In this document: positions 1-53,657 of the stretch, one piece after another
Layout: every line of letters starts with the position of its first letter
How positions within the stretch are numbered: the first letter of the stretch is position 1
Source of the DNA: Devosia sp.
GTDB taxonomy: Bacteria > Pseudomonadota > Alphaproteobacteria > Rhizobiales > Devosiaceae
DNA length: 53,657 bases
Assembly: GCA_030680995.1 (NCBI GenBank)
Contig: JAUXUM010000080.1
Span: forward strand, 1-53,657
Direction of reading: 5' to 3'
Program-made: the position numbers and the translations under genes
The notes under the pieces: generated by a model
What the model saw: the letters and a program-made list of their open reading frames with translations, nothing else
What the model was told of the DNA's origin: nothing
Databases searched by the model: none

Positions 1-710
1 ACCTCGTTGCGGGTGGTCGAGTTGAGCGGCGCTTCGGCGAAATTGGTGCCCTGATAGAGCGCCATCACCCGGTCGCAGCAATAGAAGATGTCGTCCATGC
101 GGTGCGAGATGATGATCACCGCGACGCCGTGCTGCTTGAGCCCCTTGATGAGGTCCAGCACCTTGCCGACTTCCTTGATGGCGAGCGCCGCGGTTGGTTC
201 GTCCATGATCACCAGCTTGGCATCGAATGCCGTCGACCGCGCGATCGCCACGGCCTGGCGCTGCCCGCCGCTCAGATCCTCGGTGTTCTGGTCCACCGAC
301 TTGACATGGATATGCAGCCGGTCGAGATGATCCGCCGCCATTTTCCGGGCCTTTGGATGATCGACGATGACGAGGGGACCGAATTTCGTGCCCGGTTCGC
401 GGCCCAGATAGATATTCTCGTAGATCGGCATGTTCCCGGCCAGGGCAAAATCCTGATAGACCATCTCGATGCCCAGCCCGCGGGCATCCTTGGGGCTGGA
501 GAACTTGACCGGACGGCCGTCGAAAATCAGATCCCCTTCGCTGGGGACGAACAACCCGGAAAGGATCTTCATCAAGGTGGACTTGCCGGCGCCGTTGTCG
601 CCGACCACCCCCAGAACCTCGCCGTGCTCCACATGGAAGTTGACGTCCTGGAGTGCCGTGATCGCACCGAAATATTTCGAGATGCCCTTGGCTTCGAGCA
701 GTGGCGCCAT
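1..710 (-). CDS. Sugar ABC transporter ATP-binding protein (partial, C-terminus off the left edge)
   Basis: Not in the ORF track because its stop lies outside the window. Reading the minus strand from ATG at 708-710 gives about 236 residues of an ABC ATPase: Walker A GDNGAGKST, Q-loop, signature LSGGQRQAVAIARS, Walker B VIMDEPTAAL and the switch histidine in IISHRMDD. It is a single-domain, FrcA/RbsA-like carbohydrate importer ATPase that would energise a periplasmic-protein-dependent permease at the inner membrane. Beside the regulator and iol genes, the likely substrate is inositol (inference); the permease and binding-protein genes would lie off the left edge. A GGAGGAA ribosome site precedes the start. 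It is divergent from the RpiR regulator and shares its promoter region. The only oddity is the truncation by the window end. Confidence 0.9.
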   Translation of the reverse strand, partial: MAPLLEAKGISKYFGAITALQDVNFHVEHGEVLGVVGDNGAGKSTLMKILSGLFVPSEGDLIFDGRPVKFSSPKDARGLGIEMVYQDFALAGNMPIYENIYLGREPGTKFGPLVIVDHPKARKMAADHLDRLHIHVKSVDQNTEDLSGGQRQAVAIARSTAFDAKLVIMDEPTAALAIKEVGKVLDLIKGLKQHGVAVIIISHRMDDIFYCCDRVMALYQGTNFAEAPLNSTTRNE

Positions 711-878
711 CGACGCTGTTCCTCCTGCATCTTCACTCTCGTTTTCGTGGAACGAATGATGCTATTATCTGATCGATAGAATGTTTATTCCATTCGTGTT
801 ACAAGCGTCAAGCGCTAAGAAGCTGCGTTCAGAATGCATTCATCCAAAGGGCGGAATTGTGGCCAACCTTGATCTGCG
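711..878. promoter_or_regulatory. Divergent promoter region between ABC ATPase and rpiR/iolR, with operator-like palindromes
   Basis: This 168-base gap between divergent genes is AT-richer than its surroundings. It contains AGAATGTTTATTCC (778-791), one base off the GGAA-N6-TTCC motif that I recall for the rhizobial RpiR-type IolR repressor, and the perfect palindrome GAATGCATTC (832-841). These are candidate autoregulatory operators. Exact -10 and -35 elements cannot be assigned with confidence. Confidence 0.45.
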
Positions 879-1739
879 ATGTCGCTGATGGGCGGGAATG
901 GGACCGCGCCCAGCCAAGACAGCGCGCCGCGCGATTTCGCCGCCCTGCGGGCGCTGATCGTGGCGCGGGCACAGAGGCTGCCGCGGCGGCTGACGCAGGT
1001 CGCCTCCTACGCGCTCGACAATCCCGACGAGATCGCCTTCGGCACCGCCGCCAGCGTCGCCCAGCGCGCCGGGGTGCAACCATCGACGCTGGTCCGCTTT
1101 TCCCAGGCCCTGGGCTACCAGGGCTTCTCCGACCTGCAGGACGTGTTCCGCTCGCGGCTGCGCGAGCGGGTACCCAGCTATGACGAGCGGCTGGCGCAAT
1201 TGCGCGAACACGGCCTCAACGCCAGCAAGGCCCGCGCCTTGCTCGACGGCTTCGCCGAGGCGGCCTCGCGCTCGGTCGCCGGTTTCCAGGCCAAGGCCGA
1301 TCCGGCCGCCATCGAACAGGCGGTCGAGATCCTCGCCGGCGCCAAGACCATTTACCTCGTCGGGCTGCGCCGCTCCTTCCCGATCACCTCCTATATGGCC
1401 TACGCCATGGGCAAGCTGGGCATCCGCAACATCCTCGTCGACGGCATAGCCGGGCTCGGGGCCGAGCAGACCAGCTTCATTTCCGGGGCGGACGCCATGC
1501 TCGCCATCAGCTTCACCCCCTATGCCAGCGAAACGGTGACCCTCACCAACGCCGCCAGGGCGCGCGGCGCCAGGATCGTCTCGATCACCGATTCGGTGTT
1601 CTCGCCCATCGCTCCGGTGGCCGATGTGTGGCTGGAGATCGTCGAGGCCAATTTCGAGGGCTTCCGCTCAATGGCCGCCACCATGGCGCTGGCCATGACG
1701 CTGACGGTGGCGGTGGCGGGAAGGCGGGGAGAGAAGTAG
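879..1739 (+). CDS. iolR: MurR/RpiR-family transcriptional regulator, IolR-type
   Basis: The 286-residue protein has an N-terminal RpiR-type helix-turn-helix (about residues 22-98; AASVAQRAGVQPSTLVRFSQ is the HTH core) and a C-terminal SIS sugar-phosphate-binding domain (about 125-265; IYLVGLRRS and AISFTPYASET). RpiR proteins repress or activate sugar catabolic genes in response to phosphosugars. In rhizobia a regulator of this family (IolR) controls inositol genes. Here it sits between a sugar ABC ATPase and iolG/iolCDEB, and motifs of the IolR type occur in both divergent promoters, which supports the name. The ATG at 879 is used; ATG at 888 is an alternative. It is followed by a REP-like palindrome and then convergent SDR. 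The family call is secure, the symbol is contextual. Confidence 0.85.
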   Translation: MSLMGGNGTAPSQDSAPRDFAALRALIVARAQRLPRRLTQVASYALDNPDEIAFGTAASVAQRAGVQPSTLVRFSQALGYQGFSDLQDVFRSRLRERVPSYDERLAQLREHGLNASKARALLDGFAEAASRSVAGFQAKADPAAIEQAVEILAGAKTIYLVGLRRSFPITSYMAYAMGKLGIRNILVDGIAGLGAEQTSFISGADAMLAISFTPYASETVTLTNAARARGARIVSITDSVFSPIAPVADVWLEIVEANFEGFRSMAATMALAMTLTVAVAGRRGEK

Positions 1740-1783
1740 GTTTTCGCCCTGGTTGGGATGCCCTCGGAGCCTGCGGTTCTTGT

Positions 1784-1937
1784 CCCTCCCTCCCCCTGGT
1801 GGGGAGGGTGGATCGGCGAAGCCGAGACGGGTGGGGGTCGGCAGGCACGGAGCGTGGAGCAACCCCCACCTTGCTCGCTGACGGACTTAGCAAGCTAAGT
1901 CCTTGCTCGCTTCCCTCCCCACAAGGGGGAGGGAGGG
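1784..1937. repeat. REP-like composite inverted repeat (element A), possible bidirectional terminator
   Basis: Two 25-base terminal arms (1784-1808 and 1913-1937) are reverse complements at 24 of 25 positions. Nested inside are GTGGGGGT/ACCCCCAC and the perfect hairpin GGACTTAGC-AA-GCTAAGTCC. The element fills the gap between the convergent rpiR and SDR genes, where such elements often sit and can end transcription from both sides. Confidence 0.8.
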
Positions 1938-1961
1938 CCGACTGCAGCCTCAGTAGACATA

Positions 1962-2786
1962 TTACCCCTGCGGCGTGCGCGGCCCGATGGTCTCATTCGG
2001 CCCGATCACCACCTGGTCGAAATCGATGATCGACCCGGTCATCAGCCCCGATTCGTCGCTCGCCAGATAGGCGACGGCCCGCGCCACCTCGTCGGGCTTC
2101 ATCAGCCGCCCGAACGGGCGGGTCTTTTCCGCCTCCTCGAGCCAGTTGTCCGTGGCGCCGTGGAACCGTTTGAGCGTCACATGCTCGCCCGGCGTATCGA
2201 CCCAGCCGATATTGAGCCCGTTGACCTTGATGCGGTGGTTGGCGACGGAATGGGCGACGTTCCTGGTCAGCGTCGACAGCGCCCCCTTGCTGGCGCTGTA
2301 GGGCGTCAGGAAGCTGGTGCCGCCATGGGCGTTGACCGAGATGATGTTGACGATGGCGCCCTCGATCTTCTCCCGGTCCATCAGCTTGAGCGCCGCCTGC
2401 ATGAGGAGGAACGGCGCCCGGACATTGACCGCGAACATCCTGTCCCAGAGTTCGAGACTGGTGTCCCAGATACCGCCCCGGTCGGTCAGCCCCGCGACAT
2501 TGACCAGGATATCCACCCGGCCGAAGGCGGTGTCGGCGGCGGGCATGATGCGCGCCACTTGCTCCGGATCGGCCAGGTCGGCGGCGACGAAGACCGTGCG
2601 GATGCCTTGGGCCTCCACGGATTTGGCGACCGCCTCGCCCTTTTCCGCGTTGCGATCCGAGAGCACCAGCCCGGCGACCCCGCGCTCCGCGAAGAGCCGG
2701 GCGGTGGCCTCCCCGATCCCCTGCGCGGCGCCGGTGACGACTGCGACTTTGCCGGTGAGAAGGGAATGGGCGAAGGAATCGGGCAT
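1962..2786 (-). CDS. SDR-family NAD(P)-dependent oxidoreductase
   Basis: The 274-residue classical short-chain dehydrogenase has the cofactor motif TGAAQGIG (residues 18-25), an NVAG variant of NNAG (96-99), the structural Asn121 and the catalytic triad Ser150, Tyr163, Lys167 (YSASK). It would oxidise or reduce a hydroxyl group on a small substrate. Location downstream of iolG on the same strand suggests a polyol or inositol-isomer substrate (inference). I start at ATG 2786 because it begins just before the Rossmann fold; the track start at 2816 is a TTG with an upstream GGAG and remains possible. The 228-base gap to iolG contains REP-like element B, so co-transcription with iolG is possible but unproven. 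Confidence 0.85.
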   Translation of the reverse strand: MPDSFAHSLLTGKVAVVTGAAQGIGEATARLFAERGVAGLVLSDRNAEKGEAVAKSVEAQGIRTVFVAADLADPEQVARIMPAADTAFGRVDILVNVAGLTDRGGIWDTSLELWDRMFAVNVRAPFLLMQAALKLMDREKIEGAIVNIISVNAHGGTSFLTPYSASKGALSTLTRNVAHSVANHRIKVNGLNIGWVDTPGEHVTLKRFHGATDNWLEEAEKTRPFGRLMKPDEVARAVAYLASDESGLMTGSIIDFDQVVIGPNETIGPRTPQG

Positions 2787-2871
2787 GGGAGAACTCACGG
2801 AGTGGATTTGCCGCAAGCTACGGCAAAAACTGCTCCTTTACCAAGCCCAACCGAGCGTTGACGCATGCTGC

Positions 2872-2998
2872 CCCACCCCTCACCCGGTCCTGCGGACCAC
2901 CCTCTCCCCCGAGGGGAGAGGAATCCCGACCGCCGGCCACCTTTCCCCTTGGGGGAGAGGTCGACGCGCGGCGTCGGGTGAGAGGTGAGGGGTGAGCC
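2872..2998. repeat. REP-like inverted repeat (element B)
   Basis: Outer arms CCCCTCACCCG and CGGGTGAGAGGTGAGGGG enclose two CCTCTCCCC...GGGGAGAGG-type hairpins that are near reverse complements of each other. It belongs to the same family as the hairpins at 8236 and 10281 and lies between iolG and the SDR gene. Confidence 0.75.
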
Positions 2999-3014
2999 CC
3001 GCGCACCAGCAGGA

Positions 3015-4004
3015 CTACTTGATCGCTACCGCTTGCCCCGTCTTCCGCGATTCGGTCGCAGCCTCGGCGAGCTTTTGCGCCTGGAGCCCGTCATGACCGT
3101 TGGCGCGGAGCTCGCCGCCCTGCTCGATCGTGTCGAGAAACGCCGCGATTTCAGCGGCATAGGCGGTGGCATAGCGATCGATGAAGAAGTTCTGGATGAC
3201 GTCGGCGGTGAAGCCGCCCGCATCGGCCCGCTCCAGCGTCGTCATGTGCACATTGCCGGCCCGCAGCATGCCCTTTGACCCGTGCACCTCGATACGCTGG
3301 TCGTAGCCATAGGTGGCGCGGCGCGAATTGGTGATGACCACGATCCTGCCCGAAGCCGTCTGCATTTGTACCGAGGCGGTGTCGACGTCCCCGGTCGCCT
3401 CGATCGCCGGATCGGTCAGAACGCTGCCCAGCGCGTGCACGACCACCAGCTCTTCGCCGAGCAAAAAGCGGGCCATATCAAAGTCGTGGATCATCATGTC
3501 GCGGTAGAGCCCGCCCGAGCGCTCGATATAGGAGACCGGCGGCGGCGCCGGATCGCGGCTGATGATGGTGATCAGCTCGATGTCGCCGATGGCGCCGGCC
3601 CGCAGCCGCTTCTCGAGGCTGGCGAAATTCGGGTCGTAGCGCCGGTTGAAGCCGATCATCAGCGGCACGCCGGCCTTCTCGACCACCGGCAGGCACTGCT
3701 CGATCCGCTCCACCGAGAGCGAAACCGGCTTCTCGCAGAGGATCGCCTTGCCCGCTTGTGCAGCTTTTTCAATAAGATCGGCATGGGTATCGGTGGGCGT
3801 GGCGATCAGCACCGCGTCGACATCCCTGGCGGCGATGATCTCCTCGACCGAGGCGACTCTGGCGCCGACCGCGGCGGCCAGCGCGCGGGCCGCTTCCGGC
3901 ATCGCGTCGGCCACATAGGCGACGCTGGCGCGGCCCGATCGGGCGATCGTATTTGCGTGCACCTTGCCGATCCGCCCCGCCCCGAGCACCCCGAACCGCA
4001 CCAT
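3015..4004 (-). CDS. iolG: Inositol 2-dehydrogenase (Gfo/Idh/MocA family)
   Basis: The 329-residue protein oxidises myo-inositol to scyllo-inosose with NAD+, the first step of inositol breakdown. It has an N-terminal Rossmann fold with GAGRIGKVH (residues 8-16), the EKP motif (91-93, Lys92) and RDMMIHDFDM, giving Asp169 and His173. This Lys/Asp/His set has the spacing of the catalytic residues known for Bacillus IolG. Length is normal for the family. It is transcribed divergently from iolC across a 170-base promoter region carrying two IolR-type operators. A mixed Gfo/Idh/MocA paralogue with another polyol substrate cannot be excluded from sequence alone, but the neighbourhood is decisive. 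In rhizobia the gene is also called idhA. Confidence 0.93.
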   Translation of the reverse strand: MVRFGVLGAGRIGKVHANTIARSGRASVAYVADAMPEAARALAAAVGARVASVEEIIAARDVDAVLIATPTDTHADLIEKAAQAGKAILCEKPVSLSVERIEQCLPVVEKAGVPLMIGFNRRYDPNFASLEKRLRAGAIGDIELITIISRDPAPPPVSYIERSGGLYRDMMIHDFDMARFLLGEELVVVHALGSVLTDPAIEATGDVDTASVQMQTASGRIVVITNSRRATYGYDQRIEVHGSKGMLRAGNVHMTTLERADAGGFTADVIQNFFIDRYATAYAAEIAAFLDTIEQGGELRANGHDGLQAQKLAEAATESRKTGQAVAIK

Positions 4005-4036
4005 GTCTGCCCCTCTTTCGCCATGCCGATGAACGA

Positions 4037-4065
4037 ATAATGAACAGCCGCAGCCATTCGTTCAA
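4037..4065 (-). promoter_or_regulatory. Predicted sigma70-type promoter of iolG
   Basis: On the minus strand TTGAAC (4060-4065) and CATTAT (4037-4042) are separated by exactly 17 bases and lead into iolG. The IolR-like operator at 4068-4081 lies just upstream of the -35. This is a pattern-based prediction. Confidence 0.5.
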
Positions 4066-4067
4066 AT

Positions 4068-4081
4068 GGAACGTTCATTCC
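4068..4081. promoter_or_regulatory. IolR-type operator, perfect GGAA-N6-TTCC
   Basis: GGAACGTTCATTCC matches the GGAA-N6-TTCC recognition motif that I recall for the Sinorhizobium RpiR-type IolR. It sits in the divergent iolG/iolC promoter region, next to the predicted iolG -35. Confidence 0.65.
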
Positions 4082-4097
4082 GCCAATCATGCGTTTC

Positions 4098-4131
4098 GGA
4101 ATTGACGTTTCATTCGCGCGAGGGATACAAC
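4098..4131 (+). promoter_or_regulatory. Predicted iolC promoter with the -35 inside a second IolR-type site
   Basis: GGAATTGACGTTTC (4098-4111) is a GGAA-N6-TTCC site with one mismatch. Its central six bases are TTGACG, a good -35 hexamer, followed after 18 bases by TACAAC (4126-4131). A repressor bound here would cover the -35 directly. iolC starts 43 bases downstream of the -10. Confidence 0.5.
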
Positions 4132-4174
4132 GGCGCAAGACAAGTGTCCAGAGACGAATGAGGGAGACCGGACG

Positions 4175-6070
4175 ATGGTGGAGCCCAAGGGCGCGCAGCT
4201 CGATGTGATCACCATCGGGCGCGCCTCGGTCGATCTCTACGGCCAGCAGATCGGCAGCAGGCTGGAGGACATCGGCAGCTTCGCCAAATCGGTGGGCGGC
4301 TGCCCCTGCAACATCTCGGTGGGCACGGCGCGGCTGGGGCTTAGATCGGCGCTCGTCACCCGCGTCGGCAACGAGCAGATGGGCCGCTTCATCCGCGAGC
4401 AGCTCGACCGCGAGGGCGTCGAGACGCGCGGCATCGCCACCGACCCCGACAGGTTGACGGCACTGGTATTGCTGGCGGTCGAGGACGAGGGCGTTTCGCC
4501 CATGATCTTCTACCGCACCGACTGCGCCGACATGGCGTTGTCGGAAGACGATATCGACGAGGACTTTGTCGCCAGCGCGTCCTCGATCGTCGTCACCGGC
4601 ACCCATTTCTCCCGCGCCAATAGCGACGCCGCCCAGCGCAAGGCCATCCGCGTCGCCAAGGCCAACGGCCGCAAGGTGGTGTTCGACATCGACTACCGCC
4701 CCAACCTCTGGGGGCTGGCCGGCCACGCCGCCGGCTTCGAGCGCTATGTGAAATCCGACCGCGTCTCCGGGCAACTCGGAAGCGTGCTGCCCGATTGCGA
4801 TTTGATCGTCGGTACCGAGGAAGAGATCATGATCGCCTCGGGCGCCGACAACGTGCTGGCGGCGCTCAAGGCCATCCGCGCGGCAACCCCCGCGACCATT
4901 GTGCTCAAGCGCGGCGCCATGGGCTGCATCGTCTATGACGGTCCGATCCCGGACAACCTCGAAGCCGGTATCGTCGGCAAGGGTTTTCCCATCGAGGTCT
5001 ACAATGTGCTGGGCGCCGGCGACGCCTTCATGTCCGGCTTTCTGCGCGGCTGGCTCAAGGGCGAGCCGCTTGCGACCTGCGCCACCTGGGCCAATGCCTG
5101 CGGCGCCTTCGCGGTGAGCCGGCTGCTCTGCGCGCCGGAATATCCCACCTGGACCGAACTCAGCTATTTCCTCGAGCACGGCAGCAAGCACAAGACGCTG
5201 CGCAAGGACGAGGCGCTCAACCACATCCATTGGGCGACCACGCGGCGTGGCGACTGGCCCAAGCTGATGGCGCTCGCCATCGATCACCGCAAGCAGCTCG
5301 AGGACGTGGCGGGCGGAGCGCTCGACCGCATCGCCGATTTCAAGGTGCTGGCGGTCAGGGCCGCCGCGCGGGTCGCCGCCGGCCGTGCCGGTTTCGGCAT
5401 GCTGATCGACGACAAATACGGCCGCAAGGCGCTGTTCGCCGCGGCCAAAGAGGGTTTTTGGATCGGCAAGCCGATCGAGCTTCCCGGGTCGAGGCCGCTG
5501 CGGTTCGAGTTTTCGCAGGATCTGGGGAGCCGGTTGATCGAATGGCCGGTCGACCATTGCGCCAAGGTGCTGTGCTTTTATCATCCGGACGACCCCAAGG
5601 AGCTCAAGCACGAGCAGACCGAAAAGCTGCGCTCGGCCTACGAGGCGGCGCGCAAGGTGGGCCGCGAGATCCTGATCGAGATCGTCGCTTCCAAGAACGG
5701 GCCGGTGGACGACCGTACGGCGGCGCGGGCGCTGGGCGAGCTTTACGATGCCGGCCTGAAGCCGGACTGGTGGAAGCTCGAGCCACAGCCCACGACGAAG
5801 GCCTGGGCCGGAATCGACAATGTGATCACCTCGCGCGATCCGCTCTGCCGGGGCGTGGTGATGCTGGGGCTCGACGCCCCGATGGAGGCGCTGGCCGCGG
5901 GCTTTGCGACGGCAAAGGCCTCGCGCACGGTGCGCGGCTTCGCCGTCGGCCGCACCATCTTTGCGGATGCCGCCAAGGCGTGGTTTGCCGGGACGATGAG
6001 CGGCGAGGCGGCGGTCGCCGACATGGCCGACCGCTTCCAGGCGCTGGTGGACGTATGGGAGGGGAGTTGA
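4175..6070 (+). CDS. iolC: 5-dehydro-2-deoxygluconokinase fused to a DUF2090 aldolase-like domain
   Basis: This 631-residue fusion has an N-terminal PfkB-type sugar kinase (about residues 8-325), with the glycine-rich GGCPCNIS segment (41-48) and the catalytic NVLGAGDAF motif (Asp283). The kinase phosphorylates 5-dehydro-2-deoxygluconate in inositol catabolism. Residues about 355-631 form a DUF2090 domain (LAIDHRKQLE, LCFYHPDD, PDWWKLEPQP). DUF2090 resembles class I aldolase barrels, and such fusions are often annotated as a kinase plus 5-dehydro-2-deoxyphosphogluconate aldolase. That would supply the IolJ step, for which the window has no separate gene. ATG 4175 is preceded by GAGGGAGACC. 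The stand-alone Bacillus kinase is about 325 residues, so the doubled length is genuine fusion. Confidence 0.95.
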   Translation: MVEPKGAQLDVITIGRASVDLYGQQIGSRLEDIGSFAKSVGGCPCNISVGTARLGLRSALVTRVGNEQMGRFIREQLDREGVETRGIATDPDRLTALVLLAVEDEGVSPMIFYRTDCADMALSEDDIDEDFVASASSIVVTGTHFSRANSDAAQRKAIRVAKANGRKVVFDIDYRPNLWGLAGHAAGFERYVKSDRVSGQLGSVLPDCDLIVGTEEEIMIASGADNVLAALKAIRAATPATIVLKRGAMGCIVYDGPIPDNLEAGIVGKGFPIEVYNVLGAGDAFMSGFLRGWLKGEPLATCATWANACGAFAVSRLLCAPEYPTWTELSYFLEHGSKHKTLRKDEALNHIHWATTRRGDWPKLMALAIDHRKQLEDVAGGALDRIADFKVLAVRAAARVAAGRAGFGMLIDDKYGRKALFAAAKEGFWIGKPIELPGSRPLRFEFSQDLGSRLIEWPVDHCAKVLCFYHPDDPKELKHEQTEKLRSAYEAARKVGREILIEIVASKNGPVDDRTAARALGELYDAGLKPDWWKLEPQPTTKAWAGIDNVITSRDPLCRGVVMLGLDAPMEALAAGFATAKASRTVRGFAVGRTIFADAAKAWFAGTMSGEAAVADMADRFQALVDVWEGS

Positions 6071-6108
6071 TGGCTCTGCGCATGTTGGCTTCCCCGGATG
6101 TCCCGCCC

Positions 6109-6253
6109 CCCACCGGCCGTCATCCTCGCGCTTGTCGCGAGGACCCAGCCGCGCGACGTCTGTCGCGCGAAGGGAATTCTTTGGCGCCGCCGACGCGCCG
6201 CCGCTGGGTCCTCGGGTCTCGCCAAGGCTCGCCCGAGGATGACGGCCGGTGGG
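6109..6253. repeat. Long nested inverted repeat (element C) between iolC and iolD
   Basis: CCCACCGGCCGTCATCCTCG (6109-6128) is the exact reverse complement of 6234-6253. Inside, GAGGACCCAGC and GCTGGGTCCTC pair as well, so the transcript can fold into one hairpin of about 145 bases. It accounts for half of the 292-base iolC-iolD gap; the rest shows no gene. It could attenuate, stabilise or process the operon mRNA. Confidence 0.85.
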
Positions 6254-6362
6254 GTGCGGCTTCGTCTCGGCCGGACCTGCTTGCGCGATTTGGCTGCCAA
6301 ACCGCCCCCGCAAATCCAAGAACGGAGGTGGCCACAAGCGCCGCACGTGCGGGAGGAAACAA

Positions 6363-8210
6363 ATGACACACTCAACAATCCGCCTCACCATGGCGCAGGC
6401 GCTGGCGAAATTCCTGGCCAGGCAGATGACCGTGATCGACGGCGAAACGCTGCCGCTGTTCGGCGGGGTGTTCGCCATCTTCGGCCACGGCAATGTCGCC
6501 GGGTTCGGGGAAGCGCTCTACCAGGTGCGCGACGAGTTGCCCACCTATCGCGCCCATAACGAGCAGGGCATGGCCCATGCCGCCATCGCCTTCGCCAAGG
6601 CCAGCTTCCGCCGCCGCATGATGGCCGCGACTTCCTCGATCGGCCCCGGCGCCACCAATATGGTGACCGCGGCGGCGCTGGCGCATGTGAACCGCCTGCC
6701 GCTGCTGCTGCTGCCCGGCGACGTCTTCGCCAACCGCGGCCCCGATCCGGTCCTGCAGCAGGTCGAGGATTTCGGCGACGGCACGGTTTCGGCCAATGAC
6801 GCCTTCCGCCCGGTATCGCGCTATTTCGACCGCATCACCCGGCCCGAGCAGATCATCCCGGCGCTGCGCCGCGCCATGCAGGTTCTGACCGACCCGGCCG
6901 AATGCGGACCGGTGACGCTGGCGCTCTGCCAGGACGTGCAGGCCGAGGCTTTCGACTATCCCGAGAGCTTCTTCGAGAAGAAGATCTGGATTCCGCGGCG
7001 GCCGGCGCCCGATGTGGGCGAACTGCACGAGGCCCTGGCCGCGCTCAAGCAGAGCCGCAAGCCGGTAATCATCGCCGGCGGCGGCGTGCTCTATTCGGAG
7101 GCGGCCGAGACGCTTGGGGCTTTCGCGGAAAAGCACGGCATCCCGGTAATGGAGACCAATGCGGGCAAATCGAGCCTGCCGCACGACCACCCGCTTAACA
7201 TGGGCTCGGTCGGAGTCACCGGCTCCTCTGCCAGCAACCTTCTGGCCGAGCAGGCCGACCTGGTGCTGGCGGTGGGCAGCCGGCTGCAGGATTTCACCAC
7301 CGGGAGCTGGGCCCTGTTCAAGGCCAAGGATGTGAAGATCGTCGGGCTCAACACGCAAGCCTTCGACGCCGGCAAGCACCGGGCGCTGCCGCTCGTGGCC
7401 GACGCCAAGGTAGGCCTCGAGCACCTGGAGCAGCACCTGGGCGGCTGGAAGACCTCGGACGCCTGGGTGGCGGCGGCCAAGGCGGCCAAGGCCGACTGGC
7501 TCCGGGCGGCCAAGGCCGTGACCGACCCGACCAATGCCCCGTTGCCCTCGGACGCGCAGGTGATCGGCGCCGTGCATCGGGCCCGCGGCTCGGGTGCGAC
7601 TTTGGTCTGCGCCTCGGGCGGGCTGCCGGGGGAGTTGCACAAGCTCTGGCCGGCCGGCGCGCCGGGCAGCTACCACATGGAATACGGCTATTCGACCATG
7701 GGCTACGAGATCGCCGGCGGGCTGGGGGTGAAGCTCGCCAAGCCCGATGCGGATGTCGTCGTCATGCTCGGCGACGGCAGCTACATGATGATGAACTCGG
7801 AGATCGCCACCTCGGTGATGCTGGGCGCCAAGCTCACCATCGTCGTACTCGACAACCGCGGCTTCGGCTGCATCAACCGGCTGCAGATGGCGACGGGCGG
7901 GGCCAACTTCAACAATTTGCTGAAGGACGCCAAGCACGAGGTGCTGCCGCAGATCGATTTCGCGGCGCATGCCGCCGCGATGGGGGCGGTGGCGCGCAAG
8001 GCGGGCTCGATCGCCGAACTCGAATCGGCGTTGCACGATGCGGCAAACGACGACCGCACCTCGGTGATCGTCATCGACACCGACCCGCTGATCTCGACCG
8101 ATGCCGGCGGGCACTGGTGGGATGTGGCGGTGCCCGAGGTTTCGGCGCGGCCGCAGGTGAACGCGGCGCGCAAGCAGTACGAGGAAGCGCTGAAGGGGCG
8201 GCGGCTTTAG
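6363..8210 (+). CDS. iolD: 3D-(3,5/4)-trihydroxycyclohexane-1,2-dione acylhydrolase
   Basis: IolD is a thiamine-diphosphate enzyme that hydrolytically opens the diketo-inositol ring to 5-deoxy-glucuronate. The 615-residue protein has the three ThDP-enzyme domains: an N-terminal PYR domain with the activating Glu67 in AHNEQGMAHAA, a central domain, and a C-terminal PP domain with the GDGS motif (residue 470) leading to VVLDNRGFG, the diphosphate- and Mg-binding segment. The track start at 6249 lies within intergenic sequence; ATG 6363 has an excellent GGGAGGAAAC ribosome site and gives the usual IolD length. It is third in the pathway order and lies downstream of iolC after a long hairpin. Confidence 0.95.
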   Translation: MTHSTIRLTMAQALAKFLARQMTVIDGETLPLFGGVFAIFGHGNVAGFGEALYQVRDELPTYRAHNEQGMAHAAIAFAKASFRRRMMAATSSIGPGATNMVTAAALAHVNRLPLLLLPGDVFANRGPDPVLQQVEDFGDGTVSANDAFRPVSRYFDRITRPEQIIPALRRAMQVLTDPAECGPVTLALCQDVQAEAFDYPESFFEKKIWIPRRPAPDVGELHEALAALKQSRKPVIIAGGGVLYSEAAETLGAFAEKHGIPVMETNAGKSSLPHDHPLNMGSVGVTGSSASNLLAEQADLVLAVGSRLQDFTTGSWALFKAKDVKIVGLNTQAFDAGKHRALPLVADAKVGLEHLEQHLGGWKTSDAWVAAAKAAKADWLRAAKAVTDPTNAPLPSDAQVIGAVHRARGSGATLVCASGGLPGELHKLWPAGAPGSYHMEYGYSTMGYEIAGGLGVKLAKPDADVVVMLGDGSYMMMNSEIATSVMLGAKLTIVVLDNRGFGCINRLQMATGGANFNNLLKDAKHEVLPQIDFAAHAAAMGAVARKAGSIAELESALHDAANDDRTSVIVIDTDPLISTDAGGHWWDVAVPEVSARPQVNAARKQYEEALKGRRL

Positions 8211-8215
8211 CTCCC

Positions 8216-8300
8216 TCATCCGGCGCTTCGCGCCACCTTCTCCCGCAAGGGGAGAAGGGGACCCGGAGTATGCCTCACCCTCCCGGCGGGGGAGGGCTAG
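8216..8300. repeat. REP-like palindromes (element D) between iolD and iolE
   Basis: The perfect hairpin CCTTCTCC-...-GGAGAAGG (8236-8258) is preceded by GGCGCTTCGCGCC and followed by CCCTCCCGGCGGGGGAGGG. The motif is shared with elements B and E. It occupies most of the 125-base iolD-iolE gap. Confidence 0.8.
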
Positions 8301-8335
8301 AAGGAAGCGCCCGAGGGCGAAGAGAAGGAACAACA

Positions 8336-9223
8336 ATGACCATCCGCATTGGCGCCAACCCGATTGGCTGGAGCAATGACGACATGCTGGAGATCGGCGG
8401 CGACATTTCGCTCGGGCAGTGCCTGAGCGAGGCCCGCGCGGCCGGCTTCACCGGCATGGAGCTGGGCAACAAGTTCCCGCGCACTGCCGGAGAGCTGCGG
8501 CCGATCCTTGCGGCGCACGGGCACGATCTGGTCTCGGGCTGGTATTCGGTGGAGCTGCTGGTCCGCGACGTCGAGGCCGAGTGGCAGGCGAGCCGGCCGC
8601 ATGCGACCCTGCTCCGGGAAATGGGGTGCGAGGCGATGATCCTCGCCGAAACCTCCAACGCCATCCACGGGCGGAAGGGGACGCCGCTCTCGGCCCGCCC
8701 GCTGTTGCCCAAGGCCGAGTGGAAGCAATGGGCGCGGCGGCTCTCGGAGTTCTCGCGGCGTTTGAAGGACGAGGACGGGCTGCAGGCCGTCTATCACTAC
8801 CACATGGGCACCATCGTCCAGGCCGAGAACGAGATCGACCGCATGATGGAGCTGACCACCGACGCGCTGGGGCTGCTGCTCGATACCGGCCACGCCGTCT
8901 ATGGCGGCGCCGACCCGGTGCGGCTGGCGCGGCACTATCGCCAGCGCATCCACCATGTGCATGCCAAGGATGTGCGCGAGGATGTGATGTGGCAAAGCCG
9001 CAGGGAGGACTGGAGCTTTCTGGACTCGGTGCTGGCCGGCGTCTACACCGTTCCCGGCGACGGGCTGATCGACTACCCTCAAATCTTCCGCGCGCTCGAA
9101 GGTTATTCGGGCTGGGTGGTGGTCGAGGCCGAGCAGGACCCGAAAAAGGCCATCCCGGCCGAATACTCAAGGCTCGGCTACAACAACCTCACCCGGTTCC
9201 TCAAGGAAGGCGGCCTCATTTGA
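8336..9223 (+). CDS. iolE: Inosose (2-keto-myo-inositol) dehydratase
   Basis: IolE removes water from scyllo-inosose to give the trihydroxycyclohexanedione that IolD uses. The 295-residue protein is a xylose-isomerase-like TIM barrel starting MTIRIGANPIGWSNDD. Likely metal ligands are in LLLDTGHAVYGGADP (Asp183, His186), the HHVHAKD motif (around residue 206) and VVVEAEQDP near the C-terminus. The track ORF starts too early; ATG 8336 has an AGAAGGAAC ribosome site and matches family length. The stop TGA overlaps a TTG start of the following small gene, so the two are probably translationally coupled. Confidence 0.95.
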   Translation: MTIRIGANPIGWSNDDMLEIGGDISLGQCLSEARAAGFTGMELGNKFPRTAGELRPILAAHGHDLVSGWYSVELLVRDVEAEWQASRPHATLLREMGCEAMILAETSNAIHGRKGTPLSARPLLPKAEWKQWARRLSEFSRRLKDEDGLQAVYHYHMGTIVQAENEIDRMMELTTDALGLLLDTGHAVYGGADPVRLARHYRQRIHHVHAKDVREDVMWQSRREDWSFLDSVLAGVYTVPGDGLIDYPQIFRALEGYSGWVVVEAEQDPKKAIPAEYSRLGYNNLTRFLKEGGLI

Positions 9224-9447
9224 AACAAACCGAACTCGACTGGTTCCGGCCGCTATGGCGGCGCGTGGCGGTGACCGTCTTCGTCGCCGTCTGGTTCGCC
9301 TGGGAGGTCCTGTGGAATCAGGAACAGCTCTGGATGGCGATCACCGGCCTGGCGCTGGCCTATGCGGTGTGGAACTTCTTCATCAAATTCGAGCCGCGCG
9401 ACAGCAAGCCGGACGAGGACGGAGACAATGGCAAACCTCAGGCTTAG
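9220..9447 (+). CDS. Small one- or two-TM membrane protein in the iol operon (DUF3329-like)
   Basis: This 75-residue gene is hidden in the track inside a long iolE shadow ORF. Its TTG start (9220-9222) overlaps the iolE stop as TTGA, and AAGGAAGGCGG just upstream is a strong ribosome site. The protein begins LKQTELDWFRPLWRRVAV, has two hydrophobic stretches (about residues 13-28 and 36-54) and a charged, Asp-rich tail. The FRPLWRR start followed by two helices recalls the small DUF3329 proteins of alphaproteobacteria; this is by recall, not search. Its end overlaps iolB by 20 bases, so it is locked into the operon. It may be an inner-membrane accessory of inositol uptake or an unrelated passenger. 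Confidence 0.7.
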   Translation: MKQTELDWFRPLWRRVAVTVFVAVWFAWEVLWNQEQLWMAITGLALAYAVWNFFIKFEPRDSKPDEDGDNGKPQA

Positions 9448-10222
9448 GCCGAAGGCCGCGACCGGCCTGGTCCATCACGTCACCCCGCAAAGCGCCGGCT
9501 GGACCTATGTCGGCTTCGACCTCTGGAAGCTCGCGCCAGGCGAAACCGCGCGCGGCGGCCTGCCCGATCGCGAGGTATGCCTGGTGCTGGTTTCCGGCAG
9601 GGCGGGGGTGAGCGTCGACGGCAAGGATCTGGGCGAACTCGGCGGCCGCATGAGCCCCTTCGACGGCCCCGGCTTTTCGGTCTATGCCCCCGCCGGCGCC
9701 AACTGGCAGGTCGCGGCGACGACGGACCTCGAACTCGCCGTCTGCACCGCGCCCGGCCGGACCGGCTCGCACCCGGTGCGCGTCATCGGGCCCGGTGATG
9801 TCGAGCGGCTGAGCCGCGGCACGGGCACCAATACCCGCTACCCCGCCAACATCCTCCCCGAGACCGCTCCCGCCGACTCCCTGCTGGTGGTCGAGGTGAT
9901 CACCCCCGGCGGGCACACCTCCTCCTACCCGCCGCACAAGCACGACCGGGACGACCTGCCGCGCGAGAGCCTGCTCGAGGAGACCTACTACCACCGGTTT
10001 TCGAAGCCGCAGGGTTTCGGCTTCCAGCGCGTCTATACCGACGACCGCGGCCTCGACGAGACCGTGCTGATCGAGGATGGCGATGTGGTGATGGTGCCGC
10101 GCGGCTATCATCCGGTGGCGACGGTGCATGGCTACGACATCTATTACCTGAATGTCATGGCCGGGCCGAAGCGGACCTGGAAGTTCTACAACGCGCCCGA
10201 GCATGAGTGGATGCTGCAGTAA
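9428..10222 (+). CDS. iolB: 5-deoxy-glucuronate isomerase
   Basis: IolB converts 5-deoxy-glucuronate to 5-dehydro-2-deoxygluconate, the substrate of IolC. The 264-residue protein has the KduI/IolB bicupin fold. The metal-binding motif is visible in the C-terminal cupin: SSYPPHKHDRDD with paired histidines, ETYYHRF, and the late GYHPVATVHGYDIYYLNVMAGP. ATG 9428 is chosen because GACGGAGAC precedes it and it starts at the expected MANLRLRP; the track start is too early. It overlaps the upstream small gene by 20 bases and ends the iol operon, before REP-like element E. Confidence 0.95.
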   Translation: MANLRLRPKAATGLVHHVTPQSAGWTYVGFDLWKLAPGETARGGLPDREVCLVLVSGRAGVSVDGKDLGELGGRMSPFDGPGFSVYAPAGANWQVAATTDLELAVCTAPGRTGSHPVRVIGPGDVERLSRGTGTNTRYPANILPETAPADSLLVVEVITPGGHTSSYPPHKHDRDDLPRESLLEETYYHRFSKPQGFGFQRVYTDDRGLDETVLIEDGDVVMVPRGYHPVATVHGYDIYYLNVMAGPKRTWKFYNAPEHEWMLQ

Positions 10223-10306
10223 CCCCTCACCCGCCCTCCCGCCGCGCCCGGCGCGCGGGCGCGTCGCGGCGGGCCGGACACCCTCTCCCGCAAGGGGAGA
10301 GGGGAA
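10223..10306. repeat. REP-like palindromes (element E) after iolB
   Basis: CCCCTCACCCGCCCTCCCG is followed by CCGCGCCCGGCGCGCGG-type dyads and by the hairpin CCCTCTCC-CGCAA-GGGGAGAGG (10281-10304), the motif also found in elements B and D. It lies at the end of the iol operon and may act as its terminator. Confidence 0.75.
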
Positions 10307-10400
10307 CACCGAGTTTCGATCCTAATCCTCCCGCCCACAATCCCTTGACCTCCTGCCAGCTTCCCGCGATAGCACGGCAAATCCCTTGCCGGAGACCTCG

Positions 10401-11255
10401 ATGGCCGCCTCCAACTTCATCCTCACCCTCAGTTGTGCCGACCGGCCGGGCATTGTCGCGGCGGTAACCACCGAGCTGGCCGCGCTCGACGCCAATATCG
10501 CCGAATCCAACCAGTTCTGGGATCGCGAGACCGGGCAGTTCTTCATGCGGCTGGCTTTCACCGCCCCCGAGGACGTCGGCCGCGAGACGCTGGAGCGGGC
10601 GCTACAGCCGGCGGCCGAGCGCTTCGGCATGCGCACCACGCTCGCCGACGAGGCGCGGCGCAAGAAGATCCTGGTGATGGTCAGCAAGTTCGACCATGCC
10701 ATGCTGCATCTGCTCTATCAGATCCGGGTCGGCTGGCTCGACGCGGAGGTGGTGGCCATCGTCTCCAACCATGAGCATTCGCGCGCCACGGCGGACTATG
10801 AAGCCATCCCCTTCCACCTGCTGCCGGTGGGCAAGAACGGCAAGGCCGAGCAGGAGGAACAGGTCCTGGGCCTGGTCAAGGAGACCGGCGCCGACCTCGT
10901 GGTGCTGGCCCGCTACATGCAGATCCTTTCCGACAGGTTCGCCACCCGGCTCTACGGCCGGATCATCAACATCCACCACTCGTTCCTGCCCTCGTTCAAG
11001 GGCGCCAGGCCCTATCACCAGGCGCATGAGCGCGGCGTCAAGATCATCGGCGCCACCGCGCACTACGTGACGCCCGAGCTGGACGAAGGCCCGATCATCG
11101 AGCAGGACACGGCGCGGGTGAACCACGCCATGAGCCCGGACGACCTGATCGCGGTGGGGCGCGATATCGAATCGCGGGTACTGGCGCGGGCGGTGAAGCT
11201 GCACCTGGAGTCGCGGGTGATGCTCAATGGGAAGCGGACGGTGGTGTTCGGGTAG
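10401..11255 (+). CDS. purU: Formyltetrahydrofolate deformylase
   Basis: PurU hydrolyses 10-formyl-tetrahydrofolate to formate and tetrahydrofolate in one-carbon and purine metabolism. The 284-residue protein has an N-terminal ACT domain (about residues 4-75; LSCADRPGIVAAVT) and a formyltransferase-like domain (about 90-275). The catalytic Asn-His pair is in INIHHSFLPSF (Asn190, His192) and the Asp in HYVTPELDEGPIIEQD. ATG 10401 is used with CCGGAGACC upstream; the track start at 10386 is a TTG inside that site. It appears monocistronic. Confidence 0.95.
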   Translation: MAASNFILTLSCADRPGIVAAVTTELAALDANIAESNQFWDRETGQFFMRLAFTAPEDVGRETLERALQPAAERFGMRTTLADEARRKKILVMVSKFDHAMLHLLYQIRVGWLDAEVVAIVSNHEHSRATADYEAIPFHLLPVGKNGKAEQEEQVLGLVKETGADLVVLARYMQILSDRFATRLYGRIINIHHSFLPSFKGARPYHQAHERGVKIIGATAHYVTPELDEGPIIEQDTARVNHAMSPDDLIAVGRDIESRVLARAVKLHLESRVMLNGKRTVVFG

Positions 11256-11304
11256 GTGTTTTCACTCTCTGGCATCCGGGGGGGAAGTTCAGTACATTGG
11301 ACAC

Positions 11305-11592
11305 ATGATTACTGCAGAAAAGATCAGCACGATTGCCGCCAAGGCAGCTCGGGCCCACCTGCCAAGCAAAGTCGTGCAGCGGGTATTCAGCGAGCCCACA
11401 ATCGACTCGGAGGGCAAGGACGCGCTTCGTCTCACGGTCGTGATTGCGCCGGATTCCGTGTCGCGCATTACCGGGGACGCATTGCTGGACACGCTCGTCC
11501 AGATTCAGCGGGATCTTCAGGCGGAAGGCGAAGATCGTCTAGCCATTGTCGAATACGCGACCGAGGACGAGCTACACGATGTCGGTGATTAA
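11305..11592 (+). CDS. Hypothetical protein, first gene of a coupled two-gene unit
   Basis: The 95-residue acidic protein starts MITAEKISTIAAKAARAHLP and has no signal peptide or membrane segment. The middle (LRLTVVIAPDSVSRITGDALLDTLVQIQRDLQAEGE) predicts a short alpha/beta domain, and it ends with the acidic segment VEYATEDELHDVGD. It overlaps the next gene by 14 bases, so the two should be made together. I do not recognise a named family. Small acidic first gene plus overlapping larger gene is the layout of toxin-antitoxin or regulator-effector pairs, but that is inference. GC is visibly lower than in purU and cysA on either side. ATG 11305 is used; a GGGGGGAAG stretch lies about 20 bases upstream. 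Confidence 0.65.
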   Translation: MITAEKISTIAAKAARAHLPSKVVQRVFSEPTIDSEGKDALRLTVVIAPDSVSRITGDALLDTLVQIQRDLQAEGEDRLAIVEYATEDELHDVGD

Positions 11593-12094
11593 CCCAAGTC
11601 ATCTCCTCGAACAGGCTAAGAATCTTATTGCGCCCCCCGTTGCCGGGGCGCCAAGACGGGTAGACCCGAGGCGGGCGATCTCAGCAGCATACCATGGTGT
11701 GTTTCACGCCATCATGGCGGCGGCGGCCGCCCAATTCATCGGCGCTACGAAAGGAAACACCTCTGAGTATGGGCTCGTTTATCGTTCGATAGGCCATAGG
11801 CAACTGAAGGACCTTTGCAGCGATCTAAAGAAGCCATCTCTACCGCAGAAGTTGACGGCATATATCCCATCAGGTGGATTTGGAAGCGACATTGTTTCGT
11901 TTGCGAGCGCGGTGGTTGAACTGCAGGAGAAACGTCACACAGCGGACTACGACCCGCTGGTGAAGATCCGTTCGGCAGACGCGGCCCTGGCAGTCCGAAC
12001 AGCGGAATCCGCCTTGGCACGTTTCGCTGCCCTCCAAGCAGACGCGAAGTTGGCATTCCTCGGACTTCTTGTGTTCAAATCCCGCCCTGACTAA
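11579..12094 (+). CDS. HEPN-like helical protein of unknown function, second gene of the unit
   Basis: The 171-residue, mostly helical protein carries DPRRAISAAYHGVFHAIM (residues 29-46), which resembles the first helix of HEPN-type proteins, and LQEKRHTADYDP (about 125-136), which resembles the R..ADYD segment seen in some HEPN proteins. The canonical HEPN RNase motif R-x4-6-H is not present at the expected late position, though R32-x6-H39 occurs early. HEPN proteins are often RNases or nucleotidyltransferase partners in toxin-antitoxin and defence systems; here function is unknown. ATG 11579 lies within the end of the upstream gene. Codon use is more AT-rich than in the flanking genes, which suggests transfer. 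It ends three bases from the convergent cysA stop. Confidence 0.65.
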   Translation: MSVINPSHLLEQAKNLIAPPVAGAPRRVDPRRAISAAYHGVFHAIMAAAAAQFIGATKGNTSEYGLVYRSIGHRQLKDLCSDLKKPSLPQKLTAYIPSGGFGSDIVSFASAVVELQEKRHTADYDPLVKIRSADAALAVRTAESALARFAALQADAKLAFLGLLVFKSRPD

Positions 12095-12097
12095 ACG

Positions 12098-13138
12098 CTA
12101 CCCCTTCACCGGGAACAGCCGCCAGCGCTTCGGCCGGAAGGCGATGCGGCTCTTTTCACCCGCCGGGTGGTCGAAGGGCAAATCGATCTCGACCCGCTCC
12201 TTGCCGCCACCGATCTCGAGTTCGACCCTTCGGGTGCCGCCCACCCGGCGGGACGCCGCGACCACCCCGGCGAGCGCGGCGCCGTCTTCGACCAGTTCGA
12301 CGTCGTGCGGGCGGAAATAGAGAAGGGCCGCGCCGGTCGTCTCATCGGGCGCCGGCAGGCCGATGGCCCGGCCGCCGACCCAGAGTTCCTTGTTCTCGAC
12401 CTCGACCGGCAGGTAGCTCGACTCGCCGATGAAGCCGAAGACGAAAGGCGAATTGGGCTTGTCGTAGACATCGTCGGGCGAGCCGACCTGCTCGATCATT
12501 CCCTGGCTCATCACCACCAGCCGATCGGCGAGCTCGAGCGCTTCCTCCTGATCGTGGGTGACGAAGACGGTGGTATGATTGGTATTGTCGTGGATCTCGC
12601 GCAGCCATTTCCTGAGTTCGCGCCGCACCTGCGCGTCGAGCGCGCCGAACGGCTCGTCGAGCAGCAGCACGCGCGGCTCGATGGCGAGCGCCCGGGCCAG
12701 CGCCACGCGCTGGCGCTGCCCGCCCGAGAGCTGGTTGGGATAGCGCTTCTCGAGGCCCGACAACTGTACCAGATCGAGCAGTTCGAGCGCCCGCCGCCGG
12801 ATCTCGCCCTTGGGCGGCCGGGTGGCGGATGGCCGCACCTTGAGACCGAACGAGATGTTCTCGAGGATGGTCATATGCCGGAACAGCGCATAGTGCTGGA
12901 AGACGAAGCCGACATTGCGCTCCTGCACCGATTTGTAGCTGGCATCCTCCTCGCCGAAATAGATGGCGCCTTCGGTCGGCGCCTCGAGTCCGGCGATCAG
13001 CCGCAGCAGCGTGGTCTTGCCCGAACCCGACGGTCCGAGCAGCGCGATCAGTTCGCCCGAGCGGATGTCGAGCGAGATGTCGTGCAGCGCCGGAAAGCGG
13101 TCGAACTCCTTGCGCACGTTGGCGACGCGAACTTCCAT
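12098..13138 (-). CDS. cysA: Sulfate/thiosulfate ABC transporter ATP-binding protein
   Basis: CysA is the ATPase that drives sulfate import at the inner membrane. The 346-residue protein has Walker A GPSGSGKTT (about residues 35-43), the Q-loop FVFQHYALF, signature [15 protein letters not shown], Walker B VLLLDEPFGALD and switch His in VFVTHDQEEAL. About residues 240-346 are the regulatory TOBE-like extension typical of CysA. It is last in the operon cysP-cysT-cysW-cysA, 16 bases after cysW. Length and order are canonical. Confidence 0.93.
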   Translation of the reverse strand: MEVRVANVRKEFDRFPALHDISLDIRSGELIALLGPSGSGKTTLLRLIAGLEAPTEGAIYFGEEDASYKSVQERNVGFVFQHYALFRHMTILENISFGLKVRPSATRPPKGEIRRRALELLDLVQLSGLEKRYPNQLSGGQRQRVALARALAIEPRVLLLDEPFGALDAQVRRELRKWLREIHDNTNHTTVFVTHDQEEALELADRLVVMSQGMIEQVGSPDDVYDKPNSPFVFGFIGESSYLPVEVENKELWVGGRAIGLPAPDETTGAALLYFRPHDVELVEDGAALAGVVAASRRVGGTRRVELEIGGGKERVEIDLPFDHPAGEKSRIAFRPKRWRLFPVKG

Positions 13139-13154
13139 CTACCCCAACCCCTGA

Positions 13155-14024
13155 TTAGTGTCCGCCGTTCGTGGCGGCCAGTTCGTCCCCGAAGCGCCAT
13201 TCGAGGATGGACTTCAGCACCAATGTGACCAGCGCCAGGAGTGCCAGCATGGCGGCCAGCGAAAACGCCGCAACCGCATTATATTCATTATAGAGGATTT
13301 CGATCTGCAGCGGCATGGTCGTGGTTTGCCCGCGAATGCGGCCCGAAACCACGGTCACCGCACCGAATTCCCCCATGGCGCGGGCATTGCATAGAAGCAC
13401 GCCGTAGAGCAAGCCCCACTTGATGTTGGGAAGCGTCACCCGCCAGAACGTCTGCCAGCCATTGGCACCGAGCGAAATCGCCGCCTCCTCGTCGCCCGTT
13501 CCCTGAACCTGCATGAGCGGGATGAGTTCGCGCGCGACGAATGGAAAGGTGACGAAGATGGTGGCGAGAACGATCCCCGGCACGGCGAACAGCACTTCGA
13601 TGCCATAGGATCTGAGCCATGGGCCCAGCATGCTGCCGGCGCCGAACAGCAGCACATAGACCAGCCCGGAGATCACCGGCGAGACCGAAAACGGCAGGTC
13701 GATCAGGGTGATCAGGAAAGCCTTGCCCTTGAACTCGTATTTGGCGATGGCCCAGGCAGCGCAGACGCCGAAGACAATATTGAGCGGCACCGAAATGGCC
13801 GCGACGAGGAGCGTGAGCCGGATCGCCGCCTGCGCATCCTTGTCGGCCAGCGCCTTGAGGAATTCGTCGGGCCCGCGCCGGAAGGCCTCGGCGAAAACCG
13901 TGGTGAGCGGCAGCACCAGGATAACGGCGATAAAGACGAGCGAGATGCCGATCAGCACCCACTGGACGGGCCTGCTTTCGCTGGTTGCGGCGCGTACGCG
14001 GCGTTGGGCGGCACTAGAGGGCAT
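13155..14024 (-). CDS. cysW: Sulfate/thiosulfate ABC transporter permease
   Basis: The 289-residue protein has six predicted membrane helices and the binding-protein-dependent transport EAA loop (EEAAISLGANGWQTFWRVTLP) that contacts CysA. ATG 14024 is used; it has a GGCGGAGG ribosome site and overlaps the cysT stop by 11 bases, whereas the track start at 14081 lies inside cysT. CysW and CysT form the channel for sulfate released by the periplasmic protein. Confidence 0.92.
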   Translation of the reverse strand: MPSSAAQRRVRAATSESRPVQWVLIGISLVFIAVILVLPLTTVFAEAFRRGPDEFLKALADKDAQAAIRLTLLVAAISVPLNIVFGVCAAWAIAKYEFKGKAFLITLIDLPFSVSPVISGLVYVLLFGAGSMLGPWLRSYGIEVLFAVPGIVLATIFVTFPFVARELIPLMQVQGTGDEEAAISLGANGWQTFWRVTLPNIKWGLLYGVLLCNARAMGEFGAVTVVSGRIRGQTTTMPLQIEILYNEYNAVAAFSLAAMLALLALVTLVLKSILEWRFGDELAATNGGH

Positions 14025-14877
14025 AGCCAAACCTCCGCCGGCTCCAGGCCTGGATAAGGTTGATGATAAACAATAGCGCAAATGAGATCATCAGCATGAC
14101 GGCGGCAATGACGGTAGCGCCGACATAGTTGAACTCCTCGAGCCGGATGACGATCAGCAGCGGCGCGATCTCGGAAACCAGCGGGATATTGCCGGCGATG
14201 AACACCACCGAGCCGTATTCGCCGACCGCGCGGGCGAAGGCCAGGGCGAAGCCGGTGAGAATGGCGGGCGTGAGCCCGGGCAGCAGCACTCGGGTAACGG
14301 TCTGCCAGCGATTGGCGCCCAGCGTCGCCGCGGCCTCCTCGATCTCGTGCTGAACCTCTTCGAGGACCGGCTGCACCGTGCGGACCATGAAGGGCAGGCC
14401 GACAAAGATCAGGGCGATGACGATGCCTGCCGGCGTATAGGCCAGGCGGATGCCGAACGGGGCGAAGAACGCGCCGATCGGTCCGTTGGGAGCATAGATG
14501 GCGGTGAGCGCGATGCCGGCCACCGCCGTCGGCAGCGCGAACGGCAGATCGATGATGGCATCGACGATGCGCCGGCCGGGGAAACGGTAGCGCACCAGCA
14601 CCCAGGCGAGCAGGGTCCCGAAGACCACGTTCACCAGCGCCGCAATGAGCGCGGTGCTGAACGAGACGCGGAGCGCGCCCAGAACGCGCGGGTCGGTGGC
14701 GTAGCGCCAGAAGCCGTCGAAACCCAGACCCGCCGACCGGATGCCCAGCGCGATCAGCGGGATGAGGATAATCAGAGAGAAGTAGGCAATCATGAAGCCG
14801 AACGTCAGCCCAAAACCCGGAATGACGCTCGGCTGCCTGAATCGCCACCTCGCCCTCTTGCGGGTGGTGAGTACCAT
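14014..14877 (-). CDS. cysT: Sulfate/thiosulfate ABC transporter permease
   Basis: The 287-residue inner-membrane permease has the motif EEAAATLGANRWQTVTRVLLP of the EAA loop and about six hydrophobic helices from residue 20 on. The track ORF is too long: residues before MVLTTRKRARWRF read through cysP in another frame. The chosen ATG 14877 lies four bases after the cysP stop and is followed by a basic N-terminus and then the first helix, the normal topology. The partner is CysW. The gene is also called cysU. Confidence 0.92.
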   Translation of the reverse strand: MVLTTRKRARWRFRQPSVIPGFGLTFGFMIAYFSLIILIPLIALGIRSAGLGFDGFWRYATDPRVLGALRVSFSTALIAALVNVVFGTLLAWVLVRYRFPGRRIVDAIIDLPFALPTAVAGIALTAIYAPNGPIGAFFAPFGIRLAYTPAGIVIALIFVGLPFMVRTVQPVLEEVQHEIEEAAATLGANRWQTVTRVLLPGLTPAILTGFALAFARAVGEYGSVVFIAGNIPLVSEIAPLLIVIRLEEFNYVGATVIAAVMLMISFALLFIINLIQAWSRRRFGYAL

Positions 14878-14881
14878 GCGC

Positions 14882-15907
14882 CTATTGCCCCGTCGGAACG
14901 TAAATCTGGTCGAAAATGCCGCCATCGCCGAAGAACTCCGGCTGCACCCGCCGCCAGCCGCCGAACGCCTCGATGGCGACGAGATCGACCTCGCCGAAGC
15001 GGGCGATGTCCTCCGGATCGGCGAGGTCGGGCCTGAACGGGCGGTAATAGTGCTTGGCCGCCAGCGCCTGGCCTTCCGCCGAATAGAGATATTCGAGATA
15101 GGCCTGGGCGAGTTCGAGATTGCCCTTCTTCTCGGCATTGGCCTCGACCACCGCCACCGGCGGTTCGGCGAGGATGGAGATCGACGGCGTGACGATGTCG
15201 AAAGCGTCGGGTCCGAGTTCCTCGATGGCCAGATAGGCCTCGTTCTCCCAGGCGAGCAGCACGTCGCCGATGCCGCGCTGGACGAAGGTGGTGGTCGAGC
15301 CGCGGGCGCCCGAATCGAACACCGGCACCCGCCGGTAGAGTTCGGAGACGAAGGCGCGCGCCGTCTCGTCGCCGCCGCCCTCCTGCGCCCTGGCCCAGGC
15401 CCAGGCGGCGAGCAGGTTCCAGCGCGCGCCGCCCGAGGTCTTCGGGTTGGGCGTGATCACCTCGATCCCCTCCTTGATCAGATCGCCCCAGTCGGCGATG
15501 CCCTTTGGATTGCCCTTGCGGACGAGGAAGACGATGGTCGAAGTGTAGGGCGCGTTGTTGTTCGCGAATTTGCCGCGCCAATCGTCGGGAATGAGGCCGG
15601 TGGCGTCGGCGATGGCGTTGATGTCGCTTTCGAGCGCCAGGGTGACGACGTCGGCCTCCAGCCCGTCGATGACGGTGCGGGCCTGCGAGCCCGAGCCGCC
15701 ATGGGTGACCCGGATGGCGACGGTCTCGCCCTGCTGCTGCCGCCAGTGGGCTGCGAACGCTTCATTGAACTCGCGATAGAATTCGCGCGTCGGATCATAC
15801 GAGACGTTTGTGAGAGTCCGGTCCCGCGCATGCGCGGTGACGACAAGACCCAGGACCAAGGATGCGGCAAGGGCCGCATAGGCCAGAAGTCTCGCGGTTC
15901 TCTTCAT
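14882..15907 (-). CDS. cysP: Sulfate ABC transporter substrate-binding protein
   Basis: This 341-residue secreted protein has a signal peptide (about residues 1-27, ending VVTAHA) and the Sbp/CysP family signatures VTHGGSGSQARTVIDGLEAD (near 67-86) and NPKTSGGARWNLLAAWAWA. These residues bind the tetrahedral anion by backbone amides. It delivers sulfate or thiosulfate to CysTW in the periplasm. It is the first gene of cysPTWA, with a GAGGAGGCGACG ribosome site. Whether it is the sulfate (Sbp) or thiosulfate (CysP) paralogue cannot be decided by eye. Confidence 0.9.
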   Translation of the reverse strand: MKRTARLLAYAALAASLVLGLVVTAHARDRTLTNVSYDPTREFYREFNEAFAAHWRQQQGETVAIRVTHGGSGSQARTVIDGLEADVVTLALESDINAIADATGLIPDDWRGKFANNNAPYTSTIVFLVRKGNPKGIADWGDLIKEGIEVITPNPKTSGGARWNLLAAWAWARAQEGGGDETARAFVSELYRRVPVFDSGARGSTTTFVQRGIGDVLLAWENEAYLAIEELGPDAFDIVTPSISILAEPPVAVVEANAEKKGNLELAQAYLEYLYSAEGQALAAKHYYRPFRPDLADPEDIARFGEVDLVAIEAFGGWRRVQPEFFGDGGIFDQIYVPTGQ

Positions 15908-15936
15908 CGTCGCCTCCTCAACTGGTAACTTCCTTT

Positions 15937-15964
15937 ACTCTACCTTATCGGTCGGCATTAACAA
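15937..15964 (-). promoter_or_regulatory. Possible promoter of cysPTWA
   Basis: On the minus strand TTGTTA (15959-15964) and TAGAGT (15937-15942) are separated by 16 bases, about 30 bases upstream of cysP. The match is weak to moderate, and no regulator site is clear beside it. Confidence 0.3.
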
Positions 15965-16138
15965 GGAAGCCGGAAATCGGGGAGTTTGGCGGAAATGGAA
16001 AAGTTTTCTTCCCTCTTTGCCTGACCGAGCACGAACACTGCGTCGTACTCGCCGGTCGGGATGCAGGAGAGCATCCAGTTTCGCAGGGCCGCCCACGACG
16101 GCGGGCTGTCCAGCCGGGTTCCACGCGGCGAAGCGCCT

Positions 16139-16567
16139 CTATAGCACAATGGGTTCCTCGCTGACAGCATCGGCGAGGCTGGTCTGGTCCAGCACCGCGC
16201 GCGTCGCGATGGTCACGCGGGCGAAGACCCGGCGGATTTCGCAGCTCGATTCATCGGCGCAATCGCCGCAGCGGCGATAGGCGATCTTGCTGAGGCAGGG
16301 AAGCGGGGCGATCGGCCCGTCGATCAGCCGCAGCACCTCGCCGAACGTTATCTTTTCGGGCGCCCGCAGCAACACATAGCCCCCCAGCCGGCCGCGCCGG
16401 CTCATGACGAGCCCGGCCCGCTTCAGCTCGAGCAGGATCTGCTCGAGGAATTTCTTCGGGATCGACTGGCCGCGCGAAATCTCCGAGATCATTACGGGCT
16501 GCTCCGGCCGGGCCCTGGATAGCGCTATCAGCGCCCGCAGCGCATATTTTGCTCTTTGCGAAATCAT
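16139..16567 (-). CDS. Rrf2-family transcriptional regulator with four C-terminal cysteines
   Basis: The 142-residue protein starts MISQRAKYALRALIALSR, the conserved Rrf2 helix, followed by the winged HTH (about 25-66; SRRGRLGGYVLLR is the wing). Cys91, Cys100, Cys103 and Cys109 cluster in CLSKIAYRRCGDCADESSC. Rrf2 proteins such as IscR and NsrR use three such cysteines to bind an Fe-S cluster; CymR of the same family controls cysteine metabolism without one. Its position upstream of cysP on the same strand suggests control of sulfur assimilation (inference). ATG 16567 is chosen because it opens the conserved domain; the 33 extra residues of the track ORF are unlikely. The 231 bases to cysP show no gene that I can support. 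Confidence 0.88.
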   Translation of the reverse strand: MISQRAKYALRALIALSRARPEQPVMISEISRGQSIPKKFLEQILLELKRAGLVMSRRGRLGGYVLLRAPEKITFGEVLRLIDGPIAPLPCLSKIAYRRCGDCADESSCEIRRVFARVTIATRAVLDQTSLADAVSEEPIVL

Positions 16568-16662
16568 GATCCTGAACGCTTCGGATGATTCCGGCGAACA
16601 TAAACCCGACTGGGCCGATAGAGCTACAGTGCAATTCGCTTCGCCTGACCCGTGGAGCCCGG

Positions 16663-18780
16663 TCAAGGTTCCTTCGGCTCTGGAACGACCGACGGCGCAA
16701 AACTCGTCCGGGGAGGCTCCTCGGGGGGCACTTCGGGATTGAACGGCATGGCGGGCCTGGTCGCCGGCTGACGCGGTTTCAAGGGGATGACCTCTGGGCC
16801 TGGAGACGCGGCCGGTCCGGCAGGGGGGTCGGCCGCGGGCGTCTGCTGATCGGCCGCGGGCTTGGCCGGGCCCGCATCCTCATGGGGCGCGGCCATGCTC
16901 TCGATAGCCGTCGCCAACCGGGCGGCATCGATCTCCGTGCCGGCGGCGCCGGGCGCCAGCGCGGCTTCGACGGCGTCCGCTGCCGAAAGCGCGGCGGCGG
17001 CCCCGCGATCCTTTTGGACCCGCTCGAGCATGCCCATGCCGATCTCGCGCTCGCCCAGGATGACGGCGTTGGCGCCAAGGTGCAGGAGGTGCTCCTCCTC
17101 CTCGTCCGAGTGGGCGCGGGCGACGATCAGCAGAGATGGATTGTGCTTGCGGCACTGCTCGGTCGCCTGCCCCGCCTCGAAGGCGTTGGGGATGGCGATC
17201 ACCACGTTCCTGGCGCCCTCGACATTGGCGAGCTCCAGCACCCGGGGGCTGGCCGCATTGCCTTCGATAACCTCGATGCCCGCGGCGACGGCCGCCGCCA
17301 CCCGCCCCTCGGCATCCTCGATGACCAGGAACGCAGACCCCGCCGCCCGCAGGCCTTCGGCCACCACCGTGCCGACCCGGCCGTAACCGATGAGGATGGT
17401 GTGGCCGCTGAGCGCCGTGGGGTGGAAGACGTCTTCGTCCTTGTCGCTCGCCGCCGGCGCGGGTTCGGCCGCGGGCGCCGCGCCCAGCTCCGGCTCCAGG
17501 CGCGGGCCGCCGGCCGGTACGGGCTCGGCATGGCGGTCCTTGAAGCGGGCCTCGATCGCCGGGCCCACCTTCTCGGCGAGCCAGAACAGCATCGGATTGA
17601 GCATGATCGAGATGATCGCACCCGCGACGATCAGGTCGCGGGCTTCCGCCGGCAGGATGCCGAGGGCGAGACCCATGGTTGCCAGGATGAATGAGAACTC
17701 GCCGATCTGCGCCAGGCTCGCCGAAATCGTCAGGGCGGAGGACAGCGGCCGCCGGAAGGCGGTGACGATCAGGAAGGCGACGAGCGACTTGCCGAACAGG
17801 ATGATGAAGAGCACCGCCAGCACCGGCAGCGGATCGCGGACGAGGATCATCGGATCGAACAGCATGCCCACCGAGACGAAGAACAGCACCGCGAAGGCAT
17901 CGCGCAGCGGCAGGCTTTCCTGCGCGGCGCGGTGGCTCAATTCGCTCTCCGACAGGATCATGCCGGCAAAGAAGGCGCCGAGCGCGAGGCTGACGCCGAA
18001 GAGGTAGGAAGCGCCTGCGGCGACGCCCAGCGCGATGGCGAGGACCGCGAGGCGGAACAGCTCGCGCGACCCGGTATGGGCGGTGAAATGCAGGATCATC
18101 GGGATCAGCCGCCGGCCGACCACCAGCATGAAGCCGGCAAAGGCGGCCAGCTTGAGAACCGTGATGGCGATGACGCCGGCGACGCCGAGTTCGACGTTGA
18201 GAATGCGTTCGATGAAATTGACGAACGGATCGTCGAGTTGGGTCTCGGTGACGCCCCAGATGCCGGCGACGGCCGGAATCAGCACCAGCGCCAGGATCAT
18301 CGCGATGTCCTCCACGATCACCCAGCCCACGGCGATCCGCCCGCGGTCGCTGTCGATGAGATGCCGATCCTGCAGCGCCTTGAGCAGCACGACCGTCGAA
18401 GCGACCGAGAGGGCCATCCCGAAGAGCAGCCCGCCGCCGATCGGCCAGCCCATCAGCACGCCGAGCCCAAGCCCCATCGCCGAGCCGGCCGCGATTCTCA
18501 GCAGCGCGCCGGGAATGGCGAGCGCCTGTACCGACAGGAGGTCCTTCAACGAGAAATGCAGGCCCACCCCGAACATCAGCAGGATCACGCCGATCTCGGA
18601 CAGTTCGAGAGCAATATCGGCGTCGGCGATAAAGCCGGGGGTGTAGGGGCCGACCGCCACGCCCGCGACCAGATAACCGACCAGGGGCGGCATGCGGAAA
18701 CGGTTGGCGATGGCGCCGAAGATGAAGGCAAGCACCAGACCCGCAACGATCGTGGAGATCAGTGGGGTGTCGTGAGGCAT
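16663..18780 (-). CDS. CPA2-family monovalent cation:proton antiporter (YbaL/KefB-like) with TrkA-N domain
   Basis: The 705-residue inner-membrane protein has an N-terminal Na+/H+ exchanger domain of about 12-13 helices (residues 8-400; MPPLVGYLVAGVAVGPYTPG, with the FFVSVGMLFDP motif) and a cytosolic TrkA-N nucleotide-binding domain (about 435-550; ILIGYGRVGTVVAEGL). It probably exports K+ or Na+ against protons, gated by a nucleotide or redox ligand. The last 100 residues are an unusual Pro/Ala-rich tail, probably disordered. ATG 18780 has a GGAGGGAAGGG site; the track start at 18843 is not needed. It lies 132 bases downstream of the dehydrogenase gene, same strand. Confidence 0.9.
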   Translation of the reverse strand: MPHDTPLISTIVAGLVLAFIFGAIANRFRMPPLVGYLVAGVAVGPYTPGFIADADIALELSEIGVILLMFGVGLHFSLKDLLSVQALAIPGALLRIAAGSAMGLGLGVLMGWPIGGGLLFGMALSVASTVVLLKALQDRHLIDSDRGRIAVGWVIVEDIAMILALVLIPAVAGIWGVTETQLDDPFVNFIERILNVELGVAGVIAITVLKLAAFAGFMLVVGRRLIPMILHFTAHTGSRELFRLAVLAIALGVAAGASYLFGVSLALGAFFAGMILSESELSHRAAQESLPLRDAFAVLFFVSVGMLFDPMILVRDPLPVLAVLFIILFGKSLVAFLIVTAFRRPLSSALTISASLAQIGEFSFILATMGLALGILPAEARDLIVAGAIISIMLNPMLFWLAEKVGPAIEARFKDRHAEPVPAGGPRLEPELGAAPAAEPAPAASDKDEDVFHPTALSGHTILIGYGRVGTVVAEGLRAAGSAFLVIEDAEGRVAAAVAAGIEVIEGNAASPRVLELANVEGARNVVIAIPNAFEAGQATEQCRKHNPSLLIVARAHSDEEEEHLLHLGANAVILGEREIGMGMLERVQKDRGAAAALSAADAVEAALAPGAAGTEIDAARLATAIESMAAPHEDAGPAKPAADQQTPAADPPAGPAASPGPEVIPLKPRQPATRPAMPFNPEVPPEEPPRTSFAPSVVPEPKEP

Positions 18781-18912
18781 CTGGAACCCTTCCCTCCCTG
18801 AATCGTACCCGCATACGATGCGACACGGACAATGCGGGCGCAAGCGCCACAGGCCACGAAGACTCGGGCCAAATCATGGAAATCGCAACGGAGTTTCGGC
18901 GGCGGGGGCCGC

Positions 18913-19932
18913 TCAGGGCACGGCGACGATCTTGATCCCGCCGAAGGCGGGAGCCGCGCCGATCACCGCCGGCACCTCGTCCAGGCCAATGGTGCGGGTA
19001 ATGAGCCGGTCGAGCTCGAGCACGCCCGAGGCGATCATGGCGGCGGCCCGGCCATGGGTCAGCGGATTGAGCCAGGCGCTTTCGAGCCGCAATTCCTTGA
19101 CCAGCAGATCGTAGGGAGAGACGGCGACCTCCTCGCCCTTGGGCATCACCCCGAAGATCACGACCGTGCCGCCACGCCGCGCAATCCGCAGCGACTGCCG
19201 GAAGGTTTCGGCGACGCCGGCGCATTCGAGCACCACATCGACCCCGCCCGGGGCGATCCCGCGTGCGCCGGCAATGGCGGCATCGACCTCGTCGCGAGCC
19301 GCGTCGACGGCATGGGTGGCGCCGAGCTCGAGGGCAAGCGCGCGGCGCGGCTGCTGCCGCGTCGACAGAACGACCGTGCTCGCGCCCGCGAGTCGCGCCA
19401 GTTGCACCATGAGCAGGCCGATGACGCCGCCGCCGAGCACCGCCACCGAATCTCCCGGCCCGATACGCGCTATATCGAGCCCGTGCAGGCAGCAGGCCAG
19501 CGGCTCGCAAAAGGCGCCGTGCAATGGCGAGAGGTCCGCCGGCAGCGCCACTGCCTGCCCCTGCGGCACGATCAGGTGGTCGGCAAAGCCCCCGTCGCGA
19601 AAGACGCCGATGGCGGTGAGGCTGTCGCAGAGATTGGGCCGGCCGAGCCGGCAATAGCGGCAGTGGCCGCAGGCGATGTTGGGGTCGCCGGTGACCAATG
19701 CTCCCGCGGAGAAGCGCGAAACCTCCTCGCCGACCGCCTCCACCGTGCCGCAGAATTCGTGCCCCAGCGTCACCGGCAGCGCCGTCGGATACTCGCCGCG
19801 GAACATGTGCCGGTCGCTGCCGCAGATGCCGCAGGCGAGGACGCGGACGAGAAGTTCGCCGGGGCCGGGCACCGGCCTCGCCACCTCCTCGAGCACCATG
19901 GTGCCGACCGAAACCAGGCGCGCAGCTTTCAT
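18913..19932 (-). CDS. Zinc-dependent alcohol/polyol dehydrogenase (MDR family)
   Basis: The 339-residue medium-chain dehydrogenase oxidises a secondary alcohol or polyol with NAD(P)+. The GroES-like domain carries catalytic zinc ligands in ACGICGSDRHMFRG and LGHEFCG, and the four-cysteine structural zinc site in CGHCRYCRLGRPNLC. The Rossmann domain has VAVLGGGVIGLLMVQLA. It is closest in feel to sorbitol or threonine dehydrogenases; the substrate is not predictable. ATG 19932 has a GGAGGAGG ribosome site; the track start at 19974 is too early. Confidence 0.9.
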   Translation of the reverse strand: MKAARLVSVGTMVLEEVARPVPGPGELLVRVLACGICGSDRHMFRGEYPTALPVTLGHEFCGTVEAVGEEVSRFSAGALVTGDPNIACGHCRYCRLGRPNLCDSLTAIGVFRDGGFADHLIVPQGQAVALPADLSPLHGAFCEPLACCLHGLDIARIGPGDSVAVLGGGVIGLLMVQLARLAGASTVVLSTRQQPRRALALELGATHAVDAARDEVDAAIAGARGIAPGGVDVVLECAGVAETFRQSLRIARRGGTVVIFGVMPKGEEVAVSPYDLLVKELRLESAWLNPLTHGRAAAMIASGVLELDRLITRTIGLDEVPAVIGAAPAFGGIKIVAVP

Positions 19933-19978
19933 CGCTTGTCCTCCTCCAGGCCATGATGGCCGAGCCGGGGGCACCAGG

Positions 19979-22699
19979 TCAAAGCGTACCGCTCAGCCGG
20001 CGGCGCGGCGAGTGGGCGGGCTGATTGCCGACCCCCTCTCGCCAGGCGCCGGCACGGAGAAACACGCCGAGATCGGCGGCGCTCATCGGGTGGGCGAAGG
20101 CGAAGCCCTGCAGGATGTCGCAACCCAGATCGCGCATGATGCGGGCATGACCCATGGTCTCGATGCCTTCCCCGACCACCTGGATGCCCAGCGACTTGCC
20201 GATCTCGATGATCGAAGCGACCAGATGCCGCTGCGCCGCCGAGGCGACCACCGGCATGACCAGCTGGCGGTCGATCTTCAGGCGCTTCGGCTTAAGCTTG
20301 AGCAGGCTGACGATCGAAGCGTAACCGGTGCCGAAATCGTCGATCTCGATGTCGATTCCCAATTCCTTGATCTGATCGATGTTCCACAGGACGATGTCGT
20401 CGGTCTCGTCGAGGAAGATCGTCTCCAGCAGCTCGAACGACAGGGTCCCGGGCCTGATGTCGAGACCTTTGAGACCGGCGATCAACTGCTCGTCCTGCAG
20501 CCGGCGCGCCGAAACGTTCACCGAGATACGGGGCACGCCCAGGCCCGCCGCCGCCCAGACGTCGAACTGGGTGAGGGACTGTTCGAGGATCATCCGGTCG
20601 ATGGTCGAGACGACGCTAAGGTCATGGGCCACATCGAGGAAGGCGACAGGCGCCAGCAAGCCTTCGACGGGATGGTTCCAGCGCGCCAGCGCCTCCGCGC
20701 CGGCCAGATCGAGCGTCTGGGCGTCGAATTGCGGCTGGTAGTGCGGCAGGAATTCGTCGTTCTCCAGCCCATGCAGGATCTCGTCGGCCACCCGCTTGAC
20801 CTTGATCGCTTCCGCCTGCAGCGCCTCGGTGAAGAACTCGTAGCGGTTCCGGCCGCGACTCTTGGCCCGGTAAAGGGCGATATCGGCATTGATCAGCAGG
20901 CGCTTCGGATCGATCTCAGCGCCAGTCTCGCCGGCAATGCCCACCGAAACCCCGAAGCGGCATTCGTGGCCCTCATAGGCCACCGGCTGGCGCATGCGGG
21001 CGATGATCCGGTCGGCGAGATCGGAGAGCATGCGGTCGTCCCCGTCGAACACGCTCACCACGACGAACTCGTCGCCGCCGATCCGCGCCACGAAATCCTC
21101 CGGCCGGATATTGGCCTTGAGCACCTCGGAGGCATGAATCAGCATGGCGTCGCCGGCGGCGTGGCCAAGGGTGTCGTTGATCTGCTTGAAGCGGTCGAGA
21201 TCGATATGCAGCAGCGCCAGCTTTCGTCCGTCGACGACGCATTGCGCCACGTTCCGGCTGAGGACGTCGTCAAGGTAGCGCCGGTTGGGCAATCCGGTGA
21301 GACTGTCATGCAGCGCATTGTGCTCGATGCGTGCCTTGGCGGCCTCCAGCTCCGCATTGCGCGCCTCGCTGAGCCGGTTGGCGTGCTTGAGAATCTCGTT
21401 GAGGGCCACGTCGGCGGTGACGTCCCAGTTGACCCCGACGATCTTGGCGGTGGTGCCCGGATCCCTGTAGACCGCACCGATGGCGCGGATGTTGCGCGTC
21501 TTGCCGTCGGGCGTCACCACCCGATATTCGGAGTGATAGCGGCCCGTCACCTCGATGGCGATACGGAAATCCTCGCTCGCCCGCGCCAGATCGTCCGGAT
21601 GCAGCCGATCGCGCCAGTCGGCGTAACCACGCTTGCCGCCATCCGCCGGCAACCCGTAGATCTCGTTCATCCGGTCGTCCCAAACCAGGTTCTGCTCATC
21701 GATGTCATATTCCCAGACCCCGACACGCGACGTCTCGAGCGCCAGCCCGAGGCGCCGCGACAGCCGCTGCAACTCGGCTTTGCGGCTACCCAGCGCCTTG
21801 ATGTGCCGTTGCCGCTCCTCGATCAGCCGGCCGCCGACCACGATCGGCAGCACCACCAGCGCCCCGAACAGCAGTGCCAGGGCACGCAGCACCCAGGCAC
21901 CTGGCGGCGTCGCGGTCCAGCCGCCCCTGGGCACCGCCGCGATCTGCCACGAACCCGACGGCAGCACGACATCCGCGACCACCGGATGGTCGGCGAACAC
22001 GCTTTCGGGTCCGTAGAAATGCGCGCCCCTGGCACCCAGCGCGTCCTTGCCGGCAATGGCCACCTCGATCGGCAGATTCTCATCGAGAAGGCCGGATTCG
22101 CGATACAGCCGGTCGACATCGATCACTGCCAAGACCAGACCCCAGAATTCCCGCCGGCCGTTGCGATCGACATAGACCGGGAACCGGCCGATGAAGCCGC
22201 GCCCGCCCTGCAGCAGATCGACCGGCCCGGCCAGCACCAGGTCGCCGGCCTCCATCGCCCGCAATGCCGCCTCGCGCTGCGCCTCGTTCCGGCGATAGTC
22301 GAGCCCGATGACCCGCTCGTTACCCGCGAGCGGATAGATCATGGTGACGATCAGATCCGGCGCCGCGGTAATATTGCGCAGCTGCGAATGTTCGTCGAAC
22401 AGTTTGGCAGCCAACTCGGCGAAGCGTGCCTGATCCATGTCCGGTTCGGTCGAGAGCGTGGCAATGAGCCCGCGCACCAGCTGCAGATTGCCGTTGATGC
22501 TGCCTTCGAGCTTGGTGCGGATGACGCTGACCTGCCCGAGCACGTCGGTGCGCAGGTGCTGCCGATGGACGAGATTGTTCTGGTAGTCGGCGAAATAGCC
22601 CGCCGCCGCCATGACCAGCACGGCGACAACGGCCGGAATGTTCGTCGGGCGGAACAACGCGCGTCGCAGTTCGGCGAAATGGTCGCGAAATGTCGCCAA
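19979..22699 (-). CDS. Membrane GGDEF-EAL cyclic-di-GMP enzyme with CHASE and PAS sensor domains
   Basis: The 906-residue protein has a membrane helix near residues 20-38, a periplasmic CHASE-type sensor (about 75-270), a second helix (about 283-305), a PAS fold (about 325-445; EYDIDEQNLVWDDRMNEIYGL), then GGDEF and EAL domains. The diguanylate cyclase motif GGDEF is intact (residue 541), as are the phosphodiesterase motifs EALARW (668), DDFGTGY and GEGIET, so both making and degrading cyclic-di-GMP look possible. Start is TTG 22699: a TGA stop lies two codons upstream, AGGGTGACAGG precedes it, and no ATG occurs before the first helix. It is a stand-alone gene, probably linking an external signal to biofilm or motility. 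Confidence 0.92.
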   Translation of the reverse strand: MATFRDHFAELRRALFRPTNIPAVVAVLVMAAAGYFADYQNNLVHRQHLRTDVLGQVSVIRTKLEGSINGNLQLVRGLIATLSTEPDMDQARFAELAAKLFDEHSQLRNITAAPDLIVTMIYPLAGNERVIGLDYRRNEAQREAALRAMEAGDLVLAGPVDLLQGGRGFIGRFPVYVDRNGRREFWGLVLAVIDVDRLYRESGLLDENLPIEVAIAGKDALGARGAHFYGPESVFADHPVVADVVLPSGSWQIAAVPRGGWTATPPGAWVLRALALLFGALVVLPIVVGGRLIEERQRHIKALGSRKAELQRLSRRLGLALETSRVGVWEYDIDEQNLVWDDRMNEIYGLPADGGKRGYADWRDRLHPDDLARASEDFRIAIEVTGRYHSEYRVVTPDGKTRNIRAIGAVYRDPGTTAKIVGVNWDVTADVALNEILKHANRLSEARNAELEAAKARIEHNALHDSLTGLPNRRYLDDVLSRNVAQCVVDGRKLALLHIDLDRFKQINDTLGHAAGDAMLIHASEVLKANIRPEDFVARIGGDEFVVVSVFDGDDRMLSDLADRIIARMRQPVAYEGHECRFGVSVGIAGETGAEIDPKRLLINADIALYRAKSRGRNRYEFFTEALQAEAIKVKRVADEILHGLENDEFLPHYQPQFDAQTLDLAGAEALARWNHPVEGLLAPVAFLDVAHDLSVVSTIDRMILEQSLTQFDVWAAAGLGVPRISVNVSARRLQDEQLIAGLKGLDIRPGTLSFELLETIFLDETDDIVLWNIDQIKELGIDIEIDDFGTGYASIVSLLKLKPKRLKIDRQLVMPVVASAAQRHLVASIIEIGKSLGIQVVGEGIETMGHARIMRDLGCDILQGFAFAHPMSAADLGVFLRAGAWREGVGNQPAHSPRRRLSGTL

Positions 22700-23067
22700 G
22701 ACCTGTCACCCTTTGCCGCCGGAACATCCGCACAGGCGCATTCGACAGTAGGATCGACACCTTAACTTTGCTTTAGCGCGCACGGGAGAACGCTCGCCAA
22801 ACGCGGAAAACGCCGGCGGCAGTCGCTTTTCGCGGCGCCGCCGCCAGAGTATCGGACATGGCGGGCGGGAGAAGCGCTGACCCTGCTGCGCGTGCCGGAT
22901 GCCGGGCACCAGGAAACGCCCGAAATGCGCGACGCGGTGCCGGCGTTTTTTCGGGATGAGCTTTGAAGACTCAGTGCAATGGGTGCCTCAATATCCGCAG
23001 GGCGAAGAATTCGAATTGCCCAGCCTCGTCCTTCGAGGGTCGCTTCGCGCCCGCCTCGGGCGCTTCA
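22700..23067. other. Intergenic region without a recognisable gene
   Basis: These 368 bases separate the start of the GGDEF-EAL gene from the end of the GNAT gene. A few GC-rich dyads (GCCGGCGGC..., CTCGTCCTTCGAGG near 23028) occur in the second half. The short ORFs of the track here have no convincing coding features. The promoter of the GGDEF-EAL gene should be at the left end. Confidence 0.5.
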
Positions 23068-23865
23068 CTAATTTTCCCGCCACTCGAACAACCCGATGCG
23101 GCAATATTCCCGAAAACCGAGCCGGCGGTAGACCGGCTCGCCCATGGTGGAGGCGCCCAGCACGCCGATGCGATAGCCCAGCGCCCGGGCCTCGAGCAGC
23201 GGCGCGAGGGTGAGCGCTGCGCCGATGCCGCGGTTGCGCGCCTCGGGCACCGTGAAAACGAAATAGACGCCGGCGACGCCGGCCCCGAGGAAGAGCGTCG
23301 CGGTGGCGACCGGCCGGCCATCGAGCCGACCCAGATAGTACCGCCATAAAGGGTTTTCGAAGCCCAACTTCGAATAGAGCTCCCCCACCCAATTGGCCTC
23401 GCCCGGACCTTCGCCGAACCCCCTGCCCAGCGTCTCGACCCAGACGGCAAGATCTTCCGGCGTGGCGACCCGGCCGATGGCGAGGCCGGCTGGCAGCGGC
23501 GACGGCCGCAGCGCATCGAGATCGGCGGCCATGCCGATATCGTCGCCCACATAGTCGAAGCCATGATCGACCAGGCGCTGGCCGAGATCGGCGGGCGTCA
23601 TCCCCGGCCCCAGATGCCAGCTGCCGGGCACCCCGTGCGCCCGCATCGAGACGAGCGAAGCGGCGATCGCCGCATCGGCATCGGTTACATCCAGATGCGC
23701 GGCGACGACGGCGTTGTGATAGTCGATGGGCGAGCCGCCAATGGTCCAGCGCAACTGGTCGTCACGCTCCTCGCCACCGCCGGCGCGGCCCATGGCCATA
23801 AGGAACTCGGCGCCGTTCTCTTCAATGGCGGCGGCCAGCGCCGCGGCGGAAAAGTCTTCGCGCAT
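23068..23865 (-). CDS. GNAT-family N-acetyltransferase
   Basis: The 265-residue protein has a GNAT fold in its C-terminal half (about residues 125-262). The acetyl-CoA loop is PEARNRGIGAALTLAPL, close to the consensus Q/R-x-x-G-x-G/A, preceded by the strand GVAGVYFVFTV and followed by GYRIGVLGASTMGEPVYRRLGF, the late GNAT motif. The N-terminal half looks like a second, degenerate GNAT-like half (MREDFSAAALAAAIEEN...). The acetyl acceptor is unknown. It stands alone with ATG 23865. Confidence 0.85.
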   Translation of the reverse strand: MREDFSAAALAAAIEENGAEFLMAMGRAGGGEERDDQLRWTIGGSPIDYHNAVVAAHLDVTDADAAIAASLVSMRAHGVPGSWHLGPGMTPADLGQRLVDHGFDYVGDDIGMAADLDALRPSPLPAGLAIGRVATPEDLAVWVETLGRGFGEGPGEANWVGELYSKLGFENPLWRYYLGRLDGRPVATATLFLGAGVAGVYFVFTVPEARNRGIGAALTLAPLLEARALGYRIGVLGASTMGEPVYRRLGFREYCRIGLFEWREN

Positions 23866-23953
23866 GCCGGTTCAGCCTTTCCTGATGCCAAAGCGGCACG
23901 AAAAATAGACCGCCGCGCCGCCCCTGCCTAGCCGACTCCGGGGAGGGGACGGG

Positions 23954-24250
23954 TCAGCTTCCGGCCAGCGCCAGCAGCAAATGCGGGGCCAGGGGGTTTT
24001 CCGCTGCCTCCCTGCCGGTGAAATCGAAAGTGGTGACGGTCATCCAGCCCATGACGAGGAAGCCGCGCTTGCCCGCCCACTGCGCCGGCATAGTAAGCGC
24101 GGCGAGGTGATCCAGAAGAAGATCGCCTGCCCGCTGGTGCGGCGCAGATCCATCGCCGGCCCCGCCGCGCGGACCGGCCTCAGGCTGCAGCGCTCGAACC
24201 GAGGCGCGGCGCCACCGAGTCGATGTGCCCGCGCGGCAACGCGAATATGC
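23954..24250 (-). pseudogene. Possible decayed coding remnant
   Basis: On the minus strand the last 50 residues of one frame (WAGKRGFLVMGWMTVTTFDF..., ending LLLALAGS) read like a real protein C-terminus, while the plausible upstream part (AARAHRLGGAAPRFERCSLR) is in another frame. Joining them would need a frameshift near 24110-24130. I do not recognise the family. It lies in an otherwise gene-free stretch (23866-24422). Confidence 0.25.
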
Positions 24251-24422
24251 ACGGGACGGCTGGCCCCCTGGACCAGATCGCGATCTGAAATCGACGATCA
24301 CAGCACGGGTTGACCGCGGCCGATGTCCCGCCGAATATGACAATGTACCGTCAGCTCCAAGCGAGGGAGAGCGGCACAGAACTGGACAACCGGCGTTGAG
24401 GCCATGGGAGGGGCCAAGATGG

Positions 24423-24473
24423 CTGTCACAAGACTGTCTTCGAACTGCAACCTCACTGTCGCAAGAGCGTCAC
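24423..24473 (+). promoter_or_regulatory. Array of Pho boxes upstream of ugpB
   Basis: Five 7-base half-sites follow each other with exact 11-base periodicity: CTGTCAC (24423), CTGTCTT (24434), CTGCAAC (24445), CTGTCGC (24456) and GCGTCAC (24467), each separated by four bases. CTGTCAT-N4 repeats are the known PhoB binding site. Candidate -10 elements lie just downstream near 24481-24499. ugpB begins about 105 bases after the array, so phosphate-starvation control is strongly predicted. Confidence 0.85.
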
Positions 24474-24578
24474 CGACCCGTTATCCGCCGTTGTTAGCAC
24501 CCGCTGCCCGCTTGCACGCGGGACGGCGGAGACCTCCCTCTTTGCCATAACAAGAAACCGTCACGCAGGAGAGAACCA

Positions 24579-25907
24579 ATGGTCCACATCAAAGTCGCGG
24601 CTGGCCTTTTGTCACTGACCGCAGCCCTTATCTCGAGCACTGCCTATGCGCAGACCGAAGTCACCTGGTGGCACGCCATGGGCGCCGAACTCGGCGAGAG
24701 GCTGGAAGCGATCGCGGCCGGCTTCAATGCCAGCCAGTCCGATTACGTCGTGACTCCCGTTTTCAAGGGCACCTATCCCGAGACCCTGACCGCCGCCATC
24801 GCCGCTTTCCGCGCCAACGAGCAGCCTGCCATCGTGCAGGTATTCGAGGTCGGCACCGGCACCATGATGGCCGCCAAGGGTGCCGTCTATCCGGTTCACA
24901 AGCTGATGACCGACAACGGCGAGCCGTGGGATCCGAGCGGCTTCCTCGCCCCCGTCGTGGGCTACTATTCGGACACCGAGGGCAACATCCTCTCGATGCC
25001 TTTCAACTCCTCGACGCCGATCATGTACTACAACAAGGACGTGTTCGAAAAAGCCGGTCTCGATCCGGAAGTCGCTCCCAGGACCTGGGCCGAAGTTGAG
25101 GAATTCTCCAGGAAGATCGTGGAATCCGGCGCGGCTCCATGCGGCTTCACCAGTGGCTGGATCTCCTGGGTGCAGCTCGAGAACCTGTCGGCCATTCATG
25201 ATGCGCCCTACGGCACGCTCGAAAACGGCTTCGGCGGTCTGGGCACCGAATTCACCTTCAACGGCGACGTGCAGGTCAAGCACTGGGAGAACCTGAAGAA
25301 GTGGGCGGATGCCGGACTGTACCAGTACGGCGGCCCTGTCGGCGGCAACGACGCCCCGCCGAAATTCTACGCGCAGGAATGCGCCATCTACACCAACTCG
25401 TCAGCCTCGCGCGCCGGTGTCATCCTCAACTCCAAGGATTTCCGGGTGGGCTTCGCGCCCCTGCCCTATTACGACGACGTCATCGCCGAGCCGAAGAACT
25501 CGATCATCGGCGGGGCGACGCTGTGGACGCTGAACGGGCATTCGCCGGAAGTCTATGCCGGCGTCGCCAAGTTCTTCACCTATCTCAGCAAGCCTGAAGT
25601 ACAGGCCGGCTGGCACCAGGCGACCGGCTATCTGCCGATCACCAACGCCGCCTATGAACTGGGCCAGAGCCAAGGCTACTACGAAGCTACGCCCGGTTCC
25701 GACATCGCCATCAAGCAGATTACCCGCGGCGAGCCCTCGGCCAATTCCAAGGGCATCCGCTTCGGCAATCTCACCCAGGTCCGCGACGCCATCGACGCCG
25801 AGTTCGAGGCCCTGCTTGCCGGCTCCAAGACTGCCAAGCAGGCTCTCGATGCGGCAGTCGAACGCGGCAACCAGATCCTGCGCGATTTCGAAGCCGCCAA
25901 CAGCTGA
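24579..25907 (+). CDS. ugpB: sn-Glycerol-3-phosphate ABC transporter substrate-binding protein
   Basis: The 442-residue periplasmic protein has a signal peptide (about 1-24, ending STAYAQ), then EVTWWHAMGAELGERLEAIAAGFN, typical of UgpB. Other family features are KGTYPETLTAAIAAFR, the NSSTPIMYYNKDVFEKAGLDP segment and the GGATLWTL region. It captures glycerol-3-phosphate or glycerophosphodiesters and hands them to UgpAE. ATG 24579 has a CAGGAGAG site. It is the first gene of ugpBAEC behind a Pho-box array, which supports the substrate assignment over other CUT1 sugars. Confidence 0.93.
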   Translation: MVHIKVAAGLLSLTAALISSTAYAQTEVTWWHAMGAELGERLEAIAAGFNASQSDYVVTPVFKGTYPETLTAAIAAFRANEQPAIVQVFEVGTGTMMAAKGAVYPVHKLMTDNGEPWDPSGFLAPVVGYYSDTEGNILSMPFNSSTPIMYYNKDVFEKAGLDPEVAPRTWAEVEEFSRKIVESGAAPCGFTSGWISWVQLENLSAIHDAPYGTLENGFGGLGTEFTFNGDVQVKHWENLKKWADAGLYQYGGPVGGNDAPPKFYAQECAIYTNSSASRAGVILNSKDFRVGFAPLPYYDDVIAEPKNSIIGGATLWTLNGHSPEVYAGVAKFFTYLSKPEVQAGWHQATGYLPITNAAYELGQSQGYYEATPGSDIAIKQITRGEPSANSKGIRFGNLTQVRDAIDAEFEALLAGSKTAKQALDAAVERGNQILRDFEAANS

Positions 25908-25921
25908 GCGTAAGACGCCAA

Positions 25922-25944
25922 GGCCCGGGCATCTTGCCCGGGCC
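25922..25944 (+). other. Perfect stem-loop after ugpB
   Basis: GGCCCGGGCA and TGCCCGGGCC form a 10-base-pair stem with a TCT loop, 15 bases after the ugpB stop. There is no T-run, so it is more likely to protect the 3' end of ugpB mRNA, or reduce read-through into ugpA, than to stop transcription fully. Such hairpins commonly raise binding-protein levels over permease levels. Confidence 0.8.
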
Positions 25945-26023
25945 GTGCTCCGACTGCCGCTTGCGTGCTGCCGGACAGGCGGCCCGCAGCGGCGGATGAC
26001 CAATCGATCAAGCCGGGGGGCAC

Positions 26024-26908
26024 ATGCAGACGAAGCGGACGATCTTTCCCAACAAGCTGCTGCCCTACGCGCTGCTGACGCCGCAGTTGATCATCACCAT
26101 CGTCTTCTTCCTCTGGCCGGCCGCCCAGGCGGTAAAATCGTCCTTCGAGCGCGAGGATCCGTTCGGGTTTCGCACCACCTTCATCTGGTTCCAGAACTAC
26201 ACGCGCCTGTTCGGCGAGCCCGAATATCTCAACTCGCTCAACCGTACCGCGATCTTCGCCATCGCCGTCACCTTCATCTCGATGAGCGTATCGCTGCTGC
26301 TGGCGGTGGCAGTGAGCAGGCTGCTGCGCTCGGGGCGCGCCTACACGACGCTGCTGGTGTGGCCCTATGCCGTGGCGCCGGTCCTCGCCGGCATCCTGTG
26401 GTGGTTCATGTTCAACCCCACCATCGGCATCGTACCCTATCTGCTCAACCAGTTCGGGATCAGCTGGAACCACCGGATCCGCGGCAATGATGCGATGGTG
26501 CTGGTGGTGCTGGCGGCGAGCTGGAAGCAGATCTCGTACAATTTCCTGTTCTTCGTCGCCGGCCTGCAATCGGTGCCGCGGTCGCTGATCGAAGCCGCCG
26601 CGATCGATGGCGCCGGCCCGTTCAAGCGGTTCTGGACCATCGTCTTTCCGCTGATCTCGCCGACCACATTCTTCCTGATGATCGTCAACATCAACTACGC
26701 CATGTTCGATACCTTCGGCATCATCGACGGCACCACCTCCGGCGGCCCGGCGGGCGCCACCAATACCTTGGTGTACAAGGTCTATGCCGACGGCTTCCTC
26801 GGGCTCAACATCGGCTCGTCTTCGGCCCAGTCGGTGGTGCTGATGGCCATTGTGATCGTCTTGACCGTGATCCAGTTCCGCTGGGTCGAGCGGCGCGTGC
26901 AGTATTAG
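26024..26908 (+). CDS. ugpA: sn-Glycerol-3-phosphate ABC transporter permease
   Basis: The 294-residue permease has six predicted helices; the first follows a basic start ([22 protein letters not shown]). The EAA loop is [21 protein letters not shown]. The stretch [31 protein letters not shown] is characteristic of UgpA. With UgpE it forms the inner-membrane channel. It begins 116 bases after ugpB, behind the stem-loop, and is followed 13 bases later by ugpE. Confidence 0.93.
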
Positions 26909-26921
26909 CAAGGACGACCGC

Positions 26922-27770
26922 ATGGTTGAGAACAGACCTTTCCTGGCCTTCCTTACGCATCTGGTGCTGATCCTGGGGGTGGCCGTCGTCGTATTCCCGG
27001 TATACCTGGCCTTCATCGCCTCCACTCACGGATCGGGCGATTTCCTGCGCGGGCTGGTGCCACTGCTACCGGGACCGCACATGATCGAAAACTACGCGCG
27101 GATGCTCAATTCGGGCCTCTCGACGGCCGGTGCGCCGCCGGTCTGGCTCATGCTCGCCAACTCGCTGTTCATGGCGCTGACCATCGCCATCGGCAAGATC
27201 GCCATCTCGATCATCTCCGCCTATGCCATCGTCTATTTCAAGTTTCCGTTCCGGCTGCTGGCCTTCTGGCTGATCTTCATCACGCTGATGCTGCCGGTCG
27301 AGGTGAGGATCATCCCCACCTTCAAGGTTGTCGCCGATCTGGGCATGCTCAATTCCTACGCGGGACTGACCATCCCGCTGATCGCCTCGGCGACGGCCAC
27401 GTTCCTCTTCCGCCAGTTCTTCCTCACCGTCCCCGACGAACTGATGGAGGCGGCGCGCGTCGACGGCGCAGGGCCGCTCAAGTTCTTCCGCGACATCCTG
27501 CTGCCGCTGAGCCAGACCAACATCGCCGCGCTGTTCGTCATCCTCTTCATCTACGGCTGGGTGCAGTATCTCTGGCCGCTACTGGTGACCACCGACAGCC
27601 GCTATTACACCATCGTCATGGGCATCAAGCGGCTCGCCGCCGCCGCCGAAAGCGATCCCTACTGGAACCTGGTGATGGCGGCGGTGATACTGGCCATGCT
27701 GCCGCCGGTGCTCGTCATCATTTTCATGCAGCGCCTGTTCGTCAAAGGACTGGTGGAAACGGAGAAATAA
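26922..27770 (+). CDS. ugpE: sn-Glycerol-3-phosphate ABC transporter permease
   Basis: The 282-residue permease has six helices and the EAA loop [21 protein letters not shown]. The start [31 protein letters not shown] and the end ([34 protein letters not shown]) match UgpE closely. It pairs with UgpA and is followed by ugpC after five bases, which implies coupled translation. Confidence 0.93.
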
Positions 27771-27775
27771 GAACA

Positions 27776-28825
27776 ATGGCAACCATCGAGCTCTCCGGCA
27801 TCAGGAAAGTCTATCCGGGCAACGTCACGGCCATCCACGACCTCGACCTTTCGGTGGACGATGGCGAACTGGTGGTGCTGGTGGGTCCCTCCGGCTGCGG
27901 GAAATCGACGTTGCTGCGCATGGTGGCGGGGCTCGAAACCACCACCGCGGGCACCGTCTCGATCGGCGGCGCCGTGGTCAACCGCCTCGAGCCGTCCGAC
28001 CGCGACATCGCCATGGTGTTCCAGAACTACGCGCTCTATCCGCATATGACGGTGCGCGGCAACCTCGAATACGGCCTCAAGAACCGCGGCACGCCGCGGA
28101 CGCTGATTGACGAGCGGGTGGCCGAGGCCGCGCGCATCCTCGAGATCGCGCCCTTCCTCGAGCGCAAACCGCGCCAGCTTTCGGGCGGGCAGCGCCAGCG
28201 CGTCGCCATGGGCCGCGCCATCGTGCGGCAGCCCAAGGCCTTCCTGTTCGATGAGCCGCTCTCCAATCTCGATGCCAAGCTGCGCGGCCAGATGCGGGTC
28301 GAGATCCGGCGCCTGCAGCGGACCTTGCGGACAACGAGCCTGTATGTGACGCACGACCAGCTGGAAGCCATGACACTGGCCGACCGGCTGGTGGTGATGA
28401 ACGCCGGCCGCATCGAGCAGTTGGGCAAGCCGACCGAACTCTATGAACGGCCCGCCTCGCTTTTCGTCGCCGGCTTCATCGGCTCGCCGCCGATGAACTT
28501 CTTCGATCTCGAATATCTGCGGGAGAAGGCCGGCGCTTCGCTGCCAACTCTATCGGATGACAGCGACATCATCGGCATAAGGCCCGACAGCATCGTGCTG
28601 GCCGACCCGCAGGAACCCTCGATCCCGCTGCGCGGCACGGTGGAGCTGATCGAGCCGGTGGGCGGGGAGAGCCATCTGCACCTGCGCCTGGAAGGCTCGG
28701 ACCAGCTCATCATCGTCGAAACACCCGGACGGCCCGACGCCGCCGAAGGCACGCTGCTGACAGCACATCTGCGCGCTCGCGCATTGCATCCGTTCAACCG
28801 GCAGTCCGGCCTGCGCACGGCATAG
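27776..28825 (+). CDS. ugpC: sn-Glycerol-3-phosphate ABC transporter ATP-binding protein
   Basis: The 349-residue CUT1-type ATPase has Walker [11 protein letters not shown]-loop [12 protein letters not shown], signature [16 protein letters not shown], Walker [17 protein letters not shown] and switch His in [10 protein letters not shown]. Residues about 235-349 are the MalK-like regulatory domain with TOBE strands (GIRPDSIVL). It powers UgpAE and, in other bacteria, the C-terminal domain is a target of phosphate-dependent inhibition. It is last in the operon. Confidence 0.93.
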
Positions 28826-28912
28826 CGCGGTGAATGCACGTCCCTGAAGCCCGCCTCTGCCCGGACGCTGCCTTCGGACCGGCGGTGCTCACAGCCATGG
28901 CGCTCGCCGTCC

Positions 28913-29851
28913 TCACATCAGCGCGTCGGGGCCGGCTCCGCAAATCAGGGCGCCGACGGACTGGTCCGCGCCGGCGGTGACCTTTTTCGCCCGGAGGGCA
29001 GCGATCGCCGCGGCGCCGCTGAGGTCGGCCGCGATGCCGAGCTCGAACCACAGCCAGCGGCTCGCCTCCAGCATCTCCGCGTCCGAAACCAGCACGATGT
29101 CTTCGACATGGTCGCGAACCAGGCCGAACACGCCGGGATCGGTTTCGGCGCAGGACATGGTGGCGACCAGGCTGGTGACGGCCGGCAGTCGCACGACATG
29201 CCCTGCATCGAGGGACGCCTTGAGCGTCGGCGATCCTTCTGGTTCGATACCGATGATCCGGACCGACGGCTTGAGCGCCTTGAGCGCCACACCCATACCC
29301 GAGATCAGGCCCCCGCCGCCGATCGCGATCAGCACCACATCGAGATCCGGAACATCGGCCAGCAGCTCGAGTGCCGCCGTGCCCTGCCCGGCCATCACCT
29401 GCGCGTCGGCGAAGGGGTGGAAATAGGCGGCGCGGTTGCGCTCGGCAAAGGCCAGCGCATGCAGATTGGTTTCGTTCCATACCGAGCCGATGACTTCGAC
29501 GCGCGCACCCCAACGCTCAAGCTTTTCAAGCTTCGCGGGCGTAATGTTCCGGGGCACGAAGATTGTTGCCTTGACCCCGGCAAGCCGCGCCGCCCGGGCC
29601 ACCGCCAGTCCGTGATTGCCACCCGAGGCGGTCACGATGCCACCGGCAAGCTCCTCCTTGGGGGTACACAGCAGCTTGTTGGTCGCGCCACGCGCCTTGA
29701 ACGAGCCTGTCGCCTGCAGCGATTCCAGCTTCAGTGACAGCTTTGCTGCAGTCACCGGCTCGGCGAGCGCTGTGACGGCGAGCATCGGCGTGCGGCGCAC
29801 ATGCGGCGCGATCCGCGCCGCCGCGGCCTCGATATCGGAAAGGTCTATCAT
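28913..29851 (-). CDS. PLP-dependent threonine/serine dehydratase-like protein (EutB-type)
   Basis: The 312-residue fold-type II PLP enzyme has the PLP lysine in ATGSFKARGA, the substrate loop TASGGNHGLAVA and the phosphate-binding GGGGLISG. Such enzymes deaminate hydroxy amino acids. ATG 29851 overlaps the upstream deacetylase stop as ATGA, which fixes the start; the track start 29893 lies inside that gene. Its pairing with a DoeB-like deacetylase recalls the rhizobial ectoine-use genes, where EutB is a threonine-dehydratase-like protein. No regulatory ACT domain is present, so this is a catabolic type. Confidence 0.88.
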   Translation of the reverse strand: MIDLSDIEAAAARIAPHVRRTPMLAVTALAEPVTAAKLSLKLESLQATGSFKARGATNKLLCTPKEELAGGIVTASGGNHGLAVARAARLAGVKATIFVPRNITPAKLEKLERWGARVEVIGSVWNETNLHALAFAERNRAAYFHPFADAQVMAGQGTAALELLADVPDLDVVLIAIGGGGLISGMGVALKALKPSVRIIGIEPEGSPTLKASLDAGHVVRLPAVTSLVATMSCAETDPGVFGLVRDHVEDIVLVSDAEMLEASRWLWFELGIAADLSGAAAIAALRAKKVTAGADQSVGALICGAGPDALM

Positions 29852-30870
29852 GCCACCGAGCCCGAATAGGGTGACGCCACCACGAGGCAGCAATTACCTG
29901 GCCTGACCCGGCCCGGTTGGCGCCGGCTGTAAAGAATGCCGTCGGCGTGATAGTGCAGCTCGACGGGCGTCCGGCCCGGATTGGCGAGGAAATGGATGCG
30001 GCCCGCCAGCTCGCCGGCATGCACTTCCGTCCCAAGCCGATGCAAGGCTTCGAACACGCCATCGTCTTCGGCCAGCACGTGCGCGCTGGCAGAGAGCGCA
30101 TAGTGCCTCGGCTCGCTGGTCGGCGGGCTGGCCATTTCGGGCGGCAGAACCTGCAAATGCGCCAGCACGTTGCGCACGCCGCGCCGGCACAGACTGAGCG
30201 CCTCGATGGAGACCGCGCCCGCGCCGGCCATCTCGGTGCCGACGACGGTGAGGCCTGCTTGCGCGGCCGACGCCGTCGCGGTGCGCGGATCACCGCGATT
30301 GTCGATGACGACGATGATCGGCGCATCGAAGGCCGTGACCGCCGCGAGGTTCCGGGCGTGCTTGACCGGATCGCTCACCGGCTCGATCACGGCGCTCGGA
30401 ATTATGTCAAGCGAGGAGCCGCCCGAGTGCAGATCAATGAAGGCGTCGCCGATTGGAAACAGCACGTCGTTGACGTAAGCGGCGAGCTGCTGGGTCGTGG
30501 TACCGAATGGATCGCCCGGAAAACTCCGGTTCATGTTGATCTCGTCGATCGGCGAGGTGCGGCGCGCGGCGACCACTGCCGGCAAATTGATCGCCGGAAT
30601 GAAGATCAACCGCCCCGACAACCGCCCCGGATCCAGCTCACGGATCAGTTCGCCAAGGGCAATCGGGCCCTCATACTCGTCGCCGTGATTGCCGCCTTCC
30701 AGGATGACGGTCGGGCCGCTGCCGTTGCTGATAACCGTCAGCGGCACGCGCACGGCGCCCCAGGCATCGTCGTGAACCGACAGCGGCAGGCTGAAGAACC
30801 CTACCTGCTTGCCCGGCCTGTCGAAGTCCACGGTGGAGCTCACCATCTTCATCGTTCGATTTCGGTCCAT
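29848..30870 (-). CDS. Succinylglutamate desuccinylase/aspartoacylase-family deacylase, DoeB-like
   Basis: The 340-residue zinc deacylase has the metal motif GGNHGDEYEG (His and Glu ligands), the partner INMNRSFPGDPFGT, and the third ligand in FIDLHSGGSSLD. The glutamate base is probably in the later EMAGAGAVSIEAL. It resembles DoeB, which removes acetate from N-acetyl-diaminobutyrate in ectoine breakdown. ATG 30870 (MDRNRTMKMVSS) is chosen; the track start 30894 is a TTG. It overlaps the dehydratase start by four bases. Ectoine hydrolase (DoeA) and uptake genes are missing nearby, so the true substrate may be another N-acyl amino acid. Confidence 0.85.
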   Translation of the reverse strand: MDRNRTMKMVSSTVDFDRPGKQVGFFSLPLSVHDDAWGAVRVPLTVISNGSGPTVILEGGNHGDEYEGPIALGELIRELDPGRLSGRLIFIPAINLPAVVAARRTSPIDEINMNRSFPGDPFGTTTQQLAAYVNDVLFPIGDAFIDLHSGGSSLDIIPSAVIEPVSDPVKHARNLAAVTAFDAPIIVVIDNRGDPRTATASAAQAGLTVVGTEMAGAGAVSIEALSLCRRGVRNVLAHLQVLPPEMASPPTSEPRHYALSASAHVLAEDDGVFEALHRLGTEVHAGELAGRIHFLANPGRTPVELHYHADGILYSRRQPGRVRPGNCCLVVASPYSGSVA

Positions 30871-30977
30871 TTTCAACTCTGCGCGGGTGATCAAGAAACT
30901 GCCGCCGCCATCCCATTGCCGGGGTCCGTCCGGTGCCGGAAGGCTACAGCCCTGAATGTCGGGGAAGATTGATTATT

Positions 30978-31012
30978 ACATATGATATTTGACGTTGATG
31001 TATGATACTTGA
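30978..31012. promoter_or_regulatory. 20-bp-spaced direct repeats in the deacylase/IclR divergent promoter
   Basis: TATGATATTTGA (30981-30992) and TATGATACTTGA (31001-31012) match at 11 of 12 positions and are exactly 20 bases apart, two helical turns. They lie in an AT-rich patch between the divergent genes and are the best candidate binding site for the IclR regulator encoded next door. Confidence 0.55.
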
Positions 31013-31097
31013 TCCGGAGATGTCAATGTCATTTGTCTGCCCCCTCTTGTGCGGCCGGCAATGACTTGCGATCAGAGTGCATAGGGAGAATTACGCG

Positions 31098-32024
31098 ATG
31101 GCCAAGAACGCGCGCCCGGCAGGCGAAACCGCCAAGACGGGCGCCGCCGACACCGGTCCCAAACAAGGCGGCAAGGTCACACGCAGCGCCAAAGCGGTCC
31201 GCGCGCCGTCCGAAAAGCTCGCATATGGCGCGCCGGCCCTGGAGAAGGGCCTCGACGTCCTCGAACTGCTCGCCAACCTCTCGGAAGGCGTTACCCAAAG
31301 CGAGATCGCCCAACGCCTTGGCCGATCGCTGCAGGAGGTCTACCGGGTCGTGGTGGCGCTCGAACGGCGCGGCTACATCCAGCGCCGGCCGGGCGAGGAC
31401 GGGTTCTTCCTCTCCAACCGCCTGCACGACCTGTCCAACCACTATCCGCCGATGCGCCGCCTGCTCGATGCGGCCCTGCCGATCCTCAACCGCGTCTCGA
31501 GCGACGCCTACCAGGCCATGCACCTGGCCGTTCTCGACCGCACCGCGATGCGCGTCGTCGCCCAGGTCGACAGCCCCGCCCCGCTCGGCTTCCGCCTTAG
31601 GGTGGGCACGCAGAACCCGGCGGCCAAGACGGCGTCGGGCCGCCTGCTGATCGCCTACCAGCCTCCGGTGATGAAGCAATGGGTGCTGGACGAGATCGCC
31701 CGCACCAGCCCCGAAATCGACATGACCGCCCTGCGCCAGCGCGTCGAGGCGCTGCACGAACGCGGCTACGAGATCATCGCCGGCGAAGGGCTGCAGGGCA
31801 TCACCGATGTCAGCTTCCCCATCCTCGACGCCCAGGGATTCGCGCCAGCGGTGTTGACCATGCCTTACCTGTCGTCCGCGACCGAACGCGTTCCGCTCGA
31901 GGCGGCATCGCGCCTGCAGTTCGAGGCGGCGCGCACGATCTCGGAAGGACTTGACGGCCAGTTGATCGAGCCGCGCTTTCCCCTCACCGAACCCAAGGCC
32001 AAGTTCGCACCCGCAACGACATAG
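31098..32024 (+). CDS. IclR-family transcriptional regulator
   Basis: The 308-residue regulator has a basic, low-complexity N-terminus (about 1-40), the IclR winged HTH (about 47-105; GLDVLELLANLSEGVTQSEIAQRLGRS) and the effector-binding domain (about 120-290; AKTASGRLLIAY and the late VSFPILDAQGFAPAVLTMP). IclR proteins control catabolic operons through small carboxylate effectors. ATG 31098 has an AGGGAGAATT site; GTG 31077 of the track is less likely. It is divergent from the deacylase/dehydratase pair, and a similar direct repeat upstream of the sugar-binding-protein gene suggests a wider regulon. Confidence 0.9.
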   Translation: MAKNARPAGETAKTGAADTGPKQGGKVTRSAKAVRAPSEKLAYGAPALEKGLDVLELLANLSEGVTQSEIAQRLGRSLQEVYRVVVALERRGYIQRRPGEDGFFLSNRLHDLSNHYPPMRRLLDAALPILNRVSSDAYQAMHLAVLDRTAMRVVAQVDSPAPLGFRLRVGTQNPAAKTASGRLLIAYQPPVMKQWVLDEIARTSPEIDMTALRQRVEALHERGYEIIAGEGLQGITDVSFPILDAQGFAPAVLTMPYLSSATERVPLEAASRLQFEAARTISEGLDGQLIEPRFPLTEPKAKFAPATT

Positions 32025-32032
32025 CGCGGTGG

Positions 32033-32398
32033 TCATGGAATTCTCCGATCGTCAGGCAGCAGCGCGTGGCTGAACACCTCCTCGAGCCACAGCGGCTCGC
32101 CGTCCGTCGTCGCGATCGTGTCGAACACCTGGTCGAGCGAGGCCGTCCAACGGGCCTGCACGGCGCTGAGTCCGGTGACCGCGACCGCCGCGCTGTAGCC
32201 CGCCCTGGCGCGCATGCGGCAGACGACGATCTCTTCGTGCCGCCATATCTGGTAGTCGTAGATGCCCGCGGCGTCTATCAGCGCCCGGATCTCCGGCCAG
32301 ACCTCGGCGTGCCGCCGGTCGTATTCCGGGCCGGCGCCGGGTCTTAGCCGGTAGAGGTAGAGGAACGCTTCGCCAGGCGCGGGATTCCTGTGGTTCAT
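32033..32398 (-). CDS. L-rhamnose mutarotase-family protein
   Basis: The 121-residue protein matches the RhaM/DUF718 family: YDRRHAEVWPEIRALIDAAGIYDYQIWRHEEIVVCRM contains the conserved H..vWPE and aGI.dY segments. These small dimeric proteins interconvert alpha and beta anomers of L-rhamnose or L-fucose. ATG 32398 overlaps the permease stop as ATGA, so it is the last gene of the sugar transporter operon. The track start at 32605 lies inside the permease. Confidence 0.88.
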   Translation of the reverse strand: MNHRNPAPGEAFLYLYRLRPGAGPEYDRRHAEVWPEIRALIDAAGIYDYQIWRHEEIVVCRMRARAGYSAAVAVTGLSAVQARWTASLDQVFDTIATTDGEPLWLEEVFSHALLPDDRRIP

Positions 32399-33282
32399 CG
32401 CACCGCTCCCGCCACCGCGCCGGAGAGGATCTGCCGCTGGAACAGGAAATAGACCACCATCACCGGCAAGAGCGCCACGATCAGCCCGGCGCTGATCAGC
32501 GGGATCGAGACGTCGTACTGCCCCGACAGCAGCGCCACGCCGACCATCAGCGTGGTCTTCTCCGATCCGCCCATGATCACCAGCGGCAGCAGCAGGTCGT
32601 TCCACATCCAGACGAAATTGAGGATGGAGAGCGCCGCGATCGCCGGTGTCGAGATCGGCAGCAGGATCTGGAACAGGATGCGCAGGTCGCCGGCCCCGTC
32701 CATCCGCGCCGCTTCGATCAGTTCACCCGGGATGGAGCGGAAATAGGCGGCGAGCATGTAGGTGCTGATCGGCAGGCCGAAGGCGCCATAGGCGAGGATC
32801 AGCCCCTGATAGGTGCCGCCGAAGCCGAGATCGAGAATGGTTTCGTAGAGCGGATAGATCACCACCTGGCTCGGGATCACCAGCATGGCGATGATGAACA
32901 GGAAGATGAAGTTGCTGCCCCAGACCTTGAGCTTGGTCACCGCGTAGGCGAGAAACAGCGCCGCCAGCGTCGACAGCAGCAGCCCGCCGGCGGTGGTGAC
33001 GACGCTGTTGAACAGCAGGCGCGGCACGTTCATGCGGAAGAAGGTGTCGACATAGTTCTCGAAGGTGATGTCGGCGACGAAGCCGAGCGGATCCTGGGCG
33101 AAGGCCGCGCGGGTCTTGAACGAGTTTACCACCGTGAAGATCAGCGGGTAGAGCGACACCACCGCGACGATGACCAGGGCGAGGGTCACCAGCCACCTGG
33201 CGATCCCCCACGACCGCAAATTGGCGGGCGGCACGGTACGGTCGCGCGGCGCCGCCAGCGCTGTGCCCGCAGGTACGCTCAT
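32395..33282 (-). CDS. Carbohydrate ABC transporter permease (CUT1, MalG-type)
   Basis: The 295-residue protein has six helices, a signal-anchor start after MSVPAGTALAAPRDRTVPPANLRSW, and the EAA loop IEAARMDGAGDLRILFQILLPIS. It forms the sugar channel with the upstream permease. ATG 33282 overlaps the upstream stop as ATGA; the track start 33726 reads through that gene. The substrate is probably a deoxysugar or glycoside, judging from the mutarotase. Confidence 0.9.
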   Translation of the reverse strand: MSVPAGTALAAPRDRTVPPANLRSWGIARWLVTLALVIVAVVSLYPLIFTVVNSFKTRAAFAQDPLGFVADITFENYVDTFFRMNVPRLLFNSVVTTAGGLLLSTLAALFLAYAVTKLKVWGSNFIFLFIIAMLVIPSQVVIYPLYETILDLGFGGTYQGLILAYGAFGLPISTYMLAAYFRSIPGELIEAARMDGAGDLRILFQILLPISTPAIAALSILNFVWMWNDLLLPLVIMGGSEKTTLMVGVALLSGQYDVSIPLISAGLIVALLPVMVVYFLFQRQILSGAVAGAVR

Positions 33283-34223
33283 TGGGCAGCGCCCTTTCCT
33301 TCCATGTACATTCGGCGCACCACGAAGGCCGAGACGATGGCGACGAACACGAACAACGCCATGCCGATGGCTGCGCCTTTCCCGCGGTTGAGGAATTCGA
33401 AAGTGGTGGTGAACACCAGATATTCGGGCAGCATGGTGGAACTGCCCGGCCCGCCGCGGGTCAGGGCGTAGATCAGCGGGAACATCCAGATCAGCATACC
33501 GGAGGTGCAGAGCACCGTCCAATATCCCAGCACCGGCCGGATCAGCGGAATGGCGATGTCGATCATCAGCCGCCAGAAGCCGGCGCCGTCGAGTCGCGCC
33601 GCTTCCACCACCTCTTCGGGTAGCGTGGCGAGGCCAGAGAGATAGGTCAGTACCCCGAGGCCAAAAAAGCTCCAGAAGGCCACGGCGACCAGTGACAGCA
33701 GCGCGCTGTCGGCGCCATTCAGCCATTCGATCGCCAGCGGCGCCATCCCCGCCATGCGCAGGAAGGCGTTGAGCGGCCCGTCGGGGGCGAGGATCTGCCG
33801 GAACATGATGCCGACAACGATCGGCGCAATCATGTAGGGCAGGAAATACACCGCCCGGAAGACCTTCCAGCCGGGCGAGCGCTGGAAGATCAGCAGCGCC
33901 AGGATGAGCGGCACGAAGATCCAGATCGGCAGCGTGGCAAAGATCAGCAGCGCATTGCGGAAAGCGGCAATGAAGGTCGGGTCGCGCAGCATCGACTCGT
34001 AATTGGCGAACCAGGCGAAGGCGGGCTCCTCGAAACCGCGCGTCTCGAACAGGCTGAGCCAGGCCGCGCGCAACAGCGGCACCAGCTTGAACAGGATGGC
34101 GAGAACGACCCCCGGGAGCACCAGCACCAGACCGAGGATCACGTCGCCGCGGAGGGCAAAACGCCGCCAGCCGCGCTGATCGGAGGGTGATGACTTGAGC
34201 GGCGCGTCAACTTTGCTTGTCAT
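33279..34223 (-). CDS. Carbohydrate ABC transporter permease (CUT1, MalF-type)
   Basis: The 314-residue permease starts MTSKVDAPLKSSPSDQRGW, has six predicted helices and the EAA-type loop VEAARLDGAGFWRLMIDIAIP. It is the partner of the MalG-type permease and lies 70 bases after the binding-protein gene, behind a stem-loop. ATG 34223 is preferred; the track extends to 34355 without a better start. No dedicated ATPase gene is present, so it may share an ATPase such as UgpC (inference). Confidence 0.9.
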   Translation of the reverse strand: MTSKVDAPLKSSPSDQRGWRRFALRGDVILGLVLVLPGVVLAILFKLVPLLRAAWLSLFETRGFEEPAFAWFANYESMLRDPTFIAAFRNALLIFATLPIWIFVPLILALLIFQRSPGWKVFRAVYFLPYMIAPIVVGIMFRQILAPDGPLNAFLRMAGMAPLAIEWLNGADSALLSLVAVAFWSFFGLGVLTYLSGLATLPEEVVEAARLDGAGFWRLMIDIAIPLIRPVLGYWTVLCTSGMLIWMFPLIYALTRGGPGSSTMLPEYLVFTTTFEFLNRGKGAAIGMALFVFVAIVSAFVVRRMYMEGKGAAQ

Positions 34224-34253
34224 CGAAAACCCCCAAGGACCCCTGATGGGCCG

Positions 34254-34283
34254 CGGTGGGACCGGACAATGCCGATCCCACCG
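34254..34283 (-). other. Stem-loop between the sugar-binding-protein and permease genes
   Basis: CGGTGGGA (34254-34261) and TCCCACCG (34276-34283) form an 8-base-pair stem, extended after one mismatch by CGG/CCG with a six-base loop. It sits 10 bases after the binding-protein stop, the same arrangement as after ugpB, and probably stabilises the binding-protein mRNA. Confidence 0.7.
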
Positions 34284-34293
34284 TCTTTGGCAA

Positions 34294-35604
34294 TCAGCTC
34301 TTGCTGGGGCTCGCTTCGAGCGCGGTCTGCATGCGCGCGGCCCAGTCAGCGACACTGAGGCGGCCGAGGGTCACTTCCTGCCAGCCGCGGGCCAGCGCAT
34401 CGGCTTCCTGGCCGCTCAGCAGCACTCCCACATGCAGCGTCGGGAACTTGATGATCTCGAGGATCTGCGAGAGCGCCTGGGATTTCGGCAGCAAGTTCGG
34501 ATCGACGTTCTTGTTCAGCGAGATGCCGCCGGCGATGGTGGTGAGGAGATTGGCATTCTCCGCCCCGGCGACGAATTTCACGAACTCAAACGCCGCTTCC
34601 TGCTTGGTGCTCCACTTGGAGACGCCGAACACCGAACTCTCGATTCCACTGAACTTCTTGGCCAGCGGCGCATCGGGCACGATGCTCGGCCAGCGCATGG
34701 CACCCACGTTTTCGTCACCGAGGGCTGCGCCGAACGCCGCCCAGTTGACCGCGTCGGCGATGATGGTGCTGGCAAAGGCGGCGTTGCCGCTCTGGAAGAT
34801 GTCGGCGCCGTCGGGCAGCATGCTGATCGAGGGCGCGCTGCTGTTGAACCAACCCCTCTCGCCAATGCTGGCCATGGCTTCCAGGATGCTGATCATCTTG
34901 GGATCGGTCCAGGGCATGTCGCCAGCCAGGACGGCGCGCATGTCGTCCTCCGTGAGGAAGTTGCGGGCGACTTCGGGAAAGTTCCAATAGGTCGGAAAGA
35001 CGCCGGTCATGCCGAGCGCGAGGCAGGTCTTGCCGATCGCCTTTACCGCGGTACAGGCCGCGTCCATCTCATCCCAGGTCTTGGGCGGATTTTCCGGGTC
35101 GAGACCGGCGGCGGCCAAGACCTTCTTGTTGTAGTACATAACGTTGCCCTGGTAGCCGAAGGGCAGGCCGTAGCACGGCTGGGCGGTATCGAAGTTCAGA
35201 CACCCGCCGCTATAAGTCAGCAGTTCCTGGCCGGCTTCAAGCACCTCCGCCGGCAATTCGACATAGGCGCTACGGCGATCGAAGAGTTCGAGCCCGGCAT
35301 TGTTCTCCATGACGTCCGGGCCGCTCTTGGTGGTGATATAGGGCCCCTGCACTTCCGGATAGCGGTCGAAGGGGACCGTCTCCAGCTCGACCTTGATGGC
35401 AGGATTGGCCGCCTCGAAGGCTGCCACGAGGGCGGTCCAGTATTCCGCGCCACCCGGCTGCCAGTTGAGGACGCGGATGGTAGTAACCTCCTGCGCCACC
35501 GCCGGCACAGAGAACGGCGCCATCAACGCCGCGACGAGGACTGCCGGGCCGGCAGCACGCAACAGCCAGCGGTGGTTCTGAAATCTCTTCGATTGTTCAC
35601 GCAC
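34294..35604 (-). CDS. Carbohydrate ABC transporter substrate-binding protein (CUT1 family)
   Basis: The 436-residue periplasmic protein has a long signal peptide (about 1-38, ending SVPAVAQE) and the extracellular solute-binding family 1 pattern: IRVLNWQPGGAEYWTALVAAFEAANPAIKVE, DVMENNAGLELFD and YYNKKVLAAAGLDPENPPKTWDEM. The GTG start at 35604 has an AGAAGGGAAC ribosome site. It is first of the operon binding protein-MalF-MalG-mutarotase. The substrate is unknown. Confidence 0.9.
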   Translation of the reverse strand: MREQSKRFQNHRWLLRAAGPAVLVAALMAPFSVPAVAQEVTTIRVLNWQPGGAEYWTALVAAFEAANPAIKVELETVPFDRYPEVQGPYITTKSGPDVMENNAGLELFDRRSAYVELPAEVLEAGQELLTYSGGCLNFDTAQPCYGLPFGYQGNVMYYNKKVLAAAGLDPENPPKTWDEMDAACTAVKAIGKTCLALGMTGVFPTYWNFPEVARNFLTEDDMRAVLAGDMPWTDPKMISILEAMASIGERGWFNSSAPSISMLPDGADIFQSGNAAFASTIIADAVNWAAFGAALGDENVGAMRWPSIVPDAPLAKKFSGIESSVFGVSKWSTKQEAAFEFVKFVAGAENANLLTTIAGGISLNKNVDPNLLPKSQALSQILEIIKFPTLHVGVLLSGQEADALARGWQEVTLGRLSVADWAARMQTALEASPSKS

Positions 35605-35935
35605 GTCGTGTTCCCTTCTGGTTGTGGATCGACCGATCTTGCGAATGAAGCCCGGTCAGGCGACTTCGTGTAGACCCCGCCGGCTGGCTCCCCCGCCGCG
35701 CCGACATCGCTGCATCAACTTCCATTCTCTTGACCTTCCGGGGGCCGCCGGACTGCCGACTTGCCCCCGTTACCCGTCACCAGGACACGGCCGCCATGTC
35801 GCAAGAAAGCGACCCCGGCCCGCACGCCCCCCCCGAGCGTCCTGCTGCCCTGCCCGATTTCGGTCGTTGGTCATAAGTTAGCACAAGACTGTCACATATG
35901 AAACGACAATTTCTTATACGAAAGTCAACTGGTTC
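35605..35935. promoter_or_regulatory. Promoter region of the sugar ABC operon with 20-bp-spaced repeats
   Basis: This 331-base gap holds no gene. At its far end ATATGAAA (35896-35903) and ATACGAAA (35916-35923) are direct repeats exactly 20 bases apart, the same spacing as in the IclR promoter, where the core is also TATGA. TTGACT on the minus strand (near 35925) could be a -35. The middle part is GC-rich and shows nothing further. Confidence 0.45.
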
Positions 35936-37024
35936 TCAGGCCATTTCCGGCACAACGCCGCCGAGGCGGCTGGACCTGAGCGCCGCATCGACCAGCGCCA
36001 TGGTCTTGATGGAGTCGTGCACGTCGGTATCCAGTACGTCGTCTTCCCCGGCCGCGAAGCGCTGCAGGTTCGACATCACCGCCCCAAAGGCGTCCGGCAC
36101 CCGTTCTCCGACGAGCGGGACCTGGGTCCATGCCCCGCCCTCAACGACCATTTCCAGCATTTCGGGCACCGGGTTCACGTAGTCGACGAGATAGCCCAGC
36201 GTGAGATGGGCGCAGCCCTTCGTGCCCTCGACCCGGATCGTCGCTTCGACATGCTCCGGCCCATAATTGTAGGTGTGGTTCAGCGAGAGGCAGCAGCGCG
36301 CCTTGTCGCCATAGTCGAGGATGATGCTGCTGCGGGCGTCCTTGAGCATGGGATAGCGTGGATGCTGCACGGTCTTGGCGTAGACGCTGACCGGTTCCCC
36401 GAGCAGGGAGCGGATCCAGTCGATATAGTGCACCGAGTGCAACGGAATTTCGACAGCATCGAGATGCGGGATGAACGACCACAATTCCCAGGGCATGTAG
36501 ACGGCGAGCCGGACTTCGACCTCGACGATGTCGCCCAGCATCCCGCGCCGCGCCGCATCGCGTATGGCCAGCATCGAGGGTGTGAAGCGCAGCTGGAAAT
36601 TCGTCGCCGCGGTGATGCGGCGCGCATCGATGGCCTTGATGATCTGCCGGGCCGCCGGCAGGCCGGTGCCGAGCGGCTTCTGGACCAGCGCCACGCCGCC
36701 GGAGGGCAGACGCTCTACAGTCTCCAGAATGGCCTTGGGCGGCAGCGCCAGATCGAAAATGCCGTTCGTCCCGGTGCTGGCAACGGCCGCCTCAAGGCTT
36801 TCATGCACAATGGGCACGCCGAAGTCGTCCGCCACGCTGCGCGCCCGCGCCGTGTCGATGTCGTAGATGCCCGCTACCGGCAGGCCGATCTTGCGATAGG
36901 CCGGCAGGTGTCCGTCGCGCACGATTCCCCCCGCCCCGATGATGGTGATCGGCCTCGGGCGGCTCGGCATGGGCCAGCTCTGCCGGAGATCGGCAAACGA
37001 GGCGTTGGACAATCCACTCTGCAT
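35936..37024 (-). CDS. Gfo/Idh/MocA-family oxidoreductase
   Basis: The 362-residue NAD(P)-dependent sugar dehydrogenase has the nucleotide fold ITIIGAGGIVRDGHLPAYR, the QKPLG variant of the EKP motif (catalytic Lys) and the C-terminal beta domain with PHLDAVEIPLHSVHYIDW, giving an Asp/His pair. ATG 37024 has a CAGGAG site; the track ORF to 37432 is extended through the promoter. It lies upstream of the sugar transporter genes, same strand, and is divergent from the glycoside-hydrolase-like gene, so it probably oxidises the sugar released and imported by this locus. Confidence 0.9.
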   Translation of the reverse strand: MQSGLSNASFADLRQSWPMPSRPRPITIIGAGGIVRDGHLPAYRKIGLPVAGIYDIDTARARSVADDFGVPIVHESLEAAVASTGTNGIFDLALPPKAILETVERLPSGGVALVQKPLGTGLPAARQIIKAIDARRITAATNFQLRFTPSMLAIRDAARRGMLGDIVEVEVRLAVYMPWELWSFIPHLDAVEIPLHSVHYIDWIRSLLGEPVSVYAKTVQHPRYPMLKDARSSIILDYGDKARCCLSLNHTYNYGPEHVEATIRVEGTKGCAHLTLGYLVDYVNPVPEMLEMVVEGGAWTQVPLVGERVPDAFGAVMSNLQRFAAGEDDVLDTDVHDSIKTMALVDAALRSSRLGGVVPEMA

Positions 37025-37103
37025 GCGGAGACTCCTGGTTGGCACCTGTGGCGCGGAACGGCGAGACAGGACGCCGTGCACGCAGTTTGTATCACTAACG
37101 ATA

Positions 37104-37129
37104 GTTGATGTTGATATTTGATATTGATG
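37104..37129. promoter_or_regulatory. TTGATR repeat array in the divergent promoter
   Basis: Four hexamers TTGATG, TTGATA, TTGATA, TTGATG (37105-37129, a single T in the middle) form a regular array between the MocA-type dehydrogenase and the glycoside-hydrolase-like gene. The 10-mer TGATATTTGA (37112-37121) is identical to one half of the repeat upstream of the IclR gene. It is a candidate operator for both divergent units. Confidence 0.5.
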
Positions 37130-37223
37130 CTGTTTTACTCTGTCAAGGACGGCAATAGGCGCCAGATGGAACGCCGCCGCGATCGGATTGGAGGCTGCTG
37201 TGGATGAGTCGGAGACAACCGGA

Positions 37224-38873
37224 ATGACGAGCACGATGGCAATCGCGGGAATCGAGGCCCATCCGCACGCGACGCGACGCCTGCGCGAGTCCTTCCCCGA
37301 CATCGACTTCGTGCCCGCCCCCGTTGCAGCGGACGTGCCGGTCGTCCGTTTCGCCGAAGACCCCTCGCTGGTCGAAGGCGGCTTCATCATTTCGACGCAC
37401 GCGCGCGCAGGCGGGCCGGCCGAGATCCTCATTACCGGCGGCCCGTTCTCGGGTGTTATCTATGGCACCGAGGAACTTATCCGCCGCAGCGGCAGCCGGC
37501 TGGATGCAGCGGCGCTCGGTACTGCCCCGATCGCGGATGCCCCCGGCCTGCCCTATCGTAGCGTCTGGACCTGGGATCATTCCACCAATTGGGAACTCTC
37601 CCAGATCGGCCAGCAGGAGATCGGCGTGTTCAACCCCTTCCAGAAGCCGCCCGGCGGGTTTCTGGCCGACTACAAGCGGCTGGTGGACCACTGCAGCCGC
37701 AACCGCATCGCCGGTGTGATCGTCTACGGGTTCCTTCGCGACAGCCACGGCGGGATCGAAGCGGGGCATGAGCTCTGCCGCTATGCCAATGAGCGTGGGG
37801 TGCGCATTATCCCCGGCATCGCCATCGGCGCCTATGGCGGCGTCTATTGGGAAGGCAGGCACAGGTACAACCTCGCCACCTGGCTCAAGGCCAACCCCCA
37901 ATTCGAAGCGCAGATGGAAAAGGAGATCGGGTTCCAGATCGCAGATCTCGCCTTCCCGCTAAACTTTCCCCATTCCGACTACACCATGACCGCCTGCCCC
38001 AGCGCGCCCGAAACCATCGAATGGATGGAAGAGGCCGTCGCCTGGCTGGCCGAAACCTTCGACATCGGCGGCATCAATATCGAGAGCGGCGATTACGGCG
38101 TCTGCGGCTGCCGGCGCTGTGTCGCCCGCCGCGCCAATCCCACCGAAGCGGACCGGCGCAGGGACCAGTACGGCGATTCCTGGTCGCACACCGACATGGC
38201 CGAGAACTTTCCGCGCCTCTATCGCGCCGCCACCGCCAAGAAGCCGAACCTTTGGATGTACTGCGAGATGCAGTGGGACAATCTGCTCGATCCGGTCGCG
38301 CGGGAGGCGCAAGAGCGCCTGCCCAAGGGTGCCATCTACCAACATACGGTCAACCGCAGCTTCTGGAGCACGCTCAAGACCACCCTGACCCGGGACTATG
38401 TCGAGGCGCTGCCCACCCAGCCCAACGTGCTGCGCTGCCAGTTCGCCTGCCAATGGAATGGCGACGAGCGCACCGAGCGCTATGCACTCAATGCCGCGAC
38501 CTTCGCCGAAATGTCGCACAAGGCCCTAGAAGCGGGCATGCAGGGCATCACCGTCTGGGCCGAGCCTTCCGCCTATCACGCAACGGTGGAACTGAGCTAT
38601 CTCGCCTTCGCCCGCTTCGGCTGGGAGCCCACGCTGACCTGGGAGCGGTTCCTGGACGAGGACGCCGCGCCCATGCTGGGCGGCCGCGCCGCCGCCGACC
38701 GGTTCGTCGCCATCGCGTCCGAAATCGACGCCAACCAGACCCTGCCGGTCGAGCGCCTGGCCCAATTGCGCCAAGAGGCGCTGCAGGAGTGCGTCGACAA
38801 GACCGGCGAGCCGGCCCGCCGCTGGCTGACGCTGGGCGAACAGATCGCCCGGCGCGAATATATGGGGCGTTGA
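37224..38873 (+). CDS. Glycoside-hydrolase-like protein, family not identified
   Basis: The 549-residue protein has no signal peptide. The N-terminal 90 residues (GGPFSGVIYGTEELIRRSG) look like the alpha/beta domain that precedes the barrel in GH20 and alpha-glucuronidase-type enzymes. The rest looks like a TIM barrel with acidic loops, for example GGINIESGDYGVCGCRRC and GITVWAEPSAYHATVELSY, where conserved Glu residues could be catalytic. The CxC..C segment could bind a metal. ATG 37224 has GTCGGAGACAACC upstream; the track start at 37188 is a TTG. It overlaps the start region of the amidohydrolase and is divergent from the dehydrogenase. It is likely an intracellular enzyme on an imported glycoside; I cannot assign a family. 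Confidence 0.7.
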   Translation: MTSTMAIAGIEAHPHATRRLRESFPDIDFVPAPVAADVPVVRFAEDPSLVEGGFIISTHARAGGPAEILITGGPFSGVIYGTEELIRRSGSRLDAAALGTAPIADAPGLPYRSVWTWDHSTNWELSQIGQQEIGVFNPFQKPPGGFLADYKRLVDHCSRNRIAGVIVYGFLRDSHGGIEAGHELCRYANERGVRIIPGIAIGAYGGVYWEGRHRYNLATWLKANPQFEAQMEKEIGFQIADLAFPLNFPHSDYTMTACPSAPETIEWMEEAVAWLAETFDIGGINIESGDYGVCGCRRCVARRANPTEADRRRDQYGDSWSHTDMAENFPRLYRAATAKKPNLWMYCEMQWDNLLDPVAREAQERLPKGAIYQHTVNRSFWSTLKTTLTRDYVEALPTQPNVLRCQFACQWNGDERTERYALNAATFAEMSHKALEAGMQGITVWAEPSAYHATVELSYLAFARFGWEPTLTWERFLDEDAAPMLGGRAAADRFVAIASEIDANQTLPVERLAQLRQEALQECVDKTGEPARRWLTLGEQIARREYMGR

Positions 38874-38875
38874 GC

Positions 38876-39793
38876 GTGGCCGGAGACCGGTCATTGCGCG
38901 ATGCGGGCGGGCTCTATTGCGGCCCGGTCGTCGACGCCCACCATCATCTGTGGGACCTCTCGCTGGGCCGCCACCCGTGGCTGAAGCCGGCCGCGGGCGG
39001 CGACAGCGAGCTGGCCGGCGACCATATCCCCGCCGACTACGCGCGCGCTGCGGCGGGCCACAACGTGGTCGCGACCGTCCATGTCGAAGCCGGCTGGGAC
39101 GCGGACGATCCGTTCGGGGAAATCGCCTGGCTCGACAGCCTCGACAAGCCGCACGGCATCGCCGCGCGCTACGTCGCCCATGCACGCCTCGCGGACCCCG
39201 GGGTCGAGGCGGTGCTCGACCGCCACGCCAGCCACCCGCGGATCGCCGGCATCCGCGAGATCGTGAGCTGGCATCCGGATCCGGCAAAGTCCGCCAGCGC
39301 AAGAAACGACAGGATGGACGATCCAGCCTGGCGCCGGGGCCTTGCCGCGCTGGGGCGGCTTGGCCTGTCGTTCGACCTGTTGATTTCGCCCTTTCAGTTG
39401 GCCGACGCGCTCCGCCTCGCCGGCGACTTCCCCGACATTGTCTTCGTGCTCAACCATTGCGGCTCGCCAATGGACCGGGACCCCGACGGCATGTCGCGCT
39501 GGCGCCACGGCCTCAAGGCCCTCGCCGCGGCGCCCAATGTCGCGCTCAAGATCTCCGACCTCGTCGCCTACGATCCCAGTCCGACGCTGGCCACCCTCGG
39601 CGACGTCGTCCGCACCTGCCTCGACTGCTTCGGCACCGGTCGCGCGATGCTGGCGAGCGACCACCCGGTCGAGGCGCTGCACGCCTCCTTCCGCGAAACA
39701 TATGGCGCCTTCAAGTTCATACTTGCCGACCTCACCGACGACGAGTCGATCGCCCTGTTTTCTGGAAACGCCCTGAGGTTCTACAAGTTCTGA
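38876..39793 (+). CDS. Amidohydrolase-2 family lactonase (L-fuconolactonase-like)
   Basis: The 305-residue TIM-barrel hydrolase has VVDAHHHLWDLS (the HxH metal pair), FVLNHCGSP, LKISDLVAYD and MLASDHPVE (late Asp), the pattern of the fuconolactonase/LigI-like group. It would open a sugar lactone made by the dehydrogenase in this locus. The true gene is masked in the track by a long shadow from 37847. GTG 38876 is chosen; TTG 38870 overlaps the upstream stop as TTGA and is equally possible. It is coupled to the glycoside-hydrolase-like gene. Confidence 0.85.
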   Translation: MAGDRSLRDAGGLYCGPVVDAHHHLWDLSLGRHPWLKPAAGGDSELAGDHIPADYARAAAGHNVVATVHVEAGWDADDPFGEIAWLDSLDKPHGIAARYVAHARLADPGVEAVLDRHASHPRIAGIREIVSWHPDPAKSASARNDRMDDPAWRRGLAALGRLGLSFDLLISPFQLADALRLAGDFPDIVFVLNHCGSPMDRDPDGMSRWRHGLKALAAAPNVALKISDLVAYDPSPTLATLGDVVRTCLDCFGTGRAMLASDHPVEALHASFRETYGAFKFILADLTDDESIALFSGNALRFYKF

Positions 39794-40028
39794 TTTGGGT
39801 AGAGTCCCGGTTTGAAGTTCCGGGACGACGGAATAGCTATCAAACGGAGAACCGGCTGCCTGATCCATGACGGCTCGTGGCGCAGTACCTAAGCGAACAC
39901 TGGGGCGACGTTCAAGTTCGCCACCTGGGTTGAAGGCACCAGGGTTCCAATGCTCGGCGCTCAAGGTTGCGCAGAATTTCGCGCCCTCTTGCTTCCACAG
40001 TGCTCCCACGGGGCGCTGGAACGCAAAA

Positions 40029-40046
40029 GGCGCCCCGGAGGGCGCC
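40029..40046 (-). terminator. Rho-independent terminator of the tRNA gene
   Basis: GGCGCCC-TCCG-GGGCGCC on the minus strand is followed by TTTT, 30 bases after the tRNA 3' end. Confidence 0.75.
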
Positions 40047-40075
40047 TCTTAAGGATCTGATATTTCAATAGAATT

Positions 40076-40152
<77 letters not shown>

Positions 40153-40207
40153 TCAATTTAGTACTTTTGCGCCAGAAAAGCTGCGGCCATCGCCGCGACG
40201 CAGAGCC

Positions 40208-40236
40208 TATATAGGGGGTGCGCCATGCCTTCTCAA
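40208..40236 (-). promoter_or_regulatory. Promoter of the initiator tRNA gene
   Basis: On the minus strand TTGAGA (40231-40236) and TATATA (40208-40213) are separated by exactly 17 bases. A GC-rich discriminator follows, as in stringently controlled stable-RNA promoters. The tRNA begins about 55 bases downstream. Confidence 0.7.
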
Positions 40237-40358
40237 GGTCAAAAGCGCCTCGCGTGACAGTTTTTTGACCGCACCGGCGCGATCGCACCATCGCCCCTTG
40301 CCGATGAAGCCTCATGACCTTAGGGTTCCGGCGCTTTTCCTGCGCTTGGGGTCTGTCA

Positions 40359-41396
40359 ATGAAGAAGAAGAAGCTCGGCCGTACCGATATCGAGGTCTCC
40401 GAAATCTGCCTCGGCACCATGACCTGGGGCCGCCAGAACACCGAGGCCGAGGGCCACGCACAGATGGACTACGCGCTCGATCGGGGCATCAATTTCTTCG
40501 ATACCGCCGAACTCTACGCCGTGCCGCCGATCCCGGAGAGCTACGGCAAGACCGAGGAGATCATCGGCTCCTGGTTCAGGAAATCCGGCAAGCGCGACCA
40601 GGTCGTGCTCGCCTCCAAGGTCGCGGGCGGCGGCACGCGCTGGATTCGCGGTGGGCGCGGCGTCGATCGGCAAAGCATACGGGAGGCGGTCGAGGGAAGC
40701 CTGAGACGCCTGCAGACCGACCGCATCGACCTCTACCAGATCCATTGGCCACGTCGCGGCCACTATCATTTCGAGAACTCCTGGACCTATGACCCCTACC
40801 GGCAGAACCGGGAAGAGGTACTGCCCAATATCCTCGAAGTGCTCGAAACCTTCAGCGAGTTGGCGAAGGAGGGCAAAATCCTCAACATCGGCCTCTCCAA
40901 CGAGAGCGCCTGGGGCACCATGCAATATCTGCGCCTGAGCCATGAACGCGGCCTGCCGCGCGTGCAGACCATCCAGAACGAATACAATTTCCTGCGCCGC
41001 TACTACGACATGGACTTGGCCGAACTCGCCTTCCACGAGGATGTCGGGCTGCTCGCCTATTCGCCGCTCGCCGCGGGGGCCATTTCCGGAAAGTATCTGG
41101 GCGGGGCGCTGCCGCCAGGCACGCGTGGAGCCCTGGCCGGTTCTGCCTATCGCAACAACGCGCTGACCGAGCCCGCGATTCGCGCCTACATCGCGCTCGC
41201 GCGGAAGCACGGCCTCGACGTCTGTCAGATGGCCCTGGCCTTCTGCCTCACCAAGCCGTTCATGACCTCGGTGATCATCGGCGCCACGACGATGGAACAA
41301 CTCAAGAGCAATATCGATGCGGTGGACCTGCGGCTGGGTCAGGATGTGCTGGAGGACATCCAGCAGATCTTCATGCGCTATCCGCGGACACTCTGA
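40359..41396 (+). CDS. NADP-dependent aldo/keto reductase (Tas-like)
   Basis: The 345-residue TIM-barrel oxidoreductase reduces carbonyl compounds. The tetrad is visible: Asp and Tyr in FFDTAELY, Lys in VVLASKVAG, His in LYQIHWP. The NADP segment is SVIIGATTMEQLKSNI near the C-terminus. It starts MKKKKLGRTDIEVSEICLGTMTWG, close to E. coli Tas. ATG 40359 is chosen; the track start 40314 adds unlikely residues. It stands alone. Confidence 0.92.
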   Translation: MKKKKLGRTDIEVSEICLGTMTWGRQNTEAEGHAQMDYALDRGINFFDTAELYAVPPIPESYGKTEEIIGSWFRKSGKRDQVVLASKVAGGGTRWIRGGRGVDRQSIREAVEGSLRRLQTDRIDLYQIHWPRRGHYHFENSWTYDPYRQNREEVLPNILEVLETFSELAKEGKILNIGLSNESAWGTMQYLRLSHERGLPRVQTIQNEYNFLRRYYDMDLAELAFHEDVGLLAYSPLAAGAISGKYLGGALPPGTRGALAGSAYRNNALTEPAIRAYIALARKHGLDVCQMALAFCLTKPFMTSVIIGATTMEQLKSNIDAVDLRLGQDVLEDIQQIFMRYPRTL

Positions 41397-41462
41397 GCGC
41401 GACCATCCCAATCGCGTTTTTCACGGTATAATTAAACGACGAATCGTTCTGACGGGCTGCCG

Positions 41463-42158
41463 ATGACGCTGATCGCCACGCTGTTTCCGCTGCTCTGCTG
41501 GTTTACCTACAATTACGGCGTCCCGCTGATCGAGCGCGTCCGGCCGTCACTGTCGGTGATCATGAGCATGCAGCGCCGGCGCTGGGTGGCCAACGCCGCG
41601 CGGCGGGAATCGCCGCTCGACGCCATCCTGGCAGGCAATCTCATGGGCGCCGTGAGCTTTCTTGCCTCGACCTCGGCGCTGCTGGTGCTGGCTGTATTTG
41701 CCGCCTTCGGCCAGTTGCCGGCACTGATGGGAGCGCTCAAGACGGTGGAGATCGGTAGCAGCTACTCGGTTCCCGAAGTCCAGATCCATCTGGTGGCGAT
41801 GCTGGCAATCTTCGTGCTGTCCTTCTTCGCCTTCACCCTGGCCCTGCGCCAGTTCAACCATTTCTGCATCATGCTGGGCGCCATCGATCATACCGGGCAC
41901 GTCACCGAGACCGAGATCGACGCCATCGCCCAGCTCAACTCGCTGGCGGCCAAGAACTTCAACAACGGCATCCGGGCCTTTTATTTTTCGGTTTCGATGG
42001 TCGCCTGGTTCGTCAACGAATGGTTCTCGATCACCGCCAGCCTGTTGACTGTCGGCTTCCTCATCCACCGCGAGTTCTTCTCGACCGCGCACCGTCTGGC
42101 CGCTTCTGCCGCGGTCATCGCCAGCCGCCGCGAGCAGCAAGCGGCCCCGGGCGCCTAA
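41463..42158 (+). CDS. DUF599 family membrane protein
   Basis: The 231-residue protein has four predicted helices (about 2-20, 60-85, 110-130, 170-205) and the family start CWFTYNYGV followed by the motif RRRWVANAARRESPLDAILAGNLM. Function is unknown in this family. It overlaps the convergent Sel1 gene by four bases at the 3' ends. Confidence 0.88.
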   Translation: MTLIATLFPLLCWFTYNYGVPLIERVRPSLSVIMSMQRRRWVANAARRESPLDAILAGNLMGAVSFLASTSALLVLAVFAAFGQLPALMGALKTVEIGSSYSVPEVQIHLVAMLAIFVLSFFAFTLALRQFNHFCIMLGAIDHTGHVTETEIDAIAQLNSLAAKNFNNGIRAFYFSVSMVAWFVNEWFSITASLLTVGFLIHREFFSTAHRLAASAAVIASRREQQAAPGA

Positions 42159-43456
42159 TTCTCGATCTTGCCCGGCGGATAGGTCTTGGGCCCGCTCTCC
42201 GGCTGCGCCGTTGCCGGCGCCAGCAACCGGTCGAGATTGTCGCGGCCCAGCTGATAGCCGGCATCGGCGCTGCGTTGATAATACTCGATCGCCTTGTCGC
42301 GGTCGGCTTCGACGCCGAGCCCGTGCTCATGGATATGGCCCATATTGTTGAGCCCGACCGGATTGCCGCTGTCGGCGGCGAGCTGCGTCCAGCGCAACCC
42401 CTCCGCGTGGTCGACGCCCGTGCCGGTGCCGTCGAGGTAGAGAAGTCCCAGATTGACCGCGGCGCGCATCTCGCCGTTTTCGGCGGCGCTGCGGTAAAGC
42501 GCGAGTGCCCTGGCATAGTCCTGGCTCACGCCGCGCCCATCCTCGTAGAGCAGCGCCAAATTGTGCTGCGCCAGCGCCAGGCCCTGGTCGGCGGCACGCC
42601 GATAGAGTTCCGCCGCCTGGACGGCGTCGGCGGCGACGCCATAGCCGTTCTCGGTGAGATAGCCCAGGTCGTTCTGTGCCTGCATGTCGCCCTGATCGGC
42701 GGCGCCCTGGTAGTAATCGGCGGCGCGATAATAGTCGACCGGCGTGCCGAGACCCAGCTCGTAGATCCGGCCCAGGCTGTGCTGGCCGCGGGTGTCGCCA
42801 TGGTCGGCGGCGCGCTGCAGCCAGGCAGCCGCGGCGATGTAGTCGTGAGCCACCCCCAGCCCTTCTTTGTACATCAGCCCAATATTGGTCTCGGCGCGGG
42901 GCAGGCCCCGTTCGGCCGCGGTGCGGTACCAGAATGCGGCGCGCGCGTAGTTCTGTTCGACCCCCTCGCCCAGATCGTAGGACAGACCGAGGCTGTTCTG
43001 CGCCGGCGCGAAGCCCGCTTCGGCCGCGATTACCAGCATTTCGGCGCCGCGCGCCATGTCCTGCTCGACTGCATCCGCCGATATCAGCATGTCGCCGTAC
43101 AGCGTCAGCGCTACGGCATTGCCCGCTGCCGCCGCTTCCTCGAGCAGCGGCGTGGCCAGTTGCTTTTGGGCGCCGGCATAGTAGGCGCGCCCAAGCCAGG
43201 CTTTCATCTGGGCCGAACCGGGATCTTCGGCAAGCGCCGCCGCGCAGGCCTCGATGGCAGCGTTCGCATCGATCTGAGCGGTATCCCTGCCGCCCGTCTC
43301 GAAGCCGGCCTCCCACCGGCTCGCAGCTTCGGAGGCGCACCATTCACCAGCCGATTGGGCGAAGACGACTGTTGCCAACAATGAGAGCGGCAAGGCCACG
43401 GCCAATGAAGCGCCGACCCGGCGCCACTGAAATGCTGACGGCGCTGACGATCCCAT
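42155..43456 (-). CDS. Sel1-repeat (TPR-like) secreted protein
   Basis: The 433-residue protein has a signal peptide (about 1-33, ending ATVVFAQ), a short TPR-like segment (about 60-110; EACAAALAEDPGSAQMKAWLGRAYYAG), then about eight Sel1 repeats of 36 residues from residue 120 to 415, each with the A....LG..Y..G.GV..D...A..W...AA pattern. Such proteins scaffold protein-protein contacts in the periplasm or envelope. The C-terminal tail is TAQPESGPKTYPPGKIEN. It ends against DUF599 by four bases. Confidence 0.9.
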   Translation of the reverse strand: MGSSAPSAFQWRRVGASLAVALPLSLLATVVFAQSAGEWCASEAASRWEAGFETGGRDTAQIDANAAIEACAAALAEDPGSAQMKAWLGRAYYAGAQKQLATPLLEEAAAAGNAVALTLYGDMLISADAVEQDMARGAEMLVIAAEAGFAPAQNSLGLSYDLGEGVEQNYARAAFWYRTAAERGLPRAETNIGLMYKEGLGVAHDYIAAAAWLQRAADHGDTRGQHSLGRIYELGLGTPVDYYRAADYYQGAADQGDMQAQNDLGYLTENGYGVAADAVQAAELYRRAADQGLALAQHNLALLYEDGRGVSQDYARALALYRSAAENGEMRAAVNLGLLYLDGTGTGVDHAEGLRWTQLAADSGNPVGLNNMGHIHEHGLGVEADRDKAIEYYQRSADAGYQLGRDNLDRLLAPATAQPESGPKTYPPGKIEN

Positions 43457-43592
43457 CTCACGCTCCCTCCCTGTCCTTGCCCGTGGACTTTACAGGCGAC
43501 ACCGCGGGTCCGGCAAGCTGCCCGCCCCGGGACCTGAGCTCGTTGTCGCGCCGATCTATCCAACGCCGTGGACTTTATGGCAGAAGCGGCAT

Positions 43593-45137
43593 GTGAAGAT
43601 ACAGCAAGTGCCCGACCGGGCCTACCCGACCAAGACGCCGTTCTGGCTCGAACCGCAATTCGTCGCTGCCGTGGTGCTGCTGCTGTTCGCCGGCCGGCTC
43701 TGGGTGGCCATGGATACCGATCTCGTCGCCGACGAGGGATACTACACGCTCTGGTCGCTTTTTCCCGGCCCCGGCTATCTCGACCATCCGCCTGGCATCG
43801 CCTGGGCCATCGCCTTCGGCCGCTGGCTGCTGGGCGATAGTAGCCTGGGCGTGCGCGCCGCCGCCCTGCTGTCGCCACTGCTCATCTCGGCCGCCCTTTA
43901 CCGCACCGGCGTCATCCTCTTCGATGCCGCCGTCGCCGGCCTCGCCGTGCTCTGGTATAATTTGACCCTGGGTGTGTCACTGAGCCTCCTCGCCACCCCC
44001 GACATGCCCTCGACCCTGTTCTGGATGATGGCGGTCTGGGCAGTGGCGGAATTCATCAGGAGCCGCGACGCCAATTGGTGGCTGCTGGTCGGACTGATGG
44101 CCGGCCTCGGGGTGCTCGGCAAATACACTAACCTGTTCCTCGGGCTAGGCTTGGTGCTGTTCATCCTCGCCAGCCGCGGACGGCTGCGCTGGCTGACGCT
44201 GTGGCAGCTCTGGGCCGGCGGACTCATCGCCCTCCTCGTCATGTCCCCCAACCTCTGGTGGAACGCGCAGCATGGCTGGGCCACCCTAGTGTTTCAGGGC
44301 AGACGCATCGTCGACACGATCTACGCCTCCGACCTCCAGCGCAACTATTTCGACCTCATCGGCGGCCAGGCACTGTTTCTGGGACCGGTCACGCTGCTGT
44401 TCTTCCTCGGCGGCACGGCGGCCTGGCTGTTCCGGGTCAAGCATCCTGACCGACACCTGCTGGCGCTGCCCGTCCTCAGCGGCCTGCCTGCCGTCCTCTA
44501 CTTCCTCTATCACGCGTCACACTCGCATGTGGAGGCGAACTGGCTGCTGCCGCTCTGGCCGATGATGGCGCTGGCGGCGGCCTGGGTTGTCATCCGCGCG
44601 ATCCCGAGAGTTCGGGCGATCCGGCACCTGGGCCCCGCCGCCCTTTACGGCCAGACGCTGTTCGGCCTGTTCGTCGTCGGCTTCCTGCAATGGGTGGTGC
44701 TTGCTCATCCGCCCGAATTCGCCCATCTCGACCGCACACGCGACATGCGCGGCTGGACGGAAGCGCGCGCTGAGTTGGACGCCATGGCCGAGGAACACGG
44801 GGCCCGCTGGCTCGGCGTGGTCGACAATTACGGCATCGTCGGGCTGCTCGCCAGCTACGGCCATTTCGCCCGATCGGACCTCCCGGTGCTCGGGATCGGC
44901 AATGGCTGGCGCTACGGCTTCCTGCCGCCGCTCGATCCAGCGGCGCTGGACTCGCCCGGGCTGCTCATCGTCTGGGAGGGCTCGGCGGGGCATCCGCTGC
45001 AGCCGCCGGCCTTGTTCCAGAAGATCGAGGACCTGGGCACCGTCGAGCGGCGGTTCGGCGGCGAGGCGGTGGCCCGTTATTCGGTCCTCAAGGTCGGCGC
45101 CCCCACGCCGAAATTCCTTGCCGCGCTGCGCCGTTGA
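43593..45137 (+). CDS. GT39-type membrane glycosyltransferase (copy 1)
   Basis: The 514-residue protein has about ten helices and the GT39/ArnT-like first loop VADEGYYTLWSLFPGPGYLDHPPGIAWA (residues about 45-72), where the acidic DE and the YxDHPP segment are conserved. These enzymes transfer sugar from a polyprenyl-phosphate donor on the periplasmic side to a lipid or protein. GTG 43593 is the start; the adjacent ATG 43591 runs into TGA. It is the most divergent of the four copies here. The acceptor is unknown. Confidence 0.88.
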   Translation: MKIQQVPDRAYPTKTPFWLEPQFVAAVVLLLFAGRLWVAMDTDLVADEGYYTLWSLFPGPGYLDHPPGIAWAIAFGRWLLGDSSLGVRAAALLSPLLISAALYRTGVILFDAAVAGLAVLWYNLTLGVSLSLLATPDMPSTLFWMMAVWAVAEFIRSRDANWWLLVGLMAGLGVLGKYTNLFLGLGLVLFILASRGRLRWLTLWQLWAGGLIALLVMSPNLWWNAQHGWATLVFQGRRIVDTIYASDLQRNYFDLIGGQALFLGPVTLLFFLGGTAAWLFRVKHPDRHLLALPVLSGLPAVLYFLYHASHSHVEANWLLPLWPMMALAAAWVVIRAIPRVRAIRHLGPAALYGQTLFGLFVVGFLQWVVLAHPPEFAHLDRTRDMRGWTEARAELDAMAEEHGARWLGVVDNYGIVGLLASYGHFARSDLPVLGIGNGWRYGFLPPLDPAALDSPGLLIVWEGSAGHPLQPPALFQKIEDLGTVERRFGGEAVARYSVLKVGAPTPKFLAALRR

Positions 45138-45148
45138 GCGTGGTATTT

Positions 45149-45184
45149 CTGCCGCGCCTGCGGCAGTCGGGCGGCGCGCCGCCC
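45149..45184 (+). terminator. Tandem GC hairpins between two glycosyltransferase genes
   Basis: CTGCCGC-GCCT-GCGGCAG (45149-45166) is followed by the perfect palindrome GGGCGGCGCGCCGCCC (45169-45184), 11 bases after the copy-1 stop. There is no T-run, so it is a weak candidate terminator or mRNA-stabilising structure. Its position argues against the long TTG start of copy 2. Confidence 0.4.
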
Positions 45185-45280
45185 GGCGCCGGCTTGCAAT
45201 CAGGGTCTGGAGTGATAAGGCTCGGCGCGCGCCGGCCACTTCCGGCGCTTTCCCTAGAGCCATCGAAAGCCGCGCCATCC

Positions 45281-46789
45281 GTGACTGATCTCGCCTCGCC
45301 TTCAGCCGTCGCGCCACGTATCAGGCATCTGGGCCTGCTGCAGGCGATCGCCGCCTTCTTCATCATCGTCAAGATCGTCTACGTCTTCCGGGTCGGTCCG
45401 ATCGCGGACGAGGCCTATTATTGGATGTGGGGTCAGCATCCGGACCTCTCCTATTTCGATCACCCGCCGCTGCAGGCATGGCTGCTGGGGATATCCGAAG
45501 CGCTCTTCGGCCGCAGCCTGATTGCCCTGCGCTGGATGACGCTCGCCAGCCTCGCCGGCATCTTCTGGATCTTCCACCTGTGGGCCAAGCGGCTCGTGGG
45601 CGATAACTGGCAGACGCTGTTCTGGCCGGGCATCGTCATCTATCTCGCGTCCCCGACCTTTGGCTTTTTCACCTCGCTCGCCTTCCACGATTATCTGCTG
45701 CTCTTCCTCTGCCTCGCCTCGGGGCACTTCTTCCTCAATTTTCTCACCGCCGCAGACGCGGGGGACAAGCCGCGGCACCGCGACCTCTATGTCGCCGCCT
45801 TCCTGCTGGGGCTCGCCGGACTAACCAAATACAACGCCGTCTTTCTGGGCCTCGGCGTCTTTTTCTACATCATCGCCAAGCCGTCGCTGCGCCGCCTGCT
45901 GGCCGATCCGCATCTCTATCTCGCCGCGGCGATCGCCATTGGCATGCAGAGCCCGGTCATCATCTGGAATCTCTCCAGCGACTTCTCCTCCTTCAAGTTC
46001 CATCTCGCCGACCGGCACACCTCCGGCTGGCTCACCACGGTCAACTGGAATTCGCTGATCGACTTCCCCGCCGCCTCGGCATTCCTGATCTCTCCCTTCC
46101 TCGTCCCGGTCTTCGTGCGCTTTTTCCTGAAACGTCACGAGACGCGCTTCGAAGAAGTCGCCAAGGGCCTCGCGATCTGGGTGTTCTGGCTCTCGACCGC
46201 CACGTTCATCCTGGTGTCGGTGTTCGACTGGGTGTTCTGGTGGTGGAATCTCGTTGGCTACGTCCTGGTCATGCCCTTTGCGGCCAAGCACATGGGACAG
46301 CGCTTCCTGTTCTACGGACACGTCGTTTTTGGAGCGCTGGTAACGCTGTTCTTACTCATCTCTTATGCTTTCCTGCCACTCTCAATTCTGATGGGTACGC
46401 CTGACTGGCGGCAGACCCGCCTCTACGGATGGGAGGAACTGCGCGACCAACTGCTGATTGTGCGGGAGAATTATCAACCCGACTTCATTGCAAGTGAGAC
46501 ACCTGAGGTCGCAAGCGTTGCCGGCTTTGCTTTGGACGATCCGAACGTCATGGCACTCACCGAGCGCATCACCCAGTTTCACTATTGGTGGGACAAGAAT
46601 GCGCATGTCGGACAGGATGCCGTTGTGGTGCTCGAACGGGCCGATAATCCAGGTTTCATGGCATCGCAGTTCGAGACGTTCACGCCGGTTGGTACGATCG
46701 ACATCACCCGTTTCGGCTATTGGATAAACGGTTTCGACTTCTACTATGCCGAAAACTATCAGCCGACCGCGCCGGCCAGCAGAACCTAG
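45281..46789 (+). CDS. GT39-type membrane glycosyltransferase (copy 2)
   Basis: The 502-residue protein has the loop IADEAYYWMWGQHPDLSYFDHPP (about 40-62 from this start) and about ten helices. The track ORF begins at TTG 45134, but its first 49 residues are a Gly/Pro/Arg-rich run across two hairpins with no homology feel; GTG 45281 (VTDLASPSAVAPRIRH) gives the length of the other copies. This start is not certain, as no strong ribosome site is visible. It ends in a four-base overlap with convergent copy 3. It is very similar to copies 3 and 4 in the first loop. Confidence 0.88.
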   Translation: MTDLASPSAVAPRIRHLGLLQAIAAFFIIVKIVYVFRVGPIADEAYYWMWGQHPDLSYFDHPPLQAWLLGISEALFGRSLIALRWMTLASLAGIFWIFHLWAKRLVGDNWQTLFWPGIVIYLASPTFGFFTSLAFHDYLLLFLCLASGHFFLNFLTAADAGDKPRHRDLYVAAFLLGLAGLTKYNAVFLGLGVFFYIIAKPSLRRLLADPHLYLAAAIAIGMQSPVIIWNLSSDFSSFKFHLADRHTSGWLTTVNWNSLIDFPAASAFLISPFLVPVFVRFFLKRHETRFEEVAKGLAIWVFWLSTATFILVSVFDWVFWWWNLVGYVLVMPFAAKHMGQRFLFYGHVVFGALVTLFLLISYAFLPLSILMGTPDWRQTRLYGWEELRDQLLIVRENYQPDFIASETPEVASVAGFALDDPNVMALTERITQFHYWWDKNAHVGQDAVVVLERADNPGFMASQFETFTPVGTIDITRFGYWINGFDFYYAENYQPTAPASRT

Positions 46790-48249
46790 GTCCCGGGCAG
46801 GAAGCCTCGGCCGAGGTAGATCCGGTGCGTGTCGAGCGGTTTGCCCAGCCGGCTCACCGGGATTTCTTCGAGCAGGGTGACGCTTTCGAAGCGGGACGTG
46901 ACCTCGGAGGTCAGCGGCCGCCAATCGTCTCCGAATAGGATGGCATCCTCGCCGGCGTGCGTGGCGGCGTCGAACCAGAAATCGAATTGATCGGTCTTTG
47001 CCGAGAGCGAGGTCACCTTAGGGTCGCGCATGGCGTAACCGAGCAGCGCGGCAGTGGTATAGTCGGGCGTGGCGATGAACCCGGCGCCATGCGCCGCCCG
47101 CGCCGCTTCGACCGTCGCCGAGGTTTCCTCCCAGCCATAGGCCCAGGCCGAGGCTTCGTCGCGGATGGCGGCGACGTCGGTCAGCGGCATGATGGCGTAG
47201 TTGACCAGAACGAAGCCGGCGAAGGCGAAGCCGTACAGCACCTGAGCCCAATAGAGCCAGCGCCGGCGGAAATGCAGTGCCAGGAACGGCAGCACCGCCA
47301 GATAGGCCACGAGATTCCAGTGGAAGATGGTCGGTGTCGCCAGCGACACGCCGATAATGGCGAGCGTCGACAACAAGAAGACGACCCGTGCCAAAGCCTC
47401 GGCGGGGGAGGCCGCCCTGGCGAGCAGGAACCGCCCCATTGCCACCAGCATGAAGGGGGACAGGAACAGCACCGCGCCGAGCAGCCAGCCGATGCCGCTG
47501 GTCGGCACGTCGCCGGCGAACCGGCCGCCGCTGATGAACCCGAACGAGGCCCATTCGTGCTGGAGGTTCCAGATCAGCACCGGCGCCTGGACGGCCAGCG
47601 CGATCCCTGCCGCCAGGTAGAGTTGCCACTTGCGCAGCAGCGCCCGGTGGGGCGGCGACAGCATCAGGAACAGCCCGAAGCCGACCCCCAGGAAGGCCGC
47701 ATTGTACTTGGCGAGGCCGGCAAGGCCGAGGCAGAGCGCACCCAGATAGAGGTCGCGATACCGCCCGGCGCCGGATCGCTCCCGGTCGATGACGAAGCTG
47801 CCGAGGAAATAGCTGGCGCTCAGGATGCCAAGCACCAGCAGGTGATCCGGCAACGCCGCAGCGGTGACGGCGAAGAACATCGGCGTAGAGAGAAACAGCA
47901 CCGACGTCAGCCAGAAGTGCTGTTCCGAAGCCCCCGGCACCAGCTTGCGGGCCATGAGCCAAAGCACCGCCAGGTCGCCGGCCAGCGCGAGGGCCACCAT
48001 GATGCGCAGCGCCAACCGGTTCCAGCCGAAGACCGCGCCGGCCAACCCCTGCAGCCAGGCGGTAAGCGGGGGATGGTCGAAATAGGACAGCGCCGGATGC
48101 TGGCCCCACATCCAGTAATAGGCCTCGTCCTGGAAGATGCCGCCGCCAATGAGAACGGCAAGCTTGAAGAGGACAAGCAGCAGCGCAGCCCATTTCAGCA
48201 CCGCAACCGGAGCAAGCTCCGCAGCCCTCGCTATCGTCAAATTCTTCAT
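46786..48249 (-). CDS. GT39-type membrane glycosyltransferase (copy 3)
   Basis: The 487-residue protein carries the loop DEAYYWMWGQHPALSYFDHPPLTAW (residues 41-65) and LGLAGLAKYNAAFLGVGFGLF, which align directly to copies 2 and 4 (LGLAGLTKYNAVFLGLGV). About ten helices. ATG 48249. It is convergent with copy 2 and lies 73 bases downstream of copy 4 on the same strand, so copies 4 and 3 are probably co-transcribed. Confidence 0.9.
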   Translation of the reverse strand: MKNLTIARAAELAPVAVLKWAALLLVLFKLAVLIGGGIFQDEAYYWMWGQHPALSYFDHPPLTAWLQGLAGAVFGWNRLALRIMVALALAGDLAVLWLMARKLVPGASEQHFWLTSVLFLSTPMFFAVTAAALPDHLLVLGILSASYFLGSFVIDRERSGAGRYRDLYLGALCLGLAGLAKYNAAFLGVGFGLFLMLSPPHRALLRKWQLYLAAGIALAVQAPVLIWNLQHEWASFGFISGGRFAGDVPTSGIGWLLGAVLFLSPFMLVAMGRFLLARAASPAEALARVVFLLSTLAIIGVSLATPTIFHWNLVAYLAVLPFLALHFRRRWLYWAQVLYGFAFAGFVLVNYAIMPLTDVAAIRDEASAWAYGWEETSATVEAARAAHGAGFIATPDYTTAALLGYAMRDPKVTSLSAKTDQFDFWFDAATHAGEDAILFGDDWRPLTSEVTSRFESVTLLEEIPVSRLGKPLDTHRIYLGRGFLPGT

Positions 48250-48322
48250 GCGGACCCCTGCCGATCCCAGTCCGCCTTATGCCATGCCGGCCTGCATTAC
48301 GCGAACCCTGATGGCAGCGCCC

Positions 48323-49810
48323 TCATTTGCCGGCGGGAGCGGCCTCGCGGTCTCCGGCGAACCTCTTGCCGAGATAGAGCTCATAGGTCTTGAGCGGATA
48401 GCCGAAACGCTCGACGGGTATCTCGCCAATCTTCTCCCACGCGGCGAAGGACGCCTTCCAATAGTCGGAGTCTTCCGAGGGATCGACAAGGATCACTGCG
48501 TCCTGCCCGTCCATGACCTCTGCGTCCAGCCAGTAGTCAAACTGATCGTGACGGGGAGACAGAGCCTGCACATTGCCAGTATCGAGCGCGAAGCCGAGCT
48601 GGCTCGCGGTCTGGTAACGGTTGGCGGCGAGAACATCGATGCCGAACCTCGTCCTGGCCGCCTCGACCGCGGCAGCGATGTCGTCCCAGCCATAGGCGCG
48701 CTCGGCCTCCAAGATGGGCGCCGCTCCCCAGAGCACCGTTACCGGTACGACGGCGAAGCTGACGATCAGGGCCGTGGTGATCGCAGCGCCCCAGATGATG
48801 TGGAGCGTGAGTAGTACCGGGCCGATGTAGCGCCAGGCGAACGGCAGGATCAGCACGAAGGCGGCGATGTTCCACCACCATAGCACCCAAGCGTAACTGG
48901 CGATGTACAGGAAGGTGAAGCTCGACAGCCAGAACACCCAGATGGCGAGGGTCTTGCCGACCTTGACGAACGGGTCGCGCGACGACGAAAGGAAAAATCG
49001 CCCGACCACGGGCACGAGGAAGAGCGAGAACAGCGACGCCGTATCAAGGGCGACGCCTTTCATGCGACCGATGTCCAGACCCGTGACATGGCTGTCGAAG
49101 CGGCCGCCGAGATGAAAGCGGAAGGAGGCAAGCCCCTCTCCGAAGTTCCAGACCAATACCGGCGCCTGCAGCCCGGCCGAAACGACCGCGGCGGCATAGA
49201 TTTGCCAGCCGCCCAGCAGCGGCCTGAGCTTCGGCCGCGCCAGAACGGTGCCGGCGACGCCAAGCCCGAGAAATACGGCATTGTACTTTGTCAGGCCGGC
49301 AAGGCCGAGAAGCACCGCGGCGAGCATCAGGTCCCGCGTCCCGCCATGGCCACGCTCTTCCACATCGGCGAAGAAGCAGAAGAAAAAATAGCCCGAGAGC
49401 ATCAGCAACGCGACCAGCAGATAGTCGTTGAAGACTGCGCTGCCGAAGAAACCGAAGACCGGCGAGGCCAGGTAGATGACCACCGAAACCAGGAGGATAT
49501 CGCGCCAATTGTCGCCGCCGAGACGCCGTGCCACCCGGTAGAACACCCAAACGATGGCTGCGAGGGCCGCAAATGTCGGCCAGCGTAGCGCAAATAGGCT
49601 ACGGCCCAGAACCAGGTGGCTCAAGCCTTGCAGCCAGGCCTGCAATGGTGGGTGATCAAAATAGGAGAGCGCCGGATGCCGGCCCCACATCCAATAATAG
49701 GCCTCGTCCGCAATCGGAAAGGCCCAGAATGCGAAGAGAAGCTTGAGCGCAATGAAATAGACGGCGACCAGCGCAAGCGCGAGCCGCGCGCCCTGCGGGA
49801 GAACATCCAT
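48323..49810 (-). CDS. GT39-type membrane glycosyltransferase (copy 4)
   Basis: From ATG 49810 (MDVLPQGARLALALVAVYF) the protein is 495 residues with the same first loop, DEAYYWMWGRHPALSYFDHPPLQAW, and the LLGLAGLTKYNAVFLGLGV segment. The track start 49912 adds 34 residues (MLMSDNAAVMGFHTCG...) that no sister copy has. Upstream gap 49811-49982 shows no further gene. Function as for the sister copies: polyprenyl-phosphate-sugar-dependent transfer at the periplasmic face. Confidence 0.88.
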   Translation of the reverse strand: MDVLPQGARLALALVAVYFIALKLLFAFWAFPIADEAYYWMWGRHPALSYFDHPPLQAWLQGLSHLVLGRSLFALRWPTFAALAAIVWVFYRVARRLGGDNWRDILLVSVVIYLASPVFGFFGSAVFNDYLLVALLMLSGYFFFCFFADVEERGHGGTRDLMLAAVLLGLAGLTKYNAVFLGLGVAGTVLARPKLRPLLGGWQIYAAAVVSAGLQAPVLVWNFGEGLASFRFHLGGRFDSHVTGLDIGRMKGVALDTASLFSLFLVPVVGRFFLSSSRDPFVKVGKTLAIWVFWLSSFTFLYIASYAWVLWWWNIAAFVLILPFAWRYIGPVLLTLHIIWGAAITTALIVSFAVVPVTVLWGAAPILEAERAYGWDDIAAAVEAARTRFGIDVLAANRYQTASQLGFALDTGNVQALSPRHDQFDYWLDAEVMDGQDAVILVDPSEDSDYWKASFAAWEKIGEIPVERFGYPLKTYELYLGKRFAGDREAAPAGK

Positions 49811-49982
49811 TCTGCCGATCACGCCGATGTCTCCGCCTGTTGTGCGTGGGTTATTGCACACCGTCCCGCACGTATGAAAGCCCATGACTGCGGCATTATC
49901 CGACATTAGCAATCAGGTTTGCACGGTCTTCCGTGCCGCTCGCGTCGACCGCCTCGTGATCCCGCCAGCAACGCGATCCGCC

Positions 49983-50263
49983 ATGCTTGTCTGCCAGCGC
50001 AACATCAGCACCGAAGTGGAGATCCGGGAGGTTGTCCTCTCCCTTCTGCGTCAGGACCCCTGGGCCATCGTCGTTCCGGCCAAGGTCTACCGTGACTTCG
50101 ACAAGCGCCGCAGCGCGGCGACGGCGTACCAAATGTGGTGGACATCATCGCCAAGGTCACCGAAGAATATCACCTTGGGATGCCAGGCGATCCGGCCGCG
50201 CGGACCAAACCCGGCGCGCATCGGGCTGTGACGCGCGGCGACGGCCCGAGGAGGTGCCAATGA
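49983..50263 (+). pseudogene. bfd: Decayed bacterioferritin-associated ferredoxin (bfd)
   Basis: The first frame reads [36 protein letters not shown], the N-terminus of an alphaproteobacterial Bfd. The C-terminal part, [19 protein letters not shown], is in another frame, so a frameshift lies near 50100-50125. Bfd needs four cysteines for its [2Fe-2S] cluster (CxC near the start and CCGCF-type later). Here only the first remains: CQC has become CQR and the second pair has become GDGV. The shifted frame ends in a TGA that overlaps the bfr ATG. This is a dead gene unless the sequence has errors, and the missing cysteines argue against simple error. Confidence 0.7.
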
Positions 50264-50745
50264 AAGGCGAAGCGCAGGTCGTCGAGCGGCTTAACGAGGC
50301 CCTCTTTCTCGAACTCGGGGCGATCAACCAGTACTGGGTCCACTACCGCCTGCTCTCCGATTGGGGCGTCCAGAAGCTCGCCGACAAGGAACGCGCCGAA
50401 TCGATCGAGGAGATGCACCACGCCGACAGGCTGATCGAGCGCATCATCTTCCTCGAAGGCCATCCCAACCTGCAGCGCATCGCCCCGCTGCGCATCGGAC
50501 AGAACATCAAGGAAGTGCTCGAGGCCGACCTCGCCGGCGAGTACGATGCGCGCAAGGCCTACAAATCCTCGCGCGAGCTCTGCGAATCCGTCGGCGACTA
50601 TGTGAGCAGGAACCTCTTCGAGGAACTACTGGCGGACGAGGAAAACCATATCGGTTTTCTCGAAACCCAGCTGCAATTGCTCAACAGCATCGGGCTGGAA
50701 AGATACGGCCAGCTCAATTCCAAATCCGCGGGCGACGTCGAATGA
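50260..50745 (+). CDS. bfr: Bacterioferritin
   Basis: The 161-residue four-helix-bundle ferritin stores iron as a 24-mer with haem at subunit interfaces. All key residues match E. coli numbering: ferroxidase ligands Glu18, Glu51, His54, Glu94, Glu127 and His130, Tyr25, and the haem ligand Met52. ATG 50260 has a GAGGAGG site; the track start is too early. The gene overlaps the dead bfd upstream and a truncated VOC gene downstream (ATGA). Loss of Bfd would remove the usual partner for reducing and releasing stored iron. Confidence 0.96.
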
Positions 50746-50948
50746 CCTGGCACGTCGGACGGCTGATCGACCACGTGCAGCTGCGTGTCCGCGATCTCGA
50801 GGAGAACAAGAAATTCTATTCGGCGGCGATCAAGGCGCTGGGACTGCCGCCGGGCAATTCGACCGAGTGGCATGTCCAGGCCGACGAGGTGTCCATCGGC
50901 CCGGTCAAGCGTTCGGCGGCCTCGATCACTCTCGATCCGGCCTTGTAG
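50742..50948 (+). pseudogene. Truncated VOC (glyoxalase/bleomycin-resistance) family protein
   Basis: The 68-residue ORF starts [35 protein letters not shown], the first beta-alpha-beta module of a VOC protein with its metal His11. VOC proteins of this type are about 120-130 residues with two modules; here the second is absent and the ORF ends SAASITLDPAL. Its ATG overlaps the bfr stop as ATGA. It is best read as a remnant after a deletion, though a short product may still be made. Confidence 0.7.
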
Positions 50949-50963
50949 TCGTCCCGCCCGGCG

Positions 50964-51245
50964 ATGAACGCGCGCGCCATCCATGTCAGCATCACCGGGC
51001 TCGTCCAGGGCGTCGGCTACCGCGCCTGGGTCGAGCGCGAGGCGCTCTCGCGCGGCCTCGCCGGCTGGGTGCGCAACCGGCGCGACGGCTCGGTGGAGGC
51101 GGTGTTCGCCGGCGAGTCCGGCACGGTCGAGGCCATGCTGGCGGCATGTCGACACGGGCCGAGGACGGCCGAGGTGCACGCGGTGGAGGCCACCGAGACG
51201 AACGAGCCCGCCGGCCGCGGCTTCCAGGTCCTGCCTACGGCCTAA
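50964..51245 (+). CDS. acyP: Acylphosphatase
   Basis: The 93-residue protein hydrolyses carboxyl-phosphate bonds such as in acetyl phosphate. The catalytic Arg20 in GLVQGVGYRAW and Asn38 in GWVRNRRDGSVEAVF are both present at standard positions. Length is normal. It begins 15 bases after the VOC remnant. Confidence 0.95.
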   Translation: MNARAIHVSITGLVQGVGYRAWVEREALSRGLAGWVRNRRDGSVEAVFAGESGTVEAMLAACRHGPRTAEVHAVEATETNEPAGRGFQVLPTA

Positions 51246-51248
51246 GCC

Positions 51249-51359
51249 CTACCAGGGCTCCACCTTCAGTTCCGGCCAGATGCTCAGCGCCCGCGCCGCC
51301 TTGGTTTCATGCGTACGCCGGTTGTCGCGCTCGCGGTTGGGCCTGCGCGGCGTGGGGGC
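51249..51359 (-). other. Open 36-codon tail in frame after the aldo/keto reductase stop
   Basis: After the TAG of the reductase the same frame stays open for 36 codons to a second TAG and ends SIWPELKVEPW, which reads like a natural protein C-terminus. It is either a remnant of another gene or chance; the reductase itself looks complete without it. Confidence 0.25.
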
Positions 51360-52337
51360 CTAGCTGAAGCCCGATACTCCAGTCGGCCGATACGGCGCCT
51401 CCAGCCTCTCGATTTCCTCCGGCGTGAGTTCTATTTCCAGTGCGCCGATGGCATCCTCGATATGGCCTATCCTGGTTGCTCCGACGATGGGCGCCGTGAC
51501 CGGCTGCTTCTGCAGCACCCAGGCGAGCGCCACCTGCGCCATTTTCGTGCCGCGCGCCTTGGCAATCGCGGCGACCGTCTCGTTGATCTGCCGGTTCGCC
51601 GCTTCGGTTTCGGTATAGAGAGTCTTGCCGTATTCGTCGGTTTCGGCGCGCGCGGTGACCTCGCCCCAGGGCCGCGTCAGCCTGCCGCGTGCCATTGGCG
51701 ACCACGGGATGACGCCGATCCCCTGATCCACGCAGAGCGGCAGCATCTCGCGCTCCTCCTCCCGATACAAGAGGTTGAAATGATCTTGCATCGAGACAAA
51801 GCGCGTCCAGCCGTGCAGCTCGGCGACATGGAGCATCTTGGCAAATTGCCAAGCGTACATGGACGAGGCGCCGATGTAGCGGGCCTTCCCCGCCCTGACC
51901 ACGTCATGCAGCGCCTCCATTGTCTCCTCGACAGGGGTGTTCGGGTCGAAGCGATGGATCTGGTAGAGGTCGACATAGTCGGTCCCGAGCCGCCTCAGGC
52001 TGTTGTCGATCTCGGACATGATTGCCTTGCGCGACAGCCCCGAGCCGTTCGGGCCGGGCCGTATCTGGCCGAAGACCTTGGTGGCGAGCACGATCTCATC
52101 GCGCGGCGCCAGTTCCTTTATCAGGATGCCGGTCAGTTCCTCGCTGCTCCCGGCGGCATAGACATTGGCGGTATCGAAGAAATTGATCCCCGCCTCCCAC
52201 GCATGCCGGAACATCGGCCGCGCCTCCTCCAGCCCCAACACCCAGGGACGTTCGTCCGTCACTTTGCCGAAGGACATGCATCCGAGGCAGATGCGGCTCA
52301 CTTCCAGTCCGGTCTTGCCAAGGCGAAGATAGTCCAT
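51360..52337 (-). CDS. NADP-dependent aldo/keto reductase (YakC-like)
   Basis: The 325-residue TIM-barrel reductase has FFDTANVYAAGSSEE (Asp, Tyr), EIVLATKVFG (Lys), YQIHRFDP (His) and the NADP segment APIVGATRIGHIEDAI. It reduces aldehydes or ketones; substrate unknown. ATG 52337 gives MDYLRLGKTGLEVSRICLGCM. It stands alone between the acylphosphatase (convergent) and the hydrolase. Confidence 0.92.
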   Translation of the reverse strand: MDYLRLGKTGLEVSRICLGCMSFGKVTDERPWVLGLEEARPMFRHAWEAGINFFDTANVYAAGSSEELTGILIKELAPRDEIVLATKVFGQIRPGPNGSGLSRKAIMSEIDNSLRRLGTDYVDLYQIHRFDPNTPVEETMEALHDVVRAGKARYIGASSMYAWQFAKMLHVAELHGWTRFVSMQDHFNLLYREEEREMLPLCVDQGIGVIPWSPMARGRLTRPWGEVTARAETDEYGKTLYTETEAANRQINETVAAIAKARGTKMAQVALAWVLQKQPVTAPIVGATRIGHIEDAIGALEIELTPEEIERLEAPYRPTGVSGFS

Positions 52338-52433
52338 GGCGGCAGCCCTCCTTGCGGCTCAGTCGGCGATGTGCGGAAATCATTTGAGAATCGCAGCCTA
52401 TGCGACCATCCCAGTTACGGTCAACATCCAGAC

Positions 52434-53447
52434 CTATTCGTCCCGCCGGGCCACGGAAATCGGCGCGAGGATGGTGTCCATCTGCCGGATGAGCGCGGTC
52501 ATCGGATCCTGTTCGCTCTGCGGCGGCTCCGGCGTGAAGGCCGGGCGCGGCACGCCGCTCGGGAAGGCACCGAAGCGGGAAAAGAAATCGACGATGTCGG
52601 CCAGCACCGGCATGCGCCAGCGCCAGAGCGAGCCCATGGCGATCACCGGCTCCATGTGCCCGAAGCCGTCGTAATATTTCTCCGTCACCCAGACGCCCTG
52701 CGCCTTGAGCTTTTCGGCAAAGGCCTTGCTGTTCTCGACTCGCACGATCGGGTCGTTGGTGCCGCTGGCCAGCAGCATCGGCGGCGCCTCCGCGGTGACC
52801 AGGTTAATCGGCTGCGTGCCCTCCGGGTTGGGCGCCTCCCCGAAAGCGTCGCGCACCTCGCCATATTCGAAGGGATAGAAATTGTAGGGTCCCGATATCC
52901 CGGCAATGGCCCGGATTGGCATGGTCACCCCGTATTCGCGCAGGAACGATCGATCGAGCGCCAGCATCACGGCATTGTAGGCGCCGGCCGAATGCCCGGC
53001 GACGAAGAACCGGTTCCTGTCGCCGCCATAGCCGGCGATGTTGTCTTCGATCCACTTGATCGCCTGGGCGTTGTCCTCAAGGAACTCGGGATAGCGCGCC
53101 TCGGGGAAGATCCGGTAGTCGGCGATGACCGCGACGAAGCCGTTCGCCGCCAGCGCCCGGCCGGCGAATTCATATTCGAACCGGTCCCCGGCGCGCCAGC
53201 CGCCGCCATAGATGAACATCACCACCGGCGCTGGGCCGTGAAGCTTTTCCGGCTGGTAGACGTCGAGCTTCTTGCGCTGCCCGTCGGCATAAGGGATGTC
53301 CGCGGTCTTGCGCACCCCCTGGTCGACCGCCGCCGCAAGATTGAACGGCGAGAAGATCGTGACCTGGGCCGCGGCGGGAAAGCTGAAACCGATCGACAGC
53401 AGGAATGGCAGGGACAGCCGCAGAAAAGCGGAAAGGCGATTGGTCAT
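52434..53447 (-). CDS. Secreted alpha/beta hydrolase (esterase, BD-FAE-like)
   Basis: The 337-residue protein has a signal peptide (about 1-28, ending FPAAAQ) and the hormone-sensitive-lipase/carboxylesterase layout: oxyanion motif FIYGGGWRAGD, nucleophile GHSAGAY, Asp in GTNDPIV and His in GFGHMEP. It is probably exported and hydrolyses esters. ATG 53447 is chosen as the natural start of the signal peptide; the track start 53654 adds about 69 unlikely residues. The tail ends in a charged segment after VPRPAFTPEPPQSEQDP. Confidence 0.88.
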   Translation of the reverse strand: MTNRLSAFLRLSLPFLLSIGFSFPAAAQVTIFSPFNLAAAVDQGVRKTADIPYADGQRKKLDVYQPEKLHGPAPVVMFIYGGGWRAGDRFEYEFAGRALAANGFVAVIADYRIFPEARYPEFLEDNAQAIKWIEDNIAGYGGDRNRFFVAGHSAGAYNAVMLALDRSFLREYGVTMPIRAIAGISGPYNFYPFEYGEVRDAFGEAPNPEGTQPINLVTAEAPPMLLASGTNDPIVRVENSKAFAEKLKAQGVWVTEKYYDGFGHMEPVIAMGSLWRWRMPVLADIVDFFSRFGAFPSGVPRPAFTPEPPQSEQDPMTALIRQMDTILAPISVARRDE

Positions 53448-53657
53448 GGAATGGAAGCCGCAGATTGGAGTTCTCGGGATCGGATGTTCCATGGCTGAAG
53501 AAACCGTAGATTTTGTGACCGGTTTCGAAAAATGCGCGCCGATGCTTCCGGCGCGGCGTTGCCGCCCGGATGCCGCGTTAGTCAGCGCCGCTTCATGTGA
53601 GGCGGCCGTGGCGAGACGTGTCCCGTCTCGGGTAGTCCGAAAGTGGTGAGACACGTC
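53448..53657. other. Right-edge region without supported gene
   Basis: The last 210 bases hold the presumed promoter of the secreted hydrolase on the minus strand. The overlapping ORFs of the track lack coding features. Confidence 0.4.

Follow-up and report, generated by a model that had tools for sequence, protein, structure and literature searches.

The window analysed here, a 53,657-nt stretch of Devosia sp. DNA, carries an array of inositol (iol) genes in which a short open reading frame, here called smp, lies between iolE and iolB. Does this frame encode a protein and, if so, is that protein connected with the use of inositol? Much is already known of the soluble part of the inositol pathway; a conserved membrane protein co-produced with the pathway enzymes would be a missing part.

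A small open reading frame overlaps both iolE and iolB

The features of the window that bear on this question are as follows.

3015..4004, reverse strand: iolG-like gene (inositol 2-dehydrogenase), oriented divergently to iolC; named from its sequence
4175..6070, forward strand: iolC (kinase/aldolase); NF047869, over the NCBIfam cut-off
6363..8210, forward strand: iolD; TIGR04377, over the NCBIfam cut-off
8336..9223, forward strand: iolE, upstream neighbour of smp; TIGR04379, over the NCBIfam cut-off
9203..9210, forward strand: AAGGAAGG, resembling a ribosome site, inside iolE and 9 nt before the smp TTG
9220..9223, forward strand: TTGA at which the smp start TTG (9220-9222) overlaps the iolE stop codon TGA (9221-9223)
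9220..9447, forward strand: smp, small membrane-protein gene; starts at TTG, 75 aa with two membrane helices predicted and an acidic proline-containing tail
9415..9419, forward strand: GAGGA within the smp frame, putative ribosome site for iolB, with an 8-nt spacer
9428..9447, forward strand: 20-nt overlap of smp and iolB, whose ATG is at 9428; length common to all iolB-linked genus-mates examined
9428..10222, forward strand: iolB, downstream neighbour of smp; TIGR04378, over the NCBIfam cut-off
10401..11255, forward strand: purU-like formyltetrahydrofolate deformylase gene, 3' of iolB; name from sequence

An RpiR-type regulator-like gene at 879-1739 lies near the iol array and, judged by eye, may control it.

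The smp product has 75 residues and reads M/LKQTELDWFRPLWRRVAVTVFVAVWFAWEVLWNQEQLWMAITGLALAYAVWNFFIKFEPRDSKPDEDGDNGKPQA in the translation of the window, the frame remaining open through to the TAG at 9445-9447. The first-pass annotation had described the TTGA overlap with iolE, a strong ribosome site and the 20-nt overlap with iolB, and all three are present, the second as the ribosome-site-like AAGGAAGG. Read from the sequence, translational coupling of smp with iolE and iolB is likely. Ribosomes ending iolE would restart at the TTGA and translate smp, those ending smp would feed the iolB start, and smp would thereby be produced alongside the inositol enzymes.

The smp frame has the hallmarks of a gene

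In a GC-rich genome the smp frame could also be a shadow ORF that stays open by chance, and it is indeed open from 8419 inside iolE, running for 342 codons, most of them within that gene. Because the frame is also open inside iolE, its open length is no argument for smp. However, both codon-position GC and residue composition turn gene-like at 9220. Codon-position GC changes there from 0.89/0.69/0.44 in the shadow portion to 0.61/0.40/0.83 in smp, close to the values of the neighbouring iolE (0.67/0.44/0.88) and iolB (0.69/0.48/0.89), and R, G, P and A together fall from 63% to 25% of the residues.

Pairwise dN/dS of smp was 0.04 to 0.60 in frame, indicating purifying selection, and when the same alignments were read in the other two frames dN mostly exceeded dS. 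These estimates excluded the last 24 nt, which cover the whole iolB overlap in most genera and only part of it in genus g15. Broken reading frames at this site in relatives, named by the first-pass annotation as what would refute its proposal, were looked for, and an internal stop was found in none of the 80 iolB-adjacent family copies. The shadow-ORF explanation was rejected on the frame-specific dN/dS and the GC switch at 9220; it is refuted as well by the existence of homologues, conserved in 28 genera of the order, and we consider it scarcely credible. The GC switch, the homologues and the dN/dS values bear out the earlier proposal of a real gene, and it is virtually certain that smp is protein coding.

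smp belongs to an existing family without an assigned function

Homologues of smp were found in 17 of 18 genus-mates, in 109 of 136 Devosiaceae genomes (a count that leaves out one very weak match in G019) and, across the order, in 100 of 398 genomes spanning the 28 genera, with pairwise E values of the window protein to its relatives down to 1.6e-21. In family alignments R15 is invariant and W25, E29, W38 and Y48 are nearly so; smp carries the core F-R-P-L-W-R-R ... W...E ... W ... A-Y-x-x-W of an unnamed alphaproteobacterial family of small proteins encoded between iolE and iolB. No relatives were found when contigs of genomes were searched with the single window protein, and a search with a closer smp alignment returned 11 named loci, mainly Devosia. 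Similarly, a search of plasmids gave no match to the window protein and 78 records with a homologue from G103 as the query. Automatic gene callers do find smp in several relatives, and it is already in public records of related genomes, as a hypothetical or DUF3329 protein. The family to which smp belongs therefore already exists, and it lacks an assigned function.

The first-pass annotation had proposed a search of the DUF3329 profile (PF11808, PhoR). A search of the Pfam and NCBIfam profiles gave no family above its cut-off for smp, and PF11808 itself did not match the window protein. The best PF11808 score among smp relatives was 12.9 bits, far under the Pfam gathering cut-off of 27.1 bits, and membership of this family was rejected. 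The likeness lies in a short hydrophobic region and in a name: two Nitratireductor relatives of smp are called "DUF3329 domain-containing protein" by NCBI, whereas no smp member reaches 13 bits. This naming is probably the source of the DUF3329 idea.

smp recurs beside inositol genes in different arrangements

In 80 of the 109 Devosiaceae carriers, smp immediately precedes iolB in the same orientation; in the rest it lies elsewhere. The coupling geometry proposed for the window is conserved, the overlap with iolB being exactly 20 nt in all the linked copies that were measured from its own genus (g1) and from genera g3 and g7, and 56-59 nt in genus g15; in other genera the two genes are separated by short gaps, one of them longer. 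Comparison of iolE-iolB junctions confirmed that the position recurs in other families and in Rhodobacterales, with the order iolE-smp-iolB in Devosia species, Nitratireductor, Jiella and the rhodobacterial Aestuarium. The proteins of Nitratireductor kimnyeongensis (WP_246638006.1), Jiella pelagia (WP_268879201.1) and Aestuarium zhoushanense (AUJ65826.1) resemble smp in being encoded between iolE and iolB, in their size (64-68 aa) and F-R-P-L-W-x-R ... W...E ... layout, and in the start/stop overlaps or short gaps of their genes with iol genes. They differ from it in sequence, at about 23-35% identity, and are annotated as "DUF3329 domain-containing protein" or "hypothetical protein."

Other arrangements also join smp to the pathway. 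A class-level relative (G732) has the order iolG-smp-iolB plus a second smp-iolB pair, and its two smp copies (L115 and L121) each lie directly 5' of their own iolB. On pSymB of Sinorhizobium meliloti and on one Rhizobium leguminosarum plasmid, smp lies opposite iolG.

The iolE gene upstream of smp belongs to two lineages, and smp and iolB stay paired with both. The window iolE shares approximately 38% identity with that of most genus-mates, compared with 77% and 70% with those of loci L012 and L023, respectively. The TTGA overlap is also present in L012, whose iolE is of the same lineage as that of the window. The lineage difference from most genus-mates is confined to iolE, with iolD, iolB and smp lacking it; because only iolE differs in this way, the sequences suggest that iolE may have been swapped out within the operon.

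smp was also found in other surroundings. In six genus-mates it lies away from iolB, near purU, an EamA-type transporter gene or an SDR gene, and in several relatives without a linked iolB it directly precedes a purU-like gene. In other genera it lies between amidohydrolase (hydantoinase-like) and M20 hydrolase genes, or overlaps an ABC permease gene, a polyamine-type ABC permease being among its neighbours. One copy (L101, 4306-4512) directly follows an amidohydrolase (hydantoinase-like) gene and precedes an M20-family hydrolase gene, and another (L106, about 4093-4308) precedes an M20-family hydrolase gene; this neighbourhood is another catabolic operon.

smp and iolB occur together in most carrier genomes

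Across the order, iolB was present in 95 of 100 smp carriers versus 72 of 298 noncarriers, and by genus in 26 of 28 smp-carrying genera versus 33 of 114 others, both comparisons being uncorrected for ancestry. Within the Devosiaceae, the odds ratio with smp was 30 for iolB, compared with 10 for the control gene xylA (xylose isomerase). Since the control also gives an odds ratio of 10, part of the association between smp and iolB reflects lineage and genome completeness, and co-occurrence is weakened as proof of function. Three genomes (G004, G030 and G031) have smp with neither iolB nor iolD over the cut-off, and two (G022 and G029) have iol genes and no smp.

smp is predicted to form a two-helix membrane protein

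The hydropathy profile of smp has two peaks, at about residues 16-32 and 37-57. An AlphaFold model of low confidence (pLDDT 68, pTM 0.44) places helices at about 7-32 and 36-54, which suggests a two-helix hairpin. Searches of the PDB by sequence and by fold gave nothing significant for smp. Of the earlier description of a small membrane protein, the gene is real and the membrane part is probable, since the hydropathy peaks and the model agree with a small inner-membrane protein with two predicted helices. Because arginines precede helix 1, the positive-inside rule would place both termini in the cytoplasm, with the helical hairpin in the inner membrane.

Possible roles of smp

The first-pass annotation had held that conservation in this position would point to a role in inositol use. 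Linkages to iol genes recur in different arrangements, and for this reason a role connected with inositol use is, on the genomic evidence, the single most likely one for smp, with roughly an even chance of being correct. That smp serves inositol use only is unestablished, because it also occupies non-iol neighbourhoods and is retained in a handful of genomes that lack iol genes. The recurrent linkage partly supports the earlier suggestion, and the purU, hydantoinase-like, EamA and ABC-permease contexts, together with the three genomes without the pathway, count against it. A stronger version, in which smp is a dedicated inner-membrane component of inositol use across the Alphaproteobacteria (Devosia and its relatives, rhizobia and Rhodobacterales), such as a regulatory subunit of the inositol transporter, is put forward tentatively and may well be wrong.

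The same non-iol contexts (purU, hydantoinase/M20-hydrolase, EamA and polyamine-type ABC permease genes) fit a membrane protein of general function, in envelope or membrane homeostasis, that is unrelated to inositol and has settled in catabolic operons for steady coupled expression. Its retention in genomes without iol genes and its co-occurrence with xylA also favour such a function, which we regard as quite possible, if short of probable. However, a general function does not sit easily with the way smp recurs, across distinct families and orders, beside various iol genes (iolE-smp-iolB, iolG-smp-iolB and divergent iolG), or with the presence of iolB in nearly all carriers of the order. The tight overlaps with iolB, of 20 or 56-59 nt, would suit a translated leader that only sets the rate of iolB translation and yields an inert peptide, but purifying selection acts on the protein sequence of smp and conserved homologues lie far from iolB, making this explanation very improbable.

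Inositol use has been reported for rhizobia such as S. meliloti and R. leguminosarum (PMC9430895). A large survey of iol genes skipped hypothetical genes that showed homology to neither Iol enzymes nor transporters (PMC9430895); if smp is a dedicated inositol component, such surveys would have overlooked it, because unassigned hypothetical genes were left out. In the literature library searched, we found no paper that pairs DUF3329 with inositol, and none that mentions a small membrane protein together with iolE and iolB or describes smp. The function-less family gains an operon link here, and should the function of smp be general, it still gains a clear set of operon contexts.

Returning to a role in inositol use, smp is probably a small accessory protein, which would bind and tune or stabilise a transporter or another membrane partner during inositol use. 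This mechanism is put forward tentatively from its size, predicted topology and neighbours, and we consider a transporter as the partner unlikely. The accessory role is modelled on other small operon-encoded membrane proteins. KdpF, AcrZ and MgtS are small accessory membrane proteins of transporters, and, with no sequence relation claimed, they resemble smp in being short, membrane spanning and co-expressed with metabolic or transport functions.

Follow-up and report, generated by a model that had tools for sequence, protein, structure and literature searches.

The breakdown of amino sugars is commonly taken to start with phosphorylation. Among the enzymes that act on them, the GH20 and GH84 families are N-acetylhexosaminidases; GH20 enzymes have an adjacent Asp–Glu pair at the end of strand 4 and GH84 enzymes an adjacent Asp–Asp pair. 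In the Ong pathway, by which Pseudoalteromonas degrades chitin oxidatively, deacetylation of N-acetylglucosaminate, PLP-dependent deamination to KDG and phosphorylation by KdgK have been proven (PMC9537276; PMC12017989), and the deacetylase OngB is D-aminoacylase-like (PMC9537276). Here we analyse a 53,657-nucleotide stretch of Devosia sp. DNA (the window). Its central locus belongs to a co-regulated gene set, found mostly in soil bacteria, whose products probably take up a sugar conjugate, cleave it by means of a glycosidase from an undescribed family and oxidize, rather than phosphorylate, the nitrogen-bearing sugar that is freed. Both the cutting enzyme and the assembly of the pathway appear to be uncharacterised so far; a search of open-access papers found no report of the cassette.

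Gene content and extent of the locus

A sequence-only reading of 32033–39793 had described a mutarotase, a CUT1 importer, a MocA-type dehydrogenase, a fuconolactonase-like lactonase and a 549-residue hydrolase with a C-G-C-R-R-C loop. Domain matches place the named genes where that reading had put them, and the hydrolase, here called protein H, has the length and loop described (Table 1). The boundary was drawn too short, however: conserved neighbourhood and operator-like sites indicate that the deacylase, PLP dehydratase and IclR genes are part of the same system. We lean, by a small measure, towards reading 28913–39793 as a single catabolic regulon under IclR control whose substrate is a conjugated N-acylated 2-amino-2-deoxy sugar.

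Table 1. Genes and putative operators of the H cassette, in window coordinates
Feature	Position	Strand	Matches and remarks
PALP-type serine/threonine-dehydratase-like PLP enzyme (proposed 2-amino-aldonate ammonia-lyase)	28913-29851	-	PF00291, 254 bits; near H in 18 loci
AstE/DoeB-type deacylase (proposed N-acyl-2-amino-aldonate deacylase)	29848-30852	-	PF24827, 126 bits; near H in 21 loci
Tandem operator (putative)	30971-31010		Main site 30971-30990, weaker abutting site 30991-31010; rank 1 in window, 27.2 bits
IclR-family regulator	31077-32024	+	PF01614, PF09339; conserved with H in 15 loci
L-rhamnose mutarotase family protein (RhaM-like)	32033-32398	-	PF05336, 60.5 bits; below YiiL equivalog cut-off
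CUT1 ABC permease	32395-33282	-	PF00528, 72 bits
CUT1 ABC permease, UgpA-like	33279-34223	-	PF00528, 32.5 bits
CUT1 substrate-binding protein	34294-35604	-	PF13416, 91.5 bits
Tandem operator (putative), upstream of binding-protein gene	35887-35926		Main site 35907-35926, weaker abutting site 35887-35906; rank 2, 24.1 bits
Gfo/Idh/MocA dehydrogenase (proposed sugar 1-dehydrogenase)	35936-36970	-	PF22725, PF02894, PF01408
Tandem operator (putative), between MocA and H	37087-37126		Main site 37087-37106, weaker abutting site 37107-37126; rank 3, 21.5 bits
Protein H, 549 aa (proposed unclassified glycosidase)	37224-38873	+	Family alignment, model, GH20/GH138/GH84-like fold
Amidohydrolase-2, fuconolactonase-like (proposed aldonolactonase)	38876-39793	+	PF04909, 112 bits; FuconLaconase about 110 bits, cut-off 400

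Start codons were picked by codon score, except for the binding protein, for which the longer form with a signal-peptide-like start was kept. Overlaps of 4 nt join the dehydratase and deacylase genes, the mutarotase gene and its neighbouring permease gene, and the two permease genes, and 2 nt separate H from the lactonase gene. The importer had been described as lacking an ATPase, and none is encoded within 32033–39793; the nearest, at 27776–28825, could serve it. That ATPase gene ends a run (24579–28825) that begins with UgpB (511 bits, cut-off 411) and adjoins the cassette. The lactonase scores 109.7 bits against the L-fucono-1,5-lactonase model NF052480, which requires at least 400, and is assigned only as a related amidohydrolase-2 protein. 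A tRNA-Met gene (40076–40152) lies just past it. Elsewhere in the window, 4175–9220 encodes myo-inositol catabolism, with a fused IolC kinase/aldolase, IolD and IolE each over its curated cut-off.

Conserved neighbourhood and operator-like sites

One scan of species genomes found H in 54 loci, mainly in Rhizobiales, Rhodobacterales and Microbacteriaceae, with a few in bins labelled Chloroflexota. Few genomes carry the gene: it occurred in 5 of 298 in the order, counting the window's own, and in 2 of 399 in the phylum. Spread by plasmids was considered and dropped, with no match to H among 72,556 plasmids. A phage-integrase-family gene near a cassette-less H gene in a Rhodobacterales genome (L022:8111–9367) hints at mobility.

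Clustering of neighbouring genes revealed a conserved cassette around H in Devosia, Kaistia, Rhizobium and relatives. With the window included, score thresholds set by us and an overlap filter that loses a few genes, the genes near H are those for MocA (22 loci), the deacylase (21), the dehydratase (18), IclR (15), the lactonase (14) and the mutarotase (14). MocA relatives above 54% identity occurred, within the sample, only in genomes with H, and paralogues at or below 53% were more widespread. The deacylase and dehydratase genes remain beside H where gene order and transporter have changed (L005, L015, L017, L020, L023 and L024), which favours a single system for an N-acylated amino sugar; at L009 and L014 the deacylase stands beside H without the dehydratase.

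In Microbacteriaceae (L039–L042 and L054), H adjoins a mutarotase, a MocA enzyme, an amidohydrolase-2 protein, an M20 ArgE/DapE-type deacylase, a class-V PLP enzyme and a ribose-type importer. This deacylase and PLP enzyme are non-homologous to those of the window cassette, and such apparently equal logic from different proteins is the main functional clue in favour of an amino-sugar substrate. RidA, near H in four loci, argues in the same direction. The Microbacteriaceae importer counts against the preferred reading, as the usual cargo of ribose-type importers is monosaccharides. The same holds for two further observations: in one Rhodobacterales clade H occurs outside the cassette, and the genomes checked from that clade have no MocA orthologue (the sole match, at 42% identity, is in the genome of L031); Bauldia litoralis (L005) has the deacylase and dehydratase and lacks a MocA orthologue. 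H may thus work in other genetic settings, or a different dehydrogenase may stand in for MocA.

Other genes also lie beside H. An operon of a 553-residue binding protein (SBP16), a FucU-like mutarotase and a ribokinase-like PfkB protein often adjoins it (7–8 loci); copies were noted at L005, L006, L014, L020, L024, L031, L036, L051 and L052. The operon occurs in 33 of 298 genomes and in 4 of the 5 with H (the copy in the window's own genome is at C250:5339–6979), and because it is common without H too, we treat it as a neighbour of uncertain link. In Kaistia (L008:13855–16922), and at the equivalent place in L010, L013 and L048, a GH4 glycosidase gene and an oligopeptide-type ABC ATPase gene stand beside the H cassette.

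A palindrome search of 43 intergenic regions found sites like AnTATCATnnATGATAnT (log-likelihood 308–354, versus 26–37 for shuffled sequence). These regions are not all independent, since some come from related genomes and one duplicates window sequence. A matrix trained on relatives, without the window, gave its three highest scores in 53.6 kb to the sites at 30971 (27.2 bits), 35907 (24.1 bits) and 37087 (21.5 bits), in that order; no site outside the cassette exceeded 10.5 bits. When training was confined to regions between the deacylase and IclR genes (AstE|IclR), the top six matches were the three main sites and their abutting partners; three non-homologous intergenic regions thus share one motif. 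That one palindrome takes these ranks in three unrelated regions favours a common regulon. Training on regions upstream of the binding-protein gene only, which put the site between MocA and H 11th, counts against it. Loci without H (291 kb) gave 15 matches of at least 15 bits, many in low-GC stretches. The palindromes would be bound by the IclR-family protein.

Protein H and its structural relatives

Alone, H matched no Pfam or NCBIfam model above threshold and no PDB sequence meaningfully. It lies outside the named families tested (Pfam, NCBIfam and PDB sequence), in keeping with the earlier statement that it matched no family that could be named. In a 40-row alignment, members are 55–76% identical to the window protein and share many invariant residues. 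The AlphaFold2 model (pLDDT 87.5, pTM 0.90) has a GH20-type N-domain and a TIM barrel, and its nearest folds by Foldseek are GH20, GH138 and GH84; the presence of GH20 and GH84 among them favours an amino-sugar substrate. Strand 4 closes with E287-S-G-D290, and Y-G-V-C294-G-C296-x-x-C299 comes next; C258 is likewise invariant, and E348 and E447 mark the ends of strands 5 and 8, respectively. The barrel with two glutamates that had been anticipated is borne out in part: the barrel is predicted, and invariant E287, D290, E348 and E447 stand at strand ends as candidate catalytic residues.

The H profile reaches GH20 chains weakly (E 4e-4), and 18 of the 40 members touch GH20 domain 2 (PF02838, best E 2.4e-5); none is listed for the GH20 catalytic-domain model PF00728 at E up to 10. 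The GH20 fold is matched by Foldseek at E 4.5e-14 (TM about 0.5, 12–14% identity) and by hhalign at a probability of 28.9%, so low that the strand-4 register of that alignment is not trusted. GH138 gives the best TM to the query (0.58). For GH84 there is a fold match only, with no Pfam match for the family listed among the 40 members. As modelled, H resembles these families, its best Foldseek matches, in a GH20b-like N-domain and a TIM barrel, but differs from them in its low identity, the lack of a PF00728 match, an extra four-cysteine set and the absence, across the 40 sequences, of any invariant adjacent acid pair. This last difference from GH20 and GH84 counts against the preferred reading. 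Viral structures matched H only weakly, the top two being annotated beta-N-acetylhexosaminidase. DUF4838 (PF16126), which also has a C-x-C-x-x-C loop after a strand-end acid, was considered and rejected: one of the 40 members touches the model (E 0.23), short of the Pfam cut-off of 26.6 bits, and no members of that family were found in the window's own genome or in the 399 genomes of the phylum.

From the predicted fold and the absence of an obvious signal peptide, we infer that H is a cytoplasmic, unclassified glycosidase. It might instead be a lyase, an isomerase or another barrel enzyme that acts on the imported compound within a cassette for an amino-sugar derivative, as the missing GH20/GH84-type acid pair, the ribose-type importer of Microbacteriaceae and the low model confidence of a strongly conserved stretch (residues 120–135) would allow. 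The two-domain architecture, the strong GH20, GH84 and GH138 fold matches and the invariant acidic residues that close strands 4, 5 and 8 make this unlikely.

A proposed oxidative route and its relation to known systems

In the preferred reading, where the substrate is an N-acylated 2-amino sugar in conjugated form, the CUT1 importer with its borrowed ATPase would take up a small glycoside, which cytoplasmic H would cleave to release a free N-acyl amino sugar. The mutarotase would provide the correct anomer, the MocA enzyme would oxidize C1 to yield a lactone and the amidohydrolase would open this to an N-acyl-2-amino-aldonate. The AstE-type enzyme would then strip the acyl group and the PALP-type enzyme remove ammonia, leaving a 2-keto-3-deoxy-aldonate that, if the sugar is gluco-configured, could enter the genome's KdgK and KDPG-aldolase route. 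A KDPG aldolase over its curated cut-off and a KdgK-like kinase are encoded in the genome, which counts for this reading. The sugar, its linkage and the activity of H are our inference. The steps first suggested (import, cleavage, lactone-forming oxidation and hydrolysis) are still the best account of the front end; the N-deacylase, PLP dehydratase and IclR regulator of the back end had been missed. Given these back-end enzymes, a conjugated N-acylated 2-amino sugar becomes a likelier substrate than the sugar acid or neutral glycoside.

Among the closest systems is an uncharacterised sister cassette of Rhizobiales (L126–L134), which, like the H cassette, has a MocA enzyme (a paralogue, about 42–53% identity), RhaM, an amidohydrolase-2 lactonase, IclR and a CUT1 importer. 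Several loci of the sister encode a sugar-acid dehydratase of the enolase superfamily together with CoA-transferase and MaoC proteins, whereas the H cassette has H, the deacylase and the PLP dehydratase. Part of one copy (L126) lies on contig C8 of the window's own genome, which ends before any dehydratase appears. The equal front end, with a deacylase and PLP dehydratase replacing the enolase-type enzyme as an N-acylated amine at C2 would require, again favours an amino sugar. The sister seems to be a pathway for a neutral sugar, deoxysugar or sugar-acid glycoside (import, cleavage, dehydrogenation and lactonase), and the mutarotase and lactonase families are best known from rhamnose and fucose; the H cassette might serve such a substrate with the deacylase and dehydratase unrelated to it. 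As these two are co-conserved with H and have the operator in common with the sugar genes, and as the cassette has no sugar-acid dehydratase, we regard this as quite improbable. Apiose, an idea suggested by the match to structure 5uhw, was set aside: the match is weak (54.7 bits) and the papers searched gave nothing decisive.

That the deacylase and dehydratase instead perform ectoine or hydroxyectoine catabolism (DoeB/EutE and EutB) as chance neighbours of a sugar cassette is highly improbable: although DoeB is the best NCBIfam match of the deacylase and EutB is among those of the dehydratase, they score well under the curated cut-offs (298.1 against 402.7 and 209.7 against 413.35 bits, the dehydratase falling under all NCBIfam equivalog cut-offs), EutD/DoeA was not found in the genome, and the pair has operators in common with the sugar genes.

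More tentatively, and at somewhat less than an even chance, H may be the founding member of a new glycoside-hydrolase family in which a four-cysteine loop that might bind metal lies by the active site. Under this same reading, the route that H serves would start with a dehydrogenase, dispense with phosphorylation and handle N-acylated 2-amino sugars; it would have been put together once in Alphaproteobacteria and once in Microbacteriaceae, with deacylases and PLP enzymes that are not homologous between the two. If the preferred reading is true, the glycosidases would gain an unclassified family and amino sugars a second oxidative route of independent origin, and DoeB/EutB-like pairs found outside ectoine metabolism would need new annotation. 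With five soluble enzymes, one regulator and three operators, the system is tractable for asking which amino-sugar conjugate is scavenged.

The proposed route would work like the second half of the marine Ong pathway: there, an N-acetyl-aldonate is deacetylated, deaminated by a PLP enzyme to KDG and passed to KdgK, as is proposed here. The Ong cluster also contains a RidA protein, as do the surroundings of some H genes, and there a GH20 enzyme frees the oxidized sugar. The Ong enzymes are a D-aminoacylase-like deacetylase and a deaminase (OngC) annotated as a D-amino acid deaminase, whereas those here are of the AstE/DoeB and serine/threonine-dehydratase types. The Ong pathway relies on an SSS transporter, TonB receptors and periplasmic cleavage; here a CUT1 importer and cleavage by a cytoplasmic H are proposed. 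Because the deacylase family differs, and because the acid would be formed by a dehydrogenase and a lactonase and not, as in the Ong pathway, from LPMO-oxidized chitin, we consider the proposed route an analogue of that pathway and not a member of it.
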